Shown: piece by piece, positions 1 to 64,000 of the stretch | Layout of the letters: the number at the start of each line of letters is the position of its first letter | Position numbering within the stretch: the first letter of the stretch is position 1 | NCBI GenBank assembly: GCA_949775045.1 | Contig: OX459100.1 | Location: 716,501-780,500, forward strand | Length of the DNA stretch: 64,000 nucleotides | Source of the DNA: Metridium senile | Taxonomy: Eukaryota > Cnidaria > Anthozoa > Actiniaria > Metridiidae | Direction: 5' to 3' | The notes under the pieces: generated by a model | What the model was told of the DNA's origin: nothing | Databases searched by the model: none | Seen by the model: only the letters and a program-made list of their open reading frames with translations | Made by a program: the position numbers and the translations under genes

Positions 1-1222
1 TGTCTATTGTGACACCAAGAAGTTTTTCACATTTAACATTGTCAAGTGATGTTCCATTGTACAAGACTTGAACTTCTGTTGGTCCAATTTTCGCTGCTTT
101 TTGTTGAGTGCAGATAACCATAGATTTAGTTTTGGTATCATTAACGACCACACCATTTGAAGTACACCAGGTGTGTATATCACTCATCGCACATGACAAT
201 TTTAAGCTGAGTTCAGTGGTGGTACTTCCAGTCGTATGAACGGTTGAGTCGTCAGCATATAGATCAAGTTGCAGGTTAGAGTATAATGGTAGGTCGTTCA
301 CAAACAGGATAAAAAGTAGAGGCCCAAGTATACTACCTTGGGGAACGCCATGTGTTATAGAGGTTACAGACGACAGTTGGTTTTTGTACAGTACACGTTG
401 GTTTCTCTCAGAGAGATAGGAGTGCATCCAGTCCATTAGTGTAGAATCAAAGTGATAAAGATGTAGTTTTGAGAGCAGAATGTCGATGTTAATCATATCG
501 AAAGCTTTGCGAAAATCAATGCAGACCAGACCGTTCAAATATCCACTGTCGATGTTATTTAGCCATGTGTCTACAAGCTTGATAAGGGCAGTTTCACACG
601 AGTGACATTGGCGAAAGCCAGACTGTGCTTGATATAATAAATTATAAGATAGTGGGAAAGAAGTGATGCATTGGTGGATGTGGCGTTCTAACAGCTTGCT
701 TATCACACAAAGAATGGATATTAGTCTGTAGTTGTTTTTGTCAGTGTAGCTACCAGATTTATGTATGGGGGAAATCCTTGCAGATTTCCACAGTGATGGA
801 AAATAGCCAGTAGTTATACTTCTGTTGAAAATAGGTGTTATGGTTTCAGCAGACAGCTTCAACATATTGGAGCTTACACCGTCTAGACCAACTGCTTTAT
901 GTGAATTCAGGCTGCTGAGGGATTTGAGAACATAATCATTAGATACAGGAGGTATAGTAAGGGTGATATTCTCTTGAAATCGCGTGTCAATAAAGTCCTT
1001 TAGTCGAGTAAGGTCAGGATTATGGTCATATTCAGGTAAGAACTGGTGAACTATTATAGCAAAGTAATTATTAAAGCATTCGGCAATCTCTTTGTTGCTT
1101 GCCAAGTGGTTATTTCCATCCTTTAGAATTGTTGGGTTTTGTTTGGATTCCTTTGGGATCAATTCATTTATATTTTTCCACAGCTTAGACGAGTCCCCTT
1201 TACTATTTTGTATACAGTAAGT
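1..1222 (-). mobile_element. Non-LTR retrotransposon reverse transcriptase fragment, runs off the left edge
   Basis: Read on the minus strand, this interval is an apparently open reading frame for the reverse transcriptase of an APE-type LINE. Visible motifs in order are an N-terminal LWKNINEL block, KAVGLDG, RISPIHKSG, a QSGFR block, the CIDFRKAFD catalytic block, GVPQGSILGPLLF and the YADD active-site box at about 248-259. The frame is still open at base 1, so the C-terminus lies outside the window. The copy starts abruptly near 1222 with no endonuclease upstream, so it is 5'-truncated or cut by the neighbouring repeat. Its C-terminal block differs from that of the LINE at 1500-3770, so it seems to be a different family. 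Confidence 0.85.
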
Positions 1223-1229
1223 AAGAAAA

Positions 1230-1500
1230 AAGTAAGAAAACCTAGTGTAGTTAGACCTAAAATTAACACAGAAAGAATGATGAACGTTTTTAGTAGTAGA
1301 CTAATTTTTAAATATTGAGAGACAAATTTTTAAATATTGAGAGTTGTATATATTTTATCTTTTTTAATATCGATGTATTTTGTAAATTTATTATTATTAT
1401 TATTGCTATACTTTAATCTTATACTGATGTAAAATAGGATATGTATTTTTATCTTATTAATAAAGACTTATTATTATTATTATTATTATTATTACATGAT
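1230..1500 (+). mobile_element. Probable 3' tail of a retroelement ending in a (TTA)n repeat
   Basis: AT-rich segment with a polyadenylation-like AATAAA next to a run of TTA triplets at about 1466-1493, the usual look of a LINE or SINE 3' end in plus orientation. A second short ATT run sits near 1387-1403. No coding sequence is visible, so the family is not assigned. Confidence 0.35.
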
Positions 1501-1720
1501 TGATAGTAAATGTAAATGTGTAAATGTAAATGTAAACTTTAATACTTCGTCCCTTAACAGGGCTTTTCAGAAGTTAATACAACAAGTAAATAATATAATA
1601 CATAGCTAAATATGAATGACTAGGTGCTATTATATATGTATAGTTATAAAGATTAATAAGTTTCTAAATTAATGAATATAATTTGTCTAAACTAATATAT
1701 ATCTAATATCTAATTAATAT

Positions 1721-3350
1721 CTATCCATTGATAAATCGGAGCCATAGCTCTCTTTTCATTGAATGTTTAAAAACAGTAGCGTTTTTGCTTAATTTAATAT
1801 CGTCACTTAATTCATTCCAAAGCTTTACCCCTTGGTAATAAAATGAACGTTGTCCTGTTGCTGTCTTAAAAAGTGGTATATTTAACATTTGAGAATTCCT
1901 AGTTTGACGGCCAGAGATACTTGACCTGGTTATAAATTGATCAGATAAATAGCTTGGGGCCGTCCCATTAACGCATTTAAAAACTAGAGTTGCTTTCTTG
2001 AGGTTAAGTTGGTTTCTGATTGGTAGCCATTTAAGTTGTTTTAATAAAGGTGTAATATGGTCATACTTTCTTGCACTAGAGACAATTCTGCATGCAAAAT
2101 TTTGTACAAGCTGTATCTTATTGAGATTACGTTCAGTAGTATTGCTCCAAACAGACGAGGAATAGAAAAGCTTACTAAAGACTAAGGCGTTAATTAGCAT
2201 AATTAATGTATGCTTATCAAAACAATGTTTTACTCTATTAATTTGTCCCAGACGTGCCATGCACGATGATGTTGCGTATGCTATATGTTCGTTGAATGTC
2301 AAGTTACTGTCTAATAATACTCCGAGGTCCTTTGCTACATGGGATGGTGTAAGCTGTTTGCCCATAAGAGTCACGTGATAGAATAATTTCTTTGCTTCTC
2401 TTATCAGTGAATCACAGTTGTTACGGGCTATTTTGTAACGTACAAAGTCTTTCTTTCTTTTGTATCTGTCTCTTTCCTGAATATGTTTGAGTATTTCCTC
2501 AGTTAGCCATTCGGGCTGTTTAGCTTTCTTGACTCTTTTTTCTTTAAGAGGGAGATGTTTGTTAATTATATGCAAAAACATTTCGTACCAGAGTTTAAGG
2601 CCCTCGTCGATATTTGATGTAGACTCAATTTGATCCCACTGACAGGTTTTGAGATCATGTATAAAGCTCTCCTTGACAAAGTTCTTGGAGCAACGGTACT
2701 GGATACTTGTGTGGCTGTGCTTAGTACCATATGAGTTCTTGAAAACAACACAAGTTGGATAATGATCACTTAGACCAGACTTTGGGATTTTAACTCTTCT
2801 AACTTTTTCTGGCAGTGATGTAAAAACGTGATCTATCAATGTTGAAGTTCTCTTGGTAACTCTAGTTGGCTCTTTGATGAGTTGGTGCAAATTGAAGTTC
2901 TTAGTCAATTCAAGCCATGCTTTAGATTGTGGGCTGGCTGTCAATAGGTCAATATTAAAATCCCCCATAAGAGTAAGTTGATAGCCTTCGATATAGGCAT
3001 TAGTTATTTGTTTTTCGAACTTGGAAAGCCAAGATGCAGTGTCATATTCATGGGTGTCGATAGGCAAAGCAGATCAAGTGAGCAGGACGCTTGTGTGGAC
3101 ATAATTGAATCCATAAAGATTCAATATCGTGTGATTCCAAGTCTTTCCTTCTGGAATATGGGATTTTTTTGTGTATGTAGGCAATAATACCACCACCACC
3201 CTGTTTGGTAGTCGGTAGGTTGATCTCGGAGCGGTCTAATATTTCAATGTTGTATCCCTTGATTCTAACTTCCGAGTTTTTAAAGCTGCTGTTCAGCCAG
3301 GATTCTGTTATCGCAAGAATATGAGACTCTCTTCCAGGGTTTTTAAGCAA
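1721..3350 (-). pseudogene. LINE ORF2 remnant: AP endonuclease fused to C-terminal domain
   Basis: The N-terminal part (3350-3048) has the endonuclease block ITESWL and a glycine stretch typical of the second endonuclease motif. A single-base frame change near 3060 moves translation into the 3067-1721 frame, which continues with GDFNID and the SDH-type catalytic end motif (GLSDHYP). After REAKKLFYH the sequence jumps straight to a block containing KDLGVLLD, normally found after the reverse transcriptase. No palm motifs lie between, so about 400 residues appear deleted. The C-terminal part has the usual LINE pattern of QLVQNFACRIV and WLPIRNQL. Confidence 0.8.
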
Positions 3351-3410
3351 CAGCTTAAGTTTGTCGAGTTTAGTAGTGTTTTGGCCGGAAGGTGCAATAC
3401 TGTTTAGATT

Positions 3411-3767
3411 CTATTGAGTAACTTTTAGTCCGCTTGGAACGTCACTGCATAATTTCGATGGAGCTAGTGGTTTCGCTTGAGGACCAGGGTTTACTTCAAT
3501 GTCCATGTAGATGGTTATATCTATTAACGACTCGCTCTCTGAAGTAGCAATGAAAGATTGACCACTTGGACTCCACTTGACAATAGCCCTTTGGTTTCTA
3601 TGACAGCATGAGTAAAGCAATTTGTAGAAGTTGTAGCAATTTACACGCCAAGTATTTAACACGAAATTTGCTTCTATAATATCCGGCGAATTACGAGTAG
3701 GTGTCTTAAGGCACAGCAAAATAGTTGAGGTGTTAAATCGGTGATATTTTGCAATAGTAGGAGCCAA
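3411..3767 (-). CDS. LINE ORF1 or N-terminal leader with a 2A-like ribosome-skipping motif
   Basis: Minus-strand 118-codon frame whose residues 89-96 read DIEVNPGP (bases 3503-3480), matching the D(V/I)ExNPGP consensus of 2A peptides. Such motifs are known at the N-termini of some APE-type non-LTR retrotransposons, where they separate the leader from the downstream protein by ribosome skipping. The rest of the frame has no domain I recognise. A stop at 3411 separates it from the endonuclease frame, in line with a decayed copy. The motif is seen directly; activity is inferred. Confidence 0.65.
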   Translation of the reverse strand: MAPTIAKYHRFNTSTILLCLKTPTRNSPDIIEANFVLNTWRVNCYNFYKLLYSCCHRNQRAIVKWSPSGQSFIATSESESLIDITIYMDIEVNPGPQAKPLAPSKLCSDVPSGLKVTQ

Positions 3768-3802
3768 AAGAAGTGTAAAATAGATGAGTATTAGCGGAGC
3801 TC

Positions 3803-3856
3803 GTTTGTTTGTTTATTGGTTTGTTTGTTTATTTGTTTGTTTGTTTATTTGTTTTT
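3803..3856. repeat. TTTG/TTTA microsatellite
   Basis: Short tandem tetranucleotide run (GTTT/ATTT units) just upstream of the LINE in its transcription sense. Nothing further is recognised up to 4355. Confidence 0.8.
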
Positions 3857-4354
3857 GAGAGTGTAACGCATTAACAAGGGTAATGCAGTAACCACAATAA
3901 GAGTTAGTCAATTTATTTGTAAAAAGGTCTAAAAACAGTTAAGTGAAGCCCTGAGTTCCCGCTAGATGATCGAACCCATAACCTTCAGTATATTGTAAAA
4001 TGATAAAACTATTTTAATGAATATAATAAACGTCCACAATGGCAACTTCACTCCTCTCAATTTATCATACCACCCCCTAAGGATATAAATTCACTTAAGT
4101 GCAGCCATCGCACAGAATGCCCGGACACATCCGGGTCTTTTCTGCTGTTTGAGCGCGAAGTTCAATCAGGCGAAGCGTATTTAATGAGGTAATTTACAAA
4201 GAAAACAAGACAAAATTGCTCAACTTCGTGTAATAAAATACATTTTAAAAGTTTTTAAAAGGTGATCTCAGTTAGGTAGGGGGTGCAAATCAAAGATGAA
4301 ATGTTGACTAAACGCTTGCACTATCAAATGTTTAATAATGCCAATGCCAACTAA

Positions 4355-5079
4355 GGCCCTGTCCACACGTAGCCGGGTATTTTTGAAAACGGATATTTTT
4401 TTATCCGTATTCAAAAAAATCTGCGTCCACACGGTAGCATATTCGAATCGTATTTGCCCGTCAACACGTATACGCGAATAGTACGCTTCGAAAACGCTAG
4501 CCGTCCATACAGAGCATGCGCACGCATGCGCTCTTTACAGTAACACATCCGCGAAAATTCAACACTTTGCGCCATCTTTGTTTACTTCACATATAGTAAA
4601 TATGTCTAAACAGGCGAGTAAATCAAAGGGAAAGAGAAGGCTGTATTCTACATATTATTATATTCTTTTGAAGGTCAAAATCGCCGTGGTTTTGCTGGCC
4701 GTCGGTTTATGCTCTTTAACGGCGCTGTTTTAACTCCAGATCAGCGAAATTATTCTTAAAATCATTTGTCGCCTCCTTGTATAATTAGCTTGAATGTTTA
4801 AATAGGCAACTTGCGATTGTATGTAGGCTATAAAGTTTGAAACAAGCCCAAGAAGAAGTGAAACGTGAACAGCCTGACGTCATCGTATTCAAAAAGCTCC
4901 GTTTTCGCCGTCCACACGTATACGATAAACCTCCGGCAAAAAAAATCTACAGTCTGGAGAGCGTATTCGAAAACCTCCGTTTTCGGTGACCGAAAACGCC
5001 GTTTACGTGTGGACAGAAGGCGTAAACGGAGGAAAAAAGCTCCGTTTTCAAAAGTACCCGGCTACGTGTGGACGGTGCA
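4355..5079. mobile_element. MITE with ~20-bp terminal inverted repeats (GTCCACACGTAGCCGGGTA)
   Basis: The left end near 4361 and the right end near 5073 are inverted copies of GTCCACACGTAGCCGGGTA, followed inward by several copies of a TTTTGAAAACGG-like motif in both orientations. The middle holds a short frame starting at about 4602 (a lysine-rich start followed by a hydrophobic stretch), probably not a gene. No transposase is encoded, so it is non-autonomous. The superfamily is not certain; the ends resemble hAT-type MITEs, but I do not see a clean 8-bp duplication. Confidence 0.65.
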
Positions 5080-7287
5080 TAAGACTCTCTTTTTTTGAGC
5101 TCAAATTTGTCAAAAATCGGCATTTTTTGTGGGGAGCCAATATTCCAACTGTAATTTGTTGATTTTAATAACAGGTTAAACTTAGGTAGGGGGTGCAAAA
5201 TTAACATCGTAATCCAAGCAACATTTTGCATCCTTTACTTCTACAAAAACCTTTTTTATAAGACTCTCTTTTTTAAGCTGAATATTTGAGCTCATTATCT
5301 AAGGCCGGCTTTCGGCTGACGTTCAAATCCCAATAGAGATTTTTGTTTTAGCGGCATTGGCACAAACTATTCCTACTTTAGATAAATTGATTTTCTCTTA
5401 GACAAGAACGTGAATTCTATTAAAGTCTAAATTGAATAGAAGTCGGATTTTTCGCTTTTTGCTGGTGATTATGAGTGTATTCATCAAAATTTGTAAAAAT
5501 ATTTTTCCATTGTTTCATTTATTTATCGCATCAGTGAATAGTTTATCAATCTTAAAAATATTTTTAAACAATTACATTCCAGCAAACTGAAAGAAGAATT
5601 CAGCTACATATAATCATTTTTGTTTTTAATTGTTTTTTTTCATTGTCTCATTTTTTACATTTATTTTCGGAAAAAATATTATAGATCGATTGACAACGAC
5701 CAAACCCTCTGTTGTTTTGCTTTTTTTCAGATATTTTTATTTATATTCTAAAAAGACAGATTGAAGAAGTGTTGCTGAAAGTATGTAAATTGCAAGACGC
5801 TATAGAAAAAAAATCAGATTGAAAAAAATCTGACTCGTGAATGGCCAATACCGATTTGTTGATTGAATACTCTAGATGGAAAAATGGTTAATTTATTTTC
5901 TACTACGTACAAATATCTAGGTTTGTGTTCACATATGGTATGGTCCAATGAGTGGGAATTGATATATAAATGACTATATTCAAACTTATAAAACTCATTA
6001 ATAATTCATGATAATTTAACAAAAGAAATCACAACCACACCACACCACATGCACCACACCACACCACATGCACCACACCACACCACACCATTAACTTGAC
6101 AATTTTAGTAAAATATGAAAGAACTAGCCTTGGAGTTTCATAAGTATTATACAATATTCGCGTCCGATCTGTACGAGATATACAGCGGCTTGTATTCGAG
6201 TCGGACTCGCCACTGTATATCCCATACAGATCGCAGATAGTACAGATAGTACTAAAAACTCTAAAAAAGTAATAAGTAATAAGCTCATGACGACGTTTCG
6301 GACGTGAATATTAATTTCGTATAAAATCCACATTTCTTATCATCGTCCTTATGTGTGGAACTAGCAAAAGATGTGAAAAATTGACACATTTCAAATGTAA
6401 CGCACCATGTAGAATTGTTTTTAACTAAGATAGTACAAGCGTTGTGATTGAAATGGCTGTTCACAATTTTCGACTAGTATATAGTGATTGTTCATTTCTG
6501 TCTGCAAAACTGCAACCGGGATTGCAGATCACATGCAAATGATTTGTCAAATCCAAAGATATATTTTACTGTATGGGGAATTATTTTGAAGAGTAACAGA
6601 TGAAGACTAGCAATTATTCAATTTTTTTATTTGGTATAACTATAAACAAAAGATTAGAAATGTCTATTTTTATCTCAACATATCAATATAAGTAATATAT
6701 TTTGATCATTTTGAAACAAGTATCAGAATTCTTTGGGACTTTATTATTTACTTTTAATATTATTCAGATTTTTATTTCTCCAGAAAATAAAGGGAACAAT
6801 TAACACTAATTAATTTACAATACAAAGTAGATAAATCATTTTGCTATTCTTAGTATATAACGCAATAATGCAAATGACCTATTGTGAACAGCGGTCGCAG
6901 ATAACTGGTTTTATACAATAGGACCTTCCCTTGTGCCAAAAGCGAGCTTATGCCGCTAAAACAAAAATCTCTAATGTGCCACTTTAAGTTATGCAGTGTA
7001 ATAGGTTAAGCTGCAATTTGTAATAACTCTAATTAAGTAATCCTACTCTCTTTGTTCTCGGTAATAAATAGGCTTAAGTCGGACAAGTGAGATGATTATT
7101 TTGTCAACCGTTCAGAACTTCATCTAATCAGACGTTCAAACAACCAATCAGAACTAACAATGTCGATAATTTATTCGAATTATGCCTATTTTAAATAATT
7201 TTCGGGCCGTAAGTACATGTCCAAAAAGACAATAGAATTCTGTGCGATTTTTCTGGTTTACAAATACTAAAATATATAATACATACA
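5080..7287. other. No gene recognised
   Basis: AT-rich DNA with only short, unsupported frames. A CACCA-type microsatellite lies at about 6033-6090. A duplicate of a short motif (AGGTAGGGGGTGCAAA) found near 4275 recurs near 5186. I see no exon of the macro-domain gene that should continue here on the minus strand. Confidence 0.5.
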
Positions 7288-7297
7288 ATATGAACTT

Positions 7298-7604
7298 AGT
7301 AAGACGTGGTGGCCTAGTGATTAGCATGTCGGACTTTAGATCAACAGGTCTGGGGTTCGATTCCTGGCCCGGGCGACTGCGTTGTGTCCTTGGACAAGAT
7401 ACTTTACTTTCACATTGCCTCACTTCACCCAGGTGTATAAATGGGTACCAGTAACATAGTTAGGGAAACTTAACATGCTGGGAGGTAACCTGCGATAGAC
7501 TAGTATCTTATCCAGGGGGAGTTAAGCAGTACTCCTAGTCGCTTCAAACTACGGAAACCGGCCATGTGGGCCAACTTGGCCCGAGTATGACTTAACCTTA
7601 CCTT
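7298..7604 (+). mobile_element. tRNA-derived SINE with 10-bp target site duplication
   Basis: It starts with an A-box-like GTGGCCTAGTGATT and carries the B-box GGTTCGATTCC about 45 bases on, as in pol III promoters of tRNA-derived SINEs. The body has the TTGGACAAGATACTTTAC block and TGTATAAATGGGTACC common in marine invertebrate SINEs. It is flanked by direct repeats ATATGAACTT at 7288-7297 and 7605-7614, which I read as the target site duplication. The right copy lies 20 bases beyond the splice donor of the macro-domain exon at 7634. Confidence 0.85.
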
Positions 7605-7633
7605 ATATGAACTTTTAAAAATGTTTGACTAAC

Positions 7634-10600
7634 CTGTATCCAAACTGGCTTGCAATTAAGAGGCTTTTAAAGCATGCTTGCCAAATCAACTCTCGCCATG
7701 CATCTGGACCATGAACACTCCAAGGTGGTCCAACAGCGTGCAGGATTCTCTTGCATGGAAGTTTCCCAGGAGCAGTATGGGCAACTTGTCCAACGGGTAC
7801 TGGACCAAGACGTTGTACTAATTGGCGTGACTCTATCTGGATCTGATAACCGCCTTGTTTGATTATGGCACCTGCCAAGCCTCCACCATACTCTAGGCAT
7901 TCATTGGCTGCATTGACAATGGCGTCAACGTGTTGTTGTGTGATGTCAGCTTGGTAAACTGACACAATCACACCACTTTCAAGAGTATGTGTTAAAACTG
8001 CAGGTAACTGTGCATGGGTATCTGGTTTTGGTAATACATCACTGGTTGAGGCTGAATTCATCTAAAGTGGTCCCGGTTGTAGTGTCCGCACCGTAAACAG
8101 TGTTGAGGTAAATAAGAATTGCTATTTAAAGTGAGCTTTGCAGCCATACGGTTTAAAATCATGATAAATAAGTACCAGTAGTCATGTATGTGTTAGTAAG
8201 AGACAGTCACTAAAGGATGTTTATTGGTTGGTTATCAAGTCAGTGGTTGTTCAACAACATTTATAGATGCAGGTTAGTGGGTGGGTAGTATCCCTTTCAA
8301 TCCCAACCTATCCTTTCTCATCCCATCCCATCCCATCCCATCCCATCCCATCCCATCCCATCCCATCCCATCCCATCCCATCCCATCCTTTCTTATCCTA
8401 TCCTATCCTATCCTTTTTATCCTATCCTTTTTTTATCCCATCCCATCCCATCCCATCCCATCCTATCCTATCTTATTACATCTTATCTTCTCCTGTCCCA
8501 TCCTATCATATCCTTTTCTATCCAATCCCCTCCTATACTATCATATCCTATTCCATCCCATCCGATCCCTTCCCATTTCGAAAATCAAAGTCGCATTACA
8601 GTTGTTTTTTATCAATATTAACTTCTTTTTACAAGGTTATTTAACATGACATTTGCCTCTATGCTGTGCAAAATTAAATTTGGAAGGAAGTTCAGCAGTT
8701 GAAACTTAATACTATATGTAGTAATGATCTTGTCATTGTCTTATCAATCATTCCTTCTTCTCAACCAATAGCAACATGACTTGGCCTCTAGCAGCCGCGC
8801 TGACACAAAAATGCAGGGGATGTGTGCAAGCACCCCTTAATTCCTTCCCCTTTGCCCACCCCCTTCTTTTCCCCTCATCCCTGATCCCCCAGGAACCATC
8901 ACACAGGCTACAGCTAGTAAACATGGAATGAGAATTATGAAATCTATTTTCACAATTAATGCTGTAGTATTGGTAATTTGGGGCGAACTTATGTGATGTC
9001 AGGTGATATTTCTTTTAGTTTTAATGTCTTTTTTTGGTTGACAATGTTAGTCATTGACATGAGTGGGTTGGTTAAACTAAACTTCAAAAACTCATTAATT
9101 ATTCATGAGGTATTATCACATAAATTATAATATCTTTAACCCTTTGGCGACGGTGATTATTATTGGAGTTTTTATTGTTTTTGATGCGAAAAGTTTAAAA
9201 ATCGATTTCAATTCCAAATAAGGCATTGTCAGGGAAACTGTTGCTGTTTCTAACTACCGATGGCCCAAGGTTTCCAGGAACGCCTTGATGATTTTAGCTC
9301 ATTCAATTCAGTGTCAACACTTTGACCCTGAATTGTGCTAAAATCCAGTTTATAAGTACTTTTTTCAGTCATTTCCTGCTACAAGAGCCCCTAGTAGTCA
9401 TGCATCATTAAGTTTGTCTAGGCGGTGGGGACGCTCTTTTGGACGAATTCAAAGGTGGAAGACGATTTTACAAAGAAAATAGTGCCAGCAGTTATGTCCA
9501 TTGACAATGGCGTCATTGGAGTAAAATCACTTTCCTGGTCGTCTTGTGGTAGATACCAACCAAGGCAATTTTAGTGAGTTTCGCCTTGTAAAGATGGCAC
9601 TAAATTTTAGAGATGAAAAATAACGTTTACAGTGGTTGTTCAATAGCGCAAAAACGCACACTTTAACATTCACCTTAACACAAAAGACAATATATTTCAC
9701 ATTTTTGGATCTCAGATCATCATTTAAGTGTCAGATGTTGCCGAACTAACCACGTAACACAGTCAATTAAATAATAAAGCCCTGACTCTCAAACCAAGAA
9801 GCTAGAATTTTCGAAGTCATTGGTGGAATTCCACCAAGTTTTAACAGGGCCGTCACCAAAGGGTAAAGCAGAACATGCACACAATTCTATTATGATATTG
9901 AAATATGGTATTATGATGGTAACATACCTCGCTGACAGGAGGAGTCTCTTCCTTGGTGTATGGTTCCAAATGGAGTATGGTACCCTTAAAGTTTTGCTGT
10001 TTCTGAAGTATACTTACTGCAACTAGAAATATCATGCATACATTATATAGATTTACATATACATCAACTATACTTGAGTATAATTATTATTTGAATAGAA
10101 TGACTACAGCAATTAGCTGGCAAGACAATGTGATGTTTCCAAGGCAACAATAGGGGTGGACAATCAAAAGTTAAGCATTTCATGCACACAGTATATATAG
10201 TTTGTAATAAAATTGATGACAACAAGATTTATAGATTTAGTCGATGTTGCAATACTACCTAGTGTCATTATCAAGAATATGTTTATAAATAGTATAAATA
10301 GAATTTCTGTTGTTACAGACATTAATCCTATGTGAGTAAAAAAGTAAGACATTTCTTTTTTAAAAACTATCTAAATGTTTCGCATATACAGGGACCGCAT
10401 CTCCACATATACATTTACTATAGCCCCCACTTTTTGCGCCGAAAAAAATAAAAAATAGAAAATAACCAATTATTTGCATTTTTTTTCACAATTTGTTCGA
10501 TACATTTTTGCTTGAAGTTGTATTGCATATTCACAAATTAAATTATTGTTGCATGATTGGGCAGAACTGATTTGTGGGTTTCCTGTAGTTTGTGTGGGAA

Positions 10601-12107
10601 AATTATGAATGCCAATCCCCCCCCCCCCCCCCTCCCCCTAACCCTAACCTTAACCCTAGACCATAGACATTTTAAATAAACATGTGTGTTTATGTCCCAA
10701 ACATTGTTTCTCACAAATTTTGAATAACAATTAAAAATCTCCCTTTTTTCAGTACATATTTTATTTTATTATATAGATTATTTCTATATTCATCAATCAA
10801 CCAAATATTGAAATTATATAGTAATATATCATTGGTGCATCATATTTTGTTGCCTTTAAATTGTAACTTTCATGGTTTACTTCTGATTGGTAAGAACACA
10901 ATAAACATAATACAGTCATAAGTGCATGCACACATTCTTTTCTTGTGTGAGCTTAACAAGCTTAAATGTGTATGTGACCAAATCAGGATGATATTTGTCT
11001 GATAATAGCATAACTATATGATCCTCTAAGCCGGTGCTAGATTTAAAGGTCTTTAATTACTAACTTTTTCTTGAAATATGATAACATACCAGTGGGATGG
11101 GGGAGACTCCCTTTGTCCAAGTGGTAAGGGGTGATAGGCCCAAGGGGAAGGGGAAATCCCTTAAAAAAAAACCCTTTTAAGGTTGAAAATAATTAAGACC
11201 CTCGCATACCTTTTATGGACTGAAATCAGTATCAGAGTTAATTTATGTGTTCCTTTTAGGGTCATTTTCAATACCATCCGTCGAGCACCCCTATCCATTT
11301 TTTAAGGGATCAAAAGTGAATCACATAACATGACTATGTACCTGTAAGGATAATTTTTACTTGGCTTTGTTAGTAATAATTAACTTAATTTATAGCTGCC
11401 AAGAACATTGTACATTTTAGCAGTTGAAATCAACAAGTTTAATTAACAGTCCTTTCAATTTATGCGTACCTTTTAAGGTGCCATTTTTGATCACTGATCA
11501 ACCCTACCACTTGCACAGAGGATGCTTCCCTCGGTATGCATATAGGTTATGTCTTTTAAATAATTTCTTAAAATAATGTTACTTATAATATATGTTAATT
11601 ATTACCCAAAGAAATTATTATACTGGAGATTAAATATGTTAGGTGAATTACAATGATGTTATATAAAGTTTCATCAAGTAACTGTGAAAAAATACATTAT
11701 GTATGAAGTGTACAAATCGCACTAACTCCACCCCCACTAAGTAAATGTGAAAGTGAAAGTTTACTGTATGTATATATAGCGAAGTGTCGACATCGATCAA
11801 AGCAGGTTTACAGTGAGATTTACTATAGAAACGAGATATTTTTATGCCTATTTGGTTATATTTATAGCTGTATATACCAACCATTGTCTTCATCAAAGGT
11901 TACTATAGCTTTGTCCTCAGATAACATCACCAAAGAATCGATATCGCCTCCACCATTTTGCTTCCTTTGGAAGTGAATGTAAAGTTGATCTCGTTCTGTC
12001 CCAGGCGGTACATTCGATACAACTACACTTCGCTGTGCTTGTTCATCGCTTAAATTTTGTACTAGTTCGCTATTAGAAGTAGAATTGTCATCGTTTTCGT
12101 CGTCCAT
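7634..12107 (-). CDS. RRM-like/macro-domain protein, 3' end not found (paralogue of the Deltex-type ligases)
   Basis: Minus-strand gene with three exons I can place: 12107-11882 (starts ATG, ends phase 1), 10016-9928 (phase 1 to 0) and 8061-7634 (starts phase 0, ends phase 2). Exons 1 and 2 encode the RRM-like module of the PARP14/DTX3L/IFI35 type, with an IHFQRKQNGGGDID block; the intron inside this module has the same phase as in both paralogues downstream. Exon 3 opens a canonical macro domain with IVNAAN and a glycine loop (YGGGLAGAI), which implies ADP-ribose binding. The macro domain is cut at a donor at 7634 and I cannot find its second half, a KH-like exon, RING or DTC. It is either truncated by rearrangement or continues outside the window. 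Introns hold a MITE and a CATCC repeat. Confidence 0.65.
8318..8575 (+). repeat. CATCC/TATCC pentanucleotide microsatellite
   Basis: Long run of CCCAT-type units, perfect at first and degenerating toward 8575. It lies in the intron upstream of the macro exon of the minus-strand gene. Open frames reading SHPIPSHPIP across it are artefacts. Confidence 0.95.
10618..10662 (+). repeat. Poly-C run followed by telomere-like CCCTAA repeats
   Basis: A stretch of about 14 C, a short CCCCCTAACCCTAACC tract and one degenerate unit match the animal telomere repeat (TTAGGG on the other strand). It is short and intronic, so it is an interstitial relic. Confidence 0.7.
11096..11540. mobile_element. Degenerate copy of the CCCTTTGTCCAAG MITE family
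   Basis: The left end reads ACTCCCTTTGTCCAAGTGGT and the right end near 11501-11534 is a decayed inverted copy (CCCTACCACTTGCAC). Inside are the family's CCTTTTAAGG-type motifs. Better copies are at 48629-49142 and 57197-57420. It lies in intron 1 of the minus-strand macro gene. Confidence 0.6.
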
Positions 12108-12208
12108 GGCAAAGCATTGAAGCTTCTACAGAAATTTAAGTTTTGTAGGACTGGAAAGAGCGTGACATTGCGTGACCGAATATCCCGGCTCCTTGGTGGA
12201 GTAGGGTA

Positions 12209-12800
12209 TAAAACGTTTTGGACCATAGTGTGAACGTACCGTGGCATGAACCAAGTACCATACTATGAACCGAGTACCATAGCATGAACCAAGTTACGTA
12301 CCATGACATGAACCAAGGTACCATGACATGAGCCAAGGTACGTACCGTGGCATGAACCAAGGTACCATGGCATGAACCAAGGTACCATGACATGAACCAA
12401 GTTACGTACCGTGGCATGAACCAAGGTACCATGGCATGAACCAAGGCACGTACCGTGGCATGAACCAAGTTACGTACCATGGCATGAACCAAGGTACGTA
12501 CCGCGGCATGAACCAAGGTACCATTGCATGAACCAAGGGCACGTACCATGGCATGAACCAAGGTATGTACCATGGCATGAACCAAGGTACCGGGCATGAA
12601 CCAAGGTACGTACCATGGCATGAACCAAGGTACCGGGCATGAACCAAGGTATGTACCATGGCATGAACCAAGGTACTGTGGCATGAACCAAGGTACGTAC
12701 CATGGCATGAACCAAGGTACCGTGGCATGAACCAAGGTACGTACCATGGCATGAACCAAGGTACCGTGGCATGAACCAAGGTACTGTGGCATGAACCAAG
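12209..12800. repeat. Left terminal inverted repeat and 18-22 bp minisatellite
   Basis: About 30 units of the core CATGAACCAAGGTACC with variable spacers such as ATGG, GTGG or TACGTACCATGG. Read backwards it gives open frames of repeated PWFMPWYLGSCHGT, which are not genes. A shorter inverted copy ends the element at 30998-31080. Confidence 0.92.
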
Positions 12801-12842
12801 GGAACGGACATGCTTCGCTCAACTGTGTTTACGTATTATATG

Positions 12843-13860
12843 ACTTTGTTGACCTGCCCTGTCAATCAGGGTTTGCGACGTCATATATCACGTGACCCGT
12901 GGGAAAATATTGTATAACTCCTCGTGAATTTATTCGATATTGATCAAACCTGGACTAACACACTTTGCATCACTTTGGTGACTTGCCCTGTCAATCAAGG
13001 TTTGTGACGTTATATATCACGTGACCCGTGGGAAAATATTGTATAACTCCTCGTGAATTTATTCGATATTGATCAAACCTGGACTAACACACTTTGCATG
13101 ACTTTGTTGACTTGCCCTGTCAATCATGGGCCATGACGTCATGTATCACGTGACCCGTGGGAAAATATTGTATAACTCTTCGTGAATTTGTTCGATATTG
13201 ATCAAACCTGGACTAACACACTTTGCATGACTTTGTTGACCTGCCCTGTCAATCATGAGCCATGACGTCATGTATCACGTGACCCGTGGGAAAATATTGT
13301 TTAACTGTTCGTGAATTTGTTCGATATTGATCAAACCTGGACAAACACACTTTGCATGGTTTTGTTGACTTTCCCTGTCAATCATGGGTCATGACGTCAT
13401 GTATCACGTGACCCGTGGGAGAATATTGTATAACTCTTCGTGAATTTGTTCGATATTGATCAAACCTGGACAAACACACTTTGCATGGTTTTGTTGACTT
13501 TCCCTGTCAATCATGGGTCATGACGTCATGCATCACGTGACCCTTTGGAGAATATTGTATAACTCTTCGTAAATTTGTTTGGTATTGATCAAACCTGTAC
13601 AAATACACTTTGCATGACTTTGTTGACTTGCCCTGTCAATCATGGGTCGTGACGTCATGTATCACGTGACCCGTGGTAAAATGTTGTATAACTCCCCGTG
13701 ACTGATTTGTTCGATATTGATCAAACCTTGACAAACACACTTTGCATGACTTTGATTACTTGCCCTGGCAATCATGGGTCATGAAGTCATGTATCGCGTG
13801 AGTTGATGGAACATGTATAACTGTATGTCAATTGAGTGGAATGCTGATATGTTTTCAGCA
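12843..13860 (+). repeat. Left array of 129-bp satellite units (about 8 copies)
   Basis: The phrase CCTGTCAATCA recurs every 129 bases (anchor bases 12861, 12990, 13119, 13248, 13377, 13506, 13635; the last spacing is 132). Most units carry a CRE-like TGACGTCA and, a few bases later, an E-box palindrome TCACGTGA. Units diverge toward the inner end. The inverted counterpart is at 29195-29490 and 30050-30955. Confidence 0.93.
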
Positions 13861-15393
13861 GGGTTTGCTTATACAATTTACTTTTCAAGTCGTTATTTAG
13901 AAGTGGTACTGATTTTATTTAGGATCAATAATTCATTCTTGTTTTATCTTACTATTCCAACAACTCAATTTTAACATCAAAAATCTTTTCAGTTATTCCT
14001 TTTCAGTTTCCTTTTTTGCGACTAACCCATCAAAAACTTTTGTATTCGCAAACTGTGATTGTGTATAAATAATAAACATATGATTTGGTGATAACAATAA
14101 AGAATATATCAAACGAATAAAAAAATAATTATGCATTTTTTTAGTTCATATCGAAAAATAGGAAATCAAAAACAACAATATTTATTTCTTTAAAATCGTC
14201 TAAAACTGATCCCGACCGTAAAGTGATTACCAAATAATTAAAAAATACAAACAAGTACATGGAGGTCAAATCTAAAATGCAGAGAGATGTATTACATTTC
14301 GTTATCATATCGTTAACTGTTAATCTACATTTCCCACCACGAAGTTATTGTCTCCTGACATTTAATTCTTCCTATTAGTACTGTTGACAAGTGATCACGA
14401 CATCGATAATCTAAATAATGTAGAAGGTTGATGATTTTCTCACGAAATTTTATTATCATACCCAATTCTCTTAAAGAATCACATGTCACACATCCAGTAA
14501 AGAATTGATTCGTTCTGGTATTTGCACTATATATAGAGAGAGTTGCAATGAAATGCGCTTGATTTATTTTCAAGCACCCAGTACTCACATGGAAATAAAC
14601 ATTCCCAGGTCGCCCACCGAAATCTTTCCTTCTAATATAATTGACTGTGATCATTGAAGAAATGAAAACTTTGCAAATGTTAATTACTTATTTAACTTTA
14701 AAATGCGATCCAAATTATTTCTCGGTTTTAACAGCAGACCCTACTTTCAACATGGACAGTTTAACTAGTCTGTGACAACATATATATCAACATAATTATG
14801 AAACATGTAACCAGAAGAGTTGGGACGCACCCCATTATTTGTCAGCACTAGATGTCCTGATATGATAGGACGAACTAAATGTCACGAGAGAACTATACCT
14901 TATAGTGGACAATTTAGATTTCAACTCACATTGAGACTTACGGTAAATGGCCCAAGTGTAACCGCAACTAATTTGTTAGTTACTTGGTGAATAACTGTAC
15001 AATCAGGAAAAGATAAGCTGTAAACAACAACGAGTATCATAATCTTGACTTGACTTCTAGATTATTACCGGTGAGTAGGCTTTTCATTATTATTTTACAT
15101 TGCTTTACCATTAATTGTTAAGTAATAATGTATAGCGCGTTTCGTAGAAAGTTAATAATTTCAAAAACTGTGCTTATCTTAAAGCTACGATCGATTGCCT
15201 ATTCATGGAATATCGTGAGAGTGCTGCGGACTATAAGAACGACAGTAGAATTTACTGTCAAAGTTCCGTCGCTCACCTCTTAGATATTTTTCTCATACTG
15301 TTTTTTCTTTTTCTTTTGCATGTATTTTTAGAAAGTTTAGATACCACTAAAACCATGGCTTAACAAATAATACGGCGTCCTTGCATTGTTCTG
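13861..15393. other. Non-coding or unassigned left interior of the transposon
   Basis: AT-rich DNA between the satellite array and the first exon of the large gene; presumably holds its promoter and 5' UTR. The only frame of note is a 109-codon minus-strand frame at 14325-14654 containing CVTC and several other cysteines. It has no match I recognise and no codon pattern that convinces me. Confidence 0.4.
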
Positions 15394-18300
15394 ATGGAGG
15401 AAGGATATCATATATCTATTCTACCTAGAGATGCTGCGTTTCCTACCACATTTCAGAGATGCGGCAATTCTTCTTGTCCATGCGGAGGGAATCTATTTCA
15501 TTGCCATCTGTGCTCTATTAGTTCCAAAAAAGGCACAAAAGAATGCTTACTGAGAAGTCATTTTCAACGTCACTGGAAAAGCCGGATTGTACACGAGGGT
15601 AAGTGATGTTTTTCGCTTTTTACCATTAAGTTTTTCTTTATTATAAAAGTTATAATCCAATTTATTCGCACCTATAATCCTTAACGATGTGTGCTTAAAA
15701 GCGCACACAAGCTTTGTGCTGTTATAATGAACGGACCATTTATTTTATAAACCTTACTATTAGAAGTTAGAAATCACGCATCCTGACTTAATTGTTGCTT
15801 CGCGTGCTTTATAACTATGAGGGCACACATCACGACGTTCTTTTGTGTTACAAGGATCTTTATTCGTAAAGTGGAACTTTGTAGTCAACTGAACGATTAC
15901 AAGGCTAAGCTGAACTAACTCAGTAATACAATGTTGAATACACGATATTCATTAACTTGTTCATCAACAAATTGACAATAATTCGATCTAAAACAGATTT
16001 TAACTTCTATTAACTAGGAATTATTTCGAGGCGTTGTCGATGAATAATAGTTGCAATACTATGTCGTTACAATTTAGAACAGGGTGGGGAAGAGAGGGTG
16101 CCGATCACGAATCACGCGCCGTTTTTCTCATCATTTCACGGATCACGGAGATATGTAAATCGTTTCCACGAATCATAGATTTAGAAATCGCAATGTTAAC
16201 TATGTTACGTTGTTCTACTAGGCAACGTTTTGCACTTGTTAGACCCAGAATCAATATCAACTAAATCTTCCAGATATACAAAGAATGCTAGCAATAAACG
16301 TCTCATTTTACACAAACGTTTATATGAAAAGCTGTCACGTTTTCATCGATTCGGTAACCACGAGTCACGACAGTGAAAATCTGTAAAGTCACGGGTCACG
16401 GGCGAAGATGATTTCACGAATTTCGCTTTTCACGAATCACAGGCGAAATTTAGGGTGAATGACGGCTCACGAAAAACCTCTTCCCCACCCTGTTAGAATC
16501 AGTGACCAACAGTCAGTCAGTGACTTGAATCAGTGACTTGTGTAAGAGAATATCGCAGGCTCATAAACTCTGCGTTGTCATATCAATGTCAATGAAATTA
16601 CTATAATTTGTAACGCAAAATATTACAATTAGCTATCGAGATTCTGTCACGTAACATTTGCATGTTGATCAAATTTGTCAGTATTTAAAAAAGAAAATGA
16701 GGCAGCGTGCTCTATCGCGTTTTATAGGTACTTGAGTTTAACTGTGAGAGTTTGTCTTCGTTACCCTGTTTTCTAGCTCCATTTTGGATGTGTTTTTTTT
16801 TTTTCACGGTATATTTGTTGATCTTTCGATGGCTGTTTTGTTTCTCTTGTCGCTGTTTTTTCGCTTCTCTTCTCTCATCGGATGAAGCTTTGGCTTTTGT
16901 TGACAAGATTGATTCCTTTAACAGTTTAAATATATAGGTTTTGAGCTTTAGAACGGTTTTAAATCTAAAACTGACAGAGATTTCAAAGATTGTAAAATTT
17001 TCAGCTTTCCGTTCTTGGCATTGAACAAAGCTACTTGAATGTTGGCTGTCACATTTTTGACCAATCAGAGAAGAGTTTTACTGTTCTTGAGCCAATCAAA
17101 ATTAGCGTTATATCGCGATTGCATCAAAGCGAAAATTTCAAGAACAAAATAGATTTTTGCAAGAACACATTTCGCTTTTACTATGTAAAACACTCGAAAA
17201 TGATCAAAAAGCACTCGCTTTCAGTTCGTGCTTTTTGACATTTTCTCGTGTTTTCAACTGTCCATCGTGCAGTTATAAACCACGGCTGAGCCTTAGTTAT
17301 TTGGTAATTAGAATCCACCAACCTGTGGTCTATCACAAATCCTGCAATCTCATTGGCTACGCAACCGGGTATTATTAGTGATAGTACCCGCAATGATGAC
17401 GAGAAAAAACCCGGTTTTCAAAGAGAGTTTTAAATGCGTTTTTAAGAAATAAAGTATTATTATTATTATTAAAAACCATGGCGGCAGAATCGCGAATTTG
17501 TAGATGTTTTAGATAGTTCCATGACCCAGAAGACAGAAAAACAACAGTAAAAAATAATAATAATAACGATTTCACAAATTTTGCGATTTTTTCGCGTTCA
17601 ATGTAGACTTTTATCAAGATTATAAATTAATTAATTTAACTTCCCATCTTAATTCAAACAAGCTGTAAGTAAATTTACAGCGACCCAGAGAAATATCTGC
17701 CAATATATAATATATAAATATCTGATATTATTTCAAAACTCAGAGTTATGGCAATAAGTAATCGCGAGATCTGTTACAAGGGATTAAAAGAAACCCAAGA
17801 TAAACAAATGAGCTCAGTTATATTCTGCAAGTTGGACTCAATTATCCCATGTAGTTGTTGTTTTCAATCGAGATTATTCTTCAGCCTAAAAAGGTGAACG
17901 ACTTGAAAGCTTGCATACTAAAGTAGGTTATTTTCGGGTTGGAATTTGGCAGATACTTCTCTGGGTTGCTGCCATAATTAGTAGTTGATTAATAATAATT
18001 TTGATTTATATCAAATATTTTAATAGTTTTCATTCCGTTTTCAGATAAGACGATTTTGAGATGCAACCTTGACTGTCCAGGTTCTGATAACAGGAGTCAT
18101 TGGCACTGTTGTTATTGCCCTTTAAAATTCATTCGAGAAGCAAAAATGCAAAGTCATCTTCTAAGACACCTGCGCCCCTTAAATAAGCCTTTCATTAAAA
18201 CTTTTGTTGACGGACAAAAAAATAACTCTAATTCTTCTGCTTTTTCGCCATGCACGGAAAACTTGCCACAAGAATTGCAACTCAAAACGCCGTCCGTAGA

Positions 18301-21300
18301 CCAATCTGAAAAGTGCTCTGAATGTCAAAAATTATATCCAAACAGAAAAGCCCTTCAAAGACATGTCAGGGAGCAGCACAAAAAAAAAGTGGAAGGTTTG
18401 ATTAATGCAGGCAAATATCTGCATGGTATCTGCGTTGATGTGAAGAGAGGTATATTTTTGATTGCCAGATCATTTGGAGGTACTGGACATCCCATCCACT
18501 GTCAACATACGACAAACGAGACTTGTGAACCAGTGTACACGGCGTGTGAGCTGGATGATTGTAGAGAGGTAACAAGAGTAGAATGTAACAGTGGCCAACC
18601 AGCATATGAATGCATCCACTTGAGAAGCATTCAGTATAGCAAACCGTACGAAGCGACCCAGTCCCTGCTAGATTCTACTCTTGAAGATTTAACCGGAGGA
18701 AAAGTGTCCTGGTTCAAAGCAGGCCGAAAAGAAGAATGTATGGCCCACCGTGACAGCGCCCATGTCGGCAACTTTCCTTTAGTTGTGCGGCTATTCCCAG
18801 ACGTGATATGCTCTAAACGGTTTATCCATCTTTCTGTGTGGGACGGTAAAGTTCACTATTATTCACGGTTTGGCCGTGTTGTGGTGACGTACGATAGTGG
18901 ACTAAACAGGTGGATGTGTGCTTGTTGCAGGAGTAGAATCAACTGTATACACAAATCCGTTGCAAAGTGGTTTCTATACCAGACCGATCCCCAATCATTA
19001 CTTCTCGACTCTACAGCTGAAGCTGAAGATAGTGACGGCGCTGAAAATAACGACCAAGAAGTGGACAAGGATAAATTATGCATTACTACAAAAACATACC
19101 CTCCCACAGGTTCAACCCTAGAAGAAATGGTAAAATATATTTACAACTTCAAAAAGATACCACCAGCAATCTCCAAAGAATTTGTGGAGATCGATTTGCC
19201 TCCATCACCTAATGTCTTCATACCTAGTGAAGACGAATGCTGTGGAGTCCCTTTGTCAGGACCTTATGAGATCACAAGAAGAGCAATAATCGTTACTACG
19301 ACAAGCGTTGTGCGGGGTAATCAGATTTATGTTGGATTAATGTTGTGGTACACGAGAAAATGTTTTTTTTTGTCCGCAACTACTTTACTAACATGTCCCG
19401 TTCCACTTCTAGGTGCAGCAACATTTTTCAAACGTTGCGAACTTTGTCAAATGGTGTTTCGATACCAAGACATTGCTCACGGAGTGCATAACTTTGACGA
19501 CAGACACTTGTTCTCGCTTCGCTTCATGTTTTTTTTGCGAGCGTTTATGAAGGTAAGACGGAATAAACAATAACAACAGCAAGGCTGATACAAAAATGTA
19601 AAGGGGTGTCTCAATTGCAAATGAAGGATTCCTATGGTGTCAGGGGGTGTCCAGTCCTTAAATATCTTAAATAAAGTAAGGCGGTAATTGCGGCGCTAAG
19701 GGGGTATCCAGTCACACTAGCACAACAATAATCATAACATTTTTAATTTTGTTTTGCAGGAAAACACGGCAGTGGGAAGAAGTGTTTCTGCGCTAAAGAG
19801 CATTCACGAGGAGCTTTCTTGCATACCCGACAGTGTTTTCAGAAATGCTTACTTTCATTTTGAGGCACTGACGGATCACAAATACAACTACTTCTGCTAC
19901 AAGTGTGGACATCACCCGCCCATTCTGATATGGGATTTGTGCAAGAAGGGATGCTTTTCGTTGGCACGTATGTATTTGCTTATTGTCACAGTCGAAAATT
20001 CATATGAAATCTTAATTGTATATGGCTGTTTACACCACCACATTCATTGTAATGTTACAGTTGTACAAATCCCATTCCCAACACATTTATAGAAAAGGTA
20101 TGTTTTCCCTTGCAATGACATATTAACAATGCACATTTACTTTTTATTATAACAGTGGACGATTTAGAAGTACCGAAAGTATGTCATGAAAATGACACAG
20201 TTGATATGGATGAGTTCTGGAACAAGATTCACCAAAACATCATGTGCAAAGGCCTTTTACACGGTAAGCAGGACACCAACCGAGGCAGTTACTTCTCACG
20301 CCTAAATTTTGGAATACCATTTATGCACACAAGGCCATGATCATCAGCACGATGTACCTCTGTTCACAATTCGTTGTATCTCGTGGGTAGTTGATACCTT
20401 TTCGAGTAAATCTGACACGATTAGAGAGCATTTGTTTTCTCCTTTTAGGTAAACCAAACAACCCTTTTGCTATTCTCCCCTCATACACATTCTGGGCTCC
20501 CTGGATTGGTCCATTTACGAGGAGTAATTCGAGAGTTTACAATACCGAATACAGGAAAGTTGCAGGTTTACCTGTTGATAACCAAGGCACACCACAACAA
20601 ATTGCGGATACGTTTTCCGAAGAGGATCTTATGGAGATGATGCAATTTTCTCAGGTTCAATTTTATTCTTTCATTTTAAAAAGCAATTACTCATATAAAG
20701 CAAATTAACGTAATGAATAGCCATTTACACGATAATTAATTTAAATGTTATTTCTGCTCTATTGACATTAGTTAAAGACACTCCAGAAAACATGTCGTGC
20801 TCTTGGTCTCAGCAACACTACCACTATGTCGAAGTTGGAATGTGTTGCGCTTTTACGGAAGAAGCTTGGCGTTCCGGATAACTTCAAAAAGATCTTTAGC
20901 AAAATCTGGGGGGCGTCAGGTAAGAGTTCTTCACAAGAAACTACTTAAGTATTTAGATAGGTCGACATAATTAAGTGGCACTTAAAAATGAAAAAAATGT
21001 ACATATCATGTGTTCCTTATCTGTATTCAAGGTGGTTGGGCATCTGGTTCATGTCCACATTTGGTTATCTATTGCTTGAAGTTTGTTCTTCGGGGCGAGA
21101 GCCCTCGCGATTATGCCGATATTCTCAGATCACTCAAGTATCCGCCTAATATTAATATATCTGACATCCCACATCGTTTGGCAAGGCACACCAACAACAC
21201 AGTTCCAGGATTTTTCAACCCAAACGACGGGAGGCTGTTCCCACCAAATGAAAGCAACATAAGAAGCTACAAAGACGATTGCCTTGGCTCGCAAATACTT

Positions 21301-24300
21301 TTGTCGTTGGCAACATCAAGTCCCTTCCAGATAACGTTCATCCAACAACCGGCCAAAGAGATCGTTACTCCTTAAGTGACCGGTTTCATGAACGCAATTC
21401 CTCCGACAGAGCAGATGTCTTACGCCGCACAACTCTAGTTCCCCAACTTAACGGTGTAGTAAATACAGAGGCCGAAGAGCAATTCCATAGGTCAATAAAC
21501 TGCTCCAACTATTCGTTGAATAATATGAAACCTGTAACTCATATGTTCATGATGAGGCTAAAAATACACCTCCACAACGAAGATCGCAACAGTGCATTCA
21601 AGAGTATGCTTGAAAGGACGTTCAGTGCCCATAGTGGAGTGAAAATTGAAGTGCAGTTAAATGGCCTTGGAAAGATGCAAAAAATAAAAGGCAGTCATAC
21701 TGGATATAAACCCAAAGCTGTTTGCGATCCTGGTGTTTCAGATGCAACTCCAACTATACCTGAAAATGCTCACCGTGGCAGTGGAGAACAACAGATACCT
21801 GAAACCTGTCTTTTTGAAACGGGAAGCCAACAGCATCCAAAACCTGATACAAGTGAGAGGATAAATGTAAGTTCAACTTATCATTGATAATGAAAGAGTG
21901 ATGCTCAATTTTGAATTCATATATTAACTTGAAATGACCAGCATGAAGGAATGTACTTCAAAGTCACAATGGCTTTATTTATTTATTTTTTCAGGGAGAA
22001 AAGAAAGAGCAAATTAACAAGAACCCTGTTGGTGTACAAAACATTGCCCAAAGCTGTTGGTTTGGGGCTCTTGTTAGTTGTTTGGCGCATACACCACTTG
22101 CTGACTGGTTAATCGGTTAGTAGGGTTCCTTCTGGTTTAGTTATGCAATTTTTCGTGCATTTCAAATAACTGATCTTTTTGTTCTTTTTTTCCTATCAGA
22201 ACGAGGCAAGAACAAGGGATCGCTGCTTGGGCAAATGTCGGACCTTATGATAAAGCTAAGAGGTTGTAAGATCGATGGACAATCATTAAATCCAAACTAT
22301 GCGCTGGTATGTTTAATCTATAATGAATTCCAGCTATAAGCTATATGAGAGAGACAGGAGAAGAAATTAAAAGAGGGAATGTGGAACATTGGATGGTCTT
22401 TGACCCCAACTACTGACTTACTACTTCGTGCTTGATTTTTTTTTAATCTCTGTAGGGATTATTTCACAGCCTTGAGGAAAGTCTCAAAATCGGGCAACAA
22501 CAGGATGCGCATGAAGCGTTAACCTTAATACTTTCTGCCATAAACCCGGTAAGTGTGCTATATATCAGCCTACTTTTGTATATAATAGTAAGCGGAATTG
22601 AGTTGACATTAAAAATGTTTTGTAAAGCACTAAATACATCGGTGTGCTTGCTTTATCTTTACTATCTTTGTTGTCATGTCTTTTAAGGAAAATTCACCAG
22701 TCTATCAACAACATTTGCATGCTTGATATGTAATGAGGTAAAGTATGTTTTTAAAGAATTTATAGCATTGCATTCCACTCTATTATTATACAAAACGATT
22801 AACGAAATACTTTTTGTGGAACAATGACAAGGTTTGCGACACAACAGAGGTGTGGGATCATTTTTCATTGAGTTTGGAAATGAGGAAATGCAGTCTTCAA
22901 GCGTGCATAGATGAAAACGACACCAAATATTGTCCAGGAGAAGTATTAAAGTGAGTGATGTTTTTTGTTGTTAAACCGATTTATCAGTTACTTTGACGTT
23001 TGCTATACCATAATGAGGCCGGCTATTTTTGCAGAGAATGTGCTTCATGTAAGAAAAACACGACCCACAAGAAGTGGATGACTTTAGTAGAGGAACCAGA
23101 ACTGCTGTTGCTACATGTCAAGCGTTTTGAAAATAGTGGCAAGAAAAAGTCTGAAGAACTGGATGTTCCTGAGTGAGTATTACTTTTCCAAGTGTTATCT
23201 TGCATTGCATGCTATTGCTTTCACAGTCATATACACAAAACATTCTGCTTTGGATTGTATGAATCCACTCCCCCGGCAGCTTCGTCATATTTACAGTCTG
23301 AACACTCGAACCATGTAAATGTAATTCTTTGTTTGCCATAATATATTGTAAATTGTGACTTATTTCATTGATATTTGTGTGTAAACAATACGAAAGGAGG
23401 AGAATACAAGGCAAAGCCCCAATTGACATCCAAGCCCTTCAGGCTTCAGCCAATCCAAGACGTCCTTCTAAAGAATATAATGTATCCATTTGATGATTAA
23501 ATTTTCTTTGATTTATATCTTATAAAAAAATAGTTAGTGTCCGCACTGCAAAGTAATTGTTCTCTTATCAGCGTTTCCTTTTTTTCTTGTTTAATTGTTC
23601 AACGCAATAGGAGTCTTAGCATGAAGGCCCTACTAATGACATCTCCGCAAAAGAGCAAGTACATGTTTTCAGCATGTGTAGTAAGTAGGTCCTCAGCTAG
23701 TCCACATGACTTAATTAAATGCTTTTTTGTGTGTGTTTAAAAATTGAAATTAACAGCGTATACCATTTTCCTTGTTATCGAAGCTGCATACAGGTAGCAC
23801 AACAAAGAGTGGGCATTGTAAGTATCGTCTTTTGTTGTTGTTGTTTTATTTTTATTTTGTTGTAGTTTTATTTGTTTTATTCTATTTTCTTGTTTTGTGT
23901 GATTGTGTGCGTGTGTGTGTGTTTTTGTTTGGTTGGTTATGTCAAATGAAATAGCATCTTTTTTAAATTTCCATAGATACCGCATTAGTAAAGAGAGAGA
24001 ATACTTGGTTTATTGTGGATGATGAATCTGTCACTGCAATCACCCTTGAAAAGGCCCTAGATTTTTGCAAGGTAATTCGCAACGTTTGTAATGATCTATA
24101 TAGTGGCTCATGAGTAGTGTCCATGGACAATGATGTGTTGGTGCTGTGCGGGTCTAATGTGTAATGCGACGGTGTTTATGTATCACTTAGTTTCAATTTT
24201 TTTTGGGAAATTCTTTTGCAAAGTCGACTTTTTTTGGGGGGGGGGGGGGGGGGGATGCTGCTTTTAAGGCAGAGTATCATTTCCATTCCACTATTTAAAC

Positions 24301-27300
24301 GGTTCGTTCGTATTTGTACTTATTAGGATAAAGCCTACCTACTCTTATACAAGAGAAGCAACGAAACCAATCGTTGTGTTGCAGATATCGAAGGTGACTT
24401 GATATGAGATATAACATGAAATGTAACATCAGGTCGTAATTAGAAATTTCGAAATTTTTTTTTTTTTGGAATTGAGGTTCTTCTATGGAAGAGGTCATAC
24501 AGGTAGAAAATGTAAGTGTACATACAAAAAATGTAAAAGTTAAGGCTTCTTTCGCTTTTCGACGTGAGTTTCTGACATTGTTTTTAATCAGATGAACAAC
24601 ACAAGCGAGAAAAATGTACCTGACAATGATTCAAAAGAGACGAAGAGTGGTAAGTGGCAAAGAACTCATAAATCTTAAATACTTTGAAAGCTCAATATAA
24701 ATTTATTTTAGGAGACAGCAATCTTGCGAAACCAAACATTCAAGTACTTCAAATAAGCGAAAAACAAGTGAAAATGGTAAGAGTTTGTGGCATTTGAGAG
24801 TATGTTATAAAACAAATCCTTCGACCTTTGTGTTAAATATACTTATTTCAAGATACTAATATTTTTTTCCCATGGATACTATCCAAGACAAATGAGAAGA
24901 TCGCATCATACGAAACTGATCAAGTTAGTAAATTTGATGGCTCGCACATAAGAAACGGCATGGTTGCGGATGATATGAGGAAACTCATTGAGTGGGATGG
25001 ACATTTGAATGGTTTGGTAAGTGCCTAGTCGTTTTTTTTTTTTTTTCAAACGGAACGTCCATTTGCTCAATGCCACTTCTGAGTTTGTGCATGACGGCTC
25101 CTCATTTGTTTACCCAACAGGTAGTCAACGAATATATTCGAATTGTTGTAGAGGCCGTTAACCGTTCAAAGGTATCGTACACTACACTATGAAGCAGATT
25201 TCTTATGCATGCGGACAGGACACTGCACGCGCATGTACGGCTTACAGTTATGGTGTGTTTGCAATTTTTGATTATATGCACCACGGCATTGATGCGGCCA
25301 CAGGAGGACGTGGTCATTGTCATGACCATACGAATCTACTCATAACACAGCATCTTGATAATATCAAGCCATAAGGCCATTTGTTTTATACACAGAGAGC
25401 TGGCAAGATTGGTTTTCTGTCCAGTTATGACTTCTCAAAGTTGAGGAGAGGACAGGTGGTTTCTTACAGTACCGAAGATTTTCTCGAAGCTTTAAATGTA
25501 AGTTGATACGTCCTTCTGAACAATGCATGCCATTTGTACTTTGTGAGAAATGGCTAATATTAAGTAATCGTATTCCAAATATCTGTTTTTTATTTATGTA
25601 CAGAACGATTTAACCCGCCAAGATAAAGTTCTTGTCCCCGTACATGTTGAGCTTGAAGGCAACCAAGACCATTGGTGCCTTCTGGTAAATACTCTTTATG
25701 GTGTAATTGTCCGGGAAGTAGGGTGCCTATGGATAGGTTTCGGTATACAGCGATTCGGATAATGTATTCATGATCAGAACACAGCATGCGCAGTCTCCAT
25801 CTTTGTATTTAACAATTATTTAATGAAGGCAAAGTGATTATCGTCGAATATTTAACGAAACCGCGAGTCTTCGAGCAAATATTCGCCGATAATCACGGAG
25901 CCTGAGGTACAAGTGAATTTAAATAAATAACGACGAAAAAAAGTTTTTTTTAATTTCAAAATAAAAATGGTAATGCTTTGGTAAAGCGCCGGTCGGTTTT
26001 GAGCAACCAAAACAATGGCGGAAAAAATCCCGATTTTCGGATTCGTGGACCATGAGGGCGAGAGGTGTAATTGTTTTAGTATAAACCAACAAGTATTTCA
26101 AACCTTGCCATATTATGAAAGAAAAATACCATTTAACGGCTGAAAATAGAATAATTTCAGTGTTAAAACTACTATATATATTTTTGAACTGGCTTTAACA
26201 ATCCAACTGAAGATTCGTGTGATGGCGTCAGTAGCGCGAACTCTTCAAGAAAATTTCAACGACAAAATGTTTTTCTAGTTTTTCTAGTTTGTCGCGTATT
26301 ATTTAACTTTTTTTAACTTTGCCGCGTATTGTGTATATTTGGGGATAGCATTTCCTTTCATTTCAACGATTTCTTCGTCCGTGACTTCTGCACCATTTTC
26401 AAAAAAAATGTTATAGTCTTCTTTTTTAAGCCCTTTTTAAACTTCATTTCTTGCAGTTGATGGACATTGAAAAGAAGTCTTTGTTTTACTTTGATACCCT
26501 TGGTAAGGAAATTGGGTTTGAAAAGACCATAACAACCATCAAGTAAGAACTCGTTATGTGAATACTGGATGTTGTGGTGTGTCCAGGTTTTAATGTTTCT
26601 TTCTTTCTTAGGCAAACGTTATCTACGTACATCATGGACTTCGACATGGTTAATTGGACAGAGCACTCAATTAAGGTACATGCCATACTAATATAAAAAT
26701 ATAATGATAATGATAATGTATTTATATAGCGCACTTTCTATGTGTATATATTCAAATGCGCTTTACACATTGTAGTTAGCTGTTAGTAGTTAGTATATAT
26801 TAGTGTAAGTGTAGGCCTTTCACTGAGGATGGTCGTGACCTGCGTCCTCAGTCGTTCTTTTACGTCCCCCCGATTAATGGTTAGTGTGTGAGTGGCGAGA
26901 CGGGACCTCCGATTTAACGTCCTTATCCGAGAGGACGCGAAGCCTAACAATTATAAACCGAAATAAATACAAAGTTATAACATTCTCCTCAACTCTCCCC
27001 TGAGTGATGGTCCGGCTGGGGTTTGAACCCCCGACCTCCCGGTTAACAGGCCGTGCTCTCCCAACTGAGCTAACCCGTTAATCGGTTATAACTTTTTTTT
27101 TTATATAACTTTTTGTGGAGTTTCCAAAACATCAGTGAATTATTAAAGTTGGATATTGTTTTTGCAGGATGATCCCCGTTTTCCTGTGCAAACCAACTGC
27201 ACTGACTGCGGAGTTTTTATCGGTTTGGTAAATAATTACTCATTTTTCACATTTGGCATCATTTAACATGCATGCATTGCAAATGTCCGTGCGCGGACCA

Positions 27301-28951
27301 ATCAAATGTATTTTTTATATTGCAGTATGCAGTTTGTATATTTCTAAAAGACGCAATTCCTTTCAGTCAAGTAAGTGATATATTTTATCATGAAATGTCT
27401 TGTGCTCTAACAATTTTTATCTACTGTAATTTTTGTTTTTTTATACTCTAATCATAGACTGACCTCCCAAATCTGAGAAAGCAGATGGCGTTCGAGATTC
27501 TTAGAGGGAGATTAATGTAAGTAGACTACGATTTACTTATCTATTACATTTGATACAAAACTGTATCCTTATTTCAACAAATGTAGGGATGCCCTTGAGT
27601 CACAACTCGGCCAAATGTTTCAGCCAGTTCAAACGAGGCCTAAACGAAATATCAAGGTAAAGGAACAAAGGAAATTACTGATATCGATTGCTTTCTAAAA
27701 ATAATTTAAAACGTAATTTGTTTCACAGAATGAATATAATACTAAAACTATTTTATAACACTGGGCTTTCTTCTTGTTCAGCGAAAGTATAAGTCTTCTG
27801 AGTACGACCTGTCATACCGCCTATCAAGAAAGCAAAAAGAATCGGGGGTACGTAAATTTTTGCTGCCTCATGGGTATTTAATAAAGTGTGCAAGCCTTTG
27901 TTTTCGTCATCAAAGATTTTTCATATAATTGTCATTATAGGAAACCAGTGATCTACCAAAGTCAGAGCAGGAAGAGACTGCACATGTACAGTTACACAGC
28001 GAGGATGACAGTAATGAAGGTAATCGTTTAAGAACAATTGAATTATACTAGTATTAAGCTAGACTTAAATTAGTAGCAATTTCTACTCTTCCATTGTCTC
28101 AAACAGAGCCATTAGAAGACCATGGTCATCTACAAAAGTCGACGGTGCAAGAAGAGACAGCACAGTTAGACAGCGAAGAGGACAGTAATGGAGGTAATCA
28201 TTTAAAAAAACTTGAGTTACACTATTACTAGGACTTCAATTAGTAGCAATTTATACTCTTCCATTGTCTCAAACAGAGCCATTAGAAGGTCATCTACAAA
28301 ATTCGGTGCAAGAAGAGACAGCACAGTTGGACAGCGAAGAGGACAGTGATGAAGGTAATCATTTAAGAAATTGTATTGAAAAGTATACTTACACTCTAAG
28401 TAGCAATTCATAATATCTCCTTGTCTCAAACAGAGCAATTAAATGAGGAAGACCGAACATTTGTAAAAGAAAAGAGAAGTTATCTGGAGTCATTGTTGTC
28501 CCTTGGAAAAGAAAGCAGCTTGATACAAAACGAAAGAATGACAGCTTTCAAAATCCTTTCAAAAAGTTACTTCAAGGAACTAAATCATACAGAGTTCTCG
28601 ATTCTTGTCAAGCATTTTGGTGCTTCAAAACTACTAGCATTCCAGAACGAGCTCCTCCGTACCTTCGAAGAGGAAGTACCAAAAGTTGAGTTGACTGAGA
28701 TCGAACTTGTAACCGGTTTTAGAAGAAAACGCCTCCGAATAAGTAGTGACAACATTGCTTATTTTCTTCTGCCAGAACTCATGGTACAATATGAGATAGA
28801 CATGAACAATTTAAGCTACGCTGACGCGATGGAAACATTATTCAAAAGGAAAGGCCACACTGTTTTCTTTGCTGCCATAAATGAGGAAACAAAAACAGAA
28901 ACAAAAATTTCGCGACGCAAACCAAAGTACCCTAGACGTCTAAAAAAATGA
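15394..28951 (+). CDS. Zinc-finger/SWIM HMGXB3-KDZ-like protein with USP and ULP1 protease domains
   Basis: About 35 exons, ~1,900 codons. Exons (approximate): 15394-15598, 18045-19316, 19413-19552, 19760-19967, 20156-20263, 20449-20654, 20772-20919, 21032-21866, 21995-22115, 22200-22306, 22456-22548, 22688-22737, 22832-22950, 23035-23172, 23397-23481, 23612-23680, 23784-23817, 23977-24071, 24592-24649, 24712-24776, 24888-25016, 25121-25171, 25396-25497, 25604-25684, 26457-26542, 26612-26675, 27168-27227, 27326-27370, 27458-27516, 27587-27656, 27782-27847, 27941-28019, 28107-28192, 28277-28354, 28434-28951. The first exons give paired Cys/His fingers (HWHCCYC) and a SWIM finger CxCx6CxH at 18915-18951. 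Exons to 21866 carry CYKCGHHPP, WGASGGWASG, RGESPRDYADIL and DRFHERN blocks like HMGXB3 and related transposon proteins. Then come USP and ULP1 domains and an acidic tail. Three one-base frame mismatches (near 21275, at the 22548/22688 join and at the 23481/23612 join) mean decay or assembly indels. Confidence 0.65.
16080..16492. mobile_element. MITE with CAGGGTGGGGAAGAG ends and TTAGAA duplication
   Basis: Terminal inverted repeat CAGGGTGGGGAAGAG at 16080 and its inverse ending at 16492, flanked by direct repeats TTAGAA at 16074-16079 and 16493-16498. The interior repeats CACGAATCACG and TTTCACG in both orientations. It sits in intron 1 of the large gene, so it jumped into the transposon after the latter existed. 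Confidence 0.85.
21995..24071 (+). other. USP (C19) deubiquitinase domain inside the large gene
   Basis: Spread over about ten exons. The cysteine box reads NIAQSCWFGALVSCL with the catalytic Cys codon at 22055-22057. The QQDAHEALTLIL block at 22488-22536 is the usual USP helix motif (QQDAxEF). A Cys4-type finger follows from ACLIC (22688-22737) to ECASCKK (23035). The LLLLHVKRF strand is at 23101-23130. The histidine box reads SGHYTALVKRENTW and is split by the intron between 23817 and 23977 (His codon 23814-23816), with VDD following. All three core elements of a USP fold are present, so the intact ancestor was probably an active ubiquitin protease. Confidence 0.85.
24888..27656 (+). other. 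ULP1 (C48) SUMO-protease-like domain inside the large gene
   Basis: The catalytic set is complete. The exon at 25604 gives QDHWCLL (His codon 25670-25672), the next gives LMDIEKKSLFYFDTL (Asp 26463-26465), and 27168-27227 gives PVQTNCTDCGVFIGL (Gln 27189-27191, Cys 27207-27209). The upstream WDGHLNGLVVNEYI segment matches the substrate-facing start of the fold. Every exon join in this stretch keeps frame, unlike the USP and transposase-like parts. ULP1 domains are often found fused to transposases in plant and animal elements. Confidence 0.87.
26700..27088 (-). mobile_element. tRNA-derived SINE, minus orientation, in an intron of the large gene
   Basis: The head lies at the right. On the minus strand it reads GTTAGCTCAGTTGGGAGAGC (A-box), an Asn-like GTT anticodon loop and GGGGTTCAAACCCC (B-box). 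The body then runs to a tail with the TTTATATAGCGCACTTTCTA block and TCATTATCATTA repeats near 26703. The body and tail show it is a SINE and not a working tRNA gene. Confidence 0.75.
27941..28354 (+). repeat. Tandemly duplicated acidic exons
   Basis: Three consecutive short exons (27941-28019, 28107-28192, 28277-28354) encode near-copies of QEETAQLDSEEDS, and their flanking introns share TTCCATTGTCTCAAACAG before the exon and GGTAATC after it. The repeat period is about 170 bases. All introns are phase 1, so copies can be added without breaking frame. Confidence 0.85.
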
Positions 28952-28979
28952 GATCAAAACTAAATGATAAGTTGAACAG

Positions 28980-29160
28980 TTAGAGTACAAACATTAAAAA
29001 TGTGCAACATAAATACCACTAAATACTGCTAAATTATGCTAATTCTATTGTTCTCTATTGTTTAATCAACACTATTTAGTGGTAAATAGTGCAAAGTATT
29101 GCACACTTTTAGTGTTTGTACTCTATCAACAACAAATTTGTCAATTGTGTAAATAAATAG
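28980..29160. terminator. 3' UTR with imperfect inverted repeat and AATAAA signal
   Basis: Just after the stop at 28951. GAGTACAAACATTAAAAATG (28983 on) pairs with its imperfect inverse ending near 29133, and an AATAAA lies at about 29152. These could give a 3' hairpin and polyadenylation of the large gene's mRNA. Confidence 0.45.
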
Positions 29161-29194
29161 ATATCATTTTACTCAAATAAATTCAAATAGTACA

Positions 29195-30955
29195 CAACAT
29201 TTCCCACGTGATACATGACGTCACGACCTATGAGGTCAGCAAAGTAATGCAAAGTGTGTTTGTCCAGGTTTGATCAATATCAAAACAAATTCACGAAGAG
29301 TTATACAATATTTCCCCACGGGTCACGTGATACATGACGTCACGACCCATGATTGACAGGGCAGGTCAACAAATTCATGCAAAGTGTGTTTGTCCAGATC
29401 CGATCAATATCGAACAAATTCACGAAGAGTTATACAGTATTTTCCCACGGGTCACGTGATACATGACGTCATGACCCATGAAGTACATGGTTTGAATCTT
29501 CCGTTGAGAGTGCTCGATACGATGAAGTAGAGCAAAATATATGTGAGGGTTGGAGTAAATATGAATTCGTAGTTGTATTTACTCCAACCCTCACACACAT
29601 ATTATATATATTATTTTCGTGAAAACAAATACTACTTAATAAACACTAGGATAACATAAATTACCGCACCTCGATAGAACAATAGCACTATTGCAAATAC
29701 ATAACAATACTCTAATTATAAACCACAACAATAGATTACACTACAATTATAGCGCCTCAGGTATATATAGATTAAAGTAAAGGATTATTATTCATTAAAG
29801 TCTGTCTGAAGATCGCGTAAGGGTGAAACTCCGAGTAACAAAAAAAGTGATGTCTTGTCGTTAATCTACCTACAATCTATAACGCTCTACATTTTTAATG
29901 TATTGAGCACTTTACCGTTAGAATAGACACATCCAGATATATATATATCTTTCACATTTTTATTAAGTAGCTATCCATTTCATAAATTCATGTAAATAGT
30001 ACGTAATTCAGCCAGTGGCTGCAATGTCTTATTTTAATAAACTATCTATCTCCGAAGTGTGTTTGTCCAGGTTTGATCAATATCCAACGAATTATCGAGG
30101 AGATATACAGTATTTTCCCACGGGTCACGTGATACATGACGTCATGACCCATGATTGACAGGGCAAGTCAACAAAGTCATGCAAAGTGTGTTTGTCCAGG
30201 TTTGATCAATATCTAACGAATTATCGAGGAGATATACAGTATTTTCCCACGGGTCACGTGATACATGACGTCATGACCCATGATTGACAGGGCAAGTCAA
30301 CAAAGTCATGCAAGGGGTGTTTGTCCAGGTTTGATCAATATCTAACGAATTATCGAGGAGATATACAGTATTTTCCCACGGGTCACGTGATACATGATGT
30401 CATGACCCATGATTGACAGGGCAAGTCAACAAAGTCATGCAAAGTGTGTTTGTCCAGGTTTGATCAATATCTAACGAATTATCGAGGAGATATACAGTAT
30501 TTTCCCACGGGTCACGTGATACATGACGTCATGACCCATGATTGACAGGGCAAGTCAACAAAGTCATGCAAGGGGTGTTTGTCCAGGTTTGATCAATATC
30601 CAACGAATTATCGAGGAGATATACAGTATTTTCCCACGGGTCACGTGATACATGACGTCATGACCCATGATTGACAGGGCAAGTCAACAAAGTCATGCAA
30701 GGGGTGTTTGTCCAGGTTTGATCAATATTCAACGAATTATCGAGGAGATATACAGTATTTTCCCACGGGTCACGTGATACATGACGTCATGACCCATGAT
30801 TGACAGGGCAAGTCAACAAAGTCATGCAAAGTGTGTTTGTCCAGGTTTGATCAATATCTAACGAATTATCGAGGAGATATACAGTATTTTCCCACGGGTC
30901 ACGTGATACATGACGTCATGACCCATGATTGACAGGGACGGGCTAGTCAACAAAG
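29195..30955 (-). repeat. Right array of 129-bp satellite units, interrupted
   Basis: Inverted copies of the left array. About two and a half diverged units occupy 29195-29490 and about seven highly similar units occupy 30050-30955, again with a 129-base period (for example 30156 to 30285). TCACGTGA and TGACGTCA recur in most units. The outer block is far more homogeneous than the left arm, suggesting recent expansion. Confidence 0.93.
29491..30049. other. Unrelated insert splitting the right satellite array
   Basis: This segment has no satellite unit. It opens with a perfect 19-base hairpin, GTGAGGGTTGGAGTAAATA at 29543-29561 pairing with 29576-29594 around a 14-base loop, and continues as AT-rich DNA without a gene. 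It may be a small mobile element or leftover internal sequence. Confidence 0.5.
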
Positions 30956-30984
30956 TCATATAAAAGGTAAACAAAGTTGAGCTA

Positions 30985-31105
30985 AGCATGTCCGTTCACT
31001 TGGTTCATGTCATGGTACCTTGGTTCATGTCATGGTACCTTGGTTCATGCCATGGTACCTTGGTTCATGCCACGGTACGTTCACGCTATGGTCCAAAACG
31101 TTTTA
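30985..31105 (-). repeat. Right terminal inverted repeat of the transposon
   Basis: From GTCCGTTCACTTGGTTCATG through four or five CATGGTACCTTGGTT units to CTATGGTCCAAAACGTTTTA at 31086-31105. It is the inverse of the left end. The minisatellite is much shorter here than on the left. Confidence 0.85.
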
Positions 31106-31570
31106 ACCTTAGAAGCCTTGGTGAGACGCCTGATAAATAAATAAAAAGATCATGCATTTTTATTAGGGAATATTTTTAAATTCGACTGATTATTCTAGAT
31201 TGGACTTAAAAAGAATATATCTTTTTTGAAAATACACAAAAAGTGTTAAATAAAATCATGACAACCACTGCAAATAAACAACTACATATTTTATTCTACA
31301 TCCGTTTATTAAAACGGAGAAGATGTAAGAATTGTATTTTAAATATGGAAAATATTTTGAATTCATAAGACATAATCATCAGTAAGCCAAAATTTTAATT
31401 AGTAAAGTGAAAAATACATCAGAAAAACAATGATGAAAAGTGTTTCGAAAGTACAGTGTAAAAATAAAAGCGATCTGTTTATACTAAAAGTGCAAGCTTC
31501 CATTTTCGCAGATTTATTTATTTTTTCTTCTAAAACAGAATCGTAAATTGAAAATAAATTTATAATCTTA
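31106..31570. other. No gene recognised between transposon and retroelement
   Basis: AT-rich DNA without a credible frame. It was presumably part of the region upstream of the macro/Deltex genes before the insertions. Confidence 0.5.
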
Positions 31571-32103
31571 TAGTGTATTATTCTGTCTCAGTCATTGTTA
31601 TTAATAAGATATGGGAACGCAACTCCGACCGGAGCCTTCTCCGGCACGAAGTAGCGGGGGGCAAAATAGTCTGCCCCTGCACCCCGGCTGAACTCTGGGC
31701 GGGAGGGTGGGCGCGATGTCCACTTCGGTCTTCGACTGATTGACCAAGTAATGCATGCAAGGCGTCGTTTTAATTTATACCCACCCCGAACCAATCAGAG
31801 TCGTTTATTTTCCCGCCAGAGACCATTTCTTCGTGGGAATGTGTTATAAATAACATTCCTTCAACATAATATACATATTCAATGACTTTGCATAGTGTAT
31901 TATTCTGTCTCAGTCATTGTTATTAATAAGATATGGGAACGCAACTCCTCCCTTCGTTCTCTCACCCTTAGGACGCAAAGACATGACTAATCCTCAATGA
32001 ACACAATACTTATTTATTTATTTATCACTTGAATTATATCGTAATCACCCTTGTTCTTCCCAATCCTTATACATCAAAATCCCCGTAAATCAAACCAGCC
32101 TAG

Positions 32104-32500
32104 CTAAGGAAATGCCCTTGCAAAACCCTTTAACTGGTCCATAAATCTATATCCAAAACCCACACTACTGTCCAAGTTAGCCAGTTTGGCTGTCGGTCCT
32201 GCAGGATTAACCACTTGTCCTACCTTTATATAATGCAATGCTGTCTTACTACTTTTCCAGCCCACATGGTCCTTAATTACACCAACTAATGCCATTGAAA
32301 TGGCTGCTCCGCTCCTAAAGCCATGCAGGGTGAATTTGTTCATTAGATAGAGAACCCTTTATATCTGTCACGTAAGCATTTAACCTAGCCTGCGCTGCCA
32401 GTGGTTCAAGCGCTCTTGTGGTTATCAAACCCTCCTTCGATAACGCAAAGTACCCCGTCAAAACATCCACTGACAAAGATCTACAAATGTTGAAATATAA
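32104..32500 (-). pseudogene. Tyrosine recombinase C-terminal fragment
   Basis: The frame 32343-32104 reads FTLHGFRSGAAISMAL followed by DHVGWKSSKTALHYIKVG, giving the second Arg, the His/Trp position and the Tyr nucleophile of the R-H-R-Y tetrad as found in Ngaro/DIRS/Crypton recombinases. Upstream, 32500-32345 continues the same protein in another frame (LITTRALEPLAAQARLNAYV), so there is at least one frame break near 32345. It would integrate the element's cDNA if whole. Confidence 0.8.
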
Positions 32501-33118
32501 ATCTAAACCGCGTGAACTGGGTATACAATACTGTTTGAGCCCATCTTAAGTGCAAAAACATTTGAGTTGCCAATCAAACAGAAGGGTGGAAAACATATGG
32601 ATTACACAGGTCCAGGCATTCGATCTTGAAGGCACAACTACGTAGACAACTCAGGAACGTTACCCTTAGACAGTATATCCTCTACGGGCAAGAAGGTAGC
32701 ACCTCCCCCTGGACAGGGATCCCATCCATAGATAACATATGGTCAAAGTTACGATCAGCAAACTCCCATTGAGTAATCATAAACCTGGGGCAAACCTCTA
32801 CTCGACGTCGTTTGCTCTATATAATGGAACAAAGAAAAACTAATCACTATCACTAATCCCGTGATAAAACACTGAAATGCCCCCCAAAAGGATGGGATCC
32901 CTGACCAGGAGGGAGTAACTACCACGCCCACGTGAAAGCGGAACGCAACACAAGCAGCCCAGATGAGAGGCGAGCCTATGCGAGTTACTCTCCCTAATCC
33001 AGGACGAAAAAAGTTATCAACCCGAAGATAAAACAAATAAAATAACAACCGAAAGAAGTTAATTTAATAACATTCAAACAATTCAGCTAGAAGCAAACCA
33101 TTCATTGATTTCAATTTT

Positions 33119-33424
33119 TTACAAATCCGATGAAATAAGACAGTCTATCGGCGAGGGCCCTGTCCCCTTGCTTGCCCTCTTCCTTGCTCCCCTCTCATGC
33201 GAGCATAACAGTTCCTCTGGTAATGGCCAAAACCATTGCAATAATAGCATTAAGCTTGAACTCTGATATGGCTTCAATCTTATCATTCCCCGCGATGAGT
33301 CACGATCCCTTTTAGCCAGAGTTGCCTTGTCAACCTGTGACAACCTCTTGAAGACCTCCTCTTGGTCTTTATTCCCAAGCAAACCCGCTATAAAATACTT
33401 GAACTGTTCGTCAGGGACGGTCAT
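33119..33424 (-). pseudogene. Gag-like fragment with CCHC zinc knuckle
   Basis: The 33424-33119 frame starts TVPDEQFKYFIAGLLGNKD. In a neighbouring frame the revcomp of about 33245-33195 reads CYYCNGFGHYQRNC, a C-x2-C-x4-H-x4-C knuckle of the nucleocapsid type, then an Arg/Gly-rich tail. The frame must shift between the two, so the copy is broken. Confidence 0.6.
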
Positions 33425-33444
33425 TTTCTCTCTGATAAACGTTA

Positions 33445-34255
33445 GTCACGCTCACGGACTCTTTCAATTATACTTTCCAACAAAAAACAAAAACCCATAA
33501 ACTACAGTCACGTTCACGGACTCCTTTATTTATGCTTTTAAACAAACCCGTAAGCATTTCGCTTTACATACCATAAACTATACAGTCACGCTCACGGACT
33601 ACTTCAATGATACTTTCCAACAAAAACCGTAAGCATTTTACTTTACAGACCATAAACCACAGTCACGTTCACGTTCACGGACTACTTCCTTTATACTTTT
33701 AGACAAGCACCATAATCATTTCGCTTTACATACCATAAACTACAGTCACGTTCACGGACTACTTCATTTATACTTTTAGACAAGCACCATAATCATTTCG
33801 CTTTAAATACCATAAACTACAGTCACGTTCACGGACTACTTCATTTATACTTTTAGACAAGCACCATAATCATTTCGCTTTACATACCATAAACTACAGT
33901 CACGTTCACGGACTACTTCATTTATACTTTAAAACAAGCACCATAATCATTTCGCTTTACAGACCATAAACCACAGTCACGTTCACGGACTACTTCATTT
34001 ATACTTTTAAACAAGCACCATAATCATTTCGCTTTACATACCATAAACTACAGTCACGTTCACGGACTACTTCATTTATATACTTTCAAACAAACACCAT
34101 AATCATTTCGCTTTGTACAAATCATTAACTACAGTCACGTTCACGGACTCCTTTATTTTTACTTTCGACAAACAAACCCGTAAGCATTTTACTTTAAACT
34201 CCATAAAACTGCAGTCACGTTCACGGACTCTTCCCTTTAGACTTTTAAACAAAAA
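33445..34255 (-). repeat. ~76-bp tandem repeat inside the retroelement
   Basis: About ten copies of a unit containing ACAGTCACGTTCACGGACT and CATAATCATTTCGCTTTACA. They lie between the gag-like start and the knuckle region and interrupt the coding frame, so they expanded after or during decay. Confidence 0.9.
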
Positions 34256-34321
34256 ACACAACCGCGAAAAAAAACAATTATCCTAAACTAAGCATCAAAT
34301 GAAAGATCACTTCGTCTAAAC

Positions 34322-34462
34322 TTACTTCGGGTCGAGCCTCAGCATGCTCGCCTCAACCTCTGGAGGAATCACTGCAGGATTTTGAGCTTGAACTGGCGGA
34401 TTCGCATTAACTAAAGCTTCAACAGCGCCAGGATCCGGCAAAGGAACTTGGTTATCATCCAT
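34322..34462 (-). pseudogene. N-terminal start of the YR retroelement gag
   Basis: ATG at 34462 opens MDDNQVPLPDPGAVEAL and a proline-rich stretch, then ends at a stop at 34322. It lies directly inside the A repeat, where ORF1 of Ngaro-like elements starts. The 76-bp repeat array separates it from the rest of gag. Confidence 0.5.
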
Positions 34463-34823
34463 CTCAAAAACGTTCAGCCGGGGTGCAGAAAACAACACTT
34501 GAGCGATGTCCACTTCGGTCTTCGACTGATTGACCAAGTAATGCATGCAAGGCGTCGTTTTAATTTATACCCACCCCGAACCAATCAGAGTCGTTTATTT
34601 TCCCGCCAGAGACCATTTCTTCGTGGGAATGTGTTATAAATAACATTCCTTCAACATAATATACATATTCAATGACTTTGCATAGTTTGACTGAATATAA
34701 ATCAAAATCAATTGTTTTGCAAACTCATTGTTACAAATAAAGATTACATCACCACGTTTCCGCGCATCAGGGGATTCCCCCGAGTTGGTTGGTGACACAA
34801 TTTGCATTTCCGTGACTTCTCAG

Positions 34824-34832
34824 CATATAAAT
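34824..34832 (+). promoter_or_regulatory. Candidate TATA box of the first macro/RING-DTC gene
   Basis: CATATAAAT about 45 bases before the ATG at 34874. It sits in the short unique stretch left between the YR retroelement (ends 34686) and the gene. Confidence 0.35.
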
Positions 34833-34873
34833 CTGTTCTTTGTACACCAGTTTTATTCCGCTATCTGTACAAG

Positions 34874-35867
34874 ATGGATGATGCTTTTTCTTGTTTAAAC
34901 CAAGACGTGTTTGTTCGTAGTGTTGTGGTAGGTTGGTTGAAGCCATCAGTAGTCGACAAGGATGATATAGTTATACATTTTCAGTCCCGAAAGAATGGTG
35001 GTGGAGATATTAACAAAGTGGTTATGTTTAGCAATGGATCCAACGCGCTCGTAACTTTTGAAGACAAAAAATGTACGGTAATATAAATCATTGAATCTAT
35101 CAGTATTTTGTACTGACTGCAAACTTGAATTGCTAGGAACACATTCCCTACTTTACTTGTAGGCTGAAACGTAAACAATATGCATTTATATATGATTCTA
35201 TATGTCGGCCAGCCTCCGGTCCGCTATAACTGTAATTGTTATAGTCTAATTTGTGTCAAATGTTTTATTTTCTATACTGTAGATGAAATATGTTTTATTT
35301 GCTGTCTCTAGCTTACCCTGCCGGCAGAGGTTCCTTTCTCTTACCTAGAACGACGAGGAAAGAGAAAGCCGGGAACCTCTGCTCGCAGGGTATTTCTAGC
35401 TAAGTGTGCCAATTTATTATGCGCTGAATAATGATTCTTTGCAATCAGACTACTGTGCCAGTAAAATGTATTTGATCGCACTCATCGCCGGTATTGTAGT
35501 GTATGTTCATACTGAATCTCGTTAAATACTGTACATATAGTTGAAGCAGCTCAGTTAACTAATTAATACCAGCAGTTATCAGCAGTCATACAGATATTTT
35601 ACTAGTCTACAGTGTTGTAATTATAAAAGGAAGATAGTTTAACCGTTGAATTATTTATTTTACCTTAATGTAAGTAATTTATTCGATAATATTTAATTGG
35701 ACCTTGATCTCTTGATATAGGTCACTCAGTTGATGTCTTTCTGTGTGTCTGTCTGTCTGTGTCTGTCTGTCTTTTTGTGCCTGTCTGTTTTTATCGATTT
35801 CTTAATGTCTGTCTGTGTCTGTCTGTATCTTTCTTTTTATGTCTGTCTGTCTTTTTCGACTTCTTAA

Positions 35868-35902
<35 letters not shown>

Positions 35903-37597
35903 GTCTGTCTCTCTGTGTCTGTCTGTTTTTATCGATTTCTTTATTCTATTTTCACATGTATTTGCTCGTTCGTCTATTTGTTATTATTACTATTTTCTTT
36001 ATTTAAGGTGTGCAAGGCGTACTAGACAAAGAACATGTTATTAACAGAGTAAAGGTCGCTGTCAATCATTGTCATCCTCGTCAAGATATGGCAAAACCAG
36101 CACAAGTGAGTTAACAACCATATTGTAACTGCACCACACCCTCCCTTATATAGGAACCATAGGGGAGGGGGAGGGGAGGGAATTGTTCCGCTATAATTAC
36201 TTTCCTTATCATTATATTCCATATTGTTATTATAATCATTTACGTTTTCCTATTTATTTACTTTATTTTCCATACTAATTGTAAGAGCATTGAGATTTAT
36301 ATCGGAGGTGCGCTAAGAATGAAATTATTATCATTTTTATTATTATTACTCCTCCTTATTATCATTTTTATTATTATTACTCCTCCTTATTATCATTTTT
36401 ATTATTATTACTCCTCCTTATTATCATTTTTATTATTATTACTCCTCCTTATTATCATTTTTATTATTATTACTCCTCCTTATTATCATTTTTATTATTA
36501 TTACTCCTCCTTGGCTTCTTCTTCGGCATGGGGGCTGAATACCCCAACTGTGTCATTGGTGTTTTTCTAACTGCTAAAAACGTGTCATTTTCGTATATAC
36601 AATAATTATAGAACATTAATTTTGCTTTGTACGCCGAATCTATTCAAAAACGTTTTGTACCATACTGCCTCAAGAAGTTATTATTCTTTTGTGGTCGTAT
36701 TTACAGGTCTTCTCTACAGTATTAGCTAAGATTGACCCAGCAGTTATCAACGTGTCTGTGCAAGATACTCGTACCTTGGTCAAAAGAGTTCAAGAAGAGT
36801 TTAATGTGAATTGTGTGGAAAACAGCGATGAAACGTTTGTGGTTTCTGGATCGTACCAAAAGATTGTTGATTGCCATGACCTTCTTCGTTTTCTTCTCTC
36901 TCAAAGTCCTCAAAGCAAAAGCAAAACCAATCCCGCCGACAATCATGCAATAGGAGATAACCACGTGGGCCGTGTTAGTGATTCAACAAAGGGTAAACTC
37001 ACAAAGAGAGTGGAAACACAGCTGCGCGGTGGAGGCAATAAAGAAGTACAACGATCTGCTAAAATCTCAGAAGAATGCCCTTCAAAGAACGACTCTGATG
37101 TGCACATGTACCCCGCAGAAATCAAGATCACGGCAAAAGAATGGATTCGTTTTGGTATAGCATACAAAAAGCAGCTCGCACAGCTCGTGAAGGATTATAA
37201 CGTGGGATTTCAGCTGATGGGAACGACTTGTAAAGTAAACGCTCAATCAAAAGATTGCGACAAAGAGAAGGTCAAGACAGCGACTAAGGAGCTTGCGTTG
37301 ATGTACAACAAGGCTGTAGAGAACATGAAGTGCGCAAGGTTTGCACTGGCTAATGGTGAAGACGAGCAGCAAGCTAAGCAACTTTTCCTGGACATAAACA
37401 AGAACGAACAGGTTGTCATCGAACGAGCACCCGATAGACAGAGCTGGGAGATAATTGGTGAAGGTGGAAAGGTCGACGACATTCTACAAAACCTGGAAAG
37501 TAAAGTTAAAATCAAAATACTGGACCTGGACTCGACAGAAACGAACAGTGATACTGAGACAGATGATGACAAATCGATTATCAATGGTCACACCAAA

Positions 37598-37639
<42 letters not shown>

Positions 37640-37640
37640 C

Positions 37641-37702
<62 letters not shown>

Positions 37703-40700
37703 AATAACAACAACGAAGACCCTAACAAGATATTGGAGCATAACTTAGGTATGTGCCTATTGCTTATGTATTCGTTTTCGTAAAAACCCACCGCTTTTAA
37801 AATGCAAATGAGAATATGTTTAATATAACATGCTAATGAGGTGTGCGTGCTATAAATGGTATAGTATATACAGAAGACTCCTTACACTGGGTGTTCGCAA
37901 ACAAAAGAATGTTAAGTTATTATTATACAATATAGTCATATACTCTTGTTTCGAGTGAATACATTAAACCCTTGAAACAAATTAAATAGTCAAGATGTAA
38001 TAGTCAAATAGACACAAGAAAACAATGGAATTAGAGACTGCTAAGTTGTATTAGTTCACTCTACTCCGACGAAGAATTAATGTCAGATATGCTAGTGGGT
38101 CTTTTAACTCTTCTTATACAGTGCTTACCATTGTTTTTCCAATTGTTTCTAGATGACGTCAAAGTATCAGTGTACCGTGGTGACTTAACAGATGAGACAA
38201 GTGATGCAATAGTCAACCCAGCCAATGAAAACCTTAGTCATGGAGCTGGGGTTGCAAGAGCAATCGTGGTCAAAGGTGGTCCATCCATTCAAGATGAAAG
38301 TACTCGAATAGTTGCTACTAAAGGGCCACTGAAAACAGGCTCGGCTGTCGGCACACCTTCAGGGAAACTGGGCTGTAAGATGGTTATCCATGCAGTAGGA
38401 CCAATCTGGAATCGCAAAGAACAAGAAGAAAGTGCAACGCTATTGAGAAAAGCGTGCCTTGCAAGCTTGCAACAAGCAGAAAAGTATAGATTCAAATCCA
38501 TCTCTTTTCCGGCCATTAGTTCAGGTCTTTATGGTATGCCGAAATCATTATGTGCAAATATTATGTTTGATGCTGTTGAAGAGTACAGAAAATCCAAAGC
38601 ACTGTCACAAACATTTAAAGTGACCGATGTTAGGTTTGTTAACAATGATGTCAAAACTGTCAAAGTATTTCAAAAAGAATTTAAAAGAAGGTATGGCGAA
38701 GGAAAAGTAACGAAAATACAAGCAAACAAGCAAACAAAAAGCTCATTAACCAAAGCAACCAGTGATAAATCACGTCATTGCCAACCTGAGGTGAGGAGTA
38801 CTAAACAATCTGACAATCTATTTACATGGAGAGAAGAAAACCAACCCATTGTAAAAGACCTTTTAAAACCAAGCACCAATATCCAGGCTAAAGTATTATC
38901 TGGTAACGTCACCTCAACCAAAATATCCAGGAAGACACCAATGCGTGAACAAGAAGAACCATATCGACGACACGAACCAAGTCACTCCACACAATCATCT
39001 TACCTATATGACGATTTGAACCAATGGCATTCTGGCAGAGATGACACCGTATTCCAGTCCAGGAAGCCAGGCAAAAAGCAACAATCATCTACTACATTAA
39101 CTGGTTTTGATGAGTGGTCGTTCAACGGGGACACCACATCAATGCAGTCAAGAAAAACAACAAAGGAACCACAATCATCTACTACATTCAATGGTTTGGA
39201 CAATCACAAGTCAGACAGAGATACTAGGATACCTCATCAGCCCAGGCAGACAGGAAGTACAGTGAGCCATCTCTCATCGAGCACATCCTACTATGATAGT
39301 GATCATAGGCGAACCGATACCAAATCGAGCTCATTTGCTAGTGGTGGTGCTCGACCAAAACACACTGCCAGTCACAGTCAATATAATGATCAAAGCAAGC
39401 CATCCAAGAAAAGACCTAAAGGTAACTAATTAGTCATTTCCTGGTCAAAGTATTGATGTCTTTAATAATGTAATATGTCAATTAGTCATTTCCTGGTCAA
39501 AGTATTGATGTCTTGATGTAATATGTCAATTAGTCATGTCCTGGTCAAAGTATTGATGTCTTTAATAATGTAATATGTCAACGTGTGTCTATGTGTAGTC
39601 TGCGTAAGCTATAAGCCTATTTTTACCGGTCTCTTTTCTATTTTTTGTTCATAATCATTAATACATAATTTTTGTACATAATCAATACGTGTTGACTTGC
39701 TATAGTAAACATTCTACATTTTATTTAAAGGGGATGACGTAAACCCTAGATCGTTATTATCATAATTGTTGTGTAACTCAGTTATGGCACATTAAGTAAC
39801 AACATCTCTTCTAATCTACAGAAGATCAGATTGAAAAATGCCCCATATGCCTGGGAAGGATGCAACGCCCTAAGACATTGCCGAACTGTAAACATACATT
39901 CTGTAGAGAATGTCTTGACGAGGCTTTGAAGAAAGCTCCAAAGTGCCCTTTGTGTAGAGATCCGGTGACAAGCAACACAGGAAGCCCGCATTTTTCAGGT
40001 ACGATGGTACATCGTATAGAGTCATTCAGCCTACCAGGCTATGAGGATTGTCGTACTATATTGATACAGTACACACTGAGTGGTGGAATTCAAGGTCCTG
40101 GGCATCCCAATCCTGGTCAGCGGTATGATGGTACAAGTCGTGCTGCTTATCTTCCTGATAATAAGCAAGGTCACGTGGTGTTAAAATTGTTGAAAAGAGC
40201 CTTTGATCGTGGACTGGTGTTTACTGTTGGACGTTCGATGACGTCCGGCTATGATAATCAGATAGTATGGGCCGATATTCCTCATAAGACATGTATAAAT
40301 GGAGGACCTTTGAAGTAAGTTTACAAACGACAATAGTGTTTCTTTCTCTTGTATCTTAATTACTCACAACCATAACTTAATCGATTTCTCCTGTTTCATC
40401 TTTCTTCTCTTCCTCCTGCTTCTCCGCTTTTACCTCCTGTACATCCTGCTCCTCCTCTTCCTCCTGCTCCTCCTCTTCCTCCTGCTCCTCCTCTTCCTAC
40501 TGCTCCTCTTTCTACTGGTCCTCTTCCTACTGCTCCTCTTCATCCCCCTTCTCTTCACCCTCCTGAAATTGTCTCCCTAATTCGCATATCCAGGAAGTGC
40601 ATTACAAATAAGCGATGTTATTTGAGCTATTGAAAATCAATCAATTTTAACAACAAAAGTCAAAGTGTACATTCAGCATATTTATTATTACATGGTTCTA

Positions 40701-40861
40701 ATTACAATAATAGAAACCCTTAATGCTATTTTTCTCGTTGCTGCATTGTGACATTTCCTAATAGAATTGTGTTCTCTTTTTGCAGTTATGGCTACCCAGA
40801 TCCTATGTATTTGAACGATGTCCAACAGACAGTGCAAGCAATGCTGCGATCCTCCAATTAA
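34874..40861 (+). CDS. RRM-like/KH-like/macro/RING-DTC E3 ubiquitin ligase (Deltex DTX3L-like), copy 1
   Basis: Six exons: 34874-35072, 36008-36105, 36707-37748, 38153-39421, 39822-40314, 40786-40861, giving 1,058 residues with all phases matching. The RRM-like module (about residues 5-98, IHFQSRKNGGGDIN) is followed by a KH-like region (100-390) of the PARP14/DTX3L sort and a long Asp run (about 398-433). A canonical macro domain (448-630) has IVNPANENLSHGAG and ISFPAISSGLYG. A Ser/Thr-rich linker leads to a C3HC4 RING (876-920, CPIC, CKHTFCREC, CPLC) and a Deltex C-terminal domain with GPGHPNPGQRYDGTSRAAYL and GYPDP. RING-DTC modules ubiquitinate targets and can act on ADP-ribosylated substrates; the macro domain should read ADP-ribose. 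The donor at 35073 (GTACGG) was chosen because it keeps phase 1 as in the paralogues. Confidence 0.88.
35313..35391. mobile_element. Small palindromic MITE-like element
   Basis: TACCCTGCCGGCAGAGGTTC at the left pairs with GGAACCTCTGCTCGCAGGGTA at the right, with CTTTCTC/GAGAAAG arms inside. It is located in intron 1 of the 34874 gene. Confidence 0.6.
35740..35935 (+). repeat. GTCT tetranucleotide microsatellite
   Basis: TCTG units with interruptions, in intron 1 of the 34874 gene. Frames reading CLSVCLSVC are artefacts. Confidence 0.95.
36326..36512 (+). repeat. 30-bp minisatellite, about 6 copies
   Basis: The unit is TTATTATCATTTTTATTATT plus ATTACTCCTCC, repeated nearly perfectly. Intronic, in intron 2 of the 34874 gene. 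Confidence 0.95.
37601..37702 (+). repeat. In-frame GAT repeat encoding a poly-aspartate run
   Basis: About 34 GAT codons, with one CAT and then AAT/AAC codons at the end, inside exon 3 of the 34874 gene. It adds a strongly acidic spacer between the KH-like region and the macro domain. The run is expected to vary in length between alleles. Confidence 0.95.
39425..39582 (+). repeat. ~52-bp tandem repeat, three copies
   Basis: The unit begins TTAGTCATTTCCTGGTCAAA and ends AATATGTCA. It starts within a few bases of the exon 4 splice donor of the 34874 gene. Confidence 0.9.
40400..40565 (+). repeat. CTCCTC/CTTCCT pyrimidine-rich repeat
   Basis: Degenerate TCCTCCTCTTCC units in the last intron of the 34874 gene. 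Confidence 0.9.
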
Positions 40862-41755
40862 TAATGCAATTAATTATTGTACAATTATCGTAATTCATAG
40901 TATTTCGTTTACTCAATGTATGCTTTAATTTTTGTGTACAGCGCGTGACAATAAGTTTGATCACGCGCGCGCCGTTTTGAATTTTATGTTGTTTTGTGCG
41001 TTTTGCCGTTATAAACAACCTTTTTCACCTCCCCTTAAGATGGATCGATGACCCGAAGCCTGGGAATTACTGTCTTGTAAAAATATCAAACATTTAAGTA
41101 ACGAAATACTATGAATTATAATGAAGACAATGTACAACCAATGACAATTGTTTTATTTGCACCATTATGTTCACAAATTATTACATATTATTTATCCTTA
41201 TATAATAATAAGGTGCGAGTCAACTGAGTTAGCTAGAAAGATATACAAAGCCAGTAGGCCCAGTATTAATATTAAGAATCAATTGATAAAAAATAATTCA
41301 ATCCTCAATAGGACGATTTTGATCGCCAGTTATGTTATTATAAGATGATTATTAATAATTATATATCAGTATACATGTGAATAAAATAGAATCTCATGAT
41401 ATAAAATCAATGTATAAATCTACGTACAGTTACTGCATCTGCCAGTGCATAAAATAAAACTTTTAACTCTAAATCCAGATAATGCAATGCCCATTTTAAA
41501 CAATGGTGAACCTGCCAAATCTGTTAAACCTGATGCCAAGTGATGATAAAAATATAAACTTATTATGGCTGTCATAGTCTGAGGCTGGATTTAAAAAAAA
41601 AATTTCATTCACACTGGATGACCCTACACAACATTTACAGTCTCTTTGTTTCACGAATCTGAAAATTATTTCTACTCGAGCAAAACGTCACAGTCGACTA
41701 ACACCACTACACAGTGTTTTCTAAGACTATATATACTCGGATGATCACAACTCAT
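40862..41755. other. No gene recognised between convergent genes
   Basis: AT-rich 3' flank shared by the plus-strand ligase gene and the minus-strand kinase gene. AATAAA motifs occur near 41382 and 41450, but no clear polyadenylation site stands out. Confidence 0.5.
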
Positions 41756-41925
41756 CTATATTATATGGGATACCTTGTCTATAATTCGATCACTTTCTAC
41801 ATCAAATGCGAAACCTTAACTATAATTCGATCACTTTCTACATCATATGGGATACCTTATCTATAATTCGATCAATTTCTACATCATATATGGGATACCT
41901 TATCTATAATTCGATCACTTTTCAC
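41756..41925 (+). repeat. ~46-bp tandem repeat, about four copies
   Basis: Units contain CTATAATTCGATCACTTTCT and CATCATATGGGATACC. They lie just past the stop codon of the kinase gene, in its likely 3' UTR. Confidence 0.9.
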
Positions 41926-41971
41926 TGACAGGGAACACGAAAAGACGCAGTCCTTGTCTTGTTTTAGGTGT

Positions 41972-44309
41972 TCACGATGTTTCGCTGACAGGCATTAAAG
42001 GCTGTTCCCTAGCTCGTTCAAGGATATCAATTATTTCTCCCATACTTGGACGATCCTTAGGTTCTTGTTGGATACATCTGCTTATCAATGTCTTGTGACA
42101 TTGATTGGTTACCATAGCAACTTGCTCGTTTCTTCGCGTAGCGTCAGGTTGTTCAGGAATATTCATTTCTAACAAGAGAACTCCAAAGCTGTACACATCG
42201 ATCTAAAAGAAAACAGTTTATACCATTATACCGTGGTGTGCTATGGTGTGCTGTGGTATAGTGTGGTATAGTGTGGTGTGTGACATACCTTGGGTGTTTG
42301 TAGTACAAAAGTCCCTGCTTCAGGGGCAGAGTACATAGGAGCTCCAGGGCGCAAGGTCACACAATGTTGAATGAAGTTAGCAGTACCATAATCGGACAAT
42401 TTGGCTCTCCATGAATCATTCTGTCTAGTTAGTAACACGTTTCCGCTACTAATGTCGCGATGAATGATGGGATCAGGACGATTAAGATGCAAGTAGTTTA
42501 ATGCTCTAGCTACATCAAGTGCAATGGTGAACACTTCAGGCTGTAGTAATACCCTGTGGTGTAAAAGAGCTCTTAAACTGGTATCCATTAACTCCGTTAC
42601 AAGTAATGGACTTGCAGAGTCTTCAGCGGTAGCACCAATGAACTGAAGAAGACATGGATGGCGGCATCTTGATGCCATGTCCATTTCTCTCTCAAAACGG
42701 CGTTTATTTCGTGATGAGAGGATGACCTGATGGATTCTTTTGACAGCAACTGTTGTTCCACGAAACTTTCCTTCAATCACTTCTCCCCATGACCCTCTAC
42801 CGATTATTTTATCAGACAGAAATATATCTTCTCTGTTCAAGACCCAATCACGTGCTTCTCTAACAAGTTGATTGCATCTTTCTTCCTGTTCGCTGGCTCG
42901 TTCCTGCATTCTCTGGATCTGAGTCTCTGCTCCTGCTCTCTGTCTTTCTACTCGCTGCAAAGCCTCTCGTTCCGTGGCCACTTGCCTCTCTGCTTCTTGT
43001 CTGGCATGTTGTTCATTTGCTAGTTGTCTTTGTACTCGCTGCTGTTCAGTGGCCGACTGTCTCTCTGTTTCTTGTCTAGACTCCTGTTCCACAGCCAATT
43101 GTGCTTCTAGTCTTTGCCTTGCTTGTTGTTCATTGGCAAGTAATCTCTCAACTTCTACTCTAGCCTGTTGTTCAGCCAACAGCTGTCTCTCCAATCGTTC
43201 TCTGTTCTGCAGTGCTGTGGCATCAGTGAGGTGTTCATCTGGTTCAGTTTCTGTTATAATGCAGTCACCATATCTCTTTCTTAACTCTTTTCGAAATATC
43301 TGGAATATAGCATCATCAATATGAACAAAGCGAACGTCTGCAACAACATGTTTGTTTGTTTCGCTTGTTTTCATGTATTCATCTGTGGCGTCAAGCATTT
43401 CTGTGGCACAGTTCTCGATGGTCACCCCATCAGTATTCCCTGTACAAACGGCTGGGAATGCAATTGACTTTAGATTTCTCGAATGAGCTTTCTTAAGGCA
43501 GCCCAAGATGACATCTTTCACCATGATTTCTTGTGCATCGTGGCTTTCCTTAGTCTTGCAGGTAATGGCATGCATAACTTTGAAGCATGGAAGATTCCCA
43601 GCATCAGTGATTATTATCTCTCCTGGTCTAAGCTCTCTCCTTTTAGACCGAGCTTCAGCCTTGTTGAAGATCTCTTCTCCACCTTTATCAACAATGGCTT
43701 TAGGCAGACCAGACGAGAATCCAGTCAAGTATTCATCATTGCAGTTGACAATAACATCGACTTGTTCTTCTGTGATGTCTGACAGTCGTACTGATAGTCT
43801 AAACCCTTTCTTTGTTAGAAACGCTTCTCTGATGGATGGTTGAGGTTGTGCGGTTAAGTCCACCCCTTCTTCCTTAATAAAATATAAAACTAGCATTAAT
43901 AAATGGTTTAATTAATATGTATTTTCATTTCAAATGGTTTTTGGTAGAGTATCGTTCCACAAATACCCCTTAGTATGCATAAACCTGGACTGTACAATCA
44001 CTACTCATCAATATCACTATTTTGCTTTTATCTATATATAAGGAATGGAAACTAGCGAGTAAACTAGTATAGGCTGCGTCGGTGTTTGACATAAACGACA
44101 GGTAATATAATGTTGACTTAACTTTACTGTCGTTTCGAGCTTTAGCCCTTCGTCGGAGTAATATAAACAAATGTTGCACGACGGTCATTCAGGTGTAGCA
44201 AATATTTCATTATAATATCTATATTGACTACCTGTTGTGCAGAAGATGAAACAAGACTGCCGGCTTCACTCCTTTGTTCCACATTGCCCCTCCGAAGTTT
44301 GAATGACAT
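41972..44309 (-). CDS. Macro domain/coiled-coil/TKL protein kinase fusion
   Basis: Three exons, all phase 0: 44309-44232 (ATG at 44309), 43872-42289 and 42202-41972, giving 630 residues. Residues ~43-226 form a macro domain of the divergent type seen in the 45968 gene, with VNCND in place of VNAAN. Residues ~248-368 are a charged Glu/Gln/Arg heptad-like coiled coil. The kinase (~375-620) has GRGSWGEV, VAVK (Lys404), IIHRDISSGNVLL (Asp499), SDYG in place of DFG (Asp520), SAPEA, DVYSFGVLLLEM and DRPSM, so all catalytic residues are present. The type is TKL. A likely job is phosphorylation triggered by clustering or ADP-ribose sensing; that is inference. It lies head to head with the 45968 ligase gene and tail to tail with the 34874 gene. 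Confidence 0.88.
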
Positions 44310-45682
44310 TGCTTGTTCTACGGGTTCAAAAGATATAACAATATTGATATTAATAACAATATTCTAATTACTAAACTACTGATGCATCAGCTGGTTGGAA
44401 GATTCCTGAATAAAATTCAATCAAACACAGCCTAGAGGTTAAAATTTGTTTGTATTGAGGTGTTAGTATAGCCATCTCAGTAAAATTTGCTTGTCTTCGA
44501 TGTGGCTAGAAACAAAATGGGATTTCGTTTTATAAAGTAATACTCTGGGGCGTTATTTGATTTGTGTTTTGTCTGTAGCAAATATTTCTCCCATAGCCAA
44601 TCCTAGCCTGCGTGCAGCCCGGGCTGCACGCAGGCTAAGTCACTGATCCTGGCGAATACTGAGCAAAATCGTCTGAGTGAAAACAATATATTATAAAATA
44701 CGTGATCAAAGGGTAGGTATTTCAGTACTATCAACCACCAAAGATACGTTCACTTGGTGAGATCCCAGCCGTTGTCATTCACGAATAACTGCATGGCTAG
44801 GCTGATGATAACGAGCTACGAGAGCCGATAAAATCGGTATATATACCACATAGCTTACATAGCAAACTGATATCAGTTGCAGAAACAAGATTCAGTATGA
44901 ACTTTTATTAATAACTACTACATTTTCATCGCACCTTTTTACCGATACAAACCATAAACATGGATAAAGCAAGCGATGTTGTTAACTATACAAACGACCA
45001 CTTCCGCCTTGCTTTGAATGCTTAGAGACGTTCTATTAAAAATGAAGCCGAAAAAGCCAACACAATTTGGAAAATCCTCTACGAAATAGCTCGTGAAAAG
45101 CTGTCAGGACTATAAGGGGGAAATATTCTCGAGCCTAGACTTACTATGAACATGAAAACATGCAATAACAAGACTTACCTTAAAGTACGTTTGTCCCAGT
45201 TCCACGAACTGATAATATTTCATGCAGTCATCGATTTGGATTTGTAAAAACCCTTCCGCTTCGCCTCAAGTGAATTCATTCAATGCTTATTTAGCTGTTT
45301 TACAGGAATACAACACTTGCACTGACCGAGTTCACAGAGTTCACCTCAAATGTAACTTGAGTATTTGTCGACCAGAACGGTAACAGAAAACAGTGAGCTA
45401 TGCAGCGTAACAAGAGGAGAGAATGCGTTTTGCAGTGACTACAATTAAAATGTATTAGTTAAATTAAAATTGTTTCTTTGGTTAAATTTCGTTACTTATT
45501 ACAACCTTTAAATAAATTCCCATTTTATGTTAATTTTACTGAATAGAGAATAAAAACATGTCCAAATTTAGATTTGTTTGTTGCGTGACAGCAAAGTTTG
45601 TTGTGTGACGTAGATATGTAAATCACCTGTCTGGCGCATTGTACTTCCGGCTATTCCGGGAATTTTTCCTAAAACCTTTTAG
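44310..45682. other. Intergenic region between the divergent kinase and ligase genes
   Basis: It probably contains both promoters. It holds a perfect 34-base palindrome and a short broken frame at about 44960-45115 (MDKASDVVNYTNDHF, then a stop) that may be a gene relic. Nothing else is recognised. Confidence 0.45.
44604..44637. repeat. Perfect 34-base palindrome
   Basis: Half-site TAGCCTGCGTGCAGCCC followed directly by its exact reverse complement with no loop. It lies about 300 bases upstream of the kinase start codon. It could be a tiny palindromic MITE. Confidence 0.85.
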
Positions 45683-45927
45683 GGACGGACCATTAGATTT
45701 TTGAGGGGGGGGGGGGGGGGGGGGTGGGCAAATACCAAAAAAAAATTCGAGCACAGCCTAAAAGAGGAAAAAAAAATTCGAGCACATCAAATATTCTGAA
45801 AAAAAAAAGATCGTGCAAGGTGAAAAAAAAATTCGTGCACATACTTAGAGTGGGAAAAAAATATCGTGCAAAAAAAATTGCCCCCCCCCCCCCCCCCCCC
45901 TCAAAAATCTAATGGTCCGTCCCTTAG
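45683..45927. mobile_element. MITE with AGGGACGGACCATTAGATTT ends and G/C homopolymers
   Basis: Inverted ends of about 31 bases (AGGGACGGACCATTAGATTT then TTTGAGGGG), each followed inward by a long G or C run. The interior has A-rich spacers and AAATTCGAGCACA repeats. TA or TTA flanks fit a Tc1/mariner-like target. It ends about 40 bases before the ATG at 45968. Confidence 0.85.
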
Positions 45928-45967
45928 TGCAGTTCTCGGTAAAGGAGAGTGCAAATAACGACTCAAA

Positions 45968-48900
45968 ATGGCTTCAAATTTACAAGAAGGTGAACTAGAT
46001 GAAGAACAAGCTGAACGAAGCATTGTTGTGTCAAATATTCCTGATAATTTGACATATAAAGATGTGATAATTCATTTCCAAAAAGAGAGAAATGGCGGCG
46101 GAGAAGTCGACTCGGCGAGGTATCCTGATCTTCGAGATCGTTCTACAGTCATCGTTACGTTTTGTGGCCCAGAAAGTAAGACATTTACTTGTAAATAAAA
46201 CTATCTATATTACTAGAATAGAAGCAAGCATTTTAAACACTACAATTCAGCCGTTTGATGCAAGAATTAGAGTTCTAGTTCCAGTTCGTTAATTGTTTAC
46301 GTCGATGAACACAACGTCAGTTATATGTAGTAGGTATAATGCCCAGTTAGAACACGCTGTTTCCCTGTAATGTCGCTAAAGTATGTTTCTTAACTGCAGT
46401 GGATATTGTTCTAAGTCATCGTATTACTAGAACTATATTTTATCCGCTTATAAGGCATCGATTATGCTGGATAAAACGAGTTATTTGTACTTGTAAACAA
46501 CAAACTAAGCTATGGAAACCAGAGATTTTGAAGTACATTTAGTGACCCTACACGATCTCTTTTTATTCTTAAATCCATATTAATCTATTCTAGACTATTG
46601 TTTTTAATGTATATTAAGATATAGCTGTAGGTTTGATGTGGTTTTTGTGTCGGAAACTTTGCATTTAGAATACTTTCACTTTCATTTTATGATTTATTCC
46701 CCAGGGGACCCGGGGCTAGGAGTTCTCCAGGGAGAGACTCATTTGACCATAGTCAGTCATTCAAAGTTTTGGCTGTTTTTAATGATTGATTGATTTTATT
46801 TGTAATTATGTGTTTTATTGTTAAATTGTGTTTTAATACTTCTTTCAGCTGTGGAGACAGCCATTAATCGTGATCAAATTCTTCACGAAACACTGCTCAA
46901 TGTTCAGAAGTATCCAGTACCAGTTCTTATACCAGAGGTACTGTATTGTCTGTCTGTCTTTATGTTACATTGTTTTTTTTGTTGTTGTTTTGTTTGTTTG
47001 TTTGTTTGTTTATAGTTTGTTTTTCAGTTTTATTGCTGTAGGGTTTTTGTTTGTATGTTTGGTTGATAGTCTGTGTCTGATTATCTCTGACTTTTTGTGG
47101 CTACTGCATTCTGGGAATGCGTAGCCACTATGTCATCGAGTAGTGATAGTAATGTAAACTAGGTATAAACTCCATGTAGGCTAAATTTTCTTACATATAT
47201 ATCACTATCTATGTAAGAGATAAATATATTGTACACAGGGTACATGAAGTTTATATCCGTAACTATACCACAGGAAGCCCACTTAGCTATCAATCGGTAA
47301 ACTTCGTAACCAATAGTCGACCAACTAACTGTTCCTTCGTTCAATCGCCTTCTTCACAAAGCAAAATGAATTCCTGGCTATTTTACCTCATGGTCACCTT
47401 TCTGCTTGCCTTGCTTCTAGATATTCGCGGGAGTGATAATAGCTACAAGTTTAATCTACGATTTTAGGTCTCTAAAGTTGATTTTCAGCAGAATTATTCG
47501 AACATTTGCTTACCACAACTTCTGTTTACTATTTGTATTGCATAGCATGAAAGGTTTTTCAAGTATTTTTCAGCTTTTATGCCGATCGATGTGCCAATGT
47601 GTACTGTCAGACAAGTAAGCTAATTAATTCCCTAGCGGAATATTTCGAAGAATCAACTAAGTTTCTAGATACTAAATAACACCAAACAAACTGAAAAACC
47701 TAGTGGAGGAAGAAATGAGCCTCTTCGGAGGAATTATTACAACTGCTGTCTCTCAAATTCATTTAATTTAATATTCCGATGAAAGGACTATGAGTGCTCT
47801 TAAATAGGTTCTTTACACAATTATAGGCTGTTTTGAATAGGTTGACTTCTCAAATAGAGCGTATTCGTATAACCCACTTTTAAAATGCAAATGAGAATAT
47901 GTGTAAAATAACATGTTAATGAGGTGTGCGTGTAGCTATATTTGCTTTCATTTTTATTTATTTTTTTGAGCCACAAGCCACTGTGGAAAACATTGATAAA
48001 AGTAGTTTCGAGTAAGTATATCAACGTTTTTGTTGTCAATCATGTTTTATTTTGATTATTTGAAGCCGAGAGCGCAACTCACTGAAGCATTTTATAACAG
48101 TCGCACACCTAATTAGCATATTATTTTACATATAATTACTCTCATTGGCATTTTAAAAGTGTGTTATACAAATACACCCTAATAGATTTTTATTTCTGTA
48201 GAAAAACAAATATAATCCAGCTACAAAACAAAATGCATATGGTTATCAACCTATTTTTCAATCATCCCCACTCCAGACTGCATAATATGCTGATTTATTG
48301 CTGTACAGTTTTTTTATTACATCAATAAATTTGCATTTATATTTTCACAGCAATGGCATTCTCCTATTTCTCCAAACAGGAGTTTTGATCACTGATATGA
48401 TTTAATTTAGAAAATATAAACCTGTTTTTCATTTTCTAGGCTAAATAGGTTCTTGTTCAAATGACAAGTTTTAGGCTAACAGGTTCTTAATTTTCAGGTT
48501 CTTACTCGCGAGTTTTTACTGTATTTATATATTTTTTTTTGTTTCTATTTCTATTTAGAAGCCACATGCGCTCATTGAGCGTCTATTTTTTCTTTCTATA
48601 TGTGACTGTTAATAGAATAGGGGGGGAGGTACTCCCTTTGTCCAAGTGGTAGGGGTGATCGGCGGGGGTTTTGAAAACGACCCCTAAAAGGTAGTACACA
48701 TTAAAATAACTGTTACAGTCTTGTAACAATAAATAATAAATGATTTCAACCCCTAAAAGGTACGACTGTGCAATCAGGGGCGGATCCAGAAATTTGACAA
48801 GGGGGGTGAACTTTGATATCCTTTTGGCGGATAACGGCAGACACAAGAGCGCAAAGATCGTAATGTGCCCGCTTTTCTTTGCTAAAACGGGACTTTACTG

Positions 48901-51900
48901 CAAAAGAGGGGGGTGAAAAGTCACCCAGTTCACCCCCCCTCCGTCCGCCCCTGGCAATGTTCTTGCAAGCCAAGCTTACTTTTAGCAACAAAACAGAGTA
49001 AAAATGACTCTTACAGGTACGAAATCATGATACATAACTTCTTTTAAGCCAGAACCCTAAAAGGACCCTAAAAGGTACGCACAGGAAATTTTTTTAACCC
49101 TAAAAGGTACGCCAATCACTCCTACCACTTGGACAAAGGGAGAACCGCCACGGGAGAATAACATAGCATAGCGTTTGTGGCCTTGATGTAAGAGCGTTGG
49201 CCTTTTACCACACTGTAACCTGGGTTCGATTCCCGGCTCGGGCGACTAGTGAATAGAGTCTGTTTGATGTGTTGTTCTCTCATGCCAAAAGAGTTTTTCT
49301 CTGTGTTATAAATTTATAGCACATCACAGTTTTTCTCTGTGTTATAAATTTATAGCACATCACAGAATAAAATAGAATACAGTAAAAGCCTGCATATAAG
49401 AACAAGTGGGTTAATTAAGAACACCCAGCCTGAATTTGGACGTCTTAAGTACCATGTAAATAAGAACACAATCAGCCTGAAAAATTAAAAAGTGTTCTTA
49501 AAAAAAATAAGATCATCATTTATGTGCTAGACCTGTACAGGTTGTACTGTACTGGATTACAATGTTACTACATGTATTGGTAGTCTATATAGTAATATAT
49601 ATTTTAGAAACATTTATTTTAAGAACACCTTAAGAACAACTTCAGGCTGATTTTTCAGTAAACAATGTTAAATAAGAACAAAATCGGCCTGAACTCAAAA
49701 ATGGGTGTTCTTATATGCTGGTTGTTACTGTATAATGGAATAAATGAAATAAAATGAAATAGTAGAACATTACTTATTTGCACTTTGTTTTAATTAAATG
49801 AAAATAATATCCGTATACATGCATATATACATGTGTGTTGGTTTAACAAAAAAGTTAAAATATAAGTTAAGGCAATTGTAATGAAATATTTATTCTCATT
49901 ATTTCTGTAGGTCTTTGAATATGTCCAAGCAAGAATGAACCCTAGAGCCTTCATTTCTTCTGGAGAGATACTTGACCTTGCACAATTGCTGCAAGCTGAA
50001 TTTGAAGTTAAATGCAAACCCACTAGCAGTAGAGACAGTTTCTATCTGATTGGATCACTTCAACAGATTACATCATGTCAAGACCATCTTGTTCACTATG
50101 TCTCTACACAGGATGACAGGCATACAAGAGGTGCAACATCTAGAGCTAGAGGCACTACACCCAAGATGTCCAAAGCAGAGGAAATCAACGAGTCAGTTGT
50201 ATACCAGACAGTACCAGTGATCTGGAAATTCATCAACAAAGTACCAAAATACATGCAACTTTTGGATAGAATTCAAAAGAGATACAATGTGCAAATTAGC
50301 AGTTTGTATGATGGAGAGAAAGTTAGGATCCAATCATTATCAAGTTGCACCAAACAAGAGTTTGAAGAGGGTTGTGACAATTACATTGATCTTTACCGAA
50401 TGGTGTTTGATGGCCCAATGTTGTCAAAGGAGATAGTGCTCCAGCCAGGCCTAGATTCAGACTATCATAGTGCAGATGAGGCCGTTGATGAAGTGCAGCA
50501 AGATGCACCTGTCATTATCCATAAAACCTCTGCTAGAGATACTTGGCTTTTCTATGGTGAAGAAAGTGAAGTGAAAAATGCTGTCAAAGAAATATGCCAA
50601 ATGCTGAAAACTGAAGATCCTTTCAAAAAACCTGGACGTAGGCATGTCCAAAAAGCGGTCCAAGCAGAAAGAAGTGACATGAACAACTCTGGCCATAACA
50701 ACTCTGAGAGCAATGACAAGAAACAACCAAATCGGGGTTCAAGTCCTGATGACAACAATCTCTCAGCAAGCAGTAATGGTGGGCTACAAGAAGAGTTTCT
50801 AACAAAGAAAGGGTTTAGACTATCAGTACGACTGTCAGACATCACAGAAGAACAGGTTGATGTTATTGTCAACTGCAATGATGAATTCTTAAATGGATTC
50901 TCGTCTGGTCTGCCTAAAGCCATTGTTGATAAAGGTGGAGAAGAGATCCGTCAAGAAGCTAAAGCTAAGACAATGAGAAGAAGGGTACAACCAGGACAAC
51001 TATTAGTCACTAGCGGAGGAAAACTGCCTTGTTCAAAGATAATCCATATCATTTTATGGAATGGCAAGAAAGGTAAAGAAGTACACAAGAACATAGTACA
51101 AGATACTGTCTTTGATTGCCTTAGAAGAGCCCAATCCAAGCAAGTGAAGTCGATTGCATTCCCAGCAGTAGGAACAGGACGTAAGGCAGGAATGCAGCTA
51201 AGAAACTGTACTACAGCAATGCTTAATGCTGTAGAAAGGTACATGACAGAAAATGATCCTAAAAAGATTGCCATGTCAGACATCCGCTTTATTCTTTTTG
51301 ATATGACTACCTATGAAGTATTCAAAGCAGAACTCGTTAAAAGATATGGTGACAGCAAGATCACAGCAAGTGGAAACAACAAAGATCCTCGATCTGAACA
51401 TAATGACACAAGACATGATAGCACTGGACGTACAGATGGTGACCATAAGAAGACCTCTGGTAAGTGGAATTGGTTCTGTATATATTCATACTATGTTAAC
51501 TCTATAACTAAGTGCCCTCATGATTCAGTGTCATTAGCATAAACACAAACTTTTCCTCTTATTCAAAAATAGTGGTCCATAAATATAGTACCCTGATTGG
51601 TAGATATTTCTTTAAAAAGAAAACTCTGCACAGACCTGCTTGATATTTTATCGAGCATGTACATAAGTATGACATCATTACAATGGTGTGAAGTTAATTT
51701 ATCCATCTAAATTTCGATCTGGACCGGCTCGATCAGCTATGTGCAAAGGTTTTGTTTCCTTCTCTTCTATAGGGGTACAATAAAGAAATATCTGCATGGT
51801 ATGGTATACATATAGTAAACGGTAAAGCACATTGAGATGTATGTGAAAGCTCACATTATATGCAGCTGAAGAACTGGTGTGAATTTTCAATTTATCTAAA

Positions 51901-53174
51901 CTGATTGGCATACAGTAATATGATTTGTTTATTAAAATTACAAAAATGGCAATATTATTATTAATTAATAAAATGGCAATATAAATATTTACTAAATTTG
52001 TTTGTTATTAATTATTAAAGTGGCAATATTTTGTGTTCTTATATTTGTACAGATAAAGGCAAGGAAGAAGAAGAAGATGTATGCCCTATTTGCTTGGGCC
52101 AGTTCTTTAATCCAATCAACTTGTCAAAGTGTAAGCATCAGTTCTGTAGACAATGCATTGACGAAGCATTCAAGCACAACAAAAAGTGTCCTACCTGTGG
52201 AACTGCTTATGGAGTACAAACTGGAAATATGCCACGTGGTACAATGCATGACAGAACTAGTTACATGAGACTTCCTGGACACGAGCACTATGGTACCATT
52301 CAGATTGATTATCATTTCCCCTGTGGTGTCCAAGGTCCAGAGCATCCCAATCCTGGACAGCATTATTATGGTACATCACGTACAGCTTATCTACCAGACA
52401 ACCCTGAAGGAAGAGAAGTACTTGGTCTACTGAGAAAAGCCTTTCATGCTCGCCAAACATTTACTATTGGGAGATCAGTAACCACCGGAATGGACAATAC
52501 TGTAACATGGAATGATATTCATCACAAAACAAGTACCTCTGGAGGAGCAACGAGGTAAGAAATATTGCCATCAGCTCATTGCATCAATTAGATTGTAGTA
52601 GTGATGATAATGGCAATGATAATGGCAATGATGTTGGTGGTGGTGGTGGTGGTGATGATGATGGTATAATTAGTAGTTAGTAGTCGTGGTGGTGGTGGTA
52701 ATGATGGTGATGATCATGTCGATGGTGATGATGCGGCTGCTGATAGCGATAATAATGGTGGTGATGATGATGGTTGATAGTTATGATCTTGGTAATGATG
52801 GTGATAATATTTGTGATAATGATAATGAAGATGGTGATGTGACATTAATGATCGTTTTTTAATTATGATGGGACTGTTCATAGCAATGAATAATAAAGAT
52901 AATAATTATGATGATGGTAATGGTAATGGTAATGGTAATGAAGGTAATGGTAATGATGGTAATGGTAATGGTAATGGTGGTAATGATGGTAATGATGGTA
53001 ATGGTAATGATGGTAATGAAGTTGATAATGTTGTTGTAGTGGTGATAATATAGTGATGACCATATTAATAATCATATAACTTTACATCATTTCTCTTCCT
53101 TCAGCTTTGGTTATCCAGACCCAGGCTACCTCAAACGAGTTAAGGAAGAATTGGCAGCCAAAGGAATATCTTAA
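45968..53174 (+). CDS. RRM-like/KH-like/macro/RING-DTC E3 ubiquitin ligase (Deltex DTX3L-like), copy 2
   Basis: Five exons: 45968-46175, 46849-46937, 49911-51459, 52053-52554, 53105-53174, giving 805 residues; every phase matches the 34874 gene. The RRM-like module (residues ~15-99) has IHFQKERNGGGEVDS. The KH-like region follows (100-330). The macro domain (~395-590) is divergent: VIVNCNDEF with a changed loop (GFSSGLPKAI) where VNAAN and a glycine loop are usual, so ADP-ribose binding is doubtful. The RING (~622-665) reads CPIC, CKHQFCRQC, CPTC. The DTC has GPEHPNPGQHYYGTSRTAYL, NDIHHKT and GYPDPGYL. It is shorter than copy 1 because it lacks the Asp run and the Ser/Thr linker. Bases 50796-50948 are about 97% identical to part of the kinase gene. 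A MITE lies just upstream and several repeats fill the introns. Confidence 0.88.
48629..49142. mobile_element. CCCTTTGTCCAAG-family MITE carrying a nested MITE
   Basis: Left end ACTCCCTTTGTCCAAGTGGT, right end inverse (CCTACCACTTGGACAAAGGG). Interior ACCCCTAAAAGGTACG motifs recur. Located in intron 2 of the 45968 gene. Related copies are at 11096-11540 and 57197-57420. Confidence 0.8.
48775..48953. mobile_element. Nested CAGGGGCGGA-type MITE
   Basis: It begins CAGGGGCGGATCCAG and ends with the inverse GTCCGCCCCTG, with inner GGGGGGTGAA/TTCACCCCCC arms. Direct repeats GCAAT flank it at 48770-48774 and 48954-48958. The CAGGGGCGGA terminus is typical of hAT-like non-autonomous elements. Confidence 0.8.
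49165..49260 (+). mobile_element. tRNA-like SINE head
   Basis: An A-box-like GTGGCCTTGATGTAAGAGCG followed by the B-box GGTTCGATTCCCGG. No tRNA fold convinces me, so it is likely the 5' part of a SINE related to the one at 7298. Confidence 0.5.
49380..49730. mobile_element. Mariner-type MITE with CAGTA ends and TA target
   Basis: Ends CAGTAAAAGCCTGCATATAA and the inverse of CAGTAACAACCAGCATATAA, flanked by TA on both sides. The interior repeats AATAAGAACA and CAGCCTGAA. Located in intron 2 of the 45968 gene. Confidence 0.75.
52595..53050 (+). repeat. GAT/GGT/AATGGT trinucleotide and hexanucleotide repeats
   Basis: Degenerate GGTGATGATGAT, then regular GGTAATGGTAATGATGGTAA units in the last intron of the 45968 gene. 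Confidence 0.95.
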
Positions 53175-53830
53175 AGACTCTTTTATCAGCTAATTACTTG
53201 TAAATTAATGATATTACTATAGCTAACAATATTTTGTAGGATATGGTAGTCATAATCTCCATATTATGTGCATTTTTGACCTGGCCCTATTAGAGGATAA
53301 ATATTTACATGTAACCATGAAATGACACCACAGTTGTTACAAACTATATAGTTATATTGATGAGTGACTGTCAGTCACTATAAGTTGTAACTAGGTAGTC
53401 ACTATAGAGTGGTATATTCATTAACCCGTGAAACACACTTTGGTGTATTACTCTTTAATGCACCTTAATTCAATTGTGTTCTTTTGTTGTTATTTGTTGT
53501 TGTTATTTGTTGTTATTATCACACTTTAATTAGTAAACTTTGATTCATGGGTTAATGAAAACCACTCTAAGACTAAGTTGTAACAAGCTAAGTTGTTTCC
53601 TTTGTATTGGGTGTTCCTAGTGATAATGAACAAATAGAACCCATTAGATAGAAAGATACATCTGTAAACCTGTCTGTAAAAAGGCAGTGAGAACAACATC
53701 ATTTCAATATCAATTCACCTGACTGCAATAATTAATTATAGGTACAAACAATTATCACTTTGATTCATAGTTAAATAGTCGTGCTTTAGTACAGATTGTC
53801 CCATTGTAGTTGATAAATGGCATGTTTTTT
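53175..53830. other. 3' flank of the second ligase gene, no other gene
   Basis: AT-rich. It contains the likely 3' UTR and nothing else I can assign. Confidence 0.5.
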
Positions 53831-53834
53831 TTTA

Positions 53835-54145
53835 TAGTGGAAAGATTGTGTTACATGTAACGCATATATCATGTTTTAGTATATTGGAAAAATTGTGTTA
53901 CCTGTAACGCATGTGTCATGTTTTAGTACATTATTGTGTTACATGTAACGCATGTGTCATGTTTTAGCATACTGGTAAGATTGTGTTACATGTAACGTAT
54001 GTGTCATGTTTTAGTATATTGGTAAGATTGTGTTACATGTAACGCATGTGTCATGTTTTAGTATACTGGTAAGATTGTGTTACATGTAACGCATGTGTCA
54101 TGTTTTAGTATATTATTGTAAGATTGCGTTACGTGTAACGTAGTG
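53835..54145 (+). repeat. ~47-bp minisatellite with a palindromic core, 6-7 copies
   Basis: The unit contains TGTTACATGTAACG (core CGTTACATGTAACG-like palindrome), then ATGTGTCATGTTTTAGTATA. Spacing varies between 38 and 50 bases. Confidence 0.9.
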
Positions 54146-54525
54146 TTAATGGAAAAGGCGTTGACTTGTTGAGTTAATTAAAGATTGAAAGATTGGAGAC
54201 ATGTAGTCAAAACTATCTGTCACTAATTGATTATATTTTCATAAACCAGCAGGGGGGATTTTCATTATGTATGTATTCACTATTCAATTTAGAAACCAGG
54301 CCACAAAGAAAAGATATGCATATAGACAACTGTTGTTTCCAAGTCAGACAATAGCTATAAGATCCATATCCTTAAAAGCCATTATTTCTTACTTCTTAGT
54401 ATAACATTTCACTTGACATCTGAACTCAACAAAAAAATCTTGAATTCCACTTGTGATCGAGATTGGATTGGGTTTTAAAAAGCGAGTATTTGGATAACGG
54501 TTAATCCATCGATAAAAGGATTAAG

Positions 54526-57500
54526 ATGTGTGAGGATTGGATGGTAGAGTGTCCACGATGTTCATTGTTCTTGAACATTGCTGTCTGGGTGTCTTTTTTG
54601 ATGATATTCTGGTGCGCATCGGATCAAAACGCGTACAATGGCGTTGTGTCCCCTCAGAGTCTCACAGCGTTGCCTGTCGTACTATTCCTTCTCCTTTACG
54701 CCTGTTACTTGACAGAATGCTACTTTGCTTCCAGTAGAAAACAGCTGAGTAAAGCCTTCAAAAGGGAGACTGTGATAGACTACATAGAACGGCTTCGCTT
54801 AACGAAACCTAAGGTTGGTTACAATGCGGTATGTTGGCATCATGAAACTAAAACACGGATTGCTCCTGTTGTGGATCGTCGTGGTAAGACAAGAATGCAG
54901 ACCGAGACCTATCGAGAAAAGGTTGTTACTCTCAGTAACAAAGAACTCTTCAAGTAAGTCAATCATAGAGTACTAAACCCGTGAAACAAATTAGAACTAA
55001 ATTAAAAGCAAAAAGATTAAGTATGATTTTATATTATTTAGAAAAAACCATTGTTCATGTGTTAGTGCGAGCAATTTAATAGATAATAATAATGATAACA
55101 ATAATTTTATTTATAAAGTACATTTTCCAAATACCCAAATGCAATCTCGTTAGGCGAAATGATACAATATATAAAAAATCTAGTTAATCTAATTAGTCAA
55201 AATTATAAATATATATATATACTATCTAAAATAGATATCTAACATAGATAACATAGCACAAATTCCACAGAACTGTTACGATCACTGATGCGATTGTTAC
55301 TTTTACTAACATTTTAATAACCCGGAATTGAAACGGCTACACTGCATTCGAATCTATATATGAGGGTTAGCACATACTGCCACTAACAGAATGATTATAG
55401 AATGTCAGTAATCCAGTATTCAGAAAAAAATTGCCAATGTCACCTAATGTCGCATTATGTCGCCAAATGTTGTATTGTGTCGCCCAATATCGCATCGTGT
55501 CGCATTGTGTCGCCCAATGTCGCATTGGCATTGTGTCGCCTAATGTCGCATTGTGTTTCGGCGACAGTGGGCCCCGGTGTAAGACACAGATTCAAATGCT
55601 CGCCAAGCTGTTTGCCCAATGTGGTTCACATTGATCAAGACACGCTGAAGAAGCCGCTAACTAGCAGCTGTATATAGTAAGAAGAAAAAAAATAAGAAGA
55701 AGAAAGCTAGTTATTTTTAACTCCAAAACAGCATGACAAAAACCGATAAATTACTTGAAAGATGTACCAAAATGTACCAAAATTAACATGTATAAAAGAT
55801 GTACAATAGTACAATTTATCCATTTTAATTCAATTTAATGTCTGCGTTTAGAGAGGGTCCTGATTTTTGACTGGGAAAATGAGATTGGATGCATTGAAAC
55901 TGGGATTTACAAATAAAAGAACAATAGCAAATGGGAATGGGATTGAAAACTTGAGCAAAACGGATGGGATTATGTGCTTTTTGACTGGGATTTGGTCCAA
56001 ATATAAACTGGGAGATGGGATTCGGACCCCACTTCAGGACCCTCTTTAGACACACCGTTATAATAGTATTTTCTAGAGTTGCATTTATCTGAAGCCATAT
56101 ATCAATTACGTTATTATGCTTTTAAATTAACTTTATCAAAAGAAAAAACAAAACATGATATGGCTGCACTGATATCAGTCCATTAACGTTGAACTATCAA
56201 GTCACCTCGGATATATCAAAAACGCATCGAATGATAATGATTTATAATGGAAAAAATAGATTTATACTTTTATCTATCGAAGTAAGTGCATCTATAAAAT
56301 CATTGTTTTAAATATAAGTATCAATGGTATTTTTAAATACCATAAAAAATAAAAATACTTAAAAATAAATAAATAAATAAAAATACTTAGATAAAAATAC
56401 TTAAAAATAAAAAAACAAATAAAAATACTTAAATAAAAATACTTAAAAGTATTTTTGGTATTATAATTAAACTATTTCAGCAATAAAAAAAGAATGTATA
56501 AGCATCTCGATTATTTATGTTTAGATCTATACTAATAATATCACAACAATAATCTCTATGTTCCTCACAAGAATAATAATTGTAATCATCTCCACTATTC
56601 ATGTTATGATATGTATGTCCATAATATCCCAACAATAACCTCCATGTTCTTGGTAAGAGTTATTTGTAAATCATTTATTACAACACCTTCACTATATTCA
56701 TGTTTAGATGTATGTCCATAATATCTCAACAATAACCTCCATGTTCCTCACAAAAATAATGATTGTAAGCACCTCAATTATTCATGTTATTATGTATGCC
56801 CATAATATCTCAACAATAACCTCCATGTTCTTGGTAAGAGTTATTTGTAAATCATTTATTACAACACCTTCACTATATTCATGTTATGATGTATGTCCAT
56901 AATATCTCAACAATAACCCCTATTTTCCTCACAATAATAATGATTGTGAGCACCTCGATTATTCATGTTTTGATGTATACCCATAATATCTCAACAATAA
57001 CCTCCTAATGTTCTTGGTAAGAGTTTTTTTTTTTTAATTATTTCATTATTACAACACTCCGCTATTGTACATTATACCATATATGTGAATATTGTCATTG
57101 TCAACTGTGTTTTTATGTTTCATAAAAAAATTAAAAAAAGATTGGTATATTGAGTATTATAAATAGGTTATGTCTTATAATTACTGCATGGTAACCCCTC
57201 CCCCCCTTCCTTTGTCCAAGTGGTAGGGGTGATCGGCGGAGGTTTTGAAAATGACCCCTAAAAGGTACGCACAGTTACAAATAAAGCAGAGTAAAAATGA
57301 CCCTTACAACTGATTTTTGAGCCAAAACTCTAAAAGGACCCTAAAAGGGACGCACAGGAAATATTTTAACCCTAAAAGGTACGCCGATCACCCCTACCAC
57401 TTGGATAAAGGGAGTCCCCCCCCCCCCCGGGGTAAACTATGTATTGAGTCTTTATACTTGTTATTACTGCAGTTTTGAGCATTGGACTGACCTGACAGTA

Positions 57501-57851
57501 GTACCTGACGATCTTCCTCTGTACAGCATAGCCGTGGTAACATTCACCAAGACATTCACCTTCAAAGACGCCTCGTCCAAAACCATATTCACCAACCTAT
57601 CATGTGGATTCCAGGCACGTCACAGACACGTGGACAAATACCTGGACTATGACGAACACATGGCACTTGAAGGGTTTGCTGATCACGTGATAGCCTACGT
57701 CAACCTAGAGGAGAAGGAAAGATGGATGAATATCTGGGTGTATTGGGGCTTCTCTATGCTGCTTATGAGTTGGCTGTATCGATGGTGGTTTGCAAGAAGA
57801 ACTATTCATTGTGATGTTAACATTGTCAAAGAAATCCATGTCTCTATATGA
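54526..57851 (+). CDS. TMEM151: Transmembrane protein 151 (TMEM151) homologue
   Basis: Two exons, 54526-54953 and 57473-57851, joined in phase 2, giving 268 residues. Three hydrophobic segments are visible: about residues 15-33 (NIAVWVSFLMIFW), 46-64 (LTALPVVLFLLLYACYLTE) and 229-248 (VYWGFSMLLMSWLYRWW). The YACYLTEC segment, the AVCWHHETKTR stretch, the FTKTFTFKDA block and the late DYDEHMALEGF block all match the TMEM151 family, whose biochemical role is not established. The vertebrate members are longer at the C-terminus. The splice at 54954 (GTAAGT) and the acceptor ending at 57472 are strong. The 2.5-kb intron is filled with repeats. Confidence 0.85.
56535..57030 (+). repeat. ~183-bp tandem repeat, about 2.7 copies
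   Basis: The phrase CAACAATAACCTCCATGTTC recurs near 56630, 56813 and 56996, with flanking AAGAGTTATTTGTAAATC. Located in the TMEM151 intron. Confidence 0.88.
57197..57420. mobile_element. CCCTTTGTCCAAG-family MITE, short intact copy
   Basis: TCCTTTGTCCAAGTGGTAGG at the left pairs with CCTACCACTTGGATAAAGGG at the right, followed by C and G runs. The interior has CCCTAAAAGGTACGC in both orientations. Located just upstream of exon 2 of TMEM151. Confidence 0.85.
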
Positions 57852-58290
57852 GAGTGCATTACAAAATACAAATCTACAATCATGTGCAAAATACCTTGGG
57901 ACATTATCTGGTTTTTACATGAAAAATATTTCAACATCATTTTTCCGTTTCCCCCTCTCCCCCGTATCAATGTTGAATTATGGGAATGTGAAACGGTTGT
58001 CATTTGAAAGACCAATCAACATTGCTTAGGGGGAAGGGGGTTTCAAATCAAATTGATATATTTTATATATTTTTTGAAACGCAAACAAAAAAGCTCATAA
58101 AAAAAGTGTGCCAACAATTTTGCACATGATTGTTGTAGGATATTAGACTAATGATGTTTTACTGAAAGAAGTAAGCTGGACAAACTCTAAGTTGTGTTTA
58201 TAAGACTGAAAGCTGCTAGCTATAACAGAGGGTGTTTTCTCAGGCTCTTCTGTTTTCTCTTTCGCAGAAGATCCGTGAAAAATCCTATTT
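57852..58290. other. 3' flank of TMEM151, no gene
   Basis: Likely 3' UTR and AT-rich DNA. A frame at 57790-58029 is a shadow of the last exon and its UTR. Confidence 0.5.
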
Positions 58291-58299
58291 TGATAGGAG

Positions 58300-58515
58300 G
58301 AGGGCATTGGGGTGTTACAGTGGTGATGAATAATCTTTTACGGTGTTGCGGTGAAAACATTCTCAAAGTGCGGTGTTGGGGTGATTTAAATGTCTTCGGT
58401 GTGCGGTGTTTGCTTTTTCAAAAGCTGCGGTGTGCGGTGAATTTTAAAGCTGTGGTGTTTGGTGAGAGATATTGTGATGGGGTGTTGTTTTTGTTGCGGT
58501 GTTGGGTTGTTGAGG
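58300..58515 (+). repeat. GGTGTTG/GCGGTG-rich degenerate repeat
   Basis: Repeated GGTGTTGCGGTG and GTGCGGTGTTTG motifs. The 117-codon frame across it is not a credible gene. Confidence 0.7.
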
Positions 58516-58611
58516 AATGTCCTCCTCTGAAAGAGGTATACTGGTAGTGTTTGCTTATTGACCTATCGCTGAAACAATACAAAGACATTATATAATAAAT
58601 GATCTAGGTGT

Positions 58612-58712
58612 CAATAGTAATACAATAACTGAGAAATAGAAATAACTGAGAAATAGAAATAACTGAGACATGGAAATAACTGAGACATGGAAATAACTGA
58701 GACATGGAAATA
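58612..58712 (+). repeat. 17-bp tandem repeat
   Basis: AACTGAGACATGGAAAT and AACTGAGAAATAGAAAT units, six in a row. Confidence 0.92.
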
Positions 58713-58861
58713 AAGCTGTACTGCATGATGGACTATCACACACTTTTAACTAGTGCGCACACCTGTACATATCAATGAACTATATATAGATGACCATAAC
58801 ATACATCATGTCGCGCACACTAATATTATGAAACACACACACTGCGCCTATTACTAGTTCA

Positions 58862-59158
58862 ATGTTAATCATAATCACGAGCGCAATCATCATCAGATAT
58901 AACTACCATAATAATCAAAATCGTAATCATAATCACAATCATAATTGCAAAATCACAATCACAATCGCAATCATAATCACAATCATAATAACAATCGCAA
59001 TCAGAATCAGAATCGAAATCACAGTCGTAATCACAATCACAATCATAATCATAGTCGCAATCATAACCACAGTCGTAATCATAATTGCAATGATAATCAC
59101 AATCATAATCACAATCATAGTCGTAATCATAATCACAGTCATAGTAATCAGTTTAACT
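58862..59158 (+). repeat. AATCAC/AATCATA hexanucleotide repeat
   Basis: Degenerate AATCACAATCATAATCGC units, open in several frames on both strands (HNHNHN, ITITI). These frames are artefacts. Confidence 0.95.
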
Positions 59159-59159
59159 A

Positions 59160-61310
59160 AATAATCGGTATTCAGTTTCAAACGTTCATTATACAAGTTC
59201 ATCATGATGACACAGTAGATAACTGTGCAACAGACGTACATGATTAGAATGGTCTCCGACAAAAGAGATATCGACTAACAAGTATGTTAACGACCTTGGT
59301 GGGCACGCTGACCCGTGGCACACGACCATTGATGAAAGATCTACACGTGGAACTCCTACAACTCTTTGCTTTCTTACTTTGACTCAACAATAACGGTACC
59401 AAGGGTTAGCTTAGTTTGCGCACTTTAATGTCGTACTGTAGTATAGATAGATTAGAGCATTAGTCTTGTTTGTAAACCATTATTACTGTTTGGATAGACA
59501 TCTGTTTAAGAGAGTTAAACAAACAAACTGTTAACAAATCATTTCTCACTGTTATTATATGATTAAGTCGTTGTCTTTGTTTGTTTGACGTGGTATTTAG
59601 TTGGATAACAAACGAGTATGATGTTTGTATCGTGCTATAGAATTAACCTAATTACTGGCTCAACGCGTGTTATACGACCATAGACAACTCACTGAGTAAC
59701 AATGCGGCATTAACTGAAACACTATCTTGACATGCAATGTTAATAGCCGGTGGAACATCCTCTTTTCTATCACACGAATGACTCCAACCTGATAAGGTAT
59801 TACTGTGGTTCAACGTTAGGCTCCCTTAAAGAGCGCCACGCACCAGGTATATGATCACTGGTAAGTTTATAATACCCACCACTATAGTTAATAATACTCA
59901 GTGGTGATAACTGCTTGATTTAGCACCAATATATGATACTACTAATAAGAATACAGTATATACACATATCATTTGAGCGCGATGTTGAATATTATGTCAA
60001 ACGCTCAGTGCTAGAGAAATATGGTTCTCGAATTGCCGATATTAAAACAATCTCTTGAAGTATCGCCGCGTATTCAAGATAATAAAGGCTTTGTGTATCT
60101 AACTACAGAAAGAATAAGTCATTGTAGGACCGTATAAAAGAGTTTACAATGCTACTATAAACCTTACAGGAAGAGAGAGTTGATCGACGGTCAGTTAAAA
60201 CATCACATCAAAGCCAATACTTGACTATCCGCCTGTTGCATTTAATTAACAGTTTGATAATATCGCCGGTGATCTGTGTATAAACACCAACTGACAGTCT
60301 TTTGATACTTGTTTTTATGCTGATAGCAGGCTAAATAAACTCCATGTTCATTTGACGAGAGGTTTTCCGTTGTTATTGTGACCTCAATTCGCGCCTTCAT
60401 GCCTCGGAGGCATTCACTAACTACACTATGATATTTGTAAACTGCTGGTTTTCAGCAGTCCGATAAGTCCTCCATATACACATTAGTAGACTTGTAAAGC
60501 GCTATGAACTATACGAGTGACACATGTACAAATCAACCATGTACGAAAATTAATTTTGTACACAAACGTGTTTCGAGGATCAAATGATTAAATGTCCCTA
60601 CCAAATATCCCTACTTTACGCAAACAAGCAATAAAGCAATGAGCCTTTCAAGGATCGTAAGCTTCAAGAGCTCTCTCTCTTAGTCGAGTTGTTTCGATTG
60701 TATTCGGAGTTTTGTAGTCCAGTTTTGCTCAAGTCTATAGTATTAATTCTCGTAGCAATTCCTTTGTGATATAGCAGGGACCACTAAAGCATCGTATACC
60801 TCAAAATAGTTAATGTATAGATACAAGTCATATTTATAATTCAACGATGGAGTAACGATACTAATCTGGACATATCCACATATCTATGTCCAGTAAATAT
60901 CCGAATATTCTAGCTGCTCTGTTTTTTAGTGCATGATATTATTCCGTGTTGTTGTTTGTTGGTCCTAGAGTTTCCGTGTTTTCATAATAATTCGTTTATT
61001 AGTCAATCCAATTTTATGAGTCTTTCACGCCCATAATCTTCAACGGTTCGCTACAGCGTGCATACTCTAAAAACCACAGGTATTTAAGGAATAATATGCG
61101 GCTTAAATACCCGGAATAGATATGCACCGACTATATTTATACCGACTGTATTGTCATAGATAAAACACCGAGAATACGTTGCTTGAAGTAAAGTGTCTGG
61201 ATTGCATTGTTGACGCTCTTATGTGGCACGCGCCAACACTTGAACTATCTGATAGCGCACCGGAACTGACTGCTCGCTAAAGACGTGATAGATGTCTTCA
61301 TTGTACATCA
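59160..61310. other. No gene recognised
   Basis: About 2.1 kb of AT-rich DNA with no frame above 60 codons that I would trust and no repeat that I can name. Confidence 0.5.
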
Positions 61311-61311
61311 T

Positions 61312-61965
61312 GTGATCACGTGATCCTTTAACAATATGCAATCACGTGATCATTTACTACCATATGATCGCTCATAATGTGATCACGTGATGATTGAGCA
61401 TCTTGTAATCACGTGGTAATTAGTCACGATATGATCACGTGGTAGTAAGCCACGATATGATCACGTGGTAGTTACCCACGATATGATCAAGTGGTAATTA
61501 GCCACGATATGATCACGTGGTAGTAAACCACGATATGATCACGTGGTAATTAGTCACGATATGATCACGTGGTAGTAAACCACGATATAATCACGTGGTA
61601 ATTAGTCACGATGTGATCACGTGGTAGTAAGCCACGATATGATCACGTGGTAGTTACCCACGATATGATCACGTGGTAATTAGTCACGATATGATCACGT
61701 GGTAGTAAGCCACGATATGATCACGTGGTAGTTACCCACGATATGATCAAGTGGTAATTAGCCACGATATGATCACGTGGTAGTTACCCACGATATGATT
61801 ACGCGGTACGGTTAGCCACGATATGATCACGTGATAGTTACCCACGATATAATCACGCGGTAGTTAGCCACGATATGATCACGTGGTAGTAAGCCACGAT
61901 ATGATCACGTGGTAGTTTTGATAATCGTCTAGATGTCATGATCACGTGATGGTTAGCCCAGATGT
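61312..61965 (+). repeat. ~26-bp satellite with an E-box palindrome, about two dozen units
   Basis: The unit is roughly CACGATATGATCACGTGGTA plus a variable AGTAAGC, AGTTACC or AATTAGT. Almost every unit holds TGATCACGTG, containing the CACGTG E-box. Spacers alternate in a fairly regular higher-order order. Confidence 0.95.
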
Positions 61966-62084
61966 GATAACTTGACTGGATCATTAGAACAAAATACCGT
62001 GTATGAAACAGTCTCAAGCGCTTCATTAAATCAACAGCACCCTTGTTCACAATGCAATTATTGTATTGAGCCTTTACCCTCTCA

Positions 62085-62305
62085 CCCTGGATTGCCCCAC
62101 CCATTAAGCCTCCTTACCCCTTTACCACCAACCCCCCATCTAGTGTAGACAACATCCATGCGGTTACAATCCCCCTCCCCATATATTAAGCCTCCTCACC
62201 CCTTTACCACCAACCCCCCTGTAGTGTAGACATACTTGACAAATTACATTTATGCCGAGTGACAAAAACATTTACAAAAAACATCCATGCGGTTACAAAG
62301 GAACC
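62085..62305 (+). repeat. Partial direct duplication of ~80 bp
   Basis: ATTAAGCCTCCTTACCCCTT, CACCAACCCCCC, TAGTGTAGAC and AACATCCATGCGGTTACAA occur twice in the same order, the second time spread further apart. Confidence 0.8.
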
Positions 62306-63755
62306 TGATCGACAAGATGGTTATCAATGTTTCTATCCGACAAACAACCAACCGCAAGATTTTTGTTTACCAAACATTTCCGTCTTGTTAGTGAACGTTG
62401 GTGGCTTAATACCTCCTTGGAATTGTTTCAAATAGTTGACATAACAAAACTATGATAGATCGGTGTATACATGTTTCGAGGGTGTTTGCTCTCGATGGAA
62501 AGAACAATATATAAAAAAGAAATAAACGAAGAGTAAAAACAATCAAACCCTTCAGTTCTGCATAGGCACTAATGAAGTACATTTATATTATCTTATAAAA
62601 AAAACCCTTGCTGTTTTGTCCTCTTATTCGCATTCGTTGCATTGAAGTTTCTCTCATGAATTCATCAGTACTAAACACGTAAAATACACCGTGTAAACCG
62701 AGTTTTTGGTGGTGTTCCAATGTTTCAATCATTCAACGGACAGATAACCGTTGTGTAAACCGGTTTTGGGCGTTCCTTACGTTATGTAATGGTTGTTATT
62801 AGATTAAATATGTTTATAATGTGTTTATACCATGTATCATCAGTCAATAACTCATTTCAACAATTAAAGCATTTCTTCAAACACTAATATACACCATACA
62901 AATACTGAAACAATGAATGGTTGATCAGTCCAAACTGTTTTCAAGTTCCTTCCTGAGCTTATAGCACCACGAATTCGAGCATCCTGTTTATCATTTCTTC
63001 AGTAAAATAGAACCGAAATCATCTTCTATTTTAGTTGTATCAGTATTATGTTTCCGTTGAAGCTAAATTGTCATTGTCTAAAAATGTCACAATGTCTATA
63101 ATCTGTACTTAGCAATTTTCAAATTCCTGAAATATCGTGTATTAAAGCAGAAGCAGTTGTAAGATCGATAGAGGTGAGTTAATAGGCTAGTTCCGGTGTC
63201 TCTGCTCATCTTGTGTACATATAGTATTAACTCATTATAGTTGTACTGTCTCGTTATATCCGATTGACCCAGTTCATTGTGGTAAGCCCTGTGTTTTTTG
63301 ATAAACAACTTAAACTGACTGATAATAACATGTCTATATATATTCTTATTGGATATGACATTATCTTACGTTGTTTTCAAGGAATTTTTTACGAGTTCAG
63401 AACACCGGGGTTCTCTAACCATTTGTGTATGGAGCAGAGAACGGAAAGCGTTGTGAATTGCTTCACAGCGGGACTCTACTTTGATTTCATATAAATTTGC
63501 TGGAAAGGAAACATTTTAATCCTAATATGGTTTTAACTTGATGGTAAGCGATGATTTTGATCATTGTCGACGGAAATCTTTCGATCGTCGATTACTTGAT
63601 CATGGTATACACATCTTATTATCTCATTCTATAAAGCTGATGTCAAGCACTCTTCTCAGTATATTATTGCTTGCTGAACAATATTTGAACAGTCGTGAAT
63701 ACAGACTCGTCTGTCTTTCACTCACATTTAAGAGAATGGCGTTTAGAAGCACTTG
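62306..63755. other. No gene recognised
   Basis: AT-rich DNA. Two frames (63264-63494 and 63538-63834) reach 76 and 98 codons, but show no domain and the second overlaps a MITE. Confidence 0.45.
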
Positions 63756-63921
63756 TCATTGTTTAGAGCGGTTTTCGTATGAGTGGGAAACTGGCCGTAA
63801 TATTTACCGCACAGTTACGGTACTGTTACTGTAGAATTTTCGAATGTTTTTATAGAACTTACGGTACGGTTACGGTATGGTACGGTCAGTTTCCCACTCG
63901 TACCGGCGAAAACCGCTCTAT
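63756..63921. mobile_element. Short MITE with TAGAGCGGTTTTCG ends
   Basis: Left end AGAGCGGTTTTCGTATGAGT and right end inverse ACTCGTACCGGCGAAAACCG, then CTCTA. The interior is a TTACGGTACGGTTACGG repeat in both orientations. TA flanks on both sides suggest a mariner-type target. Confidence 0.82.
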
Positions 63922-64000
63922 TGAAAACGCCGTAGACCATCAGACAAACTGATTTCTCTTCCTCTCTTCCCAGAAGTGCCCTACTGTTATACAACATGGC

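Follow-up and report, generated by a model that had tools for sequence, protein, structure and literature searches.

A single DNA transposon of 18,917 bp very probably occupies positions 12199-31115 of the window, the window being the whole stretch of 64,000 nucleotides that was analysed. It was read from the sequence as two mirrored arms of nested tandem repeats around a gene for a transposase, to which a ubiquitin-specific protease is apparently joined (Table 1). The preliminary description had already proposed one element of about 18.9 kb, with ends at 12209 and 31105. The element itself is confirmed and is flanked by a perfect 8-bp duplication, and the inverted repeat does begin at those positions, where 45 of 46 bases agree. 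The true borders, however, lie 10 bases further out on each side in a comparison of copies, since the target-site duplications of three copies show them. Perfect 8-bp duplications flank three of the four two-ended copies recovered by a genome search with the left end, and all three differ: CCTTGGTG in the window, and CCTCATGA and CACATTCC elsewhere. Inverted ends, together with a target-site duplication of fixed length that differs per insertion, place the element in class II, from which a cut-and-paste mode would follow. Neither a tRNA scan nor an Rfam search with gathering scores gave a match in the window.

Table 1. Features of the transposon, in window coordinates.
Feature	Position	Strand	Remarks
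Whole transposon	12199..31115	+	18,917 bp; ends set from the 8-bp duplications of three copies, each different
Left target-site duplication	12191..12198	.	CCTTGGTG; identical to 31116-31123
Right target-site duplication	31116..31123	.	CCTTGGTG; identical to 12191-12198
Left terminus	12199..12254	+	outer 10 bp GAGTAGGGTA not inverted; terminal inverted repeat starts at 12209
Right terminus	31060..31115	-	terminal inverted repeat ends at 31105; outer 10 bp ACCTTAGAAG not inverted
Left minisatellite	12236..12784	+	period 20-44, unit about 20/44 bp
Left 129-bp satellite array	12840..13801	+	7.4 copies
Right 129-bp satellite, inner block	29233..29481	-	1.9 copies
Right 129-bp satellite, outer block	30055..30937	-	6.8 copies
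Right minisatellite	30999..31092	-	about 4 units
Exon 1, zinc-finger-like N terminus	15394..15598	+	start codon inferred
Exon 2, zinc finger (Pfam, under cut-off), SWIM-like CxCx6CxH motif	18045..19316	+	
Exon 3, end of CxC4 region	19413..19552	+	
Exon 4, first conserved Asp (IWDLCKKG)	19760..19967	+	
Exon 5	20156..20263	+	
Exon 6	20449..20654	+	
Exon 7, at SAP position of relatives	20772..20919	+	SAP not matched in window
Exon 8, remaining transposase core	21032..21866	+	frameshift
First ubiquitin-specific protease exons, Cys box (IAQSCWF) and QQD box	21995..22548	+	in phase with donor 21867
Rest of ubiquitin-specific protease (KRF, SGHYTA, VDDES motifs)	22688..24071	+	borders approximate
C48 (Ulp1)-like pieces (WDGHLNGLVS, VLVPVHV..HWCLL, DCGVF)	24837..27250	+	weak; limits approximate
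183-aa open frame, no known domain	28400..28951	+	

The arms mirror each other at three levels, as had been noticed from the letters alone. In self-BLAST, 12717-13742 pairs with 31078-30055 at 88.4% across 1,031 columns (E 0.0), and the outermost stretches, 12205-12317 and 31108-30999, pair at 87.8% (E 8e-30), a likeness far greater than chance would give. Tandem Repeats Finder, which delimited the arrays, places minisatellite and 129-bp satellite on both sides. The left minisatellite starts with a unit that corresponds to the inner portion of the terminal repeat. The preliminary description would have given way had the arms turned up independently as satellite, and this is not what the genome holds: the 129-bp unit has at least 31 matches (the counts are lower bounds), 28 of which lie inside copies of the element or their fragments, namely 20 in the three duplication-flanked copies and eight in partial ones, the remaining three being short fragments that cover no more than 112 query bases. 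The arms are thus not ordinary satellite DNA, and the mirrored arrays may serve as binding sites for the transposase.

A second copy with the same ends, on which the preliminary description had also made itself depend, was found twice over on one other contig. These two copies, of 4,968 and 3,014 bp, have the same ends and arms and no gene, and are internally deleted relatives; a perfect 8-bp duplication, different in each, flanks them. Across the 1,154 bp of interior that is single-copy, they are 99.7% (99.74%) and 99.0% (98.96%) identical to the window, and therefore the family has moved recently. A 613-bp copy at 59.91 Mb of contig C1 has both ends, one 129-bp unit and an altered left end, with no matching 8 bp at its flanks. 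On C4, a degraded copy shows pieces of the transposase no more than 350 bp after the left end, so that arm and gene are linked in a second place; neither a second GATTAAAG nor a right end occurs within the 19.8 kb read. Between the window and this copy dN is 0.059 and dS 0.180 over 231 codons, after 44 gapped codons and one stop codon were dropped. Further remains are a right-arm fragment without an end on C14, and on C7 a solo left arm inside a local segmental duplication. A genome search with a 522-aa frame of the gene gave no second full-length copy, and therefore no intact coding copy was seen.

Judged by its predicted protein, the gene is a multi-exon transposase of the CxC4/SWIM/SAP branch, which Pfam links to KDZ (Zisupton). 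With the exon borders placed by us at GT-AG sites, the transposase frame of the joined exons stays open for 836 codons, whereas their two alternative frames contain 29 and 56 stops. Among 6119 candidates, 21 proteins (P0001-P0021) match at E<=0.001 and make up an animal HMGXB3-like CxC4/SWIM/SAP family; the proteins aligning come from fish, a crinoid and a soft coral. The whole transposase aligns with eight relatives at 32-46% identity, and homology over the whole protein, the C360-C362-C369-H371 SWIM motif and a core with invariant columns put it in that family. In exon 8 the frame switches between about 21250 and 21275, and because of this frameshift the window copy is probably not autonomous, being either dead or dependent on help. 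The claim that everything coding forms one plus-strand gene is partly borne out: the recognisable coding exons all lie on the plus strand, and the last of them may belong to the same transcript. Both the frameshift and the ubiquitin-specific protease had escaped the preliminary description.

How close does this bring the element to KDZ? The proposed KDZ/Zisupton-like reading is supported by sequence features, namely CxC4, the SWIM-like CxCx6CxH motif, the SAP of the relatives and the 8-bp duplications, but not by the KDZ core profile PF18758. CxC4 is weak in the window (E 7e-05, 23.1 bits, below the Pfam curated cut-off of 26.9) and clear in the relatives, being found at E<=1 in eight of the nine aligned members, that is our model and the eight relatives, with a best value of 2.3e-12. 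The 8-bp duplication agrees with Zisupton, and is not exclusive to it, as the cited passages of PMC12730594 give this length for hAT as well. Membership of KDZ in the narrow sense was tested with PF18758 and was not borne out: none of the nine aligned members matches it at E<=1, the window is absent from its 21 genome matches, and comparing profiles with PF18758-type frames of the same genome brought nothing significant (E 0.27, and in a second comparison 0.05, versus 0.91 for the reversed control). By eye, the motif order PCGIV, YD, NTE..EQ agrees with that of PF18758-type frames, which we count only as a lead. The alignment does indicate candidates for an Asp/Asp/Glu catalytic core, namely conserved D630 and D839 and the Glu within NTEAEEQ (E744 in a separate numbering). 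For a fish relative, the modelled fold (mean pLDDT 68) had no PDB match at E<=0.001; among the best 50 of 140 matches few have a probability >0.5, and these are SAP-like, none being RNase H-like.

The exons downstream of the transposase core encode an almost complete ubiquitin-specific protease domain: Pfam UCH is matched with E 1.9e-25 along positions 1-241 of its 254, by a query pieced together from exons with X at two joins. Its catalytic Cys, His and Asp boxes, which align in a match to USP36 (4.8e-13), make it a peptidase of family C19. Splice phase, from 21867 to 21995, is the basis on which it is apparently fused to the transposase. Elsewhere in the family the C-terminal protease is C48 in four of the nine aligned members (fish) and OTU in one (crinoid); no USP-bearing relative was found among P0001-P0021. 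The protease alone as query gave no homologue among 1005 candidates, and the single weak match of the homologue search, P0022, has no KDZ-linked domain according to Pfam. Three distant relatives in the host, at C1:39.34, C1:33.69 and C3:18.17 Mb (about 30 kb each), all hold transposase pieces and show no USP match at E<=0.01. The C48-like pieces further downstream reach a Pfam E of 0.035, under the cut-off, and a shorter assembly gave no match; a fish-based C48 profile scores 0.0071 at 27147, and an unrelated frame scores better (0.0033).

Taken together, a mechanism can be sketched. The transposase would contact DNA through its zinc fingers and SWIM motif, and its Asp/Asp/Glu core would cut. 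It would bind the terminal repeat, and as the inner half of this repeat is the minisatellite unit, the array may consist of multiplied binding sites. The element would then be excised and inserted at a staggered 8-bp cut, while the short copies would be mobilised in trans. The fused protease could deubiquitinate the transposase itself or else local repair or chromatin proteins, a role similar to that proposed for the Ulp1 and OTU parts of other transposons. These roles of protease and arrays are put forward jointly and tentatively, at less than an even chance. The same guarded standing applies to the broader reading in which this lineage equipped its transposase with its own ubiquitin-specific protease where relatives independently hold the SUMO-protease-like C48 or the deubiquitinase-like OTU, ubiquitin removal being a repeated and needed step of transposition, and in which binding sites were multiplied into mirrored satellite arms.

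It is conceivable to a comparable degree that the element is real, and that its downstream exons, the C48-like ones as well as those of the ubiquitin-specific protease, derive from a separate gene that was captured, or are leftovers, and contribute nothing to transposition, the arms having grown by unequal exchange and binding nothing. This contests only the inferred parts of our explanation, and the confidences placed in the two overlap. The putative fusion is read from splice phase, two of the exon joins drawn within the protease break phase, and the searches run gave no second USP-bearing relative; moreover, some copies that are short and hold few array units have moved all the same, for instance L015, in which the 129-bp unit occurs 2.4 and 3.9 times. 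Yet the phase does match from transposase donor to protease acceptor, the first protease exon has no in-frame Met upstream of the Cys box, the proteases of relatives also sit in the C-terminal part, and all three duplication-flanked copies have kept both kinds of repeat on both sides.

Considerably less probable is a Foldback-type element of the Tetris/Galileo kind that trapped a transposase-like gene and is mobilised by a transposase encoded elsewhere. According to the cited part of PMC4079207, such elements typically have long inverted arms that contain tandem repeats, and the enclosed gene is frameshifted; however, that gene itself comes from a transposase family linked to KDZ, the 8-bp duplication fits KDZ as portrayed in the cited parts of PMC12730594 and PMC12810828, and the degraded C4 copy likewise combines arm and gene. 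Barely credible, finally, is ordinary host satellite inverted around an HMGXB3-like host gene with no transposon involved, for which the gene-free tandem minisatellite arrays of up to about 3 kb in the duplicated region of C7 might speak, but which we rejected on the three perfect 8-bp duplications and the confinement of the 129-bp unit, the first C7 arm itself having the left end of the element at its start (93.6% identity along 47 bp).

The sequence of this transposon thus shows that a mobile element can carry satellite-like arrays with it as its own ends, with recent short copies now on hand for study. Furthermore, its ubiquitin-specific protease is a third protease type at the place held by C48 or OTU in relatives, and therefore the older suggestion that removal of ubiquitin or SUMO is involved in transposition, which the cited section of PMC2836005 puts forward for Ginger, becomes testable by comparing relatives.

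Among known systems, the HMGXB3-like family (P0001-P0021) shares the alignable whole transposase, the SWIM motif and the conserved Asp and Glu, whereas its aligned members carry C48 (4/9), OTU (1/9) or no recognised protease in place of a ubiquitin-specific one. With Zisupton/KDZ, as presented in the cited passages of PMC9297572, PMC12730594 and PMC12810828, the element has in common a multi-exon transposase with cysteine clusters; it differs in lacking a PF18758 match, in having arms of two nested tandem repeats, and in its ubiquitin-specific protease. Cryptococcus KDZ1 is described there as about 11 kb long with 241-bp inverted repeats and 8-bp duplications (PMC12810828), and the duplication length varies across KDZ, from 4-8 bp in KDZ2 and KDZ3 and 7 bp in the Kyakuja families to none detected in Pristionchus according to those same passages (PMC9297572, PMC12730594, PMC12810828). 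Ginger1 likewise joins a C-terminal Ulp1 or OTU protease to its transposase, although the latter is integrase-type and of another family; the same source, in the part cited, also mentions from Trichomonas a transposase_11 domain to which a peptidase C19 is joined (PMC2836005). Tetris and Galileo, which have no link to the transposase family of the window, resemble the element in their long inverted arms with internal tandem repeats. In the cited account (PMC4079207), Tetris has no evident coding potential and its repeats occur in long free arrays as well, and the repeats of Galileo are reported to hold extra transposase-binding sites.

The element at 12199-31115 is shown to be inserted between target duplications, and its ends, its arms and what genes it contains are established. 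Searching the 389-Mb assembly (169 contigs) with its left 301 bases gave 45 matches, from which eight stretches were extracted, and four copies among these left-end finds, including that of the window, have both ends; copies that keep just the right end may have escaped this search. Three of the four are flanked by perfect 8-bp duplications, each different (CCTTGGTG, CCTCATGA and CACATTCC); for L014 a duplication was looked for at its borders and none was found. The preliminary description had asked for a second copy with the same ends, and L009 and L015, each with its own duplication, supply it. Due to their internal joins, nearly all or all of the transposase gene is gone from these two, exon 1 still being present in L009. 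Over the single-copy stretch 13802-14955, L009 is 99.74% and L015 98.96% identical to the window, and we read both as recent, non-autonomous relatives.

Copies of the element and Pfam-matched frames beside it
Feature	Location	Strand	Length	Description
Window copy	C6:716501-780500 (64-kb window)			both ends, perfect 8-bp duplication
L009, copy	C1:21.07 Mb		4,968 bp	perfect 8-bp duplication; 15664 joined to about 29352
L015, copy	C1:64.79 Mb		3,014 bp	perfect 8-bp duplication; 14955 joined to about 29415
L014, copy	C1:59.91 Mb		613 bp	both ends, left end altered; without duplication
L010-L013, arms	C7:12159000-12198600			solo left arm multiplied within local segmental duplication
RING + Deltex C-terminal frames	window 39815-40318, 52019-52558			Pfam
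Macro domain joined to protein kinase	window 42241-43911	minus		Pfam

The inverted ends described earlier (12209..31105) are present, but the 8-bp duplications of three copies fix the true ends 10 bp further out, and these outermost 10 bp match poorly as inverted copies (GAGTAGGGTA against CTTCTAAGGT, the latter read inward). That the arms are inverted at three levels was borne out by self-comparison and repeat finding, with 45 of 46 printed bases agreeing between the two terminal repeats. The inner part of the terminal repeat, GTACCGTGGCATGAACCAAG, is one base different from a minisatellite consensus unit, GTACCATGGCATGAACCAAG, and so the minisatellite seems to be the terminal repeat in multiplied form. 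Consensus sequences of the 129-bp unit, built from 35 full units out of element copies (17 in left and 18 in right orientation), differ between orientations at 10 of 129 positions. The consensus unit, arrayed at 12840-13801 and 29233-30937, contains TGACGTCA and CACGTG, whose exact counts are 5 and 7 in the left arm and 8 and 9 in the right arm, against one of each in the interior of 15.4 kb; they might serve as promoter or enhancer sites. We infer that the transposase would bind the arrays and provide the cutting chemistry, and that the protease could have a role in transposition.

Alternatively, the arms could be ordinary free satellite, which would have told against the preliminary description. 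The genome distribution of the 129-bp unit rules this out, as nearly all matches sit inside element copies or partial copies: a two-unit query gave at least 31, at least 20 of them in the three duplication-flanked copies, at least 8 in partial copies (four on C7, two on C4, one on C14, one at C1:59.91), and at least 3 that are themselves short fragments. The C7 locus is a solo left arm whose first copy starts with the element's end, and in one arm copy the minisatellite has expanded to about 3 kb. As this arm has multiplied and its minisatellite grown, a stranded arm can begin behaving like a satellite; the locus perhaps shows how a satellite first arises out of the end of a transposon.

The transposase gene consists of plus-strand exons with GT-AG joins, giving 836 open codons, a frame change at about 21250-21275, and 201 further codons up to the donor at 21867. 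A 96-bp stop-free intron at 19317-19412 was recognised because seven of eight aligned relatives read through without an insert, while in P0012, the remaining one, this region is missing altogether. The frame change falls at a gap of a few residues in the alignment with relatives, and therefore looks like a small deletion, not a missed intron; the transposase of the window copy is probably broken. Transposase DNA of a copy on C4, whose left end lies at most 350 bp from the transposase pieces, is about 88% identical to the window, and the dN/dS of 0.33 (0.059/0.180 over 231 codons, with 45 others dropped) suggests selection on the protein prior to its decay.

Among 6119 candidates, 21 transposase relatives were found at E<=0.001. 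The top-scoring one is from the soft coral Dendronephthya, the other named ones are from fish and a crinoid, and P0011 carries no name. CxC4, which Pfam describes as KDZ transposase-associated, is matched in eight of nine aligned members, SAP in six (unmatched by Pfam in the window model), C48 in four and OTU in one, and none matches the KDZ core PF18758 at E<=1. PF18758-type genes occur at 21 places elsewhere in the genome. Because of this pattern we file the element under the animal CxC4/SWIM/SAP family, making the earlier KDZ/Zisupton-like reading more exact: CxC4, faint in the window and distinct in relatives, agrees with it, the core profile does not. We take the element to work like a KDZ element, and it may belong to KDZ in the narrow sense.

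The single element proposed in the preliminary description is supported; that description missed the transposase frameshift and a ubiquitin-specific protease (USP), the exons of which lie directly 3' of the transposase in matching splice phase. Pieced together, its 306 residues span nearly all of the Pfam UCH profile (1.9e-25) and match human USP36 (4.8e-13) with Cys, His and Asp boxes aligned. Two exon joins are out of phase as drawn, each marked X, which may reflect a damaged domain or wrongly drawn borders. A USP-region search limited to proteins of fusion-like length gave a single weak hit, whose Pfam domains include none linked to KDZ, and the USP domain alone found none; as the method requires shared 5-residue words, this lack is not proof of absence. 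C48-like pieces downstream of the USP stayed below significance in domain and profile searches.

Elsewhere inside the element, dispersed repeat pieces in its late part (26040-26255) recur several times on C7, and the element therefore seems to have taken up another repeat. The minus-strand translation VSSVGRARPVNREVGGSNPSRT at 26874-27077 is presumably of a kind often read out of tRNA-like sequence; neither ARAGORN nor Rfam gave any match in the window. A 161-bp tandem repeat at 27988-28370, with a recurring coding-like phrase (SQTEPLE...QEETAQLDSEED), immediately precedes a 183-aa frame and perhaps represents duplicated exons.

Macro-domain frames flank the element on both sides, at 7615-8061 (minus) and 38035-52558, and the macro, Deltex and kinase domains, RING matches excepted, reach Pfam E 1.2e-15 or better; these frames may form a duplicated DTX3L/PARP-like cluster. 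An endonuclease-reverse transcriptase-like remnant at 1721-3812 (minus), with an under-cut-off Exo_endo_phos_2 match for 1721-3073 (E 2.3e-05), probably stems from a non-LTR retrotransposon.

The satellite-like beginnings of the stranded C7 arm resemble what PMC4079207 reports for Tetris. In the literature covered, no KDZ-like element was described as carrying a USP. Ubiquitin/SUMO-type proteases inside transposons are already known: Ginger1 carries Ulp1 and OTU proteases, and a peptidase C19 fused to a different transposase is noted in Trichomonas (PMC2836005). An F-box is described in one platyfish Zisupton isoform (PMC12062965).
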